This document shows positions 1-52,702 of a stretch of 52,702 bases of DNA, piece after piece (position 1 is the stretch's first letter; each line of letters opens with the position of its first letter). This DNA comes from Anaerolineales bacterium (lineage in GTDB: Bacteria; Chloroflexota; Anaerolineae; Anaerolineales; E44-bin32). A program made the translations under genes and the position numbers. The DNA is taken from positions 1 to 52,702 of the forward strand of contig JARRPX010000025.1 in NCBI GenBank assembly GCA_037382465.1, given 5' to 3'. The notes beneath the pieces are model-generated. The model did no database searches and was not told where the DNA came from. It saw nothing but the letters and a program-made list of their open reading frames with translations.

Positions 1-237
1 AGCACCGGCTTTGACCATCAACATCACGCGCCGGGGTTTCTTCAGCACACCAACCAGTTCTTCGATGGAATGGGTCCCGATCACGTTGGTGCCCTTCGCG
101 CCAGCCTGGAGGAACTCATCCACCTTCGAAATCGTACGGTTGAAAACAGCCACGGTGAAACCGTGATCGTCCATATTCAGGACTAGATTCTGGCCCATCA
201 CCGCCAGTCCGATCAAACCGATGTCAGCTTCTTTCAT
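1..237 (-). CDS. gnd: 6-phosphogluconate dehydrogenase, N-terminal part (cut by window edge)
   Basis: Oxidative decarboxylation of 6-phosphogluconate to ribulose 5-phosphate with NAD(P)+, the second dehydrogenase of the oxidative pentose phosphate pathway; cytosolic. Only the first 79 codons are present; the gene runs off the left end. They hold the Rossmann fold with the IGLAVMGQNLVLNM nucleotide-binding turn typical of 6PGDH, followed by the AVFNRT segment that ends beta-2. The ATG is preceded by AAAGGAG at good spacing. The first pathway enzyme, zwf, is encoded further along in this window but on the other strand and not linked. Upstream on the same strand is a ruined LacI-family regulator whose promoter may now drive gnd (inference). 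Confidence 0.93.
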   Translation of the reverse strand, partial: MKEADIGLIGLAVMGQNLVLNMDDHGFTVAVFNRTISKVDEFLQAGAKGTNVIGTHSIEELVGVLKKPRRVMLMVKAGA

Positions 238-240
238 TGA

Positions 241-437
241 ACAGCACTCCTTTGGTTCGTGAATTGAAGATTTTTTAATCTCAACCAGGACGGCCACGAG
301 ATGAGACATGGCGCCTTGGGGTCCGTCCGGTCATTCACTGCAGAAAAATAGAATGCGGATCGCCTTTCGACGACATGCTTGTGTGATGTCCGCTTCACTC
401 ATCTCACACGGCTTTATTCTACGTTTTTCAACCGCCG
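241..437. other. Intergenic stretch between gnd and the LacI-family remnant
   Basis: Apart from the gnd ribosome binding site at its left edge, I see no gene, clear promoter or strong hairpin. It lies between the stop of the decayed regulator and the gnd start. Confidence 0.5.
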
Positions 438-745
438 CTACGGCACCGAATCTCGCACGATGAGGCGCGGCGGCATGACGACGGCATTGTCTCAAATCCC
501 ATCGCCTTCTTCGATATTCTGGTTCAACAATCTCGTGGCAGCAGCGTAGCATTCCGATGGCTTCCGTCTACCGGGTCGCCAGACTGCGAGCGATACCACT
601 GGGCGATGACCGAGCGGTTGGATGACGGCCCCTGACCCGCTGCCGCGTTTGCGGGCTGGGTACAGATGCTGACCTTGCGCGAAGCCTTCATCAATGAGAC
701 CCCAGCCTCACGTGCCGAGTCAGACACGCCGTTTCTGCGCGTCAT
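438..745 (-). pseudogene. Decayed LacI/GalR-family transcription regulator
   Basis: Both ends of a LacI-family protein can be read on the minus strand but not in one frame. From the ATG (745, with CAGGAG upstream) the first frame gives VSDSAREAGVSLMKASRKVS, a degenerate LacI helix-turn-helix. At the other end a second frame gives AATRLLNQNIEEGDGI, then an in-frame TGA, then DNAVVMPPRLIVRDSVP and a TAG; PPRLIVRDS is the classic LacI-family C-terminus. The whole locus is about 300 bp where a working gene needs about 1 kb, so the sugar-binding core has been deleted and the ends are out of frame. It lies upstream of gnd on the same strand, so it may once have controlled gluconate or pentose phosphate genes (inference). 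Confidence 0.8.
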
Positions 746-764
746 GATTCTCCTGTTTGCCTTA

Positions 765-778
765 CGTTAGCGCTAACG
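765..778. promoter_or_regulatory. LacI/GalR-type operator palindrome
   Basis: CGTTAGCGCTAACG is a perfect 14-bp palindrome with the central CG step typical of LacI/GalR-family operators. It begins just downstream of the -10 box of the minus-strand promoter, over the expected transcription start, a position suited to repression. The adjacent regulator gene that would bind it is broken. Confidence 0.7.
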
Positions 779-780
779 GG

Positions 781-809
781 ACTATAAACGGTGATATGCA
801 GCTTGTCAA
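781..809 (-). promoter_or_regulatory. Sigma-70 type promoter of the LacI-family locus
   Basis: Minus-strand TTGACA (804-809), 17-bp spacer, TATAGT (781-786): a perfect -35 and a five-of-six -10 at ideal spacing. The start site would fall on the operator palindrome. With the regulator destroyed, the first intact gene downstream is gnd. Confidence 0.75.
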
Positions 810-1005
810 TCTCTGCTGCAAGTTCCTCGTTCGAGATGTCGACTGGGTTGAGAGACAGCATAACGCAGCACATCAACCGTCTTACATGAGGCCAAAGATT
901 AGCAATATACTTCTTCGAAGGAGCCGGTCCCGCAAGGCTGGTGTGGCGTTCGAGAAGAACATGAGGTCGAGAGTGAACGTGTAGGGAATCGTCCCTTCAC
1001 CCAGC
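810..1005. other. Intergenic stretch with no recognised gene
   Basis: Between the LacI-locus promoter and the cheA-like stop codon. Short open frames exist on both strands but none has a ribosome binding site, recognisable motif or protein-like composition. Confidence 0.4.
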
Positions 1006-3909
1006 CTACGTACTCACGGCCTGGGATTGATGCACCAGATTCCGAATGATACGCAGCACCTCATCCTCCTGATAGGGTTTGACGAGGTATTCCGCTGCAC
1101 CGATCTCCAGCGCTTTGCTCCGATGCTTACCCCCTGCGCGTGAAGTCAAAACGACGAGCGGTATGTTTTTGTAATTCTCGTGCGCTTTCAAAGTGGACAT
1201 CAGTTCAAAGCCGTCCATGCGCGGCATTTCGATATCCACAAGGATCAAGTCCGGGAGTTGGGAGGCTTGCTGCAGAATCTCCAGCGCTTCGATGCCGTCT
1301 TTCGCAGCAAGCGGCTGCCAACCGGCATGCGTTACAAGTTTGGAGACGACGCGGCGAACGCTCAACGAATCGTCGACGATCATGACGATCAATGACCCTT
1401 CATCCTCCACGGCGGTCGCCCGGTCTCTTGCCCGGCCCTGAACTTCCGCTTGCGGGGTTCCTGTGATCAGATCGGCCGGATTCAGAATGAGAACCACGCT
1501 TCCATCCCCCATCAGCGTAGCCCCGGTGACGCCGTGGACCCTGCGCAGATGAGTGCCGAGAGTCTTGATCACGATCTCGCGTCCCGTCAGGAGCTGATCT
1601 ACTACCAATCCGATTTCTTGATCTCCAACTTTGAGGATCAAGAGCGGCATGTGCTCAATGATATCGCTGGCGGATTGACCAAGCCCGAGCGCCTCGCCCA
1701 GATGGCGCAGCGGAACGACACGATCTCCCAATCGGATCCCGGGCTTTTTACCTGCGGTTTCGATCCGCTCCTCTTCCAGTCGCAGGATTTGCGATACCGC
1801 ACTCAGGGGGATGGCAAAGGTCTCCTCATTCACCTTAACGAGGATGGCCCGCGTGACCGCCAACGTCATCGGCAGGCGAATGGTATAGAGCGTATATTCG
1901 CCGGGCGCCGAATCGATCGCCAGCGTACCTTTCAGGTTCTCGACGTTGGTACACACGACATCCAGCCCGACCCCGCGGCCAGACACCTCACTGACTTCAT
2001 CGGCAGTGCTGAATCCCGGCATGAAAACAAACGTGTAGATCTCTGCATCGGAGAGGTTTTGTACTTCGGTATCCGTAACGTATCCCTCTCGAACGGCGAC
2101 GGAACGGATTGCCTGGAGATCCAGTCCAGCTCCATCATCCCGCACCTGTATGACGACCTGGTTGCCCTCGTTATAGGCGCGCAAATCGATGCGGCCACGT
2201 TCCGGTTTACCCTTCGACTTGCGAACTTCCGGCGTCTCGATGCCGTGATCCACGGCGTTGCGCAGCAGGTGCAGCAAGGGGTCGACGATCGCATCCAGGA
2301 CCGTCGTGTCCATCTCGATCTCCTCGCCTTCGATGATCAAATCCACCAGCTTTTCCTGTTCGCGTGAAAGTACGCGGACGGTTCGATAGAAACGTGTCGC
2401 AAGTGTAGCCAGGGGCACCATGCGCGTGCGCATCAATTCGTCCTGAATTTGAGTCGAAAGCCGGCGATGACGGGTGAGGATGCCGTCGAACTCCGCAATC
2501 AAGTTGAAGAGTTCGGTTCCCATCGTGCGGATGTCACTCGAAGTCTCCGTCAACTCTCGAGACAAAAGATGAAACTCGGTATAGCGGTCGAATTGCAGCT
2601 CATCGAAGTCTCCCGCGTCCACCATTCCCGTTTCGTTGGCTGCGTTCCGATCTCTCGTTCCGCCAAGCATGCTGATCCGTCCGCCGAGTGCACGCACCTC
2701 ATAATTGGTCTCGATGGTCGACGTCAAACGGCGCAGGCGCTCGCTGCTCAGCCGCAATTCATCCACTTCACGAGTGAAGTCTTTCATGCGCAGCTCGAAG
2801 GCAGAGCGGCTGATGACCAATTCGCTCACCAATTTGACAAGCTCATCCAGCCGTTCCAGAGGTACGCGCACGATCTTACTCGGCTTACGCGATGCCCGTG
2901 TCATCGCAGGAAAAGCGCCGACCGATTTTTCGGTGAGCGTCGGCAAAGTCTCCAGATCCAGAATCCCGCCTTCGCCGAATAATTCGATTTGGGGAGAAAG
3001 CGGTTCCTCGATATCATCTCCGAGGAGGTCTGTATAGCGGCCGTACAAATCATGCAGGGTATTCTGCATCGCAGACGCTTCGACATCCCCCGAAACCAAA
3101 TCCTCCAGGGCGTCTGCAGAATCGAACATCAGATCCATGGATTGTGTGTCAATGGGCATGCTTGCTTCCGAAAAACGATCCAGCACATCTTCCATTCTGT
3201 GGGTGAGCTGCGCCACGGCCAATAAGCCGACGGACCCCGCTGCGCCCTTGAGAGTATGCACACTGCGGCGAATGGCTTGCAAAGATTCTACGTCCGACGG
3301 TTCTTTGACAATCTTCACCAACAGCGAGCCGACATTGCGCATGTGCTCTTCAGACTCCACGCGGAAGACGTTCAAAAGTTCGGGAGAGACATCCTCATGA
3401 CGCTGCGCGTCATCCGGTGTGGAAACGACGGGTTCGAATTCTACATCCAGAGTGCTTTCTACATTTTTAGCGATTTTACGCAGCGCCTCTTCAATTGCAG
3501 TCTGGTCTTCCGCCTTCGGCAGTCGCTGCATGCGGCGATAAACGATCGTGGCATCCTCGATCAACCGCCGCTCATCGAGCTCGCCGCTGACAATACCGCC
3601 CAGGAATGTTTCGATCTGAGTGACCAGTTTATGCAGCCGTCCGAATGCCTGTTTGCCCATCTTGCGTTTGCCCGCGACGAAATCTTCGAGGACTTCCTCC
3701 AGATAGGAAGCAATGAGGCTCAATCCCGGCAGCTCGATCATCGAAGCAGTACCCTTGATGGTGTGCGAATAACGGAATGCCTCTTTGATCGCGGTCGACT
3801 GCTGCGGATCTGCCCGGAAAGCTTCGAGCCTCTCCAGGATGATGGGCAGGTAACCTCGAGCTTCGTCGAGAAAACCAGCGAGCACATCCTCGTCCGTCTT
3901 CTTTACCAT
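1006..3909 (-). CDS. Hybrid CheA-type histidine kinase with two HPt domains and a C-terminal receiver (ChpA/PixL-like)
   Basis: Central kinase of a chemosensory array, taking phosphate from ATP to its own HPt histidines and then to receivers. In the 967-aa protein: HPt 1 (YSHTIKGTASM, His about 49), HPt 2 (RSVHTLKGAAGS, His about 218), P3 dimerisation and ATPase region with N box LLRNAVDHGIE, DDGAGLD and GRGVGLDVV, a CheW-like P5 region, and a receiver with VDD and phospho-acceptor VDIEMPRMDG (Asp about 892) and conserved Lys in YLVKPY. I chose the ATG at 3909, which has GGAG upstream, over an in-frame GTG 25 codons earlier that lacks one. Multiple HPts plus a receiver point to the type-IV-pilus (Pil-Chp, Pix) class. 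It is the last gene of the cluster; no CheR or CheB is seen. Confidence 0.92.
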   Translation of the reverse strand: MVKKTDEDVLAGFLDEARGYLPIILERLEAFRADPQQSTAIKEAFRYSHTIKGTASMIELPGLSLIASYLEEVLEDFVAGKRKMGKQAFGRLHKLVTQIETFLGGIVSGELDERRLIEDATIVYRRMQRLPKAEDQTAIEEALRKIAKNVESTLDVEFEPVVSTPDDAQRHEDVSPELLNVFRVESEEHMRNVGSLLVKIVKEPSDVESLQAIRRSVHTLKGAAGSVGLLAVAQLTHRMEDVLDRFSEASMPIDTQSMDLMFDSADALEDLVSGDVEASAMQNTLHDLYGRYTDLLGDDIEEPLSPQIELFGEGGILDLETLPTLTEKSVGAFPAMTRASRKPSKIVRVPLERLDELVKLVSELVISRSAFELRMKDFTREVDELRLSSERLRRLTSTIETNYEVRALGGRISMLGGTRDRNAANETGMVDAGDFDELQFDRYTEFHLLSRELTETSSDIRTMGTELFNLIAEFDGILTRHRRLSTQIQDELMRTRMVPLATLATRFYRTVRVLSREQEKLVDLIIEGEEIEMDTTVLDAIVDPLLHLLRNAVDHGIETPEVRKSKGKPERGRIDLRAYNEGNQVVIQVRDDGAGLDLQAIRSVAVREGYVTDTEVQNLSDAEIYTFVFMPGFSTADEVSEVSGRGVGLDVVCTNVENLKGTLAIDSAPGEYTLYTIRLPMTLAVTRAILVKVNEETFAIPLSAVSQILRLEEERIETAGKKPGIRLGDRVVPLRHLGEALGLGQSASDIIEHMPLLILKVGDQEIGLVVDQLLTGREIVIKTLGTHLRRVHGVTGATLMGDGSVVLILNPADLITGTPQAEVQGRARDRATAVEDEGSLIVMIVDDSLSVRRVVSKLVTHAGWQPLAAKDGIEALEILQQASQLPDLILVDIEMPRMDGFELMSTLKAHENYKNIPLVVLTSRAGGKHRSKALEIGAAEYLVKPYQEDEVLRIIRNLVHQSQAVST

Positions 3910-3992
3910 TGGGTCTTCTCCAAACTCGTGTCTACAACCCCGAACCGACCAACGGGTCACCCCGTATCGATCGTCGTTCGCCACTTCGACAG

Positions 3993-6311
3993 CTAGGCCA
4001 TCGCATGCATACCGTCGCTGGGTAATTTGAAGGCGCTGACCGATACGCGCAGTTCGTCGGCCATTCGAGCCAGCGAGTTGATCGAAACAGCGGTGTCTTT
4101 CGTTCCTTCGGCGGTCTGCTGCGTGATTTCTGCGATCTCACTCATCGCCTTTGCCACATTTTCCGATCCGCGGGCTTGCTGCTGAGCCGCCAATGAAATG
4201 GATTGACTCAATTCCGCCAGGCGAACCGAAACGGCCTCGATCTCGTTCAGGGCGTTGCCCGCTTCCTCCGCCAGCTTTGTTCCCGAAACCACCTCGTTGG
4301 TGGTAGCTTCCATGGCCGCAACGGCCTCGTTCGTCTCAGTCTGGATGGTGCGGATCAACGTTTCGATCTGCTGCGTAGCCTGCAGCGAACGCTCGGCCAG
4401 ACGTTCGACCTCCTCGGCAACGACGGCAAAACCTTGCCCGGCCTCACCCGCCATTGCAGCCTGGATCGATGCGTTGAGGGACAGGATGCTGGTTCGATCG
4501 GCAATGTCGCTGATCAATTCCACGATCTCGCCAATCTCCTGGGAACTTTCACCCAGCCGCTTGATCCGTTTGGCGGTCTCCTGCACTTGATCGCGAATGC
4601 GATTCATACCTTGCATGGTATTCTGTACGGCCAACGTCCCCTGTTTGGCGTTGACCAGGGACTGCTCACCCACCGACGCCGACATTGTTGCGCTCTCCGA
4701 AACCTGAGCGATCGACGTCGCCATCTCCTCGATCGCACCGGAGGTCTCAGCAATCTGCAGGGCTTGCGATTCACTGCCCCGGGATAACTGCTCGGTTCGT
4801 GCCTGGATCTCGTTCGCCGAAGCGCTCACCTTTTGTGTGGCTTGCTGTACGCCGGTGATAATCTCGCGCAATTGGCCGATCATCAGGTTGAACGAGTCGG
4901 CGATGGCGCCGGTCATGTCTGCCGTCACTTCCGCCTCGACGGTTAGATCGCCATCCGCGACACCGCTGACCTCGCGCAGCAGCTTCTGGATCGAAGCCTG
5001 CATCGCGTCCCGCTCCTCACGCGTCTGGATCAGTCCCAGCGTATTGTCGAGCATGGCGTTCAAGGTTTCGCTCGTCTCACCAAGCTCATCGTGGGACGTC
5101 ACCTCGACTCGAGCGTCAAAATTCCCCATACCGATCTCGGAACAAGTCTGCGAGATGGCGTCGATCGAGCGCAGAATATCCTGGACGACGACGAAGCGCA
5201 GCAGCACCGCCGCAGCCAACGCACCAAAGCCGATGAACAAGATCGCCCTTCTACCAGAAGCCTGCACTGCATTTACAGCAGCGATCGAAGCATCGACTTC
5301 GCCCAACCGTTCGTTGACTTGAACATCAAGGAGATCTCCCAGGACATCCGCATCGGCGTACATCTCCTGCTTCAATCCATCCAGCTCAGTTTGCTTTGCC
5401 ACATAAGAATCAACTTCCTGGAGATATCCCTGGGTTAAATCGAGTATGTTCGCTGCACGCGCGGCTACATCTTTCGCCATCACGACCGTATCATCGCCCA
5501 TTTCAACCGAACGCGATTCGAGTTCTGCGGTATTCGCTTGGATCTGTTCTCGATATAGATCGACGTTTTCAGTGAGCGCGGCGAGGTCCCCCGTTGCCGC
5601 CGCCTGATCCACCTCCCGGATCATGTTGCCCAGTGTTGAATCCGTTTCAAGCAGAACAACCCAAAACGGCACGACATCTTGGGTAAGGAAATTGAATGTG
5701 GGATTATCCGGACTGCCAAGAGAGATCGAATTCGCGACACTGGCTTGTGTTTCGGCGTACTTATCCGCGTTAACCTCGATTTGCACTTCAAGGATTCCGC
5801 TGAGTTCGACGGCCTCCTGGTACATGGCAGTCCCCAGGCTGTTGAGATCAGATTGCCTTCGCTGGATATCTTGGCCCGTCCCCATACCGCGTTGAACCAG
5901 GACGAGAATGGAATCGGATTGTTCCTTGATCTGATTCGCGGCTTCAGATGACCCAGCACTCCCTTGAACTTCTTCCACGATGTACTCATCAACGGATTGC
6001 TGTATCGATAAGACATAGTTCAAAACATCATTGAGGTTATCTTCCCCACCCGATGCCAAATATCCTTCCATCTCCTTGAAAAGTGAACTGTAAGCCGCCT
6101 CAAGCTCCAGCAAGGCACTCGCTCCTGGAACGAGTGCCTGTTCTAGCTGCGCAGCTTCATTGCCAGCTTTTGTGATCGAGCCGGCCGAATTGTAACCCAG
6201 GAAGGCTACGAAAACGATGATGATCAGAAAGCCCACCGTCATTTTCGTTCTGAGTTTCACATTGCGAAGTGGATTAAAACCAACACCTCGATCACGCAAC
6301 CTTTTCAACAT
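3993..6311 (-). CDS. Methyl-accepting chemotaxis protein, PilJ-like
   Basis: Membrane chemoreceptor that feeds the CheA-like kinase next to it. The 772-aa protein has a short cytoplasmic N-terminus, TM1 at about 25-45, a roughly 310-residue extracytoplasmic helical sensor region, TM2 at about 355-375 (FIGFGALAAAVLLRFVVV), a HAMP domain, and a long signalling coiled coil. The tip reads LNASIQAAMAGEAGQGFAV, close to the PilJ-type tip (IQASMAGEAGRGFAV) rather than the usual LNAAIEAARAGE, which supports a pilus-type array. Start: AAAGGAG sits 6 nt before the ATG at 6311; an in-frame GTG 8 codons upstream would lie on the far side of that site. Its stop is about 80 bp before the kinase start. Confidence 0.92.
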   Translation of the reverse strand: MLKRLRDRGVGFNPLRNVKLRTKMTVGFLIIIVFVAFLGYNSAGSITKAGNEAAQLEQALVPGASALLELEAAYSSLFKEMEGYLASGGEDNLNDVLNYVLSIQQSVDEYIVEEVQGSAGSSEAANQIKEQSDSILVLVQRGMGTGQDIQRRQSDLNSLGTAMYQEAVELSGILEVQIEVNADKYAETQASVANSISLGSPDNPTFNFLTQDVVPFWVVLLETDSTLGNMIREVDQAAATGDLAALTENVDLYREQIQANTAELESRSVEMGDDTVVMAKDVAARAANILDLTQGYLQEVDSYVAKQTELDGLKQEMYADADVLGDLLDVQVNERLGEVDASIAAVNAVQASGRRAILFIGFGALAAAVLLRFVVVQDILRSIDAISQTCSEIGMGNFDARVEVTSHDELGETSETLNAMLDNTLGLIQTREERDAMQASIQKLLREVSGVADGDLTVEAEVTADMTGAIADSFNLMIGQLREIITGVQQATQKVSASANEIQARTEQLSRGSESQALQIAETSGAIEEMATSIAQVSESATMSASVGEQSLVNAKQGTLAVQNTMQGMNRIRDQVQETAKRIKRLGESSQEIGEIVELISDIADRTSILSLNASIQAAMAGEAGQGFAVVAEEVERLAERSLQATQQIETLIRTIQTETNEAVAAMEATTNEVVSGTKLAEEAGNALNEIEAVSVRLAELSQSISLAAQQQARGSENVAKAMSEIAEITQQTAEGTKDTAVSINSLARMADELRVSVSAFKLPSDGMHAMA

Positions 6312-6399
6312 CTCGAACTCCTTTCCCAAAAACACGTCCCCTGGGGAATATATTTTGAGTCATGATTTCTTCCCACCGGAGATATCCTTGAATACACCT

Positions 6400-7542
6400 C
6401 TATCTAATCTGCATTCTCTCCGATGAAAGCACCCGATCGAAATCCAACACCATGAACTCTTGTCCTTCGATTTCACATACGCCGTCGACAAATTCTTCGA
6501 TGAATTCCGTGACCGCGGTCGTCGGCTGCCGAATTTGATCCAGGTTCAAATATCGAATCCCACGCACCTGATCGACGAGCACACAGGTAGAGATCTCTCC
6601 ATCGCTCGATCGCGCGACCAACATTCTTTTATCCTGCCCCGGATCGGCATCCGGCAAGCCCATGAAGATGCGTAAATCGATTACCGAGACGATGTCCCCG
6701 CGCAAGTTGGCAACCCCCAGAACCCATTCCGGCACGTTGGGCACCGGCGTGGCATTCAATGGCTCACCAATCTCGACTACGTTATCGATGGACACCGCAT
6801 ATTCATACTCGCCGAGGGCGAACGTTACATGCTGCTTCCCTTCGATCGCTTCGATCTGACGAACAAAAGGCAAGGCGGCCAACGTCGCCCGTTCCATGGC
6901 TTTCTCGTCGCCTTCATCGATGGACGCAATCAACGTCGCAAGCAGGGTCCGACCTTTCTCAGGATCGAAGAAAATCTCGTGGCTCGACCCGATCGCGATT
7001 CCTTCGTCCGGCAAATCTTGATCCGCGATCTGAGAATCGATTTCTGCTTTATTCAAACCGGTCGACGAAGGGGCTTTGGTTTTTCGTTCGGCTGCAGTTG
7101 ATCCTTCGAGCCGAGATTCCGGCTTCGCGGCGGCCGCGGGTTTCTCCTCCGACTTGGGCTTCGGCGTCGTCTTCTTCGCCGTCCGCTTGCGGGATGCGGT
7201 TTTCGGCTTCGCGGCGGCCGCGGGTTTCTCCTCCGACTTGGGCTTCGGCGTCGTCTTCTTCGCCGTCCGCTTGCGGGATGCGGTTTTTGGCTTCGCAGCA
7301 GCCGCGGGTTTCTCCTCCGACTTGGGCTTCGGCGTCGTCTTCTTCGCCGTCCGTTTGCGGGATGCGGTTTTCGATTTCGCGACGGCCGCGGGTTCCTTCT
7401 CCGACTTGGGTCTCGCCGGCGCGCGTTTACGGAGTTCAGCCTCCGGCTTTACCGGGGTTTCTTCTGGCTTCCCCGTGTCGTCTGCCTGTGCGAACGGATC
7501 ATCAAAGAGTGGTTTGGTGGACTTGTCTTTATCCTTCTGCAT
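6400..7542 (-). CDS. cheW: CheW-type coupling protein with repeat-rich basic N-terminal tail
   Basis: Scaffold linking receptor and kinase. The C-terminal about 150 of 380 residues form a CheW domain (FALGEYEYAVSIDNVVEIGE, then VLGVANLRGDIVSVIDLR). The N-terminal half is low complexity: three near-identical 28-residue units rich in Lys, Ala, Thr and Pro (KTASRKRTAKKTTPKPKSEE...) plus a degenerate fourth, encoded by 84-bp tandem repeats. CheW proteins are normally about 160 aa. The basic tail might bind nucleoid DNA, acidic lipids or the ParA partner, but this is a guess. It overlaps the end of the parA-like gene by 14 bp, so translation is probably coupled. Confidence 0.9.
   Translation of the reverse strand: MQKDKDKSTKPLFDDPFAQADDTGKPEETPVKPEAELRKRAPARPKSEKEPAAVAKSKTASRKRTAKKTTPKPKSEEKPAAAAKPKTASRKRTAKKTTPKPKSEEKPAAAAKPKTASRKRTAKKTTPKPKSEEKPAAAAKPESRLEGSTAAERKTKAPSSTGLNKAEIDSQIADQDLPDEGIAIGSSHEIFFDPEKGRTLLATLIASIDEGDEKAMERATLAALPFVRQIEAIEGKQHVTFALGEYEYAVSIDNVVEIGEPLNATPVPNVPEWVLGVANLRGDIVSVIDLRIFMGLPDADPGQDKRMLVARSSDGEISTCVLVDQVRGIRYLNLDQIRQPTTAVTEFIEEFVDGVCEIEGQEFMVLDFDRVLSSERMQIR
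7121..7420 (-). repeat. 84-bp tandem repeats inside the cheW-like gene
   Basis: Units begin at 7121, 7205 and 7289 (84 bp each, nearly identical), with a partial degenerate unit from 7373. Each codes 28 residues of Lys/Ala/Thr/Pro-rich sequence. The near identity at DNA level suggests recent slippage or unequal crossing over, so copy number may vary between strains. Confidence 0.92.
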
Positions 7543-8287
7543 CGCTCACGACCCTTTCCACCAAACGCGCATAATCCATCGCACCGGTGCTGTTGGGGGC
7601 GTATTCATAAATCGTCCGCTGCCGCCCTATTGCTTCGGATATTCGAACGTTGATTCGGATCGGTTCGGCGACTTTATCGGCGAAGTGCCGCTGGAGAATT
7701 TCCATAACCTCTCGATCTTTACGCAGCCAAGAATAATAAAACGTGGGCACGATCAGCATGAGTTCGCTGTCGTGATTCGAAACCTTACCAACCGTCATCA
7801 AAGTCTGAATGACCTGCCGCGTGCCGATCAACGCCAGATAATTCATCGCTACCGGTACGATGATCTTGCGCGCATAGAGCAAACCGTTCTCATTTACGAG
7901 GCTGGCGGAGGGTGAATGATCGAGAAGAATGTAATCATAGCCACGAACGTATCGCATCTTCTCGCGAAGCACCCATCTCGCTTTTTGGTCGTCCTTCATG
8001 CGCCATAACTCCCCCTCCGCCTTGAGCAGACTATCGTTACTGATGATCAGGTCGAGATTTTCTCTCGCTTTGACGATGCATGCTTTCGTTTCGGCCTTCC
8101 CGAGCAGCAAATCGGTCAGTGAATTCGGGTGCTGAACGCCGAAGCACGTCGCCAGGCTTCCTTGCGCATCCAGATCGATACATAACACTCGCTCGCCGCG
8201 GAGCGCAAGTCCGGCGGCTAAATTGACAACCGTGGTGGTTTTTCCCGTACCCCCTTTGAAGTTCAGTACACCGATGATCTCGGTCAT
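7529..8287 (-). CDS. ParA/Soj-family ATPase associated with the chemosensory cluster
   Basis: Deviant Walker A P-loop ATPase of the ParA/MinD group: KGGTGKTT near the N-terminus (about 11-18), Walker A' CIDLDAQGSLA, and LLDHSPS as the switch region. 252 aa, the usual length. RBS GGGAGG is just upstream of the ATG. It lies between a PilH-like receiver and cheW, overlapping cheW. ParA homologues in chemotaxis operons (ParC of Vibrio, PpfA of Rhodobacter) position signalling arrays in the cell, so this one most likely localises the array (inference from context). No parB-like gene is adjacent. Confidence 0.92.
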   Translation of the reverse strand: MTEIIGVLNFKGGTGKTTTVVNLAAGLALRGERVLCIDLDAQGSLATCFGVQHPNSLTDLLLGKAETKACIVKARENLDLIISNDSLLKAEGELWRMKDDQKARWVLREKMRYVRGYDYILLDHSPSASLVNENGLLYARKIIVPVAMNYLALIGTRQVIQTLMTVGKVSNHDSELMLIVPTFYYSWLRKDREVMEILQRHFADKVAEPIRINVRISEAIGRQRTIYEYAPNSTGAMDYARLVERVVSDAEG

Positions 8288-8334
8288 TCTTGCGCCTCCC
8301 GCAGCAGCATGTACGAAGTTGCGGAAATTACCGG

Positions 8335-8700
8335 CTACAGCAGCTTTTCGATGTTGGCTAGATACTGTTCGGTATCAAAGGGTTTGGTCATATATTCGTC
8401 AGCACCTTGCTCAAGGCCCCAAAAGCGATCGCTGTCCTGGGTCTTGCTGGTCAACATGATGATCCGGATGTCTTCTGTATCCGGGGAAGTTTTAAGTTGC
8501 CGGCAAACCTGGAAGCCATTCTTCTTGGGCAGGATGATATCCAGCACAATCAAATCGGGACGCTCCCGCATGGCAACGTCCAGGGCTTCTTCTCCATCCA
8601 CGGCAGTGAATACCCGATACCCCTTGTCCTTCAAGGGGGCCGTCATCAATCGCAAATCGGTGGGGCTGTCATCCACTACCAGGATTTTTTCGTTTGCCAT
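8335..8700 (-). CDS. Single-domain response regulator (PilH/PixH-like)
   Basis: A 121-aa stand-alone receiver with no output domain. Visible: acidic pair VVDDSP, phospho-acceptor Asp in VLDIILPKKNG, Thr in IMLTSK, and Lys in YMTKPFD. AAGGAGG stands 5 nt before the ATG, a very strong site. Likely takes phosphate from the hybrid CheA in the same operon, as PilG/PilH or PixH do for pilus motility. Confidence 0.93.
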   Translation of the reverse strand: MANEKILVVDDSPTDLRLMTAPLKDKGYRVFTAVDGEEALDVAMRERPDLIVLDIILPKKNGFQVCRQLKTSPDTEDIRIIMLTSKTQDSDRFWGLEQGADEYMTKPFDTEQYLANIEKLL

Positions 8701-8807
8701 CTAGACCTCCTTATGATTTTCCTGAAAGTATTATTGTCACGGCTCGCTATTCCGCTGTTATCCACCAAGGCGGTGCAGGATCTGCTGCATGCATAAAGTC
8801 CTTTCCA

Positions 8808-9656
8808 TCAAGATCCAGAACCCCGCCGGAGAAACCTGGATGGGTACCCTTCGATAGCGGACCTCAATTCATCCAGGAAAGCATCGCACGTATCGGACCA
8901 TCTATTCGCAGCAGACACGGATCGGAAACGCTTCGTGAGTAAAGCGAAGAACCGATCGAGAATCTCCACGATGCCCAATCCGATCCGGGGATATGCAGCC
9001 TGGAGATCACCGCCGCCCGCCTGCCATTTCTGATCGTTTCCCGGCATTTCCACGGACATCAAGTCATTCTTTACCTTCAAGAGATCCATTCCGCTGTCTG
9101 CCGTGTATGCAGCGGACAAAGCTTCATCCAGGACATTGCCAGGGAGATGTTTCCCGGCCATCTCGACCACGTTCTTCATGATTCTTGAGAAAATGCGGAA
9201 GGCCTCCGAAATCTGATCCTGTCCGGCGGACTCGGTCAAGGAGGCACGCGAATGTTCGAGTTTCGACAACAGGTAAATCAAGTCGAGTTCCAGGGCATTA
9301 TCATGCTCAATTTCACTCTGGGTGAGATTCTCGTCTCGTTTGAGGATGGCCGCCCCTTCGACTTGCATCTCAGCGACACGCCGCCGGCCCTCTGCCAGGA
9401 TTTCTTCCCATGGCGTAGTTATCGTGCGGCGAGGCAGCAACACGTCACTCGACAGACGGAATTTACCCTCGTTCCAGGTCAGGATTTCGAGCACTGCCTC
9501 TTCGCCGTGAATTGGACCGGCCGCGGCGTCGATGATTTCGCCTTGGTTGAAAAAGATGACCCCGTCCTCCTCATCCTCCTTCATCAGGATTAATGCAGCA
9601 CTCTGTTTTTCCAGACAAATCAGCTGTACGAGATTTACCAGACTCATCGTTTTCAA
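8808..9656 (-). CDS. PATAN/DUF4388 domain protein
   Basis: 282 aa. Residues 1-90 match the PATAN (DUF4388) fold: MSLVNLVQLICLEKQSAALI, then FFNQGEIIDAAAG and GEEAVLEILTWNEGKF. PATAN domains occur in PixG/PatA-like regulators of cyanobacterial phototaxis and in gliding and pilus regulators, usually as protein interaction modules. The remaining about 190 residues are helical and not recognised. Unlike PixG there is no receiver in this polypeptide; the receivers are in the flanking genes. Start is uncertain: a TTG at 9656, or an ATG three codons later with GGCGGA upstream. The gene has an obvious place in the chemosensory operon. Confidence 0.8.
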   Translation of the reverse strand: MKTMSLVNLVQLICLEKQSAALILMKEDEEDGVIFFNQGEIIDAAAGPIHGEEAVLEILTWNEGKFRLSSDVLLPRRTITTPWEEILAEGRRRVAEMQVEGAAILKRDENLTQSEIEHDNALELDLIYLLSKLEHSRASLTESAGQDQISEAFRIFSRIMKNVVEMAGKHLPGNVLDEALSAAYTADSGMDLLKVKNDLMSVEMPGNDQKWQAGGGDLQAAYPRIGLGIVEILDRFFALLTKRFRSVSAANRWSDTCDAFLDELRSAIEGYPSRFLRRGSGS

Positions 9657-9704
9657 TCCGCCGTATACCCTCGCTCAGCAAGAGACATTGGGGGCATCGA
9701 CCCT

Positions 9705-10727
9705 TCAGGCATGATTACCAATTGCGTACTCTCTGACGAATTCAACCAACTCGTCCGGTTCGAACGGTTTGGTTATATAGCCGCACGAACCAACTTTCCG
9801 TCCCATTTCCCTATCGGCAACATCATCCTTTCCCGATAACATGATCACCGGGATATTTGCGGTTTCCTGGGTTGTCTTGATACTCTTGCAAAGCTGATAT
9901 CCATTCATCCGCGGCATGGTAATGTCGAGCAGAACCAGGTCGGGCAGCTCGGCGATGATTTTTGCCAAGCCTTCCTGCCCGTCGGCAGCCGTAATGACCC
10001 GGTAGCCTTCACGCTCCAACGTGATCTTGACCAGCCGGCAGATCGTCGGGCTGTCATCAACGACAAGCACGGTCGAACCAACTTCTTCGACCTCATGCTT
10101 CGCTGATGCGATTCGCGTGAGTTCTTCAAGCCGAGAAATCAAGAAGCTGTCATCCGGACGCAAGCGTAACGCCTGCCGCAAGCGAACCGTCCCACCATCG
10201 ATCTGACCAAGATTTAAGTAAGCCAGCGCCAGGTGGTAATGTGTGTCGAACGAAGCCTCATCCTCCTCGCCGTTCCGAAGACGTTCAATGGCATCGAGGA
10301 TAATCGCTTGCTTCGCCCCTTTGTTGCGCATGAGTGCATCCAGGTCATTGAACGTGAGTACAGCTCCGCATGAACGGCACACTGTAAGCTGCTCTGTAAA
10401 TTGAGTCTGGCAAAGCGGGCAACACCAGCCAGCACTTCTCTCCGATCCTTCAGTATCTTGCGCCTCCGCCAGCTTTCCCTGTGCCCACTTCAATCCGGAA
10501 ATAGCATGCTGGTTGGCAGGATTGATCGCCAGCACGCGCTTCAGGTATTCCACCGCTTCTTGTGGGCTTTCTGAAACGCCGGCCAGCCACAACCAACCAA
10601 GCTCGCCATCAGGGTTGACCTTCGTGGCCTTTTGAAGGAGTTGATACGCAAGCGATTTATTGCCATCTTTTGCGGCGGCAATCCCTTCACTAAGCAGCAT
10701 GCGGAACATATCTTCAGACAAATCCAC
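9705..10727 (-). CDS. TPR-zinc ribbon-receiver fusion protein
   Basis: 340 aa in three parts: TPR-like helices (about 10-85, with WLWLAGVSESPQEAVEYLKR), a four-Cys zinc ribbon (CCPLCQ...CRSCG, about 103-123) followed by another TPR-like pair (about 155-190), and a C-terminal receiver from about 220 (VLVVDDSP, phospho-acceptor LLDITMPRMNG, Lys in YITKPFE). GTG start with GAGGT upstream. An adaptor-type response regulator probably acting through the TPR surface, comparable in role to PilG. First large gene of the chemosensory run; a 51-aa gene lies directly upstream. Confidence 0.85.
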   Translation of the reverse strand: MDLSEDMFRMLLSEGIAAAKDGNKSLAYQLLQKATKVNPDGELGWLWLAGVSESPQEAVEYLKRVLAINPANQHAISGLKWAQGKLAEAQDTEGSERSAGWCCPLCQTQFTEQLTVCRSCGAVLTFNDLDALMRNKGAKQAIILDAIERLRNGEEDEASFDTHYHLALAYLNLGQIDGGTVRLRQALRLRPDDSFLISRLEELTRIASAKHEVEEVGSTVLVVDDSPTICRLVKITLEREGYRVITAADGQEGLAKIIAELPDLVLLDITMPRMNGYQLCKSIKTTQETANIPVIMLSGKDDVADREMGRKVGSCGYITKPFEPDELVEFVREYAIGNHA

Positions 10728-10796
10728 TTACCTCATTCGGCGCAGGGGACGATTAAGCTACCCGGGGCGCGATCGTCATTCCAAGCTCGCTACGTT

Positions 10797-10952
10797 CTAT
10801 CTCTTGATGAACTTGTCGATACCTTCCTCTCGCCAGACCTTCAATGTCTTTTCGTCCTTCGGATCGATTTTTAGACCGATGGCATTGACGGGTACATCGT
10901 GCTTCTTCTGGATCTCGATCCAGTTCTTTTTCACTGCTGGATCAATTGGCAT
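10797..10952 (-). CDS. Small conserved-looking protein, 51 aa
   Basis: A short gene with an excellent ribosome binding site (AGGAGG, 7 nt before the ATG) beginning MPIDPAVKKNWIEIQKKHDV and ending GIDKFIKR. The composition (many Lys, Asp, Glu, Ile; one repeated W) is that of a soluble helical protein, not of random sequence. It sits 27 bp after the M16 protease stop and 70 bp before the TPR-receiver start, all on the minus strand, so it probably belongs to the same transcript. I do not recognise the family. Function unknown; a small partner of the array or of the protease is possible. Confidence 0.7.
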   Translation of the reverse strand: MPIDPAVKKNWIEIQKKHDVPVNAIGLKIDPKDEKTLKVWREEGIDKFIKR

Positions 10953-10978
10953 TTCGTTGCCTCCTATCTGTCAGGCGC

Positions 10979-12427
10979 TCATCGAAAATCAGCCAACATG
11001 TCGTTGATCGACGATGAGCTATAGTGCTGCGTATCCCCAGGACCGACGATCGCGATCATGGCCTTCCCGAACACATCTGCGAAGGTCTCGTTCGCAAATC
11101 GCTGTAAATCGTGATGATCGGGTGAATCGATTCGAGCAAGAATTTCATCGCTAGGAATGTGTTCTCCGAAATAGAATTCTTGCGTAGCCAATCGACTCAT
11201 GCGGGTATTCGTGTTTTCACCGGCGAGTAAATGCTGCCCGCGCAAATACATTTTTGCCTTCCAGAGTTCTTCGGCGTCCACCGGTTTATCACCGAAAAAG
11301 AGCTGCCCCGTTTCGACAAGCGTCATAGCCAGGACCTGCATCAGATTTTCAGGCGCCGTACTCCCCTCGATGACGAGCAAACCAGCATCTCGATAGGCGT
11401 GATACTCGGAATCGATGTGATAGACGAGTCCGCGCTCCTCGCGTATGCTGCGGTAAAGCCGCGAGCTGATTCCACCGCCGAGAATGTTGTTGATGAGGTG
11501 GATGGAATATCGATCTGCAGAAGCATAGGGAAGCGTTTGGATTCCCAGAGAGAAGTAGACTTGCGAAACCGATGCGTGTTCGATCTTCTTTCCGGATCGA
11601 AACGAAGGGACGTCGACGGCTCTGATCTGTCCAGCACCCTGGAGGCGCCAGAAGGCATCCCGTACCTGGGCAACAAAATCCTTATGCTCCAGATTGCCGG
11701 CTGCAGCAATGATCATGCGATCCGGCAGATAGTGATTGTGTACAAAATAAATTACATCCTCGCGCGTGAGTCCTCGAACCGTCGTCGAATCACCGGTAAT
11801 CGCCCGGCCCAATGGGTGATCCGGCCAAACGGCGGATTTCAGAAGCATGTGTGCACGTTCGTAGGGCGTGTCACGTACCCGGTCGATCTCGCGCAGGATG
11901 ATCGTCTTTTCCCGCTCGACGTTCTCAGGCGGAAAGATCGAATTGAGCAGGATGTCGCCGAGTAGATCGATGGCGTACGTCCGATAATCGTCGAGTACAG
12001 TGGCAAAGTAGCACGTGTAGTCTCGGGTAGCAAATCCACCGAAATTCCCGCCGCCCACGTCCATGAGATTGGCAATTTGATTCTCATCCCGGCTGCTGGT
12101 CCCCTGAAAGAGAAGGTGTTCTGTCAGATGAGCCAAACCCGCTTTTTCCGGCTTCTCGTCCCGCGGACTCGCATCGATGAGAATGCCGATGGCAACGGAG
12201 CGCGAACCCGGAATGGTTTCGCTGACCACGCGGATGCCATTTTCCAAAGTCGTCCTTTGATACTGGGACGGACGCGTTTCGAGTGCTACAGTGAAATCCT
12301 CCCTCCCCTCAAGCAAGTTGCGCGGGCCGATATCTGCCGCTCGGATCGCCAGAGATGCTGAAATGGAAGCCGCGTCACAGAAGTCGTGATGAAATTCGGA
12401 TGATTCGGGTCTCGCATGCAGTTGCAT
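10979..12427 (-). CDS. M16-family zinc metallopeptidase
   Basis: Insulinase/processing-peptidase type protease of about 480 aa. The inverted zinc motif HxxEH is present (HLTEHLLF), with the third ligand region ENVEREKTIILREI about 75 residues on, and the usual opening LENGIRVVSE. The C-terminal half holds the inactive M16 domain (GGGISSRLYRSIREERGLVY). There is an unusual N-terminal extension of about 60 residues before the peptidase domain, without a signal peptide; AAAGGTGA before the ATG at 12427 supports the long form. Likely a cytosolic peptide-degrading or processing enzyme. Its stop is 27 bp from the 51-aa gene, so it may be co-transcribed with the chemosensory operon. Confidence 0.9.
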   Translation of the reverse strand: MQLHARPESSEFHHDFCDAASISASLAIRAADIGPRNLLEGREDFTVALETRPSQYQRTTLENGIRVVSETIPGSRSVAIGILIDASPRDEKPEKAGLAHLTEHLLFQGTSSRDENQIANLMDVGGGNFGGFATRDYTCYFATVLDDYRTYAIDLLGDILLNSIFPPENVEREKTIILREIDRVRDTPYERAHMLLKSAVWPDHPLGRAITGDSTTVRGLTREDVIYFVHNHYLPDRMIIAAAGNLEHKDFVAQVRDAFWRLQGAGQIRAVDVPSFRSGKKIEHASVSQVYFSLGIQTLPYASADRYSIHLINNILGGGISSRLYRSIREERGLVYHIDSEYHAYRDAGLLVIEGSTAPENLMQVLAMTLVETGQLFFGDKPVDAEELWKAKMYLRGQHLLAGENTNTRMSRLATQEFYFGEHIPSDEILARIDSPDHHDLQRFANETFADVFGKAMIAIVGPGDTQHYSSSSINDMLADFR

Positions 12428-12601
12428 CACATCATCACCTTTGAACGACGTTGGCCATGAATGACATCGAGATGCGGCTTATAGGACACACCCGATGGCA
12501 TTCCTCATCTCTCGCCTGTATCTCCCCCCAGCCCCTATGAGATGCATTTATGAATGCTGGGTAGAATGATGCGCGCTAAGAGAGATTTCTCAAGTAGGCT
12601 C

Positions 12602-12625
12602 ATCATGAGATATACCTCTCATGAT
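12602..12625. repeat. Perfect 9-bp inverted repeat (ATCATGAGA / TCTCATGAT)
   Basis: Arms 12602-12610 and 12617-12625 around TATACC, in AT-rich DNA upstream of the M16 protease on the minus strand. It could be a dimeric regulator site or a cruciform. No U-tract follows, so a terminator is unlikely. Confidence 0.6.
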
Positions 12626-12913
12626 ATATTGCCCTTACGCTCCCCTTACCTTACGAGCACCTTTCAATTTATTGCGTTCCTTAAATGTACATCATCTGGG
12701 ACAATCGCGCTTGTCGCACAGACATCATTTTTACGGCGGACTTATTCTTGAAACGACAGGACGGATGCGGCGGTCACCTACGCTACCATCGCCCGAAATT
12801 CAGAGTCCCTTCGAAGTCCAGAGACCCAGCGTCGTTGGTGCTGGTCGGCGGTGGCGGATTGAGATCCGTTGGATTCAAGGTTGTCTGCGTGTTCGTCGGG
12901 AACGGATTCGATA

Positions 12914-12929
12914 GCGAGGTACACCTCGC
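12914..12929. repeat. Inverted repeat GCGAGGT-AC-ACCTCGC
   Basis: Two 7-bp arms separated by 2 bp, in the intergenic region downstream of the TIM-barrel gene. The spacing is too short for an RNA hairpin, so a protein-binding site is the more natural reading; nothing ties it to a regulator. Confidence 0.4.
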
Positions 12930-12995
12930 AGCGAGCAGAAAGCACGTCCGACAGCGGCGTGAAACTAAAACTCTATTTCGACCCTCAGACGCGAA

Positions 12996-14111
12996 TCACC
13001 AGCCCGGTTCCAGGGTGAAGTACGTGTAATGATAGTGGATCTTGCCATCTTTCAATCCCAGAATATCGTTCCCGTTCCGGACGACGCCCGTTTCGGCCTG
13101 AGCATTCCAGGTGAAGTGACGTGAATTACCGCTTCCGCTTCTGCCAGTCAGACGAAATTGGCCTCGCGGCATCAACTGGCTGAACAATGTCTGATACCAA
13201 TCCCGAATCGAGCCGTTGCCCACGACCGTTCGTTCCCCCGTGACGTGAGCCGCGCGGGCGGCATAGAGTTCAGCCAATTGGGATGCATCGTGCTCGTTCA
13301 TGCTGTCGATCAGCTGCTCGGAAATATCCGGAGGCGGTGGCGGTGGATCCCAATTGTATTCGGCAACGGCATCCCATAATTCCATGTAGCCGCTTCGTCT
13401 GGCGTTGTCCCAACTCCAGGCGTTTGCCGCGCTCAAGCCGAGTTCTTTCGTGCGTGCCAGGAAGCGCTGGATTTCATCTTTCGTCGGGCGCCAACTGCCC
13501 CGTCCGTAGGTTGGGGCCGTGGGAATCACGGGTCTGGCGTTTGCGAGCGACATGTACTGCTCGACGCTGCGATCCAGCTGCTCTTCCGGGTTGTGGGCGC
13601 CCTCGAAGTACACCTGCGGCATGGCGTAGTCGCAGTACTCGAGAAACTCATTGAACGGCAGTTCGGCGTGTGTTTTGGGGTAGCGGTAGGTACTCAATGC
13701 AACAGGTAAATCGGGTAATCCAGTCCTCAACACTTCCATGAATCGGGTCGCAGCCTGTGCCCTGCCGCTCTTCTTGTACTCCGCTTCCGCGTCGAGCACG
13801 TAACCGTCAAGGCCCAGAGCCCGGGTGCGAGATACTGCCAGGCGAGCTTCCCCGATGGGATCGTAGCCCATGATGTAGTGCCAGCCCCATACTTCGATAC
13901 CCACCTTGCGCAATTCGGCCACGACCGGAGGCACGAGATCGACGCCCTGAGGGGTTTCATCATAGTTGTAGCGCCAGGACGGACCATCCGCGATTTTGAT
14001 CAGTACGTGCGAGAGTTTCGCTTGCGCGGCGCTGGCGGCAATACTCACCGGATTTCCAGAATCGCAGTTCGGAATCCGCCAGATAAAGTAACCCTTTCCT
14101 TTCAAAGTCAT
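12996..14111 (-). CDS. TIM-barrel (glycoside-hydrolase-like) protein with C-terminal SnoaL-like domain
   Basis: 371 aa. Residues 1-250 look like a (beta/alpha)8 barrel: GKGYFIWRIPNCD, HVLIKIADG, EVWGWHYIMGYDP, GYVLDAEAEYK, YAMPQVYFEG and NAWSWDNARRSG follow the strand pattern of GH25/GH18-like folds, with acidic residues in DGYVLDAEAEY as possible catalytic groups. A PPPPPP linker leads to about 110 residues resembling a SnoaL/NTF2-like small barrel (HVTGERTVVGNGSIRDWYQT). No signal peptide, so probably cytosolic. The ATG at 14111 has GGAGG 7 nt upstream; an in-frame extension upstream would overlap dinB and reads as nonsense. Substrate unknown. Confidence 0.75.
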   Translation of the reverse strand: MTLKGKGYFIWRIPNCDSGNPVSIAASAAQAKLSHVLIKIADGPSWRYNYDETPQGVDLVPPVVAELRKVGIEVWGWHYIMGYDPIGEARLAVSRTRALGLDGYVLDAEAEYKKSGRAQAATRFMEVLRTGLPDLPVALSTYRYPKTHAELPFNEFLEYCDYAMPQVYFEGAHNPEEQLDRSVEQYMSLANARPVIPTAPTYGRGSWRPTKDEIQRFLARTKELGLSAANAWSWDNARRSGYMELWDAVAEYNWDPPPPPPDISEQLIDSMNEHDASQLAELYAARAAHVTGERTVVGNGSIRDWYQTLFSQLMPRGQFRLTGRSGSGNSRHFTWNAQAETGVVRNGNDILGLKDGKIHYHYTYFTLEPGW

Positions 14112-14205
14112 CGACGATCCTCCAGCAAGACTCAAAGACCTCAGCGATGAAAATCCACGATCAACCGTCCCCGTTTTCTGCAATTGAAAACAAACGCGCA
14201 GTTTA

Positions 14206-15390
14206 CTATGCATCGTCTTCGTGTAGATCCTCGGATCCGAGCTGCCTTGCCCGGCGCAGGGCTTTCGTACCGTAGCGGCTTCGAATTGCATCGATCGCCT
14301 GCAGCAAACGGCCGTCCTGTTCCCAGGAACGATCGAAGAGCGAAAGCTGGCGAAGCGGAGATGCCAGGTCGGCGACTCCAACGCCCAACAGGCGGACCCG
14401 GCGTCTGGGCGTCCAGGCCCGGTCGAACAATCTACAAACGGCTTGATAGATTTCACCATCCTGATCCGTTCCCTGCGGCAGCTGGTGCTGCCGCGTGATG
14501 GTCGTGAAATCTGCCCAGCGTAATTTTAGCCGTACGGTCTTTCCAGCCAATTCTGCCTTCCGCAATCGGGCACCCACCCTTTCGCTGAGTTCGAACAGCA
14601 CATGCTTCAATTCCTCGAGATCCGCAATGTCCTTTGAAAACGTCCTCTCCGCAGACATCGATTGAGGTTCATACGTTTCCTGAACCGGCCTGTCGTCCTC
14701 TCCACGTGCTCTGGATGCAAGTTCCATTCCGTAATCACCGAAAATTGCCCGCAGCCGGCCGGGCGGCATGTCTGCCAGCTGCCCGATTTTATGAACGTTT
14801 TCGGATTTCAAACGCTCCGCCGTTTTCGGGCCGACCCCCCAGAGCATTTCCACCGGCAGCGGCGCCAGGAAACTACGCTCCTCACCCGGTTGCACCACGA
14901 TCAAGCCTTTCGGTTTACCGACCTCCGTGGCGACTTTTGCCACCAATTTGTTGCCGGCAACTCCCCACGAAGTCGGCAGTTTGAAGCGCTGATCGATTTC
15001 CGCCTGCAGTTTCTTCGCCACTGCTTCCCCACCGAGTGGATCGTCACTCACATCCAAGAACGCTTCGTCGATGGAAAGTTGCTCCACCAACGGCGCCGAA
15101 TCACGCAGAAAGGCCATAATTCTTTTCGAGTGTTTGTGGTAATCAGCGTGCTTGCCGTGCAGCACGATCAGCTCCGGGCACAGACGCAGCGCACGCAACG
15201 TAGGCATCGCCGAGTGAATCCCGTAGGCGCGCGCCGCATAGGATGCGGAAGCCACGACGCCCCTACCCTGCGGTGAACCCCCGACGACAAATGGACGATC
15301 CTTCAATTCGGGCCGATGCAGTTCCTCAACGGAACAGAAAAATGCATCGAGATCCACGTGTAAGATCGTGCGTTTCGTTTTACCGGACAT
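14206..15390 (-). CDS. dinB: DNA polymerase IV (Y-family)
   Basis: Translesion polymerase. The 394-aa protein opens with LHVDLDAFFCSVEEL (metal-binding Asp), continues with YAARAYGIHSAMP, the catalytic LSIDEAFLDVS, the helix-hairpin-helix LWGVGPKTAERLKSENVH, and a little-finger domain. I prefer the second ATG (15390), preceded by GGTGGA, to one six codons upstream (15408). No typical beta-clamp motif stands out except QLSLFD near the C-terminus, which fits the QLxLF clamp-binding consensus. No SOS-type box is visible upstream. The gene follows cca by about 45 bp on the same strand. Confidence 0.94.
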   Translation of the reverse strand: MSGKTKRTILHVDLDAFFCSVEELHRPELKDRPFVVGGSPQGRGVVASASYAARAYGIHSAMPTLRALRLCPELIVLHGKHADYHKHSKRIMAFLRDSAPLVEQLSIDEAFLDVSDDPLGGEAVAKKLQAEIDQRFKLPTSWGVAGNKLVAKVATEVGKPKGLIVVQPGEERSFLAPLPVEMLWGVGPKTAERLKSENVHKIGQLADMPPGRLRAIFGDYGMELASRARGEDDRPVQETYEPQSMSAERTFSKDIADLEELKHVLFELSERVGARLRKAELAGKTVRLKLRWADFTTITRQHQLPQGTDQDGEIYQAVCRLFDRAWTPRRRVRLLGVGVADLASPLRQLSLFDRSWEQDGRLLQAIDAIRSRYGTKALRRARQLGSEDLHEDDA

Positions 15391-15435
15391 TCCGATTCCA
15401 CCCGGCATTCTTTTTACGGCCGTACTTCCGGCTGC

Positions 15436-16929
15436 CTAAGCAGACCGTTCCCAAGCGTCATACGTCTCACGCGCCACAGTCAACGCTTCACTGCGAGTCG
15501 CAACCTCGGCGGCCGCCTGTGCTTCGCGAACGACTTCGAGCAATTCGCCGACGACGGGTCCCGGTTCGAGGTGTAAAACGCGCATGATATCGTCGCCATC
15601 GATGAGCTGCGGTGGATCCACGACTCGTCGACGGTTTTCGAAGAAAGCTTCCAGAAGTGCGCGCGCCAATTCGACCCGCTGCGCCCATCGATCTTGAGAC
15701 AGTCGAGCCGCACGGGCGCCGATAAAACTCGCCAACGCCAGCATGATGACCTCCACCCCGGCTCCGCGCGTCGTGCGGAAAAAACGGTAGATCGCCCTGG
15801 GTGAGGGAAGCTGCTCGAATCCGAGGCCTTCAAATGTCCCCTGATGGCGGACGATGCGTTCCACAAGATCGACTCCGGCGTTGCTCAAACGCATTCTACG
15901 CCCAATTGCTCCGGCGATGCGCGCGCTGTTTACCGCCTCGGTGTTCCCCACCAGATACGGTGTCTCGGAATTCACACCGCCAGATAAACCGGCCGTGTGG
16001 CAGATTGCGGCGAAAAACAATATCTGACGCGCCTGATTCGCCTGACTCAAATAGCGAGCGAGATGGTCGGCCAGGGGATTGCGGAAACGTCCCAATCGTA
16101 GTGCGACCTCCGCCCACAACAGATTCCCCGCAGCCTGCGGATCGTGAACCGGATCGAGCACAGTCAGCAGATCGCCCAAACGGTCCACCACAGCAAGTGT
16201 ATGCTCCAAAGCGTTGATATCTTCGGCTGCAGGAAAATCGATTTCCCGAATCGCCCCAAGTTCTGGGAATAGCGAGTCCAGAATGCCCATGTAATCCAAC
16301 AAACGAAACGCCTTGCCGGGATGCGGCATACGGCAAATCTGCATGAGTTCGTCTCGTATTCGCTCGAAAGAGACGGAACCAAGTGTCCCTTTAACTCGTA
16401 CGATACCTTCCCTGGTCTCGTCCGCAATTTGGAATTCGAAGCTCAACGCGAAGCGGATCGCCCGCAGGGCGCGAACCGGATCGTCGGCTAGCGAATGGGA
16501 GCTGCACGCTTTTACGACTTTCTCTTTGACGTCGCGCGCCCCGCCGAGGGGATCGATCCACGTGTAGGGTGCGCTGAGGCGAACGGCTATGGCGTTGATC
16601 GTGAAGTCCCGGTCGCGAAGGTCGTCCTCGATGGTGGTTCCCCGGAGCCTGGCGAAATCGAAAGTGATGCGATCCTTTTCCCCTCCGGTCAAGATGACCC
16701 GACCGATGTCGCGTTCCCGATCGAGAGCATAGTAAGCCGCTCCCAGCTGGTCTGCAAATCGCCGGGCGAGCGCTCGTGCTTCCCCCGCCACCACAAAATC
16801 GAAATCCCGGCTCACGCGGCCGAGGAGCTGATCTCTTGGTATGCCGCCGACCAGCCAGATTGCGGGTTCTTCAGGAAGGTAGGGGAGATATTCTAGGATC
16901 GCAGGCGGAGGGGCAGAATCTGATGACAT
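15436..16929 (-). CDS. cca: CCA tRNA nucleotidyltransferase / poly(A) polymerase family protein
   Basis: Class II nucleotidyltransferase that adds or repairs the CCA end of tRNA. Visible: WLVGGIPRDQLLGR, the metal-binding DFDFVV, RITFDFARLRGTTIEDDLRDRDFTINA (flexible loop and the Asp/Arg templating region), and DDPVRALRAIRFA. An HD-like helical domain fills the C-terminal half, giving 497 aa, at the long end for the family. Because class II CCA and poly(A) polymerases look alike, exact activity is inferred. It starts 13 bp after the hpt stop, in the same operon as tdk and hpt. Confidence 0.9.
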   Translation of the reverse strand: MSSDSAPPPAILEYLPYLPEEPAIWLVGGIPRDQLLGRVSRDFDFVVAGEARALARRFADQLGAAYYALDRERDIGRVILTGGEKDRITFDFARLRGTTIEDDLRDRDFTINAIAVRLSAPYTWIDPLGGARDVKEKVVKACSSHSLADDPVRALRAIRFALSFEFQIADETREGIVRVKGTLGSVSFERIRDELMQICRMPHPGKAFRLLDYMGILDSLFPELGAIREIDFPAAEDINALEHTLAVVDRLGDLLTVLDPVHDPQAAGNLLWAEVALRLGRFRNPLADHLARYLSQANQARQILFFAAICHTAGLSGGVNSETPYLVGNTEAVNSARIAGAIGRRMRLSNAGVDLVERIVRHQGTFEGLGFEQLPSPRAIYRFFRTTRGAGVEVIMLALASFIGARAARLSQDRWAQRVELARALLEAFFENRRRVVDPPQLIDGDDIMRVLHLEPGPVVGELLEVVREAQAAAEVATRSEALTVARETYDAWERSA

Positions 16930-16942
16930 GCTCGTGCAGCAC

Positions 16943-17500
16943 TTAGCTCTTGCCTTGGATTTGTTCCGCTCGAACGACGCCGATGAACGGAAGATTTCGA
17001 TAATATTCGTCGAAGTCCAGGCCGTAGCCGAAGACGAATTTATTGGGGATCGTGAATCCCCGGTAATCGATGGGGACTTCCACTTCCCGCCTTTCGGCTT
17101 TGTCCAGCAGCGTACAAATCTTCAGGCTTTTCGGACGGCGCGTGTTCAAAAAGTTGATCACTGACGTGAGTGTGTGCCCGCTGTCGATGATGTCTTCCAC
17201 GATCAAGACGTTGCGGCCTTCGATCGGCGTGGCCAGATCCAATTTGATCTGCACACTGCCCGTTGAGTGCCTCACCCCCGCGCCGTAAGAGGAGATGGCC
17301 ATGAAATCGATGGTATGGGGGACGTCGATGGCGCGCATCAAATCCGTGAGGAACATCACGCCCCCTTTCAAGATGCAGACAAGGAGCAAATCTTTGCCCT
17401 CGTAATCGCGACTGATCTCCTGTCCGAGCTCTTTAATGCGTTTATGAAGTGCATCCTCTGGGATGAGAATTTCCTCGAGTACTTCTTGATAATCCTGCAC
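16943..17500 (-). CDS. hpt: Hypoxanthine phosphoribosyltransferase
   Basis: Purine salvage: hypoxanthine (and guanine) plus PRPP to IMP/GMP. 185 aa. Motifs: VCILKGGVMF (PPi loop), the flexible loop ISSYGAG, the PRPP signature VLIVEDIIDSGHT, and the base-binding KFVFGYGLDFDEYYRNLP. I chose the GTG at 17500 (GAGGGAG just upstream), which starts one base away from the tdk stop region; in-frame ATGs further upstream would overlap tdk by 50 bp and extend beyond the family's usual N-terminus. Confidence 0.93.
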   Translation of the reverse strand: MQDYQEVLEEILIPEDALHKRIKELGQEISRDYEGKDLLLVCILKGGVMFLTDLMRAIDVPHTIDFMAISSYGAGVRHSTGSVQIKLDLATPIEGRNVLIVEDIIDSGHTLTSVINFLNTRRPKSLKICTLLDKAERREVEVPIDYRGFTIPNKFVFGYGLDFDEYYRNLPFIGVVRAEQIQGKS

Positions 17501-17501
17501 G

Positions 17502-18074
17502 TCACTCCCTCGGCACGGTGTGATGCGCGCGGCAGCGGGCTTCATACATTTCACTCGCGCCGACGACGACCACTGGATCGTCGTAGCGAGCCGGCTTGCC
17601 GTCGATCAAGCGTTGCGTGCGGCAGGCGTCATTGCCGCATACCATGCAAATGGCATGCAGTTTATCGACATGTTCCGCCTGCGCCATGAGTGAGGGCATC
17701 GGCCCGAAGGGTTCGCCGCGGAAGTCGGTATCGAGTCCGGCCACCAGAACGCGGATGCCGCGGTCCGCCAGTTCCTGGACAACATGGACGATATCTTCAT
17801 CGAAGAACTGCGCTTCATCCACGGCGACCACCGTGGTGTCTGCGTCAAGCAGCTCCAGGATCACACTCGAATGATCGATCGGCGTCGCTTCGAATTCGGC
17901 TCCCGCGTGGGATGCGAGTTTCTCTTCGCCGAAGCGCGTGTCGATGCTCGGTTTGAAGACCTGCAATTTCTGACGGGCGATCTTCGCCCGGCGTAATCTG
18001 CGGATGAGTTCATCGGTCTTTCCGCTGAACATCGACCCAACGATGAGCTCAACGCTGCCATTTTGATGTTTCAT
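17502..18074 (-). CDS. tdk: Thymidine kinase (type II)
   Basis: Pyrimidine salvage: thymidine plus ATP to dTMP. 190 aa. P-loop [19 protein letters not shown], the Asp/Glu pair VDEAQFF, the lasso with [15 protein letters not shown], zinc ligands CMVCGNDAC and a C-terminal Cys/His pair (RCRAHH). ATG at 18074 with GAGGG upstream; nine in-frame codons further upstream have no site. A strong intrinsic terminator separates it from rpmE, so tdk-hpt-cca-dinB is probably its own unit. Confidence 0.95.
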
Positions 18075-18103
18075 GCAAACCCTCTGTTTTGAAGTCGACA
18101 ACG

Positions 18104-18129
18104 AAAAAGGCAGGTGTGATTCACCTGCC
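18104..18129 (-). terminator. Rho-independent terminator after rpmE
   Basis: Read on the minus strand: GGCAGGTG, 5-nt loop, CACCTGCC, then TTTTT. Eight perfect base pairs with a U-tract; located between the rpmE stop and the tdk start. It ends the ribosomal protein transcript. Confidence 0.88.
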
Positions 18130-18185
18130 CTACGTTACCTCATGCGCTCTTGAGAATCAAGCTCGCTTGCGATAGCAATATTGCC

Positions 18186-18653
18186 TCACGCCTCTTTTTC
18201 AGCCTCAGGCAGTTTGAATCCGGCCCGGCCCAACGCACGTTTCAGATCGGCCAGCGTCTTGCGGCCGATGCCATCGATCGCCAATACTTTGTCGTCCCCC
18301 TCAGCCAGCAGTGCAAGTGCGTCACCAACGACTTCGATCCCGGCCTTGAGATACTTGCCTTCCGTTCGAGAGCCCAACTCGAGCTCCGTAATCGGCAGGT
18401 CAGGTGACGTGCGTGCAGCTTCGCGCTCTTCTTGCTCGGCGATGTATTCTTCCCGGGCTTGCAAGCGTTTATAGAAGCGATCCACCTGCCCCTCGGTGTC
18501 TACGATGCGTTGTTCGCCGGTGTAGAACGGATGACACTTCGAGCAGACGTCGGTCGTGATCGACTCCACGGTCGAACCGGTCTCCCATGTATTGCCACAA
18601 GCACAAGTGACTTTGGCATTCGTGTAGTATTTGGGATGTATGTTTTCTTTCAT
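18186..18653 (-). CDS. rpmE: Ribosomal protein L31 fused to an RNA polymerase alpha-CTD-like domain
   Basis: Residues 1-70 are a zinc-type L31 ([10 protein letters not shown], Cys17, Cys19, Cys37, Cys40, HPFYTG). L31 normally ends there. Here a charged helix (about 60-82) leads into about 65 residues very like the alpha-CTD of RNA polymerase: [28 protein letters not shown], then [18 protein letters not shown] and GRAGFKLPE, matching the alpha-CTD scheme of ...LxLSxRxxNxLKxAGIxTVGDL...NFGRKSLxEIKxxL. The domain contains helix-hairpin-helix elements that in alpha contact UP-element DNA and regulators. One continuous reading frame of 155 aa with a terminator after it, so it is not a frameshift artefact. 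What the fusion does on the ribosome is unknown. Confidence 0.9.
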
Positions 18654-18755
18654 CGTTTATCCAACCTCCCCGGTTTGGCACGAATTGCCCCGGGCAAGCT
18701 GATCCCCGGGGAAGGATTCAGCATGTTGGGCGACAATCGTGCGCGTTATTCGAAT

Positions 18756-19010
18756 CTATTCAGGAATTACGTTTACGCGTTTTCGGCCTCGACTCATGTA
18801 ATCGTAGTGCACCACGCCGTCCGAGATAGCAAAGAGCGTGTCGTCTTTACCTCTGCGCACGTTCTCACCCGGGTGAATCTGCGTGCCGCGCTGACGGACG
18901 ATGATGTTGCCGACGATCACGCGCTCGCCGCCGAATTTCTTGACGCCGAGCCGCTTCGAATGACTGTCACGGCCGTTGCGGCTTGAACCGCCACCTTTTT
19001 TATGCGCCAT
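18756..19010 (-). CDS. rpmA: Ribosomal protein L27
   Basis: Large-subunit protein next to the peptidyl transferase centre. [20 protein letters not shown], then [20 protein letters not shown] are diagnostic; 84 aa is normal. The N-terminus begins directly with AHKKG, without the cleaved leader found in Firmicutes. AGAGG precedes the ATG. It follows rplU by 16 bp. Confidence 0.97.
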
Positions 19011-19026
19011 GATATCCTCTTACCTT

Positions 19027-19716
19027 CTACTTCTCACTTTTTGCTTTACTCGAGCTCGACTTTCCGCTCGACTTTCCGCTCGATTTCCCACTCGACTTTT
19101 TTGCCGTCGACTTCTTGGTGCTCGTTTTCTTGTCCGCCGATGTGGATTTTGTTGAACTCGACTTCGATTTTGTTGTCGAGGATTTCGCCTTGGTGGTTTT
19201 TGCTTTCGATTTCGACGTTGAGGCGGCTTTGGTCGTCGTGCCAGCCTTGGTCGTCGGCTTCTTCGCAGCGGGTTTTGTCGAGGCTTTCTTCGCCGTTAAC
19301 GTCGATTTCGCCGCCGGCTCGGATTTCTCAGCCGTCTTCTTCTGCGGCGCGGGCTTGCTTTCCTTTTCCGCTTCCTTCGTCTCGGCCTTCTTCGCCGACG
19401 ATGGTGCGCCGATCGCGTCGATCAACACACGCGTGTAGCGCTGACGGTGCCCCTTTGTGCGCCGGTATCTCTCCTTTGGAATGTACTTGAAGACGATGAC
19501 CTTCGGCGCTTTTATCTCGGCGAGAACGGTGCCCTTGATCGAAACACCCTTGACGTAGGGATTGCCGACCTCCGTCGTGCCGTCGTCCACGACAAGCAGG
19601 ACCTCTTTGAACGTGACCGATTTGCCGACTTCGATGGGCAGACGATCGACTTCGATCGTTTCACCTTCACGGGCAACGTATTGTTTGCCGCCCGATTCAA
19701 CAATTGCATATTTCAT
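19027..19716 (-). CDS. rplU: Ribosomal protein L21 with long basic tail
   Basis: Residues 1-103 are a normal L21 (MKYAIVESGGKQYVAREGET, then KPY-type loop as GNPYVKGVSIKGTV, and KRYRRTKGHRQRYT-like end). The remaining about 125 residues are almost only Lys, Ala, Ser, Thr and Glu (KSTSADKKTSTKKSTAKKSS), ending in SGKSS repeats. L21 is usually about 103 aa. The tail resembles disordered histone-H1-like tails and is expected to project from the ribosome; function unknown. GGAGA lies upstream of the ATG. First gene of an rplU-rpmA(-rpmE) unit with its own promoter. Confidence 0.93.
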   Translation of the reverse strand: MKYAIVESGGKQYVAREGETIEVDRLPIEVGKSVTFKEVLLVVDDGTTEVGNPYVKGVSIKGTVLAEIKAPKVIVFKYIPKERYRRTKGHRQRYTRVLIDAIGAPSSAKKAETKEAEKESKPAPQKKTAEKSEPAAKSTLTAKKASTKPAAKKPTTKAGTTTKAASTSKSKAKTTKAKSSTTKSKSSSTKSTSADKKTSTKKSTAKKSSGKSSGKSSGKSSSSKAKSEK

Positions 19717-19790
19717 CTCTATACGTTCTCCAGCTTCGCTTCACCATCATCTCTGCGAACTTCACGGTATGGCCGCCGAGTGACGGGGAA

Positions 19791-19830
19791 GTTGGGGATT
19801 CACACACATGCCCCAACCTCATCGGTGGGG
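19791..19830 (-). promoter_or_regulatory. Alternative hairpins in the rplU leader
   Basis: On the minus strand GTTGGGG (19811-19817) can pair with CCCCAAC (19791-19797), a 7-bp stem. The same bases can instead pair upstream (TGGGG/CCCCA arms 19811-19815 and 19826-19830). The two are mutually exclusive, as in autoregulated ribosomal protein leaders, but no match to a known L21 leader was established. Confidence 0.4.
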
Positions 19831-19837
19831 CGACGAG

Positions 19838-19865
19838 ATTATACCACCAGCCCAATGCCTGTCAA
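19838..19865 (-). promoter_or_regulatory. Promoter of rplU-rpmA(-rpmE)
   Basis: Minus-strand TTGACA (19860-19865), 16-bp spacer, TATAAT (19838-19843): both boxes perfect. The start site would lie near 19831, giving a leader of about 115 nt. Confidence 0.85.
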
Positions 19866-19969
19866 TGATTCGCATTCGAGGAACTATAGATCCACTGTAA
19901 CGAACCAGGTCAGGCAGAATACCGCACTCGAAATTCATCCGAAGCCGCCGGTCGTGGAAATGAGTCGAG

Positions 19970-22900
19970 CTAATCTCCCGCTACGGGCTCAGGTTCCTCG
20001 ACCGAAGCTTCCACCTCGATTTCGACGTCTTCATCCGCAGGCTCGAGTTCGCCATCCAGTCGTTCGTCGTGCAAAGCGACGTCGGAGCCCGGGAAACCCG
20101 TCCCGGCCGGGATCAGTTTCCCGATGATCACGTTTTCCTTCAAGCCGCGCAGGTAATCCACTTTGCCTTCGATCGCCGCATTGGCCAACACCTTGATCGT
20201 GTGTTGGAATGATGACGCCGAAAGGAACGACTCCGTGCTCAACGAAGCCTTCGTCACGCCGAGGAGTACCTGCATCGCTCGAGCGGGTTTGCCGCCCTCT
20301 GCGATGATGGCTTCGTTCAAACGGATCAAGTAGCGTCGATCGATCAGGTCGCCCGGCAGCAGCGAGGTATCACCCGCCTGCATGACTTGCACCTTAGAAA
20401 GCATCTTGCGGATGATCACCTCGAAGTGCTTGTCGTTGATGTTCTGACCTTGCGAGCGATACACCTTTTGTACTTCGATCAACAGGTAGGCTTCACACGC
20501 CTCCGGCCCAAGGATGCGTAATATTCGATGCGGGTTCAGGGAACCTTCCGTAATCTGCTGGCCGGCTTCGATCTTCTGTCCATTTTTAACCAGAAGTCGC
20601 GCGCTGGCCGGGATGTCATATTCGACTTCATCGACGCGATCGTACGATACGATCACCTTGCCATCCTCCAAGCGCAAACGGCCTGCATGGCTGGCAACGA
20701 TCGTCGAATCGCCGCGTTTCGCAATCAACTCGCCGGCATCGATTTCCTGGCCATCTTCCACTTTTATCGCCCAGTTCCCCGGTACGGAATATTCATCGGA
20801 GAGCAATTCGCTGAGGTGGACGCGGACCTTGCGTGGTCCGTCCGGAACGTCCGGCTCGATGATTTCCACCGTTCCGGCGATTTCCGAGATGACCGCCTCA
20901 CCCTTGGGTTTCTTGCGCGCTTCGAACAGTTCTTCAACGCGCGGAAGACCCGTCGTGATGTCGCCGCCTGCGGCCACGCCGCCGGTGTGGAAGGTACGCA
21001 GGGTCAGCTGTGTGCCTGGCTCACCAATGGATTGTGCGGCCACGATTCCGACTGCGGCGCCGAACGATACCAGCTCGCCTCGTCCCAGATCCATTCCATA
21101 ACAGTTGCGGCAGAGGCCGAACTGCAGTTCACAGGTCAGCGGGGAACGGACGTAGACTTTTTCGACGCCCGCTTCGGAGATCATGCGTGCTTCACGCAGC
21201 GTGATCAGATCGCCGCGCTTGAACAAGATCTCGCCCGATTCCGGATCGGCGACTTTTCGTGCGAGAACCCGTCCGACGAGGCGGGCATGGAATTCCTGCC
21301 CTGCCACATCGTCTGAACGGCGAATCCAGATCCCGTTCTCCGTTTTGCAGTCCACGTCGTTGATGATCACGTCCTGCGCCACGTCCACCAGCCGCCGGGT
21401 GAGATAACCGGCATCCGCCGTCCGCAATGCCGTGTCCGTCAAACCTTTACGGGCGCCGTGTGTGGAGATGAAGTACTCGAGCGTGGTCAGCCCGTCACGG
21501 AAATTCGAGCGGATCGGCAGGGGGATGATGCGTCCCGCAGGGTCGGCCATCAGACCTCGCATCCCTGCGAGCTGGGAAATCGGTTGGAAACCGCCCTTGG
21601 TCGCCCCGGAGAGCGCCATGGTGGACAAGTTGCCTGTGGGATCCATCGTCTCCCGTACGGCGTCGGCGACTTCCGTCGTGGTATCCTGCCAGAGTTCGAT
21701 GATGCGTTCCTTCTGTTCCTGCTCGGTCAGCAAGCCGCGCTGGTAATCGACGCGTACCGCTTCGGCATCTTCCAGGGTGCGCGAGATGATTTCCCTTCTC
21801 GAGCTCGGAACGGTGATGTCCGAAACGGCGATCGTCGTACCCGAACGCGTGGCGTACTTGAAGCCCACGTCCTTGATGGCGTCGACCACGGCCGGCGTAC
21901 CTTCTTCCCGGAGCAGATGGTAGATGTCACTCACCAATTCCTGGATCGATCCTTTGTCCAGGACGCGATTGACGAAGCGCAGTTCATCGGGGAGCACCAT
22001 GTTGAAGATCACCCGCCCGACGGTCGTCTCGACCAGACGCTCCTGCGGCTCGGAAAGGCGTACGCCTTCCTCGTCGTACCAGGTTTGGGTATAGATCTTG
22101 ATACCGCTATGGATTTCCACCTGGCCGAGAGAATATGCCAGTTCGACCTCATCCATGTCTGCAAAGGCGCGTCCTTCCCCGAGATGTTCTTTCCCTTCTT
22201 CGGACATCGTCAGGTAATACACGCCGAGAACCATGTCCTTGGTCGGACTGACGATCGGTTCGCCATCGGCGGGTTTGAGCAAGTTCCGTGAGGAGAGCAT
22301 CAGCTCACGCGCTTCGCGAACGGACTCCTGCGACAGCGGCAGGTGCACCGACATTTGATCTCCGTCGAAGTCGGCGTTGAAGGCGGCGCACACCAACGGA
22401 TGGAGCTGAATCGCCTTGCCTTCCACCAACACCGGTTCGAAGGCCTGAATGCCGAGGCGATGCAAGGTCGGAGCCCGGTTGAGCAGCACCGGCCGATCCT
22501 TAATCACTTTCTCGAGGACTTCCCAGACTTCCGGTCGTTCGCGCTCGATGATGCGTTTGGCGCCCTTGACGTTCGCCGCGTAGTTGTGTGCAACGAGCTT
22601 CGAGATCACGAATGGGCGGTAGAGTTCGAGGGCCATCGTCTTCGGCAGTCCACATTGATAGAGCTTGAGATGCGGGCCGATGACGATCACCGAGCGTCCG
22701 GAATAGTCCACGCGCTTTCCGAGCAAGTTGCGTCGGAAGCGTCCTTTCTTGCCCTTGAGCATGTCGCTGAGGGATTTCAATTCCCGGCGGCCGCGGCGCG
22801 ATAGCGCCTTGCCGCGCTGGGCATTGTCGATCAACGAATCCACCGCTTCCTGCAGCATGCGTTTCTCGTTGCGCACGATGACGTCCGGCGCGCCGAGTTC

Positions 22901-24250
22901 GACCAGCCGCTTCAGGCGATTGTTGCGATTGATCACGCGGCGATACAAATCATTCAGGTCGGACGTGGCGAAACGTCCGCCGTCGAGTTGGACCATCGGG
23001 CGGAGGTCCGGCGGAATCACGGGCAGCTGCGTCAGAATCATCCATTCCGGCCGATTCCCCGAGCGCCGGAAGGCTTCGACGACCTTGAGCCGTTTGGTCG
23101 CCTTCTTACGGCGCTGCTTGCTGCGGGTTGTGCGAACCTCGACCCACAACTCTTCCGTGAGTTTATCCAAGTCCATGCGCTGCAAGATCTCGTAAAATGC
23201 TTCTGCGCCCATGTCCGCTCGAAACACCTGGCCCCACTTGTTTTTCAATTCCCGATAGCGGCTTTCGCCCAGGAACAACATGGGATGGATGGCGCTCAAT
23301 TCCTCCAGATCGCTTTTTAACTCTTCGATTTGGTCGGCCGCTTCGTCATCGACATGTTCGTCAAGCCCTTCGATGGCAAGCTCGGCTTCGGCTTTTATCT
23401 TTTCAGCCTCCATCTTGATGCTTGCGATCTCACCGTTGCGTTTCTCTTTCAACGCAGACTCGACGTCGTTCAAATGCTCTTTAACAGCTTCCTGGACCAG
23501 TTTGATGTGATCGTTGTTGATCGTTTCCTGTTTATCTGCGATCAACATGTCGATGGCCTCGAAGCGGATCGGCGCGCGTATGGTCTTGTCGAGTTTTTCG
23601 CTGAGGGTTTTTTCCAGACGCTGGCCTTCGCGAATCACGGGATCGATTTGATTTGCGACTTCCTCTTCATAGGCCTGCTGAATTTCACGCTGCTTTTGTT
23701 CAAGCGCCTCGAGTTCCGCCTTACGATCGGCTTTGATATCCGCGATGCGCTTCTTATAGGCGTCGGCGCGAGTCTTTTCGTGTTGTGTGATTTCGTCTTC
23801 GACGCGTTTTATGGCGCGCTGTTTCGCATCATCGTCCACCTGGGTAACGACGTACTGCGCGAAATAGAGCACGCGATCCAGATTACGTCTGGATACGTTC
23901 AACAAGAGGCCAAGGTAGGAGGGAACACGCCGCGTATACCACACGTGTGCGACGGGGGCAGCCAAGGTGATGTGCCCCATGCGCTCTCTACGCACGGAGG
24001 AACGTGTGACTTCTACGCCGCACTTCTCGCAGGTAATTCCCTTGAAGCGAATATTCTTATACTTACCGCAGTAGCACTGCCAATCCCGCTGTGGTCCAAA
24101 GATCGCTTCGCAAAACAAACCATCCTTCTCCGGCCGCAACCTGCGGTAATTGATCGTTTCCGGTTTTAATACCTCTCCGTAAGACCAACTCAGAATAGTT
24201 TCCGGTGATGCCAGACTTACCCGTAACGCTCGAAATCCCTTCGCTTCCAC
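19970..24250 (-). CDS. rpoC: DNA-directed RNA polymerase subunit beta'
   Basis: Catalytic subunit of RNA polymerase, 1426 aa. N-terminal zinc site Cys59, Cys61, Cys74, Cys77; then a roughly 165-residue charged coiled-coil insertion (about 140-320) absent from E. coli beta'; clamp and double-psi barrel with [19 protein letters not shown] and the Mg-binding NADFDGD (about 628); trigger-loop region with [20 protein letters not shown]; second zinc site around [11 protein letters not shown]. The acidic C-terminus ([16 protein letters not shown]) is long. GTG start, GGAGG 6 nt upstream. rpoB, normally directly upstream, is not here: the upstream gene is unrelated. rpoC therefore has its own promoter region. 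Confidence 0.97.
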
Positions 24251-24316
24251 TAAATTCCTCCGTGGCGCTGTACTGACCTACAAAAATTCTTCCGATCCGA
24301 TGAACCCTTGACAGTA

Positions 24317-24341
24317 ATTATACGAACGGAACATACGTTCC
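24317..24341 (-). promoter_or_regulatory. Second -10 box with LexA-like GAAC-N4-GTTC palindrome
   Basis: TATAAT on the minus strand (24317-24322) with the palindrome GGAACATACGTTCC (forward 24328-24341) just upstream, in the spacer region. GAAC-N4-GTTC is the core of the LexA (SOS) box in Gram-positive bacteria. No good -35 accompanies this -10. A chance match or another regulator is possible. Confidence 0.45.
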
Positions 24342-24362
24342 ACAGCGCAGGCAAAGCAAAAC

Positions 24363-24395
24363 AAGCGCGTGAGGCTCCTTCGACCTCAAGCGCTT
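24363..24395 (-). terminator. Terminator-like hairpin in the rpoC leader
   Basis: On the minus strand AAGCGCTTGAGG pairs with CCTCACGCGCTT (11 of 12 pairs, 9-nt loop), followed by TGTTTTGCTTTG. It lies downstream of the first rpoC promoter, so it could act as an attenuator or as the end of read-through from the HEAT-like gene. Confidence 0.5.
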
Positions 24396-24433
24396 TAAAG
24401 TGCCGACCACCCGCTTGGGTTTCATAAGATTAT

Positions 24434-24461
24434 ATTCTACATTTAAACTGGAAAATGTCAA
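24434..24461 (-). promoter_or_regulatory. rpoC: Upstream rpoC promoter
   Basis: Minus-strand TTGACA (24456-24461), 16-bp spacer, TAGAAT (24434-24439). An overlapping TATAAT (24429-24434) is 21 bp from the -35 and fits less well. Confidence 0.65.
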
Positions 24462-24536
24462 GAAGAGTCGATCGTGCGAATCTCCAACGACCGGCCTTTC
24501 GATCGCGAATTTAACGGAAATTCGGATCTTCGCACG

Positions 24537-25514
24537 TTATCGCTGCGAATGACCTCCTTTCAGAGGACCTGACCAAGGATCCGGAAACAATTCGAGCGCT
24601 CGTGCGGCCGCCTTGACGATGCTTTCATCGCTATCGAACTGCCGTGCCTTGATTGCGGCTTGCGATTCAGGCGTGTGCCACTCGACCAACCGCAGCAGTG
24701 CGATCATTCTCGAACGATCGTTATCCGTCTCGATGGATTCGTCATTTTCAACCAAATATCCCGTACGCGGGGTCTCCAGGATCTCGATCAAGACCGGTAC
24801 CACGGCCATGTGATTGAGTCGGGCGAGGTATTGGGTGGATTGGTGGGCGACTTCCAAATCCGCCACACGCAGGGAGCGAAAACGATGAATTTGTATCGTC
24901 GTCAATACTGCCACTTCACGCACGAGTGGATCCGGATCTTCCATCGCGGCCGCGATCTCCTCCAGCTGTGCATCGTCCTGAGCAATTCCCGGGCGATTGG
25001 CAAAGGCGATCGCTTCCCGCATCCGCATGGACAAATCCCCCGTGCGAATGTCGTACTCGACTCGCGCTCGTTCCAGCAAGCGTCCCGCAGGTGTTTGTTC
25101 TACGAATTGCGGCTCTTCCTCGGTAAGCAGGAGTTCGTCCGGCGGCAAATCGAGCATGTGCAGCACTTGATCCACTACCGGTTGAATGGATGGCTCATTC
25201 AGCTCGCTCAGTTCTTCCAGATAAGCCCGTAGGCCGGCCCGGCCACCCGCCGTCATAACGCCACGAGCGCGCTCGCGCCAAAGGTTTACGTCCGCAGCAA
25301 TCTGCTGCTGCCGATTGCGCAATTGGATTTGCTCCTCCCGCAGCTGCTGCTTCTCCTCCCCTCGTAGCTCCAGCAATTGTTTGCCGATATCCTCGATCCG
25401 CCTTCCAAGTTCGATGAATTCATGCTGCACTTCATCCGCTTTGCGGTTGAGTACCTGTTGCAACGGTTTCAGCCCGAGGCCAAACACTGTCACTGCCCTC
25501 CTTGGACCCGACAA
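24537..25514 (-). CDS. Coiled-coil plus HEAT-like repeat protein of unknown function
   Basis: 325 aa, no signal peptide or membrane segment. Residues about 20-80 are a Glu/Gln/Arg-rich coiled coil (EEKQQLREEQIQLRNRQQQI). From about 185 the sequence shows helical pairs with DPDPLVREVAVLTTIQI and SDESIVKAAARALELFPDPW, typical of HEAT repeats, suggesting a protein-binding scaffold. I do not recognise the family. It has its own promoter (25647-25675) and is followed by the rpoC promoter region. Confidence 0.7.
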   Translation of the reverse strand: MSGPRRAVTVFGLGLKPLQQVLNRKADEVQHEFIELGRRIEDIGKQLLELRGEEKQQLREEQIQLRNRQQQIAADVNLWRERARGVMTAGGRAGLRAYLEELSELNEPSIQPVVDQVLHMLDLPPDELLLTEEEPQFVEQTPAGRLLERARVEYDIRTGDLSMRMREAIAFANRPGIAQDDAQLEEIAAAMEDPDPLVREVAVLTTIQIHRFRSLRVADLEVAHQSTQYLARLNHMAVVPVLIEILETPRTGYLVENDESIETDNDRSRMIALLRLVEWHTPESQAAIKARQFDSDESIVKAAARALELFPDPWSGPLKGGHSQR

Positions 25515-25646
25515 AGGGTTCGAAGGCGATTTGATCCAGATGAATTAAGTTACTCGCATACCCAAGAACGGTAAAATGACTTCGCGATCATCTCTTCTGC
25601 GTGACGGAAAGCCGTCCCGCATTTATCGTTCAAGCCATCACAAGTC

Positions 25647-25675
25647 AGTATAGTAAAGGAAAGATAGCACGTCAA
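25647..25675 (-). promoter_or_regulatory. Promoter of the HEAT-like gene
   Basis: Minus-strand TTGACG (25670-25675), 17-bp spacer, TATACT (25647-25652). Each box is one base from consensus. Confidence 0.7.
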
Positions 25676-25724
25676 ACACTTTCTGCTCGCTACAAAGCAG
25701 ACGACTCGTTCGAGAAAAATCGTA

Positions 25725-25753
25725 TTGGCGCGAAGTTAAATATTGCCTAAGAT
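25725..25753 (+). promoter_or_regulatory. Promoter of the zinc-ribbon membrane protein gene
   Basis: TTGGCG, 17-bp spacer, TAAGAT. Four of six matches in each box, at ideal spacing, about 80 bp before the ATG. Confidence 0.45.
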
Positions 25754-25831
25754 ACTCTCACCCCGGACCCACCTGATATTCAACACGGATTCAGCCGCCC
25801 CCGTGTGCGATCGACGCAGACAAGGAATGAG

Positions 25832-26260
25832 ATGAAGATGGATGCCTTCCAGCCGATTTCGAATAAACCGCACGATGACGACGAGAAGCCCGACTTTCAA
25901 AGCATATTGTCGCGCCGGTGCCCCCGCTGTAATGGTGAATTGGAATTCCACAGCAGCAGACCCAAGGTCGGCGCTCCGGACGAAACCATTCGCTGCTCGT
26001 CCTGTGGTTATACGCTCGACCTTTCGGACGCTGCGAGTTTCCAGGTGGGAGAGACGGGCGTGGATCTGAATCTGCAGCCCGGATGGTTGACGGCCCTGCA
26101 GCACGGCGGACTGCCGAATTTCAGCGTTCGCAGAAAAGACGGGGATGAAGTGCCTCTATCAGACTGGATCCGCAGCGCGAGCAGCGTATTTCGAACCTGT
26201 AACCTGGTCATCTTTTTCATGATCCTTGTTGTCGTGATCGTTGTAATCTTCTTGCAATAA
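25832..26260 (+). CDS. Tail-anchored zinc-ribbon protein
   Basis: 142 aa. A zinc ribbon at about 25-60 (CPRCNGELEFH...CSSCGYTLDL) and a single hydrophobic C-terminal segment (VIFFMILVVVIVVIFLQ) running to the last residue, so the protein should be anchored by its tail with the ribbon in the cytoplasm. AAGGA stands 7 nt before the chosen ATG. Family not recognised; two Cys pairs suggest zinc or a protein-interaction role. Confidence 0.8.
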   Translation: MKMDAFQPISNKPHDDDEKPDFQSILSRRCPRCNGELEFHSSRPKVGAPDETIRCSSCGYTLDLSDAASFQVGETGVDLNLQPGWLTALQHGGLPNFSVRRKDGDEVPLSDWIRSASSVFRTCNLVIFFMILVVVIVVIFLQ

Positions 26261-26338
26261 ATCGATCGTTTCGTCTCCTCATCTCGCACATCCACGGAGA
26301 ATTTGAGGCGCACTTCCAGACCCATCCTGCGGGGAAGC

Positions 26339-27262
26339 CTACTTACCTTGAATGCCTAACGATTGATTCAAAAACCCAATCACTCGCTGCTCGTACTCCT
26401 CGGGTTCGTCGAAAAGCGCATCGATCTGATGGCCGGGTTCGTCACGCACCCAGAGTGTGGACGGACCGTTCGTCAGTTCGGAATACGCCTGGCTGGTCGC
26501 CAATTCGGCGTCGGCGGCGATCAACAGCAGCGGAGTGGAGCTGATCCGGGGCACCGCTTCGCGCAGCGGAGTTGGGTTTCGAATGCCGGTCTTCCACTCG
26601 ACGAACTGCCATGAAAGCCACTCTGCAGGCAGCCAAACGTACCACTTCGGTTCCGTATCCAGCAGCAGGTCCTCGAACGTGCGCCAGCGTGTCCCTTCGA
26701 CTACGACCGCGGCGATCGAATCGTCCTGTGTGGCTGTGTACAACGACGCCTTCGCACCTGCGAAAAGTCCAAGCACCGCGATTTTCTCAGGGTCGACATC
26801 CGGTCTCTGTTTGAGATAATATACAGCCGCTTCGACGTCGAGATAATCTTCCCAACCCAGCGCGTAAATCTCACCTTCGCTTTCGCCCTGCGTGCGCGTA
26901 TCGTAGAGCAGCGCGCCATAGCCATGTTTGGCGAGAAGCCCGGCATGATAGAGTGTCCCCGTGCGGTTACCGCTGTAGGCGTGCACGAGCACGACGGCGG
27001 CTCTATTGGTGGAAGGAATATACCAGCCATAGAGCTTGAGATTATCGCGAGTTACGAGTGTGACGTCTTCGTACTCCAAGCCCAAATCGGCCGGAGACAC
27101 GTCGCCGATCGGGTAACGCGGTGGATGCAGCGCGCCGTAGGCGTCGATGATCGGCACACCGAAGTAAAGCAGAATCGCGACGATGGCAACGACGCGAACT
27201 GTAAAGACGAGTAGATTCTTATAATAAGTCCGGTCGCGCTTTTGTTTCTGGCCTTGTTCCAT
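26339..27262 (-). CDS. Membrane-anchored alpha/beta hydrolase-fold protein lacking the usual Ser nucleophile
   Basis: 307 aa. N-terminal TM (about 18-40), then an alpha/beta hydrolase core: VVLVHAYSGNR (oxyanion region), ALLYDTRTQGES, the nucleophile elbow at about 163-172, and a candidate acid/His pair near AADAELATSQAY and EPGHQID. The elbow reads LGLFAGAK: Phe167 stands where GxSxG has Ser. The codon is TTC, one base from TCC (Ser). So it may be an inactive or non-hydrolytic homologue, or a recent mutant. Its length and fold are otherwise intact. Confidence 0.82.
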   Translation of the reverse strand: MEQGQKQKRDRTYYKNLLVFTVRVVAIVAILLYFGVPIIDAYGALHPPRYPIGDVSPADLGLEYEDVTLVTRDNLKLYGWYIPSTNRAAVVLVHAYSGNRTGTLYHAGLLAKHGYGALLYDTRTQGESEGEIYALGWEDYLDVEAAVYYLKQRPDVDPEKIAVLGLFAGAKASLYTATQDDSIAAVVVEGTRWRTFEDLLLDTEPKWYVWLPAEWLSWQFVEWKTGIRNPTPLREAVPRISSTPLLLIAADAELATSQAYSELTNGPSTLWVRDEPGHQIDALFDEPEEYEQRVIGFLNQSLGIQGK

Positions 27263-27342
27263 GTCTATCTCATCAGCCTTGCGTCATGTTGGACAATCAT
27301 CGCTGCAGTTATTCATTAATTCGGTCGCCTTGCGCAAACAGT

Positions 27343-27738
27343 TCAGGAACCGATGGATCGCAGCTCCCGAACGGACAATATCAGCAGCGAAATTCCACTC
27401 ACGATCAATCCCCAGATCAAAGCTTCCGAGAAAAGTCCACTCCAGTAGGGTCCGGGCTTGAGCATTAAAGGAAAGTGCTTCAAGATGCCCGCCAAAGCCA
27501 GAAAACCGCCCACGAATGCGGTGCCGAGGAAGCCCCAACGCCGTCCTCTCGCGGCGAGCGAAAACACCACGATCAGCAGCGCAGCGAAAAAGGCGGCGAG
27601 ACTCTGCGCCTCGATATTGGTGAGGCCGAATTCCTCCGGAATCCCAAAAAGGAAATCGTCGATCAAGTGGGGAATAGCCACGGCAGTCAGAACGACGCCG
27701 TTGATTAATATCAAATTTCTCTCGGCCTCTCTACCCAT
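27343..27738 (-). CDS. Four-helix integral membrane protein, unknown
   Basis: 131 aa with about four hydrophobic helices (LILINGVVLTAVAIPHLIDD, AAFFAALLIVVFSLAA, GTAFVGGFLALAGILK, ALIWGLIVSGISLLILSV). GGGGA lies upstream of the ATG at 27738; ten in-frame codons before it have no such site. Resembles small DoxX/DUF-type membrane proteins only in general shape. Lies between the hydrolase and a Cys-rich membrane protein on the same strand. Confidence 0.65.
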   Translation of the reverse strand: MGREAERNLILINGVVLTAVAIPHLIDDFLFGIPEEFGLTNIEAQSLAAFFAALLIVVFSLAARGRRWGFLGTAFVGGFLALAGILKHFPLMLKPGPYWSGLFSEALIWGLIVSGISLLILSVRELRSIGS

Positions 27739-27778
27739 GTTGTTTCCCCGCCAATGATTTTTTATCAAGTTTGAATGA

Positions 27779-28309
27779 TCATTCTCCCAGATTTCTTTGA
27801 AACCCCAATTTTTGCCTGCAATTCAACCAGGTTTGCCCCCCCGGGCAGGTCGTGTTGTAGCCACACTTTTCGCACTGCGTGGGCATGAAGATGAGGAAAT
27901 GCACTCCGAGAAGCAGCAGATAGACCGGGACCAGATACCAGCCAGTGTTAAATATCCAATACAGCGGGAAGACGATACAAATGAACAACATGGTCTCTCC
28001 GGCCTTTGCGTTGTGTTCAAAAAAAGCTTGTTCGAACTGCTTATCTTTGTAGAGGATGCCTGAAAGAAAATTGCCCAGGTAAACACCGCACAACGCGGGA
28101 CAGTACTGGCCTCGATATGGACATCCCACACAGCATCCCGCTTGAAATACGTTGGTAACAATGTAGAGCGCCAACCAAATTAGCATGAGTAGTGCAGAGT
28201 ATGTGGACAGCAAATACACAGTCCCGACGAATCCCGTCAGAAAGGGGATTATCGCCAGCGCATAAAACAGTTTGTCTTTCAGTTTCCACTGGTAAGCCGT
28301 TGGTTTCAT
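27779..28309 (-). CDS. Cys-rich integral membrane protein
   Basis: About 176 aa with four hydrophobic helices. Between helices 2 and 3 is CCVGCPYRGQYCPALCG; near the C-terminus CEKCGYNTTCPGG. These Cys clusters suggest a metal or redox centre on one side of the membrane; the family is not recognised with certainty. The start is unsure: ATG at 28309 with AGGA upstream is preferred; an in-frame ATG at 28378 would add 23 residues. Confidence 0.65.
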   Translation of the reverse strand: MKPTAYQWKLKDKLFYALAIIPFLTGFVGTVYLLSTYSALLMLIWLALYIVTNVFQAGCCVGCPYRGQYCPALCGVYLGNFLSGILYKDKQFEQAFFEHNAKAGETMLFICIVFPLYWIFNTGWYLVPVYLLLLGVHFLIFMPTQCEKCGYNTTCPGGQTWLNCRQKLGFQRNLGE

Positions 28310-28378
28310 CACAGAATCCTGCTCTTCCGGACAGCCCAGTGTATGCCCGTTGTCATCTTCGAGAAAGCGCTGGAACAT

Positions 28379-28643
28379 TTCCAGGTCATCACAATCATAC
28401 TACACTCAACACGGAGAGATAAACTGAAGATCGGGTCCATCGGGATCTGGCCCGGATGAATCAACCAATTCACCAACCTTTATTCCACGAACACCTTCGC
28501 GAATAACGCCAGACAGTTACGATCATAATCCAGCGAATCTGAAGGTTTGTCGCCAACACGGATTATGACTTTTTTTGGATTCTCTTTCTTTACGGTGGAG
28601 AGCGTGATTAAATATGAGGAGACCGATAATGGGAGGGAATACT
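28379..28643. other. Divergent intergenic region before zwf
   Basis: No gene recognised. It should contain the zwf promoter, but no pair of boxes is convincing. On the minus strand TTTATC-18-TATGAT, ending about 12 bp before the 28378 ATG, is a weak candidate for the Cys-rich membrane protein. Confidence 0.35.
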
Positions 28644-30146
28644 ATGTCAACGCAGGTTTCTGATCCGTGTACCATCGTCATATTCGGCGCATCCGGTGAT
28701 CTGACGTCCCGCAAGCTGATGCCGGCGCTGTTCAGCCTGTACTTGAAAGACAGACTCCCGAAAAAATTCAACATCATCGGCTACACACGAAGAGATTGGA
28801 ACGACGAAGTCTTCCGACAGACTATGCAGAAGAGCATCGAGGAACACATGGATTTTGATGAGATTGCAGATGGCTGGAAACGATTCGTGCCGCACCTGCA
28901 TCACATCCACGGAGGGCTTACCGATGCGGAAGACTATCAGCACCTGCATTCCGCGCTGCCCAAGTTTGAAAAAGGTGCATGGAATCGATTGTATTATCTC
29001 GCCGTGCCGCCTCGTTTTTTCACGGATATCGTCTCGGGGTTGTCCGAAAGCAGCATGACGGATCAAAATGGAGCCTGGCGTCGAATTGTGATCGAAAAAC
29101 CCTTTGGCAGCGATCTAGACTCCGCACGCAAACTCAACGAGGCGCTGCATGACCATCTCGATGAGAGCCAGATCTATCGTATCGATCACTACCTCGGAAA
29201 AGAGACGGTACAGAACGTCCTGGTCTTCCGCTTCGCGAACACAATCTTCGAACCGATCTGGAATCGCAATTACATCGAGCACATCCAAATTACCGTCGCC
29301 GAAGAAGTCGGCGTCGGGCACCGGGCCGGGTATTACGACGGCGTGGGTGTGATCAAGGACATGTTCCAGAATCACCTGATGCAGCTGCTCACGCTGGTTG
29401 CCATGGAGCCCCCGTCGACGTTTGAAGCCAACGCCTTGCGCAACGAAAAGGTAAAGATCCTCAACGCCATCCGCCAGCCATCGGATATGGACCTCGACGA
29501 CTACCTGGTTCGTGGACAATATCGTGGTTACCGGGACGAGGAGAAAGTAGATCCGAATTCGGATACACCGACCTATGCGGCCATTCGTTTCGACATCGAG
29601 AACTGGCGCTGGCAGGGAGTCCCCTTTTTCCTGCGATCCGGCAAGAGGATGGCAGCGAAGACCACGGAGATCATCATCCACTTCAAACGGCCTCCGCACG
29701 TCATGTTTCCGCTTCCAGAAGGGTACAAAATCTCTCCGAACATTCTGGCGCTGTGTATCCAGCCTGACGAAGGCATACATCTACGGTTCGACGCCAAGGT
29801 TCCCGATACTGCTGCGGAGATGAGACCCGTCGATATGGAGTTCCACTACGCCAACAACTTCGGAGAATGCGCCATCCCGGAAGCCTACGAGCGTCTACTG
29901 TTGGACGCCCTGATCGGGGACGCCTCACTGTTCACACGCAGTGACGAGATCGAGAAAGCCTGGGCGTTGATCGATCCTTTCATCGATCTTCCCAAAGGGA
30001 AGAAAGAATCGAAATTGGAATTCTACGAACCAGGAAGCTGGGGACCGGCAAAGGCGGAAGCCCTGCTCGGAAAAGTGGGGCGAAGGTGGTTGCGCGGCTG
30101 TGCAGACGGCACCTCCCGATCTTCGACGACTCAATCTGGATGCTGA
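28644..30146 (+). CDS. zwf: Glucose-6-phosphate 1-dehydrogenase
   Basis: Entry enzyme of the oxidative pentose phosphate pathway: glucose 6-phosphate plus NADP+ to 6-phosphogluconolactone. 500 aa. Coenzyme loop IFGASGDLTSRKLMPAL, EKPFGSD, and the substrate/catalytic signature RIDHYLGKETVQN. GGGAGG precedes the ATG at 28644; in-frame ATGs just upstream lack that spacing. The last about 20 residues are unlike the family and may be a local extension. gnd is at the left end of the window, not linked. Confidence 0.97.
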   Translation: MSTQVSDPCTIVIFGASGDLTSRKLMPALFSLYLKDRLPKKFNIIGYTRRDWNDEVFRQTMQKSIEEHMDFDEIADGWKRFVPHLHHIHGGLTDAEDYQHLHSALPKFEKGAWNRLYYLAVPPRFFTDIVSGLSESSMTDQNGAWRRIVIEKPFGSDLDSARKLNEALHDHLDESQIYRIDHYLGKETVQNVLVFRFANTIFEPIWNRNYIEHIQITVAEEVGVGHRAGYYDGVGVIKDMFQNHLMQLLTLVAMEPPSTFEANALRNEKVKILNAIRQPSDMDLDDYLVRGQYRGYRDEEKVDPNSDTPTYAAIRFDIENWRWQGVPFFLRSGKRMAAKTTEIIIHFKRPPHVMFPLPEGYKISPNILALCIQPDEGIHLRFDAKVPDTAAEMRPVDMEFHYANNFGECAIPEAYERLLLDALIGDASLFTRSDEIEKAWALIDPFIDLPKGKKESKLEFYEPGSWGPAKAEALLGKVGRRWLRGCADGTSRSSTTQSGC

Positions 30147-30185
30147 AGACCGTCCAAGCGCCCGTTGATCTGACCGACCTATTAT

Positions 30186-30202
30186 GGCGGTCTCCGACCG
30201 CC
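30186..30202 (+). terminator. Hairpin after zwf
   Basis: GGCGGTC-TCC-GACCGCC, seven perfect pairs with a 3-nt loop, 40 bp after the zwf stop and followed by TTGTTG. U-tract weak, but position and stem support a terminator. Confidence 0.5.
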
Positions 30203-30351
30203 TTGTTGCAGCGCTGCATCATAAATTTGGGTGCCATACCGTGAAAGGAAAGTGAGGCGTTCTAGAGCAGACGGCATGCCGTTGTCCAATTTTAAGGAAC
30301 AGAACGGTTCGATTGGCGATTGGATCAGTTTGCTCTACCGCTCCCTTCCGG

Positions 30352-30357
30352 TATAAT
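30352..30357 (+). promoter_or_regulatory. ruvB: -10 box just upstream of ruvB
   Basis: TATAAT, seven bases before the GTG start of ruvB. Start of transcription would fall at about 30364-30366, making the mRNA leaderless or nearly so. The best -35 at 17 bp is TTTGCT, a weak match. Confidence 0.5.
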
Positions 30358-30364
30358 CCGAACC

Positions 30365-31396
30365 GTGGTTGGAAGAGAAGACCGTATCGTTGCACCAAAT
30401 CGCAAGGTAGAAGATTCGAACGAGCCTTCCCTGCGTCCGCGCATGCTGCACGAACTCATCAATCAAGAGCGCGTCACGGAAAACCTCGCCATCCTCATCC
30501 AGGCAGCAAAGGGGCGCGGGGAAGCCCTGGATCACGTTCTGTTTCACGGCCCTCCGGGATTGGGAAAAACCACGCTGGCACACATTTTAGCCAACGAGAT
30601 GGGCGTGAACATCAAAGTGACCTCAGGGCCGGCAATCGAACGAGCCGGAGATCTTGCCGCCATCCTCACCAATCTGCAGTCCGGAGACATCCTCTTTATC
30701 GATGAGATCCACCGGCTGGGCCGAGCGGTGGAGGAAATCCTCTACCCCGCCATGGAAGATTATGCCCTGGACATCACCATCGGCAAGGGACCCAGCGCCC
30801 GTTCGATCCGGTTGAAACTGCCTCGCTTTTCCGTCGTTGGTGCGACGACTCGCCTGGCGCTGCTGACCGCGCCGCTGCGTGCCAGATTCGGCGCGATCCA
30901 TCGCTTGAATTTCTACGAATCCGAGGCCATGGAAGCCATCGTGTCACGCGGCGCCGAGGTGCTCGACGTGGAAATCGATCCCGGTGGCATATCGGAAATC
31001 GCCTGCCGCGCTCGCGGCACACCACGGGTCGCCTTGCGGCTTCTTCGGCGCGTACGAGACTTCGCACAGGTTCGCTGCGATGGCCGCGTTACCCGCGATA
31101 ACGCCAAGGAGGCATTGAAATTACTCGAAATCGATTCTATCGGACTGGATGATTCCGACCGCCGGGTGCTCAGCACCATCATCGATAAATTCGACGGCGG
31201 GCCTGTTGGTTTGCAGACCATCGCCGCTTCCATCAGCGAAGAAGCCGACACGGTAATGGACGTCGTGGAACCCTATCTGCTGCAATTGGGCTTTATCGAC
31301 CGCACGCCTCAAGGACGCGTGGCCACTGCGCGCGCATACGAACATCTGAAACTTGCACCGCCCACGAAACAACAGCCGCGGCTGCCCGAGATCTAA
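30365..31396 (+). CDS. ruvB: Holliday junction branch migration helicase RuvB
   Basis: AAA+ motor that drives RuvA-bound Holliday junctions. 343 aa from the GTG. Walker [14 protein letters not shown], Walker [17 protein letters not shown], sensor 1 [18 protein letters not shown], arginine-bearing [17 protein letters not shown], and the C-terminal winged helix [12 protein letters not shown]. The N-terminal length from this GTG (27 residues before the helicase core) matches E. coli; an ATG 15 codons upstream would place the start before the -10 box. No ribosome binding site precedes the GTG, consistent with a leaderless message. ruvA and ruvC are not in the window. Confidence 0.94.
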
Positions 31397-31402
31397 ATCC
31401 GC

Positions 31403-31642
31403 ATGATGCCAGACACATCGACGTTCGCAAAGTGGTTCATCATCGCCGGCCTGATATTGCTGGGAATTGGTGGGATCATGTGGCTTCTCGGTCGAAGCGG
31501 AATTTCGCTGGGTGAACTGCCCGGCGATCTGCGCTTCAGATTGGGTGGGAATACTACCTGCTTCATCCCGCTCGTGAGTTCGATCCTGCTCAGCCTGATT
31601 TTGACGCTGATCCTCAACCTCGTCCTGCGACTGTTCAAGTAA
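31403..31642 (+). CDS. DUF2905 small membrane protein
   Basis: 79 aa, two transmembrane helices (WFIIAGLILLGIGGIMWLLG and SILLSLILTLILNLVL) around a conserved GELPGDLRFRLGG loop. This is the DUF2905 family, which is commonly found between ruvB and queA as here. Six bp after the ruvB stop and eight before queA, so clearly the same operon. Function unknown. Confidence 0.9.
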   Translation: MMPDTSTFAKWFIIAGLILLGIGGIMWLLGRSGISLGELPGDLRFRLGGNTTCFIPLVSSILLSLILTLILNLVLRLFK

Positions 31643-31649
31643 ATCGACC

Positions 31650-32672
31650 GTGCACACCGCTGACTTCGATTATGAACTCCCTCCCGACCGCATCGCCCAG
31701 CATCCCGCAAATCCGCGAGATTCATCCCGCCTCTTGATCCTCGATCGCCGGAACGACGATATACAGCACCGTTTATTCCGGGACTTGCCAGAGTACCTCT
31801 CCTCGAAAGACGTCCTCGTGTTGAACGAAACGCGCGTCATTCCCGCTCGTCTACACGGCAGGAAACTCCCCGGCGGAGGTCGGGTGGAATTGCTGTTGCT
31901 CAAACGCCTCGCGCCGCAAACATGGGAGGCCATGGTGGGCGGTAAGGGTTTGAAACCGGGCCGGCGAGTCGCCCTGACCGCAGGGATCACGGCGGAGATC
32001 GAAGCGGATCTCGGAGGCCCGCGCCGCAGGGTACGTTTCTCACAGCCAGTCACCCCGGAATTGGAAGAAATCGGCGAGATGCCGCTGCCGCCGTACATTC
32101 ATGCGAAACTGGAAAACCCGGATTCCTATCAGACGGTCTTCGCCCAGACGCCCGGCTCCGCAGCCGCACCGACGGCAGGCTTGCATTTCACGCAGGAACT
32201 ACTGGACCGTATTCGGGCGAAGGGTGTGCACATTGCCAGGGTTACGCTCCACGTCGGACTGGATACTTTCGCGCCGGTTTCGGAGCAGGATCCCCACTCC
32301 CATCCGATCCATTCGGAGTGGTGCCAAATCACGCAGGAAGTGGTGGATGCAATCATCCATTGCAAGCAAATCGGCGGCAGATTGATTGCCGTAGGCACGA
32401 CGAGCGTACGTGCGATGGAAACCGCAGCGAGAGCCGCACAGGCGGGCCAGATGATCTCGGCATACGAAGGCGATACCGATCTTTTCATCCTGCCCGGGTT
32501 CGATTTTCGGGTCGTCGACGCCATGTTGACCAATTTCCACCTGCCCAGATCGACGCTGCTGATGATGGTCAGCGCGTTCGCAGGGCGCGAACGAATCCTG
32601 CGCGTCTACCGGATCGCCATCGAAAACGGCTACCGCTTCTATTCATTCGGCGACGCAATGCTGATTCTCTGA
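31650..32672 (+). CDS. queA: S-adenosylmethionine:tRNA ribosyltransferase-isomerase
   Basis: Penultimate step of queuosine biosynthesis: moves the ribosyl part of SAM to preQ1 at tRNA position 34, giving epoxyqueuosine. 340 aa, the normal length. FDYELPPDRIAQHPANPRDSSRLL, LNETRVIPARL, PTAGLHFT, HVGLDTFAPV, VGTTSVRAMET and TNFHLPRSTLLMMVSAF are all family signatures. GTG start eight bases after the DUF2905 stop. Confidence 0.96.
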   Translation: MHTADFDYELPPDRIAQHPANPRDSSRLLILDRRNDDIQHRLFRDLPEYLSSKDVLVLNETRVIPARLHGRKLPGGGRVELLLLKRLAPQTWEAMVGGKGLKPGRRVALTAGITAEIEADLGGPRRRVRFSQPVTPELEEIGEMPLPPYIHAKLENPDSYQTVFAQTPGSAAAPTAGLHFTQELLDRIRAKGVHIARVTLHVGLDTFAPVSEQDPHSHPIHSEWCQITQEVVDAIIHCKQIGGRLIAVGTTSVRAMETAARAAQAGQMISAYEGDTDLFILPGFDFRVVDAMLTNFHLPRSTLLMMVSAFAGRERILRVYRIAIENGYRFYSFGDAMLIL

Positions 32673-32747
32673 TTGACTTGCCGGACGACCTATGGGATAC
32701 TCATTAGCAGGAATTAACAACCTGCTTCCCCTTCGCTATCTCTATAT

Positions 32748-32806
32748 AGAGGAGGTGGTGCCCATGAGTAATAGTGGCAAACTTAACGCTGCGGCATCCC
32801 TCCTCT
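32748..32806 (+). promoter_or_regulatory. Self-complementary Shine-Dalgarno: AGAGGAGG with CCTCCTCT
   Basis: The ribosome binding site of the leader peptide (AGAGGAGG, 32748-32755) is a perfect 8-nt complement of CCTCCTCT (32799-32806), which lies mostly in the loop of the 12-bp hairpin 32788-32829. Pairing would hide the site and compete with the base of that hairpin loop. A regulatory role is inference. Confidence 0.5.
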
Positions 32807-32817
32807 GTGATGAGTAA
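32764..32817 (+). CDS. Putative 17-aa leader peptide
   Basis: MSNSGKLNAAASLLCDE, with AGAGGAGG at good spacing upstream. The last half of the frame lies within the left arm and loop of a 12-bp perfect hairpin, and the stop codon abuts the right arm, so a ribosome reading it would melt the stem. That is the architecture of transcription or translation attenuators. It lies between queA and the AIR-synthase-like gene. No run of one amino acid identifies a sensed substrate. Confidence 0.5.
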   Translation: MSNSGKLNAAASLLCDE

Positions 32818-32829
32818 GGATGCCGCAGC
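32788..32829 (+). promoter_or_regulatory. 12-bp perfect RNA hairpin overlapping the leader peptide
   Basis: GCTGCGGCATCC (32788-32799) and GGATGCCGCAGC (32818-32829) pair without mismatch around an 18-nt loop that contains the anti-Shine-Dalgarno and the stop codon. No U-tract follows, so on its own it is not an intrinsic terminator. Confidence 0.7.
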
Positions 32830-32836
32830 CATCGAG

Positions 32837-32860
32837 AGAGCCGTCCAATCGGGCGGCTCT
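32837..32860 (+). terminator. Terminator-like hairpin before the AIR-synthase-like gene
   Basis: AGAGCCGTCC, 4-nt loop AATC, GGGCGGCTCT: ten pairs including one G-U, followed by TTCACT. It is 24 bp before the next start, so it could be the terminator of an attenuator or the end of the queA operon. Confidence 0.55.
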
Positions 32861-32883
32861 TTCACTACGAAAGGGTGACCGCC

Positions 32884-33888
32884 ATGGCCAAGTTCCCGGT
32901 TGGAAAACTCCCTGCACAAGTCCTGTCCAGGCTGCTGCAGCAGCTCAGCAGCTCGGATCCCAATGTGATCCTGGGGCCAGGGATCGGTCTGGATTGTGCG
33001 CTGATCGGACGCGGGGAACAAGTCCTGGTGCTCAAATCCGATCCGATCACCTTCACTGCGGAGAACATCGGCTGGTACGCCGTCCACGTCAACGCCAACG
33101 ACATCGCCACGACGGGTGCGCAGCCGAAGTGGTTCCTCGCCACGCTGCTCCTGCCCGCGGCACGCTTCGATGAAAATCAAATTGACACAATCCTGAAGCA
33201 AATCGACGAAGCCTGCCAACACGTCGGCGCAACGCTCGTCGGCGGGCACACGGAAATCACCACGGGAATCGACCGCTGTATCTTGTGTGGCACGATGATC
33301 GGGGAAGTCGAACGCGAGGACCTGATCACGCCGCAGGGCGCTCGTCCTGGAGATACCCTCATCCTGACGAAAGGGATACCCATCGAAGCCACCAGCATAC
33401 TCGCAAACGACTTTGCGGATAAACTGAAGTCGCTGCCGGGGGACCTCCTGACTCGTGCACAGAATTTTCTCCACGACCCCGGCATCGGCGTCGTTACGGA
33501 AGCGTTGGCGGCAGCACGCTGTGGAGGCGTCAGCGCGATGCACGATCCCACCGAAGGCGGTCTTTCCACCGGCGTGTGGGAGCTGGCGGCTGCGTCGAAG
33601 GTGGGACTGATCCTGGAATCGGAAGCCATCCCCATTCCGGTAGAATCGCAGGCCATTTGCAGCGCACTTGACGTAAATCCGCTGGAAGCTATCGCCTCCG
33701 GTGCGCTGCTGCTCACCGTGCGACCGGGAGCAGCAGCAGACGTGCTTGCTGCCATCGATGCCACCGGCGTAGATGCGTACGTGATCGGTGAGGTCATCGA
33801 AGGCGAGAATGTGGCTATGCGCACCTCGGGAAGTCTGACCGCCCTGCCCTGGCCGACTCGCGACGCTCTCACGCACCTTATCGAATGA
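32884..33888 (+). CDS. AIR synthase-related (HypE/PurM superfamily) protein
   Basis: 334 aa. GPGIGLDCALI and the Asp/Asn-containing AVHVNANDIATTGAQPKWF form the PurM-family ATP-binding N-terminal half; VGGHTEIT and MHDPTEGGLSTGVWELA are superfamily motifs seen in HypE, ThiL, SelD and PurM. It lacks the C-terminal Cys of HypE and the ThiL-specific features, and no hyp gene is nearby, so substrate is unknown. AAAGGG lies upstream of the ATG. Preceded by the leader peptide and hairpins listed above. Confidence 0.85.
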   Translation: MAKFPVGKLPAQVLSRLLQQLSSSDPNVILGPGIGLDCALIGRGEQVLVLKSDPITFTAENIGWYAVHVNANDIATTGAQPKWFLATLLLPAARFDENQIDTILKQIDEACQHVGATLVGGHTEITTGIDRCILCGTMIGEVEREDLITPQGARPGDTLILTKGIPIEATSILANDFADKLKSLPGDLLTRAQNFLHDPGIGVVTEALAAARCGGVSAMHDPTEGGLSTGVWELAAASKVGLILESEAIPIPVESQAICSALDVNPLEAIASGALLLTVRPGAAADVLAAIDATGVDAYVIGEVIEGENVAMRTSGSLTALPWPTRDALTHLIE

Positions 33889-33902
33889 ACTCGAACGGAA
33901 AA

Positions 33903-33947
33903 CGCTCACGACTCCGTGAGCGCCCGCGCATTGCAACATGGTGTTGC
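33903..33947. terminator. Hairpins between converging genes
   Basis: CGCTCACG-ACTC-CGTGAGCG (33903-33922, eight perfect pairs), then GCAAC/GTTGC (33933-33947). They lie between the AIR-synthase-like gene (plus) and the receiver gene (minus) and can fold on either strand. U-tracts are poor. Confidence 0.5.
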
Positions 33948-34025
33948 CCGGCTATTCCTGGTTGTATTCTTCCCCGTTAACCTAGCAATATTTTCACACG
34001 CCGTTTACATTCGGAACGTGATCTA

Positions 34026-34400
34026 TCAACTCTCCGAGGCAAGCCAATTGCGCACCTTCGTAACCAGTTCTTCGTGATTGATCGTTTTTCCCAGGAATTC
34101 GTTCGCGCCGGCCTCGAGCGCCTTCTGACGAATTTCCTCTCCCACCGCCGCAGAATAAAGCAGGATGGGTACTTCATGCATTTCTGCATCCTGACGTAAT
34201 TGCTTGCACACTTCCAAGCCGTCGATCCCCGGCATCATCACATCCACAAGGAGTACATCCGGCTTCGTCTCTTTGGCGAGGCGGACCGCATCCTTGCCAT
34301 TCGCAGCCGTTACGACATCAAATCCGCTGCGTTTGAAAATATAGTCCAGGAAAAAGAGCAGCTCTGTGGTATCGTCGACAATCAGTATCTTATCACTCAT
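34026..34400 (-). CDS. Single-domain response regulator at the end of the exosortase operon
   Basis: A 124-aa receiver: VDDTTE, phospho-acceptor in LVDVMMPGIDG, Ser in LLYSAAV, Lys in FLGKTI. No output domain. Its ATG overlaps the stop of the upstream membrane protein gene by 8 bp, so it is translationally coupled to an operon for protein sorting. No histidine kinase is adjacent; it might take signals from the kinase of the chemosensory cluster or from one elsewhere. A receiver in this place is unusual. Confidence 0.9.
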   Translation of the reverse strand: MSDKILIVDDTTELLFFLDYIFKRSGFDVVTAANGKDAVRLAKETKPDVLLVDVMMPGIDGLEVCKQLRQDAEMHEVPILLYSAAVGEEIRQKALEAGANEFLGKTINHEELVTKVRNWLASES

Positions 34401-37275
34401 CTACTTCCTCCCGAGCGGAGGGAAACTCCAACCGCATGGCATCGCCTGAATCTCCAAAGAAATCCCCCTCTTTAAATCCCCATTTTTCGTAAACGGTTTT
34501 TGGATCGTAATCGTGTTCGATAAACCATTCCGCTAATTTCTGTCTTCGTTCCTCACCGGACGGTTCTTCTCCGGGTTGAAAACCTTCATCGTCCATTCGC
34601 AACCCACAAATCGAGCAGTCGACAGTCTGGAAGGGATAGGTGATCGGCGTTGGAGGGCCCAGCCGGGCAAAAAGGAAACCGCAAGTCGCACAAGGCGCAT
34701 ACTTCCCCTTTTCATCATTCAACGAAGAAACGGGTTCTCCAACGACAGGTACAAAAGTTCGACGTTCAACAATCGTAGCTGCAATCAAACCGCCGACACC
34801 CAACAGGCTGACGATCCACCCCAGAATCGGCCAGATCGTACCGAAAGGCCGGTAACGAATATGGACTTCATGTTCGCCTTCGGGAAGGGAAATTTGGATG
34901 AGATTTTCATAGACTTCCATTGCCGTCTCTTCACCATCGACGCTTGCCCGCCAGCGAGGAGAATATGTATAGGAAAGCAAGGCATTTTCGAGCGGCTCAT
35001 CCAGATCCGTGACGAAGGTAAGACTCCTGCCGCCGGCTTCGAAATTCGAATAGGGTACGGAGTATAAACGAAGCGCCTGGTCGATGTTCAATCCTTCGAG
35101 GGTTAAATCACGCAGCGCCGTCACAGTCTCGAAGTTACCTTGAAGTTGTGCATAATAAAGGAGATTCAAACCGATAAACCAGGCGCGGCCATCGCCGACG
35201 TCCTTGTAACCCAGGATAGGGTACCACTCGTCGCCAAATTTTACCTCGCCATAGACGGAATCGAGTCCCTGATAGATTGCACCGGACCACCCCTGCGGAG
35301 CCACGACGTCCAGTGGTAGTGATTCCGGCAACCCGGCGAGTTCGTCTGTCCAGCGTATGCGTATCGTATCCGGAAAAGAGAGCCGCAGCACGTTCACACC
35401 CAGCAAGTCCAGGGTGCGGCCAAAGACTTCCTCCATGCCGCTCAACTCCAATATCAGACGGCCTCCGTTCTGAAGATACTCGATCAGGAGAGATTCATCT
35501 TCTCCAATTGCGTTCGTGGAACGCTCGAAACGATACAATCCAATCGCCGCATACGCTTGTAGTTCAGCAGGCGTGAGCCGGGAAAGATTCACTTCCCGAG
35601 CCTCTTCTGCGAACGGATAGGTCATGAGAAATGGAGGCAGTCGATCTCCAAGCAGGAGCATACGTTGCTCGGGAATCCGCTGGAGCATGCCCGCAGGTTG
35701 TGGATTGACCCAGATCTCATAGATTCCTCTCGTCTGCCGCAGTTCGAAGCCAATCTGCGCTAGAGCGGATTGTGCGAACGTAGCAGCCTGCCAATCGCCA
35801 CCTACTACGGCGACACCGACGTTCCACAACGAGAGAATGTGCTGCAGGTATTCCGGACTCCATTCCGTCGCACTGAGTACACGCCGCAGCGCCCTGTGAT
35901 GCGGCGTGTTTTCCAACGCCCAACCGTTGATCAAACGCCCGTCTTGGCCGGCGAAATAAACCTCCAGGGAGTCCGGCTCGGGGTAGGTCAGCAAAGCAAT
36001 TCGGCAATCGCTGCTGCCGTCAGGACAATCGATGTCCGAGAGAAGCGCCTGCTGGTAAGGATAAGGGTGATTACCGATCAATCCCCAACCCGGGAAGAGG
36101 TCAATGAAGACCGCTCCAACGACGACGATTACACGCGCCCAACGGGCACGATTGCCGATCGGTAAAAGGCCGGAAGCGCCGATGGCGAGAGCGAAGGTGG
36201 CGAAGTTGAGAAATCGCTCCGGCAGTAATTGTGAACTCAGCGGCAGCAAATTGAACAGCACGCCCCTCGGGCCAAACGACAGCCAGATCGAGATGATTCC
36301 CGCGAAAACCCATGCACTGCGATTCTTATCCGGTCTGGCCGTGGCAGCCAGCAGCGCCATGATGATCGTGCCAAAGCCGAAAAGGATTTGCCCGCCAGTG
36401 ATGTCAGCCGCCGGCAGGATGGATTCGATCGACGTGGAAAACAATGCCACTTTTTCCTGGGGTAGATATGGAACCTGCGGGATCTCCCCACGGCTGTAGG
36501 CCGGGAGGATCCATAACGCTGTGAGCAGCGCGCCAGCGACCACCCCTGCAGTCCACCATGCCCCCCAGTTCAACGGTATATCCGCGTCGATGAAGAGGCG
36601 TACCACGATGTAAAACACGAAACCAATGGCGAAAATGAGCGCCTGCTGCGGATGAGCCAGGATCGCCCAAGCCCAACACAGGCTCAACACAATCACAGTC
36701 GGCATCTTCGGACGCGAACGATCCAACAACCGCTGTGAAAACAGCGCAATGGGAGGCAAAGCGAGCAGCGCCAGAATCCGCGGGTAGTTGCCCTCGAAGA
36801 ACAAGGTTCGCAGCTGGTACGGTGCCCACAGGGCCAGTATCGTTCCCAACGCGGCAGGCCAGGGGCTGCTCATGCGGAAAAACGAGACGTAGCAAAGCGC
36901 GGCAAAGACCAGAACCGCCAGCGAAGCGAACAGCTTATGGATCTGGCCGGGATCGCGGAACAGATAAGCAATGGGCGTCAGAATCAACGTCGTCAGTGGG
37001 GGATAAAAAGTGCGGAAAGCATCACCCATGTACCAGTTGGGCATCCAGCTTGTGGAAAAATACGCACCCGGCCCCTCTTCCCGAATTTGATCCGCGAGGT
37101 ATTCCGCCTTGGCGATGTGACCCCAGGCGTCGGTGCCGATCGGATATCCCTTCGACCAGACGCCACTCAACAATACGAACAGGGCCAGCGTGACGAGCAT
37201 CGCTGGCCCGAGGTGTTTTTTCGAGAGACGGTTCCAGTCTATTCTGCCCAGATGTCTACGAGCCCTCCCAACCAT
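34393..37275 (-). CDS. 6-pyruvoyl-tetrahydropterin synthase-related membrane protein with zinc ribbon tail
   Basis: About 960 aa. After a TM near the N-terminus comes GYPIGTDAWGHIAKAEYLAD and WMPNWYMGDAFRTFYPPLTT, the pattern of the PTPS-related membrane domain (PF10131), then about ten TM helices to about residue 400, a large extracytoplasmic region, a final TM (WPILGWIVSLLGVGGLIAAT), and a cytoplasmic end with two CxxC pairs (CATCGF...CSICGL). Proteins of this type accompany XrtG exosortases and their glycosyltransferase. The fold suggests a polyprenyl-sugar glycosyltransferase or polymer transporter (inference). The start is uncertain: 37275 limits overlap with the upstream gene; 37338 is an alternative. 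Confidence 0.8.
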   Translation of the reverse strand: MVGRARRHLGRIDWNRLSKKHLGPAMLVTLALFVLLSGVWSKGYPIGTDAWGHIAKAEYLADQIREEGPGAYFSTSWMPNWYMGDAFRTFYPPLTTLILTPIAYLFRDPGQIHKLFASLAVLVFAALCYVSFFRMSSPWPAALGTILALWAPYQLRTLFFEGNYPRILALLALPPIALFSQRLLDRSRPKMPTVIVLSLCWAWAILAHPQQALIFAIGFVFYIVVRLFIDADIPLNWGAWWTAGVVAGALLTALWILPAYSRGEIPQVPYLPQEKVALFSTSIESILPAADITGGQILFGFGTIIMALLAATARPDKNRSAWVFAGIISIWLSFGPRGVLFNLLPLSSQLLPERFLNFATFALAIGASGLLPIGNRARWARVIVVVGAVFIDLFPGWGLIGNHPYPYQQALLSDIDCPDGSSDCRIALLTYPEPDSLEVYFAGQDGRLINGWALENTPHHRALRRVLSATEWSPEYLQHILSLWNVGVAVVGGDWQAATFAQSALAQIGFELRQTRGIYEIWVNPQPAGMLQRIPEQRMLLLGDRLPPFLMTYPFAEEAREVNLSRLTPAELQAYAAIGLYRFERSTNAIGEDESLLIEYLQNGGRLILELSGMEEVFGRTLDLLGVNVLRLSFPDTIRIRWTDELAGLPESLPLDVVAPQGWSGAIYQGLDSVYGEVKFGDEWYPILGYKDVGDGRAWFIGLNLLYYAQLQGNFETVTALRDLTLEGLNIDQALRLYSVPYSNFEAGGRSLTFVTDLDEPLENALLSYTYSPRWRASVDGEETAMEVYENLIQISLPEGEHEVHIRYRPFGTIWPILGWIVSLLGVGGLIAATIVERRTFVPVVGEPVSSLNDEKGKYAPCATCGFLFARLGPPTPITYPFQTVDCSICGLRMDDEGFQPGEEPSGEERRQKLAEWFIEHDYDPKTVYEKWGFKEGDFFGDSGDAMRLEFPSAREEVDE

Positions 37276-38690
37276 GCCACGGACCGTTTCAGTCCCTGCA
37301 GCTGCAATTCTTCCAACCACTCCCCTCGGGTCGTCCATCTCGGCTCTTCGCTCAGTACCTTCAATATGCCACTCAAACGGAAAAAGTATACAACCGTCCG
37401 ATATACCGCCAACAGCGGTAAATACAACGCAGATTTTCTCAGCAGCCGACGTTCGCTGCGAGCGCAAACCGGCCATGCCACTGCCATCTGCACGGCATCG
37501 GTGAGCACGTACAGTGTATACATTAAAGCTGCTGCTTGCGCAATTACGCTCGTTTCATACCCGAAGAAGGGGAACAAGGGCAGCAGGAAAGCCCAGATCA
37601 AGCGCAGCAAGGCCAATGCATGATCGTTCTGCAGCCGACGAGGCATCGTCCAACTCCAAAAACGGCCTCGTTTTCCCAGCAAATCGGAATTGACTGCCAT
37701 GACCTCGATTTCCCCTCGCTGCCAACGCACGCGTTGGGAATACAAATCACGCCAGTTGGTCACAGGAGCCAGGTGGATACGAACCTGCGGTAGATAACCG
37801 ACGCGTTCCTGGGCGCGCTGCAGCGTCAGCGTGGCATCCGTGTCTTCCGAAACCGTGCGCCCGCGGTAGCCGTTCATGCGTTGGATGACTTCCCGGCGGA
37901 AGATTGCACAGGCCCCCGATAGCGTAAACAGCTCCTGGCGCACCGCCTCAGCGTGGCGGCCGATGCGAAACGCCTGGAGGTATTCGAAGAATTGTGCCGA
38001 AGCCAGGAATTTCTGGCTGAAGGTCAGTTCCTTCAGGATGGGCAAATCATCTTCATCCAGGCGGATGTAGCCCTTATCGTTCGCCTCGACGAGCAGGTTG
38101 GGGTCGATGATCAAGTGCGCCGTCGCCGCCTGTAAATGGGGATCGACCCTGAACGCAGCGACGGCCTGCTCGACGGCTTCCGGCTCGAGAACGACGTCCG
38201 AGTCTACGGCAAAGATCAATTCGCCTCGGCACTGTTTGATGCCCAAATTGACCGCCGTCGGTTTTCCCTTGTGCTCGCCCTGCACCAGCGTCATCACCCC
38301 GCCGAACTCACGCGCCGGGATGATGCGGTTGTGCAGGCGGATGTGCCCGTTCCAGTGCGCCGTGCCGTTGATGTGCCCGTTGACAACTTCCTCCGGGCGG
38401 TCCGTCGAACCGTCGTTTATCACGATGATCTCGATCAAATGATGCGGATACGTCTGCGCCTTGAGGCTGGTGATGCAGCGGTCGATGTTCAACTGCTCGT
38501 TGTAGGCCGGGATGATGACCGAGACCTTGGGTAGACTGCGCCGGGGCAGCGGCGGATACAGCTTCGCCATGCGGCGGTGACGCCAAACCAAAAAGGCGTC
38601 GTTGAGTGATTTGAAGACGTCGATGCAAAGTGGGATGAGTATCCACACACCCCAAAATATGAGGAAATGCTGCCAACCCATGGTCGTCAT
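37239..38690 (-). CDS. Family 2 glycosyltransferase, membrane-bound, XrtG-associated type
   Basis: 483 aa. N-terminal TM (FLIFWGVWILIPLCIDVF), cytoplasmic GT-A domain (VSVIIPAYNEQLNIDRC, VINDGSTD, VDSDVVLEP as the metal motif, VSEDTD, and QRVRWQRGE as the QxxRW acceptor/product motif), and C-terminal TM helices. This layout is that of processive synthases such as BcsA/NodC or of the glycosyltransferase that accompanies exosortase G (TIGR03111). GGAGAA precedes the ATG. It lies 18 bp after the exosortase stop and overlaps the PTPS-related gene. Confidence 0.9.
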   Translation of the reverse strand: MTTMGWQHFLIFWGVWILIPLCIDVFKSLNDAFLVWRHRRMAKLYPPLPRRSLPKVSVIIPAYNEQLNIDRCITSLKAQTYPHHLIEIIVINDGSTDRPEEVVNGHINGTAHWNGHIRLHNRIIPAREFGGVMTLVQGEHKGKPTAVNLGIKQCRGELIFAVDSDVVLEPEAVEQAVAAFRVDPHLQAATAHLIIDPNLLVEANDKGYIRLDEDDLPILKELTFSQKFLASAQFFEYLQAFRIGRHAEAVRQELFTLSGACAIFRREVIQRMNGYRGRTVSEDTDATLTLQRAQERVGYLPQVRIHLAPVTNWRDLYSQRVRWQRGEIEVMAVNSDLLGKRGRFWSWTMPRRLQNDHALALLRLIWAFLLPLFPFFGYETSVIAQAAALMYTLYVLTDAVQMAVAWPVCARSERRLLRKSALYLPLLAVYRTVVYFFRLSGILKVLSEEPRWTTRGEWLEELQLQGLKRSVAWLGGLVDIWAE

Positions 38691-38708
38691 GCTTTATTCT
38701 CCGGCCAA

Positions 38709-39311
38709 TTATTGAACCGCTCGGCCACTGACCTCCAAATCCCTGCGCACGAAGCGGATCGTCGGCAGGGTCAACATGCGCCAATATACGAATACGATTC
38801 CCACGAAAAACACCATTCGCCCCACCAGTGCGTGTGCCCAAGGTACAGCGGGTTTTCCCAACGCCGCAACCATGGCAATGATCACCGAAAGACGGATGAG
38901 ATTGATGATCACCGTCGCTGCCAGGCCTCCGATCAAACGCCGCAGCCGTTCGGCGGGCGGAAAACGCGGATAGAAAAGCAGCAATCCGGCAAAAACCGAA
39001 AGTTCGATCAACGTCGAGCATTCGATGCCGATCGCCAGGACGGACCAGCCGGTCGGATCGGGCACAACGAGCTCGGCGCCGTTCAACGTCGATAAACCCA
39101 ATCCGAACCACCCCCAAACGATCTCAAGCAGGCTCGCTTGCGCCGCACCCAGCGGCTCATTCCACCCGCCCAGCCATCCCGCCAGGATCAACAACGCAGC
39201 CAGGCCAAATGCGCCCCAAAGATATGCAGTGAGACTGTAGCGTCTGTGCCGCAGCGCAAGCAGGCCAATGATGTAAACAGCAAGCGCCAACGCCATGAGG
39301 GGGTAGTTCAT
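38709..39311 (-). CDS. xrtG: Exosortase family protein, XrtG-like
   Basis: Multi-pass membrane transpeptidase thought to cleave and attach proteins with PEP-CTERM-like tails. 200 aa, about six TM helices. The exosortase catalytic triad is in place: Cys98 in AIGIECSTL, Arg140 in INLIRLSVI, His160 in VPWAHALVGR. Short single-domain length and neighbours (glycosyltransferase, PTPS-related protein) place it in the XrtG group (TIGR03110). Its ATG overlaps the stop of the candidate substrate gene by 4 bp (ATGA), a translational coupling. XrtG enzymes are described mainly from Firmicutes, with targets poorly known. Confidence 0.85.
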   Translation of the reverse strand: MNYPLMALALAVYIIGLLALRHRRYSLTAYLWGAFGLAALLILAGWLGGWNEPLGAAQASLLEIVWGWFGLGLSTLNGAELVVPDPTGWSVLAIGIECSTLIELSVFAGLLLFYPRFPPAERLRRLIGGLAATVIINLIRLSVIIAMVAALGKPAVPWAHALVGRMVFFVGIVFVYWRMLTLPTIRFVRRDLEVSGRAVQ

Positions 39312-39811
39312 GCCGCCTCCAGGGCGAATTCATGCCTGCGGCGCCAGAGCCAAATGACGAGCAGCGCAACGGCGGCCAGACTGAAAAACCATCCCAACGA
39401 TGGTACGGAGTAGAAGGTCGTGGAAGCGCTGTCGATGTCGCAATTTTGCGAATTACCGGTGCTCCAGCACAAACGCACGGTGTACGTGCCGATGCTGGGG
39501 AAGGCTGCATTGGAGGTGGACCACGAATCGCTGTACGTGTCGCCGGCCTTCATGTTCGGCATGTTTGTCGTATGTGTGGCGACCACGGTGACGCCGTCCG
39601 GCGCGAAAATCTGGTAATACAAATTCGAGTTGGAGATTTTAACGTCCGCCCGCTCGCTACTGTGTACGTTTACGCTGCTGCCCTGGCTGGATGCGTCCGA
39701 AGCCGTGAGACCGGTGATGACACCCTTGCTGGTCTGGGCGAGCGCAGGTATGGCGAGAAGCATGAGGATCACAGTTGCGCTGAATCCCGCTCGAATCGAT
39801 CGTGATACCAT
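39308..39811 (-). CDS. Secreted protein with PEP-CTERM-like tail, candidate exosortase substrate
   Basis: 167 aa. Signal peptide (SATVILMLLAIPALA, cut expected after ALA), a 110-residue extracytoplasmic domain predicted as beta-rich (SSVNVHSSERADVKISNSNL, YYQIFAPDGVTVV, SIGTYTVRLCWS, with two Cys), then a tripartite end: VPSLGW, hydrophobic FFSLAAVALLVIWLW, basic RRRH. That end has the order of exosortase sorting signals. It is translationally coupled to the exosortase gene. GGTGG lies 5 nt before the ATG at 39811. The assignment as substrate is inference from tail and context. Confidence 0.8.
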   Translation of the reverse strand: MVSRSIRAGFSATVILMLLAIPALAQTSKGVITGLTASDASSQGSSVNVHSSERADVKISNSNLYYQIFAPDGVTVVATHTTNMPNMKAGDTYSDSWSTSNAAFPSIGTYTVRLCWSTGNSQNCDIDSASTTFYSVPSLGWFFSLAAVALLVIWLWRRRHEFALEAA

Positions 39812-39844
39812 AATTCCACCTTTACGCACTCATACGTTCGAAAC

Positions 39845-39867
39845 CACCTTCCAGCGAAAGGAAGGTG
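39845..39867 (-). promoter_or_regulatory. Stem-loop beside the start of the exosortase substrate gene
   Basis: On the minus strand CACCTTCC, 7-nt loop, GGAAGGTG, eight perfect pairs, 33 nt before the ATG. The ribosome binding region reads AAAGGTGG, so the CACCTT arm could pair with it instead. Competing pairings suggest translation control; not tested. Confidence 0.4.
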
Positions 39868-40021
39868 CAGTTCCGATCCATGTTTGTGAAACGTCCATCT
39901 TGAATGTAACTCATTCTCAGGCGCAGTGACATTTCAACGACCTTACAACTCAAACCGAATGGTCCTTTGCAGTTTTTCGTTTCGAATAGTAGTGAGGTTT
40001 TTATTATTAAGGAGACGCTCG

Positions 40022-40065
40022 GATGGGCGCCTATCGTTCCCTTCGCCTCCGTAAAGACGCCCATC
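40022..40065 (-). promoter_or_regulatory. 8-bp perfect stem enclosing 28 nt in the exosortase operon leader
   Basis: GATGGGCG (40022-40029) and CGCCCATC (40058-40065) enclose GGAGG/GAAGGG/GATAGG-type purine-rich sequence read on the minus strand. Upstream is CCGGAGGATAAACCACCGGG, which can form a further stem. The combination looks like a structured 5' leader, but I could not match it to a known riboswitch class. Confidence 0.4.
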
Positions 40066-40146
40066 TCCCGGTGGTTTATCCTCCGGCTGCAGGGTTGTTT
40101 ACACATTCCCCCAATTCTGCTGGTTTTTCCCTGGAAACGCGAATGA

Positions 40147-40167
40147 GGCTGTCCTTTTGGGACAGCC
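40147..40167 (-). terminator. Hairpin after the lipoprotein gene
   Basis: GGCTGTCC and GGACAGCC, eight perfect pairs with a 5-nt loop, about 57 bp past the lipoprotein stop on the minus strand. No U-tract, so possibly a Rho-assisted end. Confidence 0.45.
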
Positions 40168-40223
40168 CCAGGTCACCGCGCATGTTATAAACTACAAAGG
40201 ATCGGAAATCGCGACAGGAAAAA

Positions 40224-41498
40224 CTACGGCAGGTCCCAATAACTCACGTTATAAACGTCCACTTCTACACCGGCCGTCATTGCGGAACTCACGAACACGC
40301 CGAAGCGTCCACTGGCGTACGCTGAATCAGACACCTGTGCGATCAAATGGCCATTGACGTAGAGTTTCAGTGTATCTCCCTCGGCCCACAAACCAATACG
40401 CTGCGTTTGATCGGATCCGTATGCGAGCTCCGCAGATACGGTCCAGTTGGCCAACTTCGTAAACTCCGAACCGTCCCATATTCGCAATGCGTAACGCCCG
40501 TCGCAGGAAACCCCGAACAGGTAACCGACGGCGCCGTCCTCCGTGAGTTTCGAACGTGCCATCAGACCATAAGCGTCCAGACCGCTGCAGGAACCGATTT
40601 TCGCTTCCATCTCCAGATAGAAATTGGAAATCGTGGGCGAAGTCAGCATCCAGCTGTTCCAATAATCGGGGTTGAGCGCGGTCATGATGAGTTCATCCTC
40701 CCCGATCTCAAAACGCGCATGCTCGTCTTCGTACAGCGGCCAATTGCTTCCGGAGCTGAAGTTATCCTGAAACACAGGCGCGCCCAGCCCCGCTCTCGGA
40801 TCTCCCGGCGGGAGCGTCGGCGTTGCCGTTCCGGCAAGTGTGGGCGTGATGGTTGCGCTCGGCTCCGCTTCCGAAACGGTTGCCGTCAACGTGGGTGTAG
40901 GCTGCGCTTCGTACAGGGGAATGTTTTGATAGTCCCATCCAAAAGACACTTCGGTGCTTGAATTGTCCTCGTCGATCGTGACGGTGAAGCTGATCATCTC
41001 GTCGCTTCCCCGGACCTCGGGTGCAGTCCAGCGTCCGGGAAGAAGCAGCGACGAATTGGCGGCGCTTACTGGATCGATGCTGACGCAGTACGTCCCCGGA
41101 TACAGTCCGGCGAAGAAGTAGAAACCGTCCGGCCCGGTCTGTATACTGCGATACCCAATGGACGGGCAAGTCCCCTCCCCCAACAGCACTTCGACGCCTT
41201 GGATGCCGATTTCATTCCCATCAACGGTTCCGTTGGCCATCAAGGCCGATCCTTCCGGTGCATCAACACAGCCTTCGGGAGAAATGAACGGCAACGGCTC
41301 CCCTTCGGCCGGGTTTGCACACAGGTCGTGCCACACCCGTCCGGCAATGGTGTTGCTGCCCGGCGTGATTTCAATGATGGTTGGAATCGCCGTGGGACCA
41401 AAGCTGATTGAATCGGTGAACGTACAGGCCAGCAGGGAAAGGCCCAGAACCAGCACTACAAGTGGAACGTATCTTCCTTCCCTCTTATTTCTATTCAT
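40224..41498 (-). CDS. Lipoprotein with SdrD-like beta domain and C-terminal jelly-roll domain
   Basis: 424 aa. Signal peptide PLVVLVLGLSLLAC with lipobox Cys25. Residues about 45-190 resemble an SdrD B-like or carboxypeptidase-regulatory domain (GRVWHDLCAN, GIQGVEVLLGEG, DGFYFFAGLYPGTYCVSID). A Thr/Pro linker (PTPTLTATVSEAEPSATITP) follows, then about 180 residues of concanavalin-like beta sandwich (FQDNFSSGSNWPLYEDEHAR, GRFGVFVSSAM). GAGGGA precedes the ATG. Expected to sit on the outer face of the membrane. Its codons 3-22 are inside one arm of the 60-bp inverted repeat. Confidence 0.88.
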   Translation of the reverse strand: MNRNKREGRYVPLVVLVLGLSLLACTFTDSISFGPTAIPTIIEITPGSNTIAGRVWHDLCANPAEGEPLPFISPEGCVDAPEGSALMANGTVDGNEIGIQGVEVLLGEGTCPSIGYRSIQTGPDGFYFFAGLYPGTYCVSIDPVSAANSSLLLPGRWTAPEVRGSDEMISFTVTIDEDNSSTEVSFGWDYQNIPLYEAQPTPTLTATVSEAEPSATITPTLAGTATPTLPPGDPRAGLGAPVFQDNFSSGSNWPLYEDEHARFEIGEDELIMTALNPDYWNSWMLTSPTISNFYLEMEAKIGSCSGLDAYGLMARSKLTEDGAVGYLFGVSCDGRYALRIWDGSEFTKLANWTVSAELAYGSDQTQRIGLWAEGDTLKLYVNGHLIAQVSDSAYASGRFGVFVSSAMTAGVEVDVYNVSYWDLP

Positions 41499-41641
41499 GC
41501 CGTCCCTCAGCGTCGTATTGTCTACGGTCGCACGAATGCAGATCGTCGCTATTGTAAAATATTTTCACAACGACACAAATGGAAATAAGAGGGAAGGAAG
41601 ATACGTTCCACTTGTAGTGCTGGTTCTGGGCCTTTCCCTGC
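41432..41641. repeat. Perfect 60-bp inverted repeat flanking 90 bp
   Basis: Arms 41432-41491 and 41582-41641 are exact reverse complements over 60 bases; identity ends abruptly at both edges. The left arm encodes part of the lipoprotein signal peptide; the right arm is an untranslated inverted copy. The 90-bp spacer holds the lipoprotein start codon and promoter. Confidence 0.96.
41551..41578 (-). promoter_or_regulatory. Promoter of the lipoprotein gene, inside the inverted-repeat spacer
   Basis: Minus-strand TTGTGT (41573-41578), 16-bp spacer, TACAAT (41551-41556). It points into the lipoprotein gene. If the spacer were inverted the same boxes would face the radical SAM gene. Confidence 0.5.
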
Positions 41642-41768
41642 GCAACGGCGCTGATTCTACCATGTGCGCGAACTCGGCGTCAATAAACCTTCACGATGCC
41701 CGGTGATCGCACTATGTTACAATTCCAACCATGTTCGTCCAAATTGTCGATTCGAGTACAATCCAGGC

Positions 41769-43691
41769 ATGAACACTGACGAAGTCGAACGCCTTCTGGG
41801 ACGCATCCTGCCCACGGTGCAAAAGCCAGGCCGCTACACCGGCGGCGAGTTGAACCAGATCGTGAAAGAATGGTCCACCATCCCCACGCGCATGGCGCTG
41901 GCCTTCCCAGACATCTACGACCTGGGTATGTCCAACCTGGGTCTGGCCATTCTCTACGACATCCTCAATCGTCAGTCGGACGTGCTCGCCGAGCGCGTGT
42001 ATCTGCCCTGGAGCGACATGGAAGCAGCCATGCGCCAGGCAAATCTGCCGCTGTATTCTCTCGAGAGCAAGCACCCCATTTCCGAGTTCGACATCCTGGG
42101 AGTTTCGCTGCCATACGAGACGCTCTACACCAACACACTCAACCTGCTCGATCTCTCCGGGATCCCGCTGCGCGGCGAGGAACGAACGGGCGGGCATCCA
42201 CTGGTCATCGCCGGTGGTCACGCCGCGCTCAACCCCGAACCGATGGCCGCCTTCATCGACGCCTTCGTGATCGGCGAAGGGGAGGAAGTGATCCTCGAGA
42301 TCGTACGCACCTTCAAGGACTGGAAAACACGGCAGGAACCGAGAGGAACGCTGCTGGAATCGCTGGCGCAGATTTGGGGCGTATACGTGCCTTCGCTGTA
42401 TGAGGCGCATTATCTCGAAGACGGCACGCTCTCCCACATCGAAACGCGAAGCGAAAAAGCACCCGTTCCGGTTCTGAAGCGCATCGTCCCCAAGCTCCCG
42501 CCGCCGCTGACGCGTTTCATCGTGCCCTTCATCGACGTGACCCACAACCGCGTCCCGATCGAGATCATGCGCGGCTGCACACGCGGCTGTCGCTTCTGCC
42601 AGGCCGGCATGATCACGCGCCCGGTTCGGCAGCGACCGGTGGCTGAAATCCTCGACGCCGTCGAGAAAGCCCTGGCGCACACCGGTTTCGAAGAAGTCGG
42701 TTTGCTCTCACTCTCCTCCTCCGACTACGGACCCATCCTCGAACTGGTGCGCGGCGTCAACGAGCGTTTCGCCGGACGGCACCTGAACGTATCGCTGCCC
42801 TCCTTGCGCATCGAGACCTTCTCCGCCGAACTGATGGAGTCACTCAAAGAAAGCTCGCGCCGCAGCGGGTTCACCCTTGCGCCCGAAGCCGCCACGGAAC
42901 GCATGCGCGAGATCATCAACAAACCCGTGTCCACCGAACAGCTGCTGGACACCGCAAGGGAGATATTCTCGCGCGGCTGGCACACGATCAAACTCTATTT
43001 CATGATCGGCCATCCTTCGGAGACGCTCGAGGACGTTCGAGCCATCGCCGATTTGTGTAAGGCCGTGCTGAAAGAAGGGCGCCGTATCATCGGGAAACGT
43101 GCACAGGTGAACGCCGGCGTGAGCACCTTCGTACCCAAACCCCACACGTCTTTTCAATGGGTTCCCGTCGATGCAACGGATCAGATTCAAGCCAAACAGG
43201 AACTGCTCAAAAAAGAACTTCGGGGTCCCGGATTGAAACTCAACTGGAACAAACCGGAGGAAACCCTGCTCGAAGCCTGGCTATCCCGCGGCGACCGGCG
43301 CATGGGAGAAGTCATCTTGCGCGCCTGGCAGCATGGCGCAAAATTCGACGCCTGGCAGGAACACTTCCGCTACGATCTGTGGATGCGGGCCTTCGATGAT
43401 GTCGGCTTGAATCCCGATTTTTACACCCTGCGCGAACGGCCGATCGACGAGACGCTGCCATGGGACCACATCGACGCCGCGGTGAAGAAGCAATTTCTCA
43501 CCGAAGACTACCTCTGGAGCCTCAATGGCCGGACGCGCATCGATTGCCGCGAACGCTGTTTCGCCTGCGGCATCTTGCCCAAGTACGCCGATCTACGCCG
43601 AGCACATCCGGGAGAAACCTGGGAATGTCCCGAAGTGCGTTCGCCGCGGCATAAATCGCACGCGAAAGACCATTTACCCACACCGGCTTGA
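41769..43691 (+). CDS. Radical SAM protein with B12-binding-like N-terminal domain (TIGR03960-type)
   Basis: 640 aa. N-terminal cobalamin-binding-like domain (PDIYDLGMSNLGLAILYD, HPISEFDILGVSLPYETLYT, GGHAALNPEP) then the radical SAM core with CTRGCRFCQ as the CxxxCxxC cluster motif, and a C-terminal Cys motif CRERCFACG. The paired DUF2344 gene follows directly, overlapping in the intergenic spacing; in other bacteria the two are fused or adjacent. Function not established; proximity to tRNA modification or ribosomal genes in other genomes is typical. TACAAT lies 7 bp before the ATG, hinting at a leaderless message; no strong Shine-Dalgarno. Confidence 0.9.
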   Translation: MNTDEVERLLGRILPTVQKPGRYTGGELNQIVKEWSTIPTRMALAFPDIYDLGMSNLGLAILYDILNRQSDVLAERVYLPWSDMEAAMRQANLPLYSLESKHPISEFDILGVSLPYETLYTNTLNLLDLSGIPLRGEERTGGHPLVIAGGHAALNPEPMAAFIDAFVIGEGEEVILEIVRTFKDWKTRQEPRGTLLESLAQIWGVYVPSLYEAHYLEDGTLSHIETRSEKAPVPVLKRIVPKLPPPLTRFIVPFIDVTHNRVPIEIMRGCTRGCRFCQAGMITRPVRQRPVAEILDAVEKALAHTGFEEVGLLSLSSSDYGPILELVRGVNERFAGRHLNVSLPSLRIETFSAELMESLKESSRRSGFTLAPEAATERMREIINKPVSTEQLLDTAREIFSRGWHTIKLYFMIGHPSETLEDVRAIADLCKAVLKEGRRIIGKRAQVNAGVSTFVPKPHTSFQWVPVDATDQIQAKQELLKKELRGPGLKLNWNKPEETLLEAWLSRGDRRMGEVILRAWQHGAKFDAWQEHFRYDLWMRAFDDVGLNPDFYTLRERPIDETLPWDHIDAAVKKQFLTEDYLWSLNGRTRIDCRERCFACGILPKYADLRRAHPGETWECPEVRSPRHKSHAKDHLPTPA

Positions 43692-43696
43692 ATTTC

Positions 43697-44350
43697 ATGG
43701 AAACGACTGCCTACCGCTACCGCCTCACCTTCTGCAAAGAGGAATCGGTCCGTTTCACCAGCCATCTCGATCTGCATCGCGCCTGGGAACGCACGTTTCG
43801 CAGGGCCGGGCTGCCGCTGGCCTACCGCCAGGGATTCAATCCGCGCCCGCGGATCAACATCGGCAGCGCTTTGCCGCTGGGCTACACCAGCAAGGCGGAG
43901 CTGCTCGATTTCTGGCTTGAGGAAGAACTAGATACGAAGACGATTGCCAGGGCATTGACTCGAGCTCAGGCGCCCGGTCTGCCAGTTCGTGAAGTACGGC
44001 GCATCGAAACCAGGCAGCCGGCGCTGCAAGCCCAGATCAACTCCGCGAGCTATCTCGTCCGACTCGATGATCCACCGCCGGGTCTTCTCATCCAAACGAC
44101 GGTCGACGGTCTAATGAACGCAGCCAGCCTGCCGCGCGAGCGGCGGGGGAAATCCTACGATCTGCGTCCATTGATCGAGACTCTACTCGTGAAACGGGAA
44201 GGGGACGCCGTTCAACTGGAAATGACACTCAGCGCTCGTGAGGCCGCCACGGGAAGGCCTGGAGAGGTGCTGCGTGCTATGGACCTCGATCCCGCCTGTG
44301 CCCACATTCAACGTACCAAGCTGATCATCACCCAATTGGAAGAGAATTAA
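43697..44350 (+). CDS. DUF2344 / TIGR03936 radical SAM-linked protein
   Basis: 217 aa. YRLTFCKEESVRFTSHLDLH, WERTFRRAGLPLAYRQGFNP and RINIGSALPLGYTSKAE are the signature of this family, which pairs with the radical SAM protein just upstream. The start lies 5 bp past the upstream stop; translation is likely coupled. Acts as an accessory or substrate-handling partner (inference); the modified substrate is unknown. Confidence 0.92.
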   Translation: METTAYRYRLTFCKEESVRFTSHLDLHRAWERTFRRAGLPLAYRQGFNPRPRINIGSALPLGYTSKAELLDFWLEEELDTKTIARALTRAQAPGLPVREVRRIETRQPALQAQINSASYLVRLDDPPPGLLIQTTVDGLMNAASLPRERRGKSYDLRPLIETLLVKREGDAVQLEMTLSAREAATGRPGEVLRAMDLDPACAHIQRTKLIITQLEEN

Positions 44351-44418
44351 CACAAACTTGCGCCGCCGCAGTGTTTTACGTCGGGATGCGGGCCGCAAGC
44401 TTGCGGAAATCGATTTCG

Positions 44419-44446
44419 AAACTGTCGAAGAGATCTACGACAGTTT
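44419..44446. terminator. Hairpin between converging DUF2344 and SCP2 genes
   Basis: AAACTGTCG and CGACAGTTT, nine perfect pairs around a 10-nt loop, overlapping the end of the SCP2 gene. Another palindrome, CCGCAAGCTTGCGG, lies at 44393-44406. Probably ends one or both transcripts. Confidence 0.45.
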
Positions 44447-44755
44447 AAAGAGGCCCATGTACTTCATCGCCAGGTTGAGATCGCCCTTCAAAATCACCTT
44501 TTTCGTGGCGATGGCGGTCATCGGGTTGAGCTTACCCATGATCATGTCGATGTAATCCGGGGCTTCCGAAGTGACCGTCAGGTTGGCGTCGTCAACGCTG
44601 CCCCTTTCCACCGTACATTTCTGCTCGCGGATCGTGCAAACCCAATCGCCGCCCTCCCCCAGGTTGAACTGAATCACGGCATCCACACCTTCCGCTTTTT
44701 CGGGCAGGAATGCGCCTGGCATGCGTTCCATCAGGTCTTCAACGGTCAATGGCAT
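44435..44755 (-). CDS. SCP2 sterol-binding domain protein
   Basis: 106 aa, a stand-alone SCP-2 domain (VDAVIQFNLGEGGDWVCTIR, DANLTVTSEAPDYIDMIMGK, LKGDLNLAMKYMGLF). Such proteins bind acyl chains or sterols and can carry acyl-CoA. Last gene of the beta-oxidation operon, directly after the thiolase. Confidence 0.93.
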   Translation of the reverse strand: MPLTVEDLMERMPGAFLPEKAEGVDAVIQFNLGEGGDWVCTIREQKCTVERGSVDDANLTVTSEAPDYIDMIMGKLNPMTAIATKKVILKGDLNLAMKYMGLFKLS

Positions 44756-44792
44756 GTTTTCGCTCCTCTCGTTTTGTAGATTTCAGCGGCGA

Positions 44793-45965
44793 TCAAACCA
44801 GCAGGTTTTCGAAAATCCCTGCCGCACCCATTCCGCCTCCGATGCACATGGTAACCATCACGTATTTCACCTTGCGGCGGCGCGCCGCATGCATGATCTG
44901 CACCGTCAGCTTTGCGCCCGTGCCGCCCAACGGATGCCCCAAAGCGATGGCGCCGCCGTTGACGTTGACGATCTCGTGATTTAATCCCAACTCGCGGATC
45001 ACGGCAAGGCTTTGCGAGGCGAAGGCTTCGTTGAGTTCGATCAAATCGATATCTCCTAATTTCATTCCATATCGTTCCAGCGCTTTGGGTATCGCTTCGA
45101 TGGGTCCGATGCCCATGATTTCCGGCGGGACGCCGGCCACCGCAAAGCCCACGTATCGCAACCATGGTTGGACGCCCAGCTCCCTGGCTTTCTCAGCGCT
45201 CATTACCACCACGGCGGCGGCGCCATCGGAGAGTGGCGAGGAATTTCCCGCCGTCACCGAGCCGTCCGGCGTGAATGCTGGCCGTAGTTTCGCCAATGCC
45301 TCCAGCGTGGTATCCCTGCGAATGAGCTCATCCTCGTCGAAAATCACGCTTCGAGTTTCCTGCGGGGTATTTATTTCCACCTTCAGCGAGGTAATCTCGT
45401 CCTTGAAGAAACCCTCGTCCTGCGCCTTGGCCGCTTTCTGGTGGCTGTGCAGCGCAAACGCATCCATGTCCTCCCGGCTGACGTCGTATTTCTCGGCGAC
45501 GTTCTCCGCCGTCTGGCCCATGCGGATGTAGGCTTCCGGCATGTCGAGCACCAGCTGCGGATGTGGGCTGAGGCGAAAACCCGTCATCGGAACCATGCTC
45601 ATGCTTTCCACACCGCCGGCGATGATGATGTCCGCCCCGCCGGTCAGGATCCGTTCGCAGGATTGAGCGATCGTTTGCAACCCGGAGGAACAAAAACGAT
45701 TGACCGTCATCGCCGGAACTGAAGCCGGAAATCCGGCGTACAGTCCGACCTGCCGGGCCATGTTGAGACCCTGGCTCCCTTCGGGAAAGGCACAGCCCAG
45801 AACGATGTCATCCACGAGCGCCTTGTCGAAATCGCCGGCTCGTTCCCAGGCCGCCCGAACGACCGTGCCGGCCATGTCCTCCGCCCGGTAGGAGTGCAGC
45901 GTGCCTTTTTTCGCCCGTCCAACCGCCGTTCGAGCCCCAGCTACGAGCACCGCTTCTTTCGCCAT
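44793..45965 (-). CDS. fadA: Acetyl-CoA acyltransferase (thiolase)
   Basis: Last step of beta-oxidation, thiolytic cleavage of 3-ketoacyl-CoA. 390 aa, the standard length. Active Cys in [13 protein letters not shown], catalytic His/Cys pair in [15 protein letters not shown] and [16 protein letters not shown] precedes the ATG at 45965. It follows the fadN-like gene by about 95 bp on the same strand. Confidence 0.95.
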
Positions 45966-46060
45966 CGATTCCTCTCCTTGCAGCCTGGGCATCAGATCTC
46001 AAGTCACCTCCGACACCCAGCTCCATTAGCTCATTTACACCAACTCGCCATACGGCGCAC

Positions 46061-48514
46061 CTAATTGCGCAGTGGTTTGTTGTGCTCGATCATGTGCGCC
46101 AGCCGCTCGAGTGTCTTCGGCTCGTGGCACAGTTCGAGAAAGACCTCACGCTCCAGGTCCAGGATCGTCTGCTCATCGACCCACGCCGGCTCTGACCACT
46201 CGCCACCGCAAAGCACGCGCGCCAATTTCCCGGCGATCAGCGCGTCGTGCGCAGAAGCCCAACCCGCTTCTTTCAGGTCCCACACTGCAGCGCGCAGCAG
46301 GGCGAGCACGTCCCGTCCGGCGGCGTAAATCTTCTCCGGCATCGGCGGACGGTAGCCTTCCTGAACCATTGCCAGTGCGCTGCGTTTGGCTTCCGCCAGC
46401 AGATGTTCCTTCTTCATGATCACGCGATCCCCCGGCTGGAAGAAACCCATTTCGAAGGCTTCGAAAGCGCCGGTGGAGACCTTCGCCAGCGCGATCTGCT
46501 CGAATGCTTTGAGCATGACCGAATTGGGATCCGCATCCGGAATACGCATGACCGGGTTGATCACCCGCCGGATCATCTCCTTCGTGCCCGACCCTGCGGG
46601 TATCACCCCGACGCCCATTTCCACCAGCCCGATGAAGGTTTCCGCTGCAGCGACGCGTTTCGAACAGGCCATGGCCACTTCAGCGCCGCCGCCCAGGACC
46701 ATGCCGTGCGGCGCAGCGACGATCGGCTTGGGGAAATAGCGCATGCGCATCAAACCGTTCTGCATGCCGCTGATCATGTCCTCGATCTGATCGAACGCCT
46801 CCTGCTGTGCGCCCATCCAGATCAACATGATGTTTGCTCCGGCGCAAAAATGCTGCCCCTCGTTGCCGATCACCAGGGCATCGAAGCGGCCCTCCTCGGC
46901 GAGATCGAGCGCATGATCGAGCATGTCGAAAATATCCTGATCGAGGGCGTTGGCTGTGCTGTGAAACTCGATCAAGCCGACGTTGTCCTGCATGTCGATC
47001 AGGCTGGCCGAAGCGTTCTTCTTGATCACCGCCCCATCCCGGCTCTTGATGACCGCAATCGGCAGCACCCGATCGTCTCGCGCCAGGGCGACGTAGCCTT
47101 TCTTCTTCAAATCGTAATATCCCACGGCCTGCCCGTCCTCGTATTGGTAGAACGTCTCGCAGCCCTGCTTCAGCATGGTCTTCACCCAGGAAGCGACTTC
47201 GAAGCCTTTCTCCTCCAGGCGCGCAAGCGTCTGTGCAACGCCCAGGGCGTCCCAGATTTCGAAAGGACCGATTTCGTTGGCGAAACCCCATTTGAGTGCC
47301 TGATCGATGTCGACGAAACGATCGGCGATCTCCGGCACGCGCCGCGAGGCGTACGCCAGGGCGTTGGCCGTCGTCTCCCAGATGAAGCGCGCCATCCTAC
47401 GCGTCTCCTCTGAAGCATCTTCCGCGTCCACCTGAGAAACGATCCAGGCGTAGCGCTCACCCAGGTCCTTGATCTTCCGAGCGGCGCTGAAGAGTTCGAA
47501 GCGCGGTTTCTGGGGCGGTTCGTGCTCCATTGTCTGCGGATTGAGCACCCAGAATTCCTTCGTGCCGTCCTCCATGTCGACGCGCTTGTAAAATCCCACT
47601 TTGGTTTTGTTGCCCAGCCAACCGCGCTCGATCATATCGCCCATCAGTTTGGAGGTCGAGTCGTGTTTCAAAATTTCACGCGATTCATCATCCGGGATCA
47701 GGTCGTAGAGATTGCCGGATACGTGCGCGGCGACGTCGTTCCCCACCAGGTCCAACAAGCGGAACACCGCCGTCTTGGGACGCCCGATCATCACCCCGGC
47801 GATGGCGTCGATTTCCTCGATGCCGTAGCCATTGTCCAGGGCATAGGCAAATTCGTAGGTGCTGGTGATCGAGAACATGCGGTTGGCGATGAAATTGGGC
47901 GTGTCCTTGCAGATCACGACACCCTTCCCCAACACATTCTCGCCAAAATCCACGATCGCTTCGAGTACCGCCGGGTCGGTCTTCTCGTGCGGGATGACCT
48001 CCAACAGCTTCATCCAGCGAGGCGGGTTGAAGAAGTGCATGCCCAGGAAATGCTTCTGGAAGTCCCCGCTGCGCCCTGCGGCGATGTCCCGAATCAACAA
48101 TCCCGAGGTGTTGCTGGCGACGATGCAATCGTCACCGCGAACCTTTTCTATGCGTTCGAACAAACCTTGCTTGATCTTCAGGTTTTCGACGATCGCTTCG
48201 ACGATCAAATCCACCTCGGACAAGCGATCGAAATCATCTTCAAGGTTTCCCAGCGTGATGCGCTCTTTGGAGGCTTCACTCATCACCGCCGGTGGACGGC
48301 TTTTGACCACCGCCTTCCAACCATTCTCCACGATGCGGTTGCGAACGGCTTTATCTTTCAAGGTCAAGCCGGCGTCTTTCTCCGCATCCGTCAATTCCCT
48401 GGGGACGATGTCCAGCAGAAACGTTGGAATCCCCAGGCCGGCGAAGAGCGCCGCGATGCTGCCACCCATCGTTCCGGATCCAATCACGGCCGCTTTCCTG
48501 ATTCGATAGCCCAT
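46061..48514 (-). CDS. fadN: 3-hydroxyacyl-CoA dehydrogenase / enoyl-CoA hydratase, FadN-like
   Basis: Two steps of beta-oxidation on one chain. Of 817 aa, about 1-190 is the Rossmann NAD domain (AAVIGSGTMGGSIAALFAG), then two 3HCDH C-terminal-like domains (HFFNPPRWMKLLEVIP, TPNFIANRM, IGRPKTAVFRLLDLVG), and after about 500 an enoyl-CoA hydratase fold (ALVIGNEGQHFCAGANIML and oxyanion PHGMVLGGGAEVAMA). Domain order matches Bacillus FadN rather than proteobacterial FadB. AGGAG lies upstream of the ATG at 48514. The upstream acyl-CoA dehydrogenase frame runs into this gene. Confidence 0.95.
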   Translation of the reverse strand: MGYRIRKAAVIGSGTMGGSIAALFAGLGIPTFLLDIVPRELTDAEKDAGLTLKDKAVRNRIVENGWKAVVKSRPPAVMSEASKERITLGNLEDDFDRLSEVDLIVEAIVENLKIKQGLFERIEKVRGDDCIVASNTSGLLIRDIAAGRSGDFQKHFLGMHFFNPPRWMKLLEVIPHEKTDPAVLEAIVDFGENVLGKGVVICKDTPNFIANRMFSITSTYEFAYALDNGYGIEEIDAIAGVMIGRPKTAVFRLLDLVGNDVAAHVSGNLYDLIPDDESREILKHDSTSKLMGDMIERGWLGNKTKVGFYKRVDMEDGTKEFWVLNPQTMEHEPPQKPRFELFSAARKIKDLGERYAWIVSQVDAEDASEETRRMARFIWETTANALAYASRRVPEIADRFVDIDQALKWGFANEIGPFEIWDALGVAQTLARLEEKGFEVASWVKTMLKQGCETFYQYEDGQAVGYYDLKKKGYVALARDDRVLPIAVIKSRDGAVIKKNASASLIDMQDNVGLIEFHSTANALDQDIFDMLDHALDLAEEGRFDALVIGNEGQHFCAGANIMLIWMGAQQEAFDQIEDMISGMQNGLMRMRYFPKPIVAAPHGMVLGGGAEVAMACSKRVAAAETFIGLVEMGVGVIPAGSGTKEMIRRVINPVMRIPDADPNSVMLKAFEQIALAKVSTGAFEAFEMGFFQPGDRVIMKKEHLLAEAKRSALAMVQEGYRPPMPEKIYAAGRDVLALLRAAVWDLKEAGWASAHDALIAGKLARVLCGGEWSEPAWVDEQTILDLEREVFLELCHEPKTLERLAHMIEHNKPLRN

Positions 48515-49790
48515 AGAAATCACTCCTCTCATGGAACCAAGCCGCGAGGCCCATCAAACGGGAATCGCCTCCCGCCTGCCTGGCTACGATCAGCCGGTTG
48601 ATCTGGCCGGTACCCTCGTATAGATCGTTGATCTTCGCATCGCGGAACCATTTCTCCAGCAGATACTCGCGCGAGTACCCCAACGGTCCAAGCAATTCCA
48701 CCGCACGCTGCGTGATTTTCACCACCACGTCTCCGGCGCGCACTTTGGACATCGAAGCCGCCAGGGTGTTTGGCTTTCGCTCGTCCATCTGCCACATCGC
48801 TTTCAAAGTCAGCAGCCAGGTCGAACGCAGCATGATTTCCATGTCGACGATCTCACGTTCGAGGTTGGTCATACGGCTGCGCGGCAGCCCGTAGCGAATC
48901 TCCACGCCGTGTTCAGCGAGAATCTCCTTGAGTCGTTCGAGCGTGGCCCGCGCGATGCCCAGCGCGGAAGAAGCCACGACCGGGCGCGTGGCGTCGAAAG
49001 TCGCCATGGCGCCCTTGAAACCCTTCTTGTTCTCCGGCTTGACCACTTCCGCACTACCGAGCAGGTTCTCCAGAGGAATGCGGCAGTCCTCGAGCACGAC
49101 CGAGGCCGTATCGCTGGCGCGGATGCCCAGCTTGTGTTCCAGCTTGGTCACCTTGCAGCCCGGCGTTCCGGCTTCGACGACGAACGGGCGTACGCCGGCG
49201 CGTCCTGCCTTGGGATCGATCGTGGCCCAAACGACCACGAAACCATCCGAATCGACCAACGCTTTATGGCCCGCGGTGATGAAAATCTTCTCGCCATTCA
49301 ACACCCACTCGTCACCATCGCGTACGGCCGTCGTGCGCACTTCAGCCGGCATCGCCGATCCGGCGTGGGGTTCGGTGAGCGCGAAGGCATCGAAAACCGG
49401 CTTCTCGCCGCGGTGACGCGCCAGGAAACGCTCCTTCTGTTCGTCCGTTCCGGCCGCATTTACCGCCGCCGCGCCCAGACCACCGCCCGGCGTACAGAGC
49501 CACAAACCCACGTCCCCCCAGGAAAGCATTTCCGTCTGGAAGGCCATACGCTGGAAGGCGATGCGCGGCCCTTCCTTCTTCTCCTTCTTTTCCTTTTTCT
49601 CTCCACTTGGCGTGAGGCCGCCGCCGCCGAGCGCTTTCAAGGAAGTGTGCATGAATTCGATGTAATCCCAGGGAATTTCGTGCTCGTTTTCGTCGAAGTG
49701 CCGCGAGACCGGACGCATCATGTTCTCGGCGATGGTCTCGGCAAGCACGACAGCGTGTTCGATTTTTTCGGGCATTTCAAAACTAATCAT
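48351..49790 (-). CDS. Acyl-CoA dehydrogenase with catalytic Glu
   Basis: First step of beta-oxidation. The typical core ends at about residue 425 (LYEGTGQINRLIVARQAGG, with the IYEGT-type catalytic Glu). A Lys/Glu-rich insertion GEKKEKKEKKEG lies at about 63-74. The frame then continues about 55 residues, overlapping the fadN-like gene by 164 bp, with a Gly/Arg-rich tail unlike the family. That points either to a real overlap or to a frameshift near 48540. AAGGGAG lies before the ATG at 49790. Confidence 0.88.
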   Translation of the reverse strand: MISFEMPEKIEHAVVLAETIAENMMRPVSRHFDENEHEIPWDYIEFMHTSLKALGGGGLTPSGEKKEKKEKKEGPRIAFQRMAFQTEMLSWGDVGLWLCTPGGGLGAAAVNAAGTDEQKERFLARHRGEKPVFDAFALTEPHAGSAMPAEVRTTAVRDGDEWVLNGEKIFITAGHKALVDSDGFVVVWATIDPKAGRAGVRPFVVEAGTPGCKVTKLEHKLGIRASDTASVVLEDCRIPLENLLGSAEVVKPENKKGFKGAMATFDATRPVVASSALGIARATLERLKEILAEHGVEIRYGLPRSRMTNLEREIVDMEIMLRSTWLLTLKAMWQMDERKPNTLAASMSKVRAGDVVVKITQRAVELLGPLGYSREYLLEKWFRDAKINDLYEGTGQINRLIVARQAGGDSRLMGLAAWFHERSDFYGLSNQESGRDWIRNDGWQHRGALRRPGDSNVSAGHRPQGIDGCGERRRLDLER

Positions 49791-49816
49791 TGCTGATACT
49801 CCCTTCTCGACGATCG

Positions 49817-50911
49817 TCAGACCATCGCCAAACCGGTGAAGATCGGAATGCCGCGTCCGTTTCGCATCCAGAGTTCGACGGGATGCTCGCGGATATATCC
49901 GTGGCCGCCAAACACCTGAACGGCTCTGTCGGTCACCATCATCGCCATGTCGGAGGCGCCGGTGAGTGCCAGGTAGGCGGATTTGGCCGCATCTTCCTTG
50001 TCGTTGTCCAGTTTCCAGGCGGCTTCCCATACCAGCATGCGGATGGCTTCGATCTCGATCGCCATCTCGGCCAGCATGAAGGCGATCGACTGCTTCTGTG
50101 CGATGGGTTTTCCCCAGACTTCGCGTTCCTTGGCGTAGGGGATGGCGTACTCCAAAGCCGCCCTGCTCAGGCCCACAGCCATGCCCGCGATCGCCACCTG
50201 TGAGCTGGCGATACTGCGTTCGATGGCGGAGTCTTCACCACCGCCCAATCTGGCGTCCTCAGGCACGACCACGTCCTGCAACTCGAGGCGAAAGGTAGGC
50301 AGCGCCTGAATGCCCAGCAGCTTTTCACGTTCCCCGACTCGAATGCCTTCCGATTCCGCGGGGATGATAAAGGCCTGGGTTTCACCCGCCAGATCGGCGA
50401 ACACCAGGAATGCCTCGGCTTGATCGGCGAAAGGGACGTAGGCCTTTACGCCGTTGAGCGTGTATCCCTTTTTCCCGTTCTTCGCCGAGGTACTCATCGC
50501 CGAGGGCGTGAAGTCGAAACTGGGTTCGATGAAGGCCGCCACGTACGGTTTCCACTCGGCTTCGATCACAGCGGGAATCCATTTCGTTTTCTGTTCCTCG
50601 CTTCCCCCGAAAAGGAGCGGTAAGGCGAAAGCGGCAGGCGCCATCACGGCCAGCGAGGCAGCCAAATCTCCCCAAGCCATTTCCTCTGCGGCGAGCACGC
50701 CGGTCACCGCCGAGTGCTCCCCGAATCCGCCGTAGGCTTCCGGGATGCTGGCCTGGAGTACACCCAGCTCCCAACCCTTCTCGATCAAATTGGCCGGAAG
50801 CTCGTTTTCCTCTTCGGCTTCCCGCGCGGCGGGTTTCAAGTCGTTTTCGGCATAGCGGTGAACGGCATCGATGAGCATGCGTTGTTCTTCGTCGGGTTCA
50901 AATGAATACAT
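49817..50911 (-). CDS. Acyl-CoA dehydrogenase homologue lacking the YEGT catalytic Glu
   Basis: 364 aa. Acyl-CoA dehydrogenase fold in full (MYSFEPDEEQRMLIDAV, LQASIPEAYGGFGEHSAV, SRAALEYAIPYAKEREVWGK, VFGGHGYIREHPVELWMRN). Where the family has RIYEGT the sequence reads GIPIFTG and then ends, so the Glu of medium-chain enzymes is absent. With the Glu-bearing paralogue next door it may form a mixed tetramer, as actinobacterial ChsE-type pairs do (inference). It starts 4 bp from the MBL stop. Confidence 0.9.
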   Translation of the reverse strand: MYSFEPDEEQRMLIDAVHRYAENDLKPAAREAEEENELPANLIEKGWELGVLQASIPEAYGGFGEHSAVTGVLAAEEMAWGDLAASLAVMAPAAFALPLLFGGSEEQKTKWIPAVIEAEWKPYVAAFIEPSFDFTPSAMSTSAKNGKKGYTLNGVKAYVPFADQAEAFLVFADLAGETQAFIIPAESEGIRVGEREKLLGIQALPTFRLELQDVVVPEDARLGGGEDSAIERSIASSQVAIAGMAVGLSRAALEYAIPYAKEREVWGKPIAQKQSIAFMLAEMAIEIEAIRMLVWEAAWKLDNDKEDAAKSAYLALTGASDMAMMVTDRAVQVFGGHGYIREHPVELWMRNGRGIPIFTGLAMV

Positions 50912-50914
50912 AGG

Positions 50915-52057
50915 TCACTCCTTCGGAGAGGGCTCACTGCTCTCCCAGCCTACACGGAATTGCTCGAAATATCCTTCACCTCTTGCTGAGGACCCGACCC
51001 GTGGTTTCAGGTTTCTGCCAATCGGAAACCACGGATTTTCGAGGCCATCCGCTCGACGATACCGCAAAGGCACGATCGAATGCGTTTCGAGATCGTCGAT
51101 GTTATCAACGTACACGTACCCAAGCTGTGCCAGATACTCTACGTGGGCGCCCGCTTCTTCGACGGCCAACAACTTGTCGTATCCCTCCACCTCCGGAAAC
51201 AGCGCCGACGAGATCTCGGCCAGCGTCTTCGACTCTTCTAATTCGCCGACGATCTTGCGCAGGCGGTCCCGGTGCGATTCTTCGATTTCGTCGATGCGTC
51301 TCCCCAGATCGTGCATCTGCTCTCCATGACCCCCGAGTACGTACTTCACCTCGGGATGCCACGTGCGCGTTCGTTCGAGCGAATCGAGGTAATGCCCCAG
51401 CCCCATGTTCAGACTCAGACGTTCCGGGGCCTGGTGAGGGGTGATGTGCGGCAAGATGTGATCCCCCGAGAGAAGCACGTCGTCGAGACGAATGATGACT
51501 TGCCCCGGACAATGCCCTGGAACGTGCAGCATTTCCAATCGTCCGACGCGCATGCCGACGGCGAAGTAGTTGAAATCCGGCATCAAGGAAGTAAACAAAT
51601 CCTTATTGATCAGATAGGTGTTCATAAGTTCCTGGCGATACGCCTCACGTACACCCGCCTCGATCAGATATTGATCCAACCGCTTGGCCATCATGGCCAC
51701 CCGCTCCTCGTAATGCATGAGCACCTTGGCGTCCAGATGATGGATGCCGATGGGCGCCCGGGTACGCTGACGCACGAAGTTCAAGCCTCCGAAATGGTCG
51801 ATGTGGCCGTGGGTGATGAGGACGTGGGTGAGGTCTTCCCAACTTACCTTTTCATCGAACTGCGAGCTTATGCTGGCGAAGGCCTGATCCAATTGCTCGT
51901 TCGAGTCCATGAAACCCGATCCGGAGTCAATCAAGGCCGCCACATCGCCGTCGAGGACGAGATGGGCGAAGCCTTTTAGAAAAGGGAACAGCACGAGGGG
52001 GATGCGGTAAATCCGACCTCCGCCGTTCGTGCGCACAAATTCGATCTCGGCCGTCAT
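50915..52057 (-). CDS. Metallo-beta-lactamase-fold hydrolase
   Basis: 380 aa. HGHIDHFGG is the HxHxDH motif; other ligands are in HVPGHCPGQ, LLSGDHILP and LGGHGEQMHD. A C-terminal about 80 residues form a separate helical region. Substrate unknown; a thioesterase or lactonase role would suit the operon but is speculative. The ATG at 52057 follows GGGGAT; an in-frame TTG upstream overlaps the tetR stop. Second gene of the TetR operon. Confidence 0.9.
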   Translation of the reverse strand: MTAEIEFVRTNGGGRIYRIPLVLFPFLKGFAHLVLDGDVAALIDSGSGFMDSNEQLDQAFASISSQFDEKVSWEDLTHVLITHGHIDHFGGLNFVRQRTRAPIGIHHLDAKVLMHYEERVAMMAKRLDQYLIEAGVREAYRQELMNTYLINKDLFTSLMPDFNYFAVGMRVGRLEMLHVPGHCPGQVIIRLDDVLLSGDHILPHITPHQAPERLSLNMGLGHYLDSLERTRTWHPEVKYVLGGHGEQMHDLGRRIDEIEESHRDRLRKIVGELEESKTLAEISSALFPEVEGYDKLLAVEEAGAHVEYLAQLGYVYVDNIDDLETHSIVPLRYRRADGLENPWFPIGRNLKPRVGSSARGEGYFEQFRVGWESSEPSPKE

Positions 52058-52071
52058 CTGCTTCAATCCCC

Positions 52072-52635
52072 TCAAGAAATCCGCAAGCCGTCGAGGATCA
52101 GATCACTGAACCGATCGGCAAGCGTATCGGCGCTCAAACGGCCATTCTTGCGAAACCAGGTGATCGTCCAATTCTGAAGCCCCAACAGGGCGAAAACCGT
52201 TACTGCCTCGTCGACTTTACGGAACGCCCCTTCTTTAATTCCCTGGCGTACGATCTGCCGCCAGAGATTCTCGTAGGCATCCCGCCGTGCGTTCTGCCGC
52301 GAGCGCAGGGAAGGATCGAGACTGCGGTAATCGAAGAGGAGCACGGATGCCAGGTCGCTGTCTTTGGTGAGGCGTTGGAGGTAAACGTGCATCGCCCGGC
52401 GCAGTTTCTCGTCGGGGGACAAATCCGATTCTACGACCTGCTCCAGGTCTCCGATCAGCAGATCCAGTACCTGATCGAGGATGGCGAGCAGGATGTCTTG
52501 CTTGCTTTCGACGTGGTGATACAGGCTGGCTTTCTGGAGCCCCACGGCGTCGGCAATGTCCTGCATCGAGGCGGCGTGATAACCCTTCTGGCGGAAAATT
52601 TGGGCCGCTGCCTGGACGATGTCGCTCCTCTGCAT
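52072..52635 (-). CDS. TetR/AcrR-family transcription regulator (FadR-like)
   Basis: 187 aa. N-terminal helix-turn-helix at about 5-50 (SDIVQAAAQIFRQKGYHAAS, then MQDIADAVGLQKASLYHHVE), helical ligand domain after it. It heads the beta-oxidation genes, and the palindrome over its promoter has the ACCGACCGGTCGGT core bound by TetR-type fatty acid regulators. It most likely represses its own operon until an acyl-CoA binds (inference). Confidence 0.92.
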   Translation of the reverse strand: MQRSDIVQAAAQIFRQKGYHAASMQDIADAVGLQKASLYHHVESKQDILLAILDQVLDLLIGDLEQVVESDLSPDEKLRRAMHVYLQRLTKDSDLASVLLFDYRSLDPSLRSRQNARRDAYENLWRQIVRQGIKEGAFRKVDEAVTVFALLGLQNWTITWFRKNGRLSADTLADRFSDLILDGLRIS

Positions 52636-52644
52636 ATCGCAAAC

Positions 52645-52662
52645 CTACCGACCGGTCGGTAG
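52645..52662. promoter_or_regulatory. TetR-type operator, perfect 18-bp palindrome
   Basis: CTACCGACCGGTCGGTAG, two perfect 9-bp halves, immediately downstream of the -10 box and 9 bp before the tetR start. Ideal site for autorepression. Confidence 0.85.
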
Positions 52663-52666
52663 TCAT

Positions 52667-52695
52667 ATCATAGCAGATCGCAAGACCGCGGTCAA
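52667..52695 (-). promoter_or_regulatory. Promoter of the beta-oxidation operon
   Basis: Minus-strand TTGACC (52690-52695), 17-bp spacer, TATGAT (52667-52672). The transcription start would sit at the edge of the operator. Confidence 0.8.
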
Positions 52696-52702
52696 GCATC
52701 GA

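Follow-up and report, generated by a model that had tools for sequence, protein, structure and literature searches.

A compact four-gene unit, whose order recurs in Anaerolineae and Actinomycetota, was found on the minus strand of the window (the whole stretch of DNA analysed, 52,702 nt). It probably encodes a C-terminal sorting module in which one exosortase serves one substrate, and in which the accompanying glycosyltransferases either make a glycan or glycolipid acceptor or glycosylate the substrate itself. This reading is based on gene order, on the conservation of the tail motif and of the catalytic triad, on the presence of one tail-bearing protein per genome, on predicted folds and on independent gene fusions. 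The logic of the module is that of exosortase systems already known; by analogy with that superfamily we infer cleavage and transpeptidation of the substrate, while the acceptor named here is a presumed one. The enzyme branch, the motif, the reduced substrate and the phylum range are new with respect to NCBIfam release 20 and the literature searched.

Organization of the locus

Five open reading frames (ORFs), all on the minus strand, follow one another in the transcription order substrate, exosortase, GT2 glycosyltransferase, PF10131 membrane protein and lone response-regulator receiver (Table 1), in agreement with the five-gene operon proposed in the initial annotation. The stop of the substrate gene and the start of the exosortase gene overlap by 4 bp (GCATGAAC), also as described there, and the receiver gene overlaps the stop of the membrane-protein gene by 8 bp. 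The longest substrate ORF begins at a GTG at 39829; the ATG at 39811, located behind AAAGGTGG, is the likelier start. The start codon of the membrane protein was inferred, hence the approximate 5′ coordinate. Promoter and terminator scans of the locus gave nothing above shuffled sequence. The nearest upstream gene (40224-41498; SdrD_B, lectin-like, with a lipoprotein signal) was considered and excluded from the system; it is not conserved in relatives.

Table 1. Features of the sorting locus, with window coordinates
Feature	Coordinates	Strand	Basis
Substrate (secreted, 167 aa)	39308..39811	-	ORF; AlphaFold2 mean pLDDT 84; same-tail homologues
Signal peptide (MVSRSIRAGFSATVILMLLAIPALA)	39737..39811	-	Read from sequence; predicted helix
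Ig-like beta-sandwich, two conserved cysteines	39407..39724	-	Seven strands in model
Signature motif P-S-L-G-W	39389..39403	-	15 tails, all with P, L and G
Hydrophobic segment and basic RRRHEF end	39326..39388	-	Read from sequence; alignment
Exosortase, probable sister branch of XrtG	38709..39311	-	TIGR04178 41.8 bits, TIGR03110 70.3 bits; tree
Cys98 codon (predicted nucleophile, GIECST)	39018..39020	-	Alignment
Arg140 codon	38892..38894	-	Invariant in alignment
His160 codon	38832..38834	-	Invariant in alignment
Membrane GT2 glycosyltransferase, relative of the XrtG-associated enzyme	37239..38690	-	TIGR03111 257 bits; PF00535
PF10131 membrane protein: predicted GT-C fold, GATase1-like ectodomain, four-cysteine C-terminal segment	34393..~37278	-	
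Lone response-regulator receiver	34026..34400	-	PF00072 104.5 bits; accessory

Close loci with the same gene order were present in G298 (locus L038), G335 (L039) and G346 (L040, on a contig shared with L059), and at L060; in the three named genomes the GT2, the exosortase and the membrane protein showed 46-73% identity. A contig scan, complemented by a search across a sample of the phylum Actinomycetota, detected the same order in Coriobacteriia, Geothermocultor and other Actinomycetota. The substrate gene thus lies directly upstream of the exosortase gene in two phyla, mostly with a 4-bp overlap, and the GT2 and GT-C genes come next in every locus where the contig permits. With the order substrate/exosortase/GT2/membrane protein found again in G298, G335, G346, L060 and many Actinomycetota loci, the gene set is more than a chance arrangement. 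Of the five genes whose co-occurrence the initial annotation proposed to check, four form this recurrent core, and the receiver is accessory (see below).

The exosortase belongs to a probable sister branch of XrtG

On the superfamily model TIGR04178 the exosortase scored 41.8 bits, above the cut-off of 23, and it is the only one to exceed that value in the 3.7-Mb, 95% complete genome. Together with its Cys-Arg-His residues and a substrate with a tripartite tail, this places it in the exosortase/archaeosortase superfamily. The Cys98/Arg140/His160 triad named earlier was borne out by alignment: Arg and His were invariant across 58 exosortase relatives, and all three residues were kept in the 16 window-branch sequences. 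A sequence search of solved structures found no relative for this enzyme.

Among named families XrtG fits this enzyme best, but the score (TIGR03110, 70.3 bits) fell below the curated cut-off of 102.75, so that the XrtG-type label of the initial annotation formally failed. The other window-branch exosortases (71-78 bits) were also below that cut-off, as were several Chloroflexota enzymes of the XrtG branch itself. For the GT2, which also matches PF00535, TIGR03111 was by far the best family (257 bits), yet again under its cut-off (363.95). A search of the whole window genome with TIGR03112 returned nothing, even at E 10. The Firmicu-CTERM model TIGR04145 did not match the window substrate at E 0.1, nor the substrates of L038, L060, L062 and L067 at E 0.05; it did match six of the 14 XrtG-branch substrates tested (best E 0.00027). 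Taken together, these results mean that the system is not XrtG by curated rules.

A tree built from 58 exosortases recovered the window branch as a separate clade (support 100/98), which comprised 16 rows from Anaerolineae, Actinomycetota and one further MAG; the remaining rows, from Chloroflexota and Bacillota, made up the XrtG side. The window branch is probably sister to XrtG and is found in Anaerolineae and Actinomycetota. On the XrtG side, the usual order in Chloroflexota is small PTPS, PF10131 protein, substrate, exosortase and GT2, and the substrates have a DGxFxDW domain in common. Hosts on this side include the cultured Syntrophomonas palmitatica and Anaerolinea thermolimosa; for the window branch no host in culture turned up.

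The targets of XrtG, which the initial annotation held to be poorly defined, already include a named partner, Firmicu-CTERM. In the transcriptome of Lactiplantibacillus plantarum, a Firmicu-CTERM protein, XrtG and two glycosyltransferases are described as one system (PMC12854382); a one-to-one relation of enzyme and substrate thus has a precedent in XrtG. The window system resembles XrtG/Firmicu-CTERM (TIGR03110, TIGR03111, TIGR03112, TIGR04145) in having an exosortase with a single adjacent upstream substrate, a GT2 of the same family and a PF10131 membrane protein. It differs in lying below all the curated cut-offs, in lacking TIGR03112 and a PTPS domain, in its gene order (substrate/exosortase/GT2/GT-C), in its tail (F-Y-S-I/V-P-x-L-G-W), and in an Ig-like ectodomain that replaces DGxFxDW. 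These differences, the lack of a Firmicu-CTERM match in window-type substrates and the well-supported separate clade make it rather unlikely that the module is a diverged true XrtG/Firmicu-CTERM system, functionally indistinct from XrtG, even though the best named families of both exosortase and GT2 point that way and the DGxFxDW start of the XrtG substrates is kept in the large substrates of Actinomycetota.

A single substrate with a conserved tail

The substrate ends in SVPSLGW, a hydrophobic segment and RRRHEF, the type of tail originally noted for it, and its homologues keep this tail. The 15 aligned tails of the window branch all have P, L and G, and W is nearly invariant (motif P-x-L-G-(W)); additional Actinomycetota tails read IPTLGY, IPTLGI and IPALGW. 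Pairwise identity was 0.85 for PxLG, 0.43 for the Ig domain and 0.30 for the hydrophobic segment. That PxLG is much better conserved than the membrane segment fits a recognition motif and not a plain anchor. When nine genomes were searched with a tail profile, each returned exactly one strong match (E < 1e-16), which was always the neighbour of the exosortase, while the next-best matches (E 0.005 or worse) were mostly protein-internal or unlike secreted proteins. A possible second-tail exception is L122 in G581, with ...TPAIG, a hydrophobic stretch and WRERK at its C terminus (E 0.005). The tail is thus not common to unrelated proteins in these genomes, and the proposal of a dedicated one-enzyme, one-substrate system with coupled glycosyltransferases is well supported. 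The XrtG-side tails vary by branch (VQWSPANALGW, IQWSPIPIMP, CSGAPTMGW) and differ from those of the window branch; tail type therefore tracks enzyme branch, although shared descent of a linked gene pair could be a partial cause of this match.

We also considered that the tail might be a mere membrane anchor, its neighbour being a permanent partner in a membrane complex that leaves it uncleaved. Natural fusions of substrate domain and exosortase would suit this, as would the serine enzymes of the neighbouring branch, whereas the matching Cys is critical in ArtA (PMC9263693). It is nevertheless very unlikely given that motif conservation is far above that of the membrane segment, that none of the 16 window-branch enzymes has lost Cys, Arg or His, and that substrate and enzyme are unfused in nearly all genomes.

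In the AlphaFold2 model of the substrate, a helix formed by the signal peptide precedes an Ig-like sandwich of seven strands (residues 36-141, numbered from the longest ORF), and the tail is again helical. The best fold matches of the Ig-like domain were beta-sandwiches of carbohydrate-active enzymes (GH2) and the carbohydrate-binding domain of Wzt; sugar binding was set aside as a conclusion, these matches being to a generic beta-sandwich. Some Actinomycetota proteins of ~850-930 aa end with the same Ig-like domain and tail; they start with a DGxFxDW domain followed by Ig-like repeats. By comparison with these large surface proteins, the window substrate appears to be a reduced version.

The membrane protein is predicted to be a GT-C glycosyltransferase

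The membrane protein, initially annotated as PTPS-related, matched PF10131 (173 bits) but has no PTPS domain (PF01242). Genuine PTPS domains adjoin or are fused with PF10131 only on the XrtG side (L050, L075), and the Pfam name of PF10131 probably stems from true fusions such as that of L075. The structural model (pTM 0.77) matched the archaeal oligosaccharyltransferase AglB (Z 20.1, rmsd 4.0 over 458 residues), followed by STT3 (yeast and human), AftD, ArnT and PMT. In addition, Asp50, in the first outer loop, was nearly invariant in 20 sequences; GT-C enzymes have an acidic residue located in this loop. The protein is therefore predicted to be a GT-C glycosyltransferase whose fold comes closest to that of oligosaccharyltransferases. 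The predicted fold is that of AglB, STT3, PglB and AftD, but identity to them is only ~10%, and the window protein has an extra GATase1-like domain (residues 535-736), C-terminal to the GT-C part. Its C-terminal segment contains four conserved cysteines and is zinc-ribbon-like. The Actinomycetota counterpart has a PMT_2 match, and its ectodomain is common with that of the window protein (hhalign probability 97.7).

These matches bear on what the glycosyltransferases do. It is quite possible, if somewhat short of probable, that the GT-C enzyme glycosylates the substrate body during export and that the exosortase only cuts or anchors the substrate later; the glycan would then sit on the body of the protein and not on the C terminus. 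The nearest solved folds, those of oligosaccharyltransferases and protein mannosyltransferases, are consistent with this, as are the PMT_2 match in Actinomycetota and the Ser plus Thr content of the substrates (17-24%). On the other hand, AftD, which extends polysaccharides, likewise matches the GT-C model, and the window substrate contains no N-x-S/T sequon (one or two are present in its close homologues), which makes classical N-glycosylation unlikely; O-glycosylation of the body is possible.

Proposed mechanism

Under the favoured reading, that of a sorting module, the signal peptide would export the substrate and the hydrophobic, basic tail would hold it in the membrane. The exosortase, through Cys98, Arg140 and His160, would recognise P-x-L-G-W at the outer face of the membrane; a Cys98-dependent cut near this motif would follow, the new C terminus being handed to the acceptor. 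The GT2, which is predicted to face the cytoplasm and has membrane helices, and the GT-C enzyme would most likely build the glycolipid or glycan acceptor; alternatively, they may glycosylate the substrate.

The closest experimental parallel is the archaeosortase ArtA, for which the tripartite tail, the active-site Cys and lipid attachment have an experimental basis, and for which Cys173, Arg214 and Arg253 are required (PMC7157517, PMC9263693). PGF-CTERM/archaeosortase A belongs to the same superfamily as the window enzyme, with Cys catalysis and a tripartite tail, and a substrate of this enzyme is cut and lipid-anchored (PMC7157517, PMC9263693). However, ArtA has several substrates and partners in phospholipid synthesis, in contrast to the one substrate and the glycosyltransferase partners of the window system. 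PEP-CTERM/exosortase systems with exopolysaccharide loci likewise link an exosortase to glycan genes, but their enzymes have many substrates, and motif and enzyme family also differ. A compact unit that combines a single substrate and a single enzyme with two glycosyltransferases brings the question of the acceptor of bacterial exosortases within reach of testing.

A broader proposal can be put forward tentatively: the window branch would constitute a new family of exosortases that recognise a PxLG(W) signal of their own. The enzyme would link a single surface protein to a glycan or glycolipid produced by the GT2 and the oligosaccharyltransferase-like GT-C enzyme, and one set of four genes would thus supply the substrate, the transpeptidase and the means to make the acceptor. 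The serine enzymes and fusions of the neighbouring XrtG branch would then be variants with the same chemistry.

The response regulator as a probable local addition

The receiver (124 aa) has an intact phospho-acceptor motif. The initial annotation counted it as part of the system and suggested a link to a phosphorelay, but it occurs in only two of four close loci. Its sole counterpart, in L038, is a related receiver, 307 aa long, that is extended at the C terminus; none was found in L039, L040 or the Actinomycetota loci. It is best seen as a lineage-specific addition outside the conserved core. An unrelated RR-GGDEF follows the GT2 in three XrtG-side Chloroflexota loci (L054-L056), which indicates that such regulator links arose more than once and are not part of the core. 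A functional role in coupling sorting to a phosphorelay, to which the overlapping gene, the intact motif, the L038 counterpart and the RR-GGDEF of L054-L056 might point, is improbable in view of this patchy distribution and of the difference in length between the two receivers.

Serine enzymes and substrate-enzyme fusions

In 23 of the 58 sampled exosortases the Cys position is occupied by Ser, with Arg and His retained, and the distribution of Cys and Ser on the tree requires at least three changes. These serine enzymes are natural variants with which to ask whether the exosortase fold requires cysteine. Enzyme and substrate are separate proteins in nearly all genomes; fused forms were nonetheless found in both branches. 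The existence of such fusions supports the pairing of the neighbour with the enzyme. In view of these forms, the substrate may not need to be set free from the enzyme in every case, and they offer natural variants with which to ask whether release belongs to the exosortase's job. In four Bacillota loci of the XrtG branch (L076, L086, L098 and L099) a substrate domain is fused in one frame to a serine exosortase, and in L078 (Coriobacteriales, window branch) a PTLG-tailed substrate is fused to a Cys exosortase.

Serine exosortases and substrate fusions

In some exosortases of the XrtG branch, the catalytic cysteine position is occupied by serine, giving ESSG instead of ECSG; this was seen in 23 of the 58 exosortases sampled, whose tree requires at least three changes at this position. 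The XrtG-branch serine enzymes retain the arginine and histidine, and the operon is intact at their loci.

At four loci, all of one Bacillota clade, a DGxFxDW substrate domain and a serine exosortase lie in a single open frame, the first membrane helix directly following the motif. A 1160-aa protein of the window branch joins a PTLG-tailed substrate to a cysteine exosortase; since it was seen in a single MAG, it may stem from a frameshift error.

Other genes

In five Anaerolineae members, four cysteines (CATC...CSIC) are invariant in the C-terminal segment of the GT-C protein. On the XrtG side, a receiver-GGDEF protein gene overlaps the 3′ end of the GT2 gene at three loci. No counterpart of the window's lipoprotein-like gene was seen at related loci. 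The chemosensory cluster of the window includes CheA with Hpt, CheW and receiver, an MCP, CheW, a ParA-like ATPase, a DUF4388 protein and a TPR-receiver protein.

Features of the window and of related loci in other genomes (L numbers)
Feature	Locus	Position	Remark
Serine exosortase	L043, L046, L047, L048, L050, L071, L073, L074, L083, L084, L087, L092, L097, L108, L111 and others		
DGxFxDW-serine exosortase fusion	L076	8341-9537	
DGxFxDW-serine exosortase fusion	L086	8305-9588	
DGxFxDW-serine exosortase fusion	L098	8146-9348	
DGxFxDW-serine exosortase fusion	L099	8125-9327	
PTLG-tailed substrate-cysteine exosortase fusion	L078	5890-9372	Coriobacteriales
Receiver-GGDEF protein	L054	10307-11194	
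Receiver-GGDEF protein	L055	4039-4926	
Receiver-GGDEF protein	L056	10481-11368	
GT-C protein, C-terminal segment	window	34393-34700	zinc-ribbon-like
Lipoprotein-like protein	window	40224-41498	SdrD_B and lectin-like domains; operon's strand, upstream of operon
Chemosensory cluster	window	1006-10727
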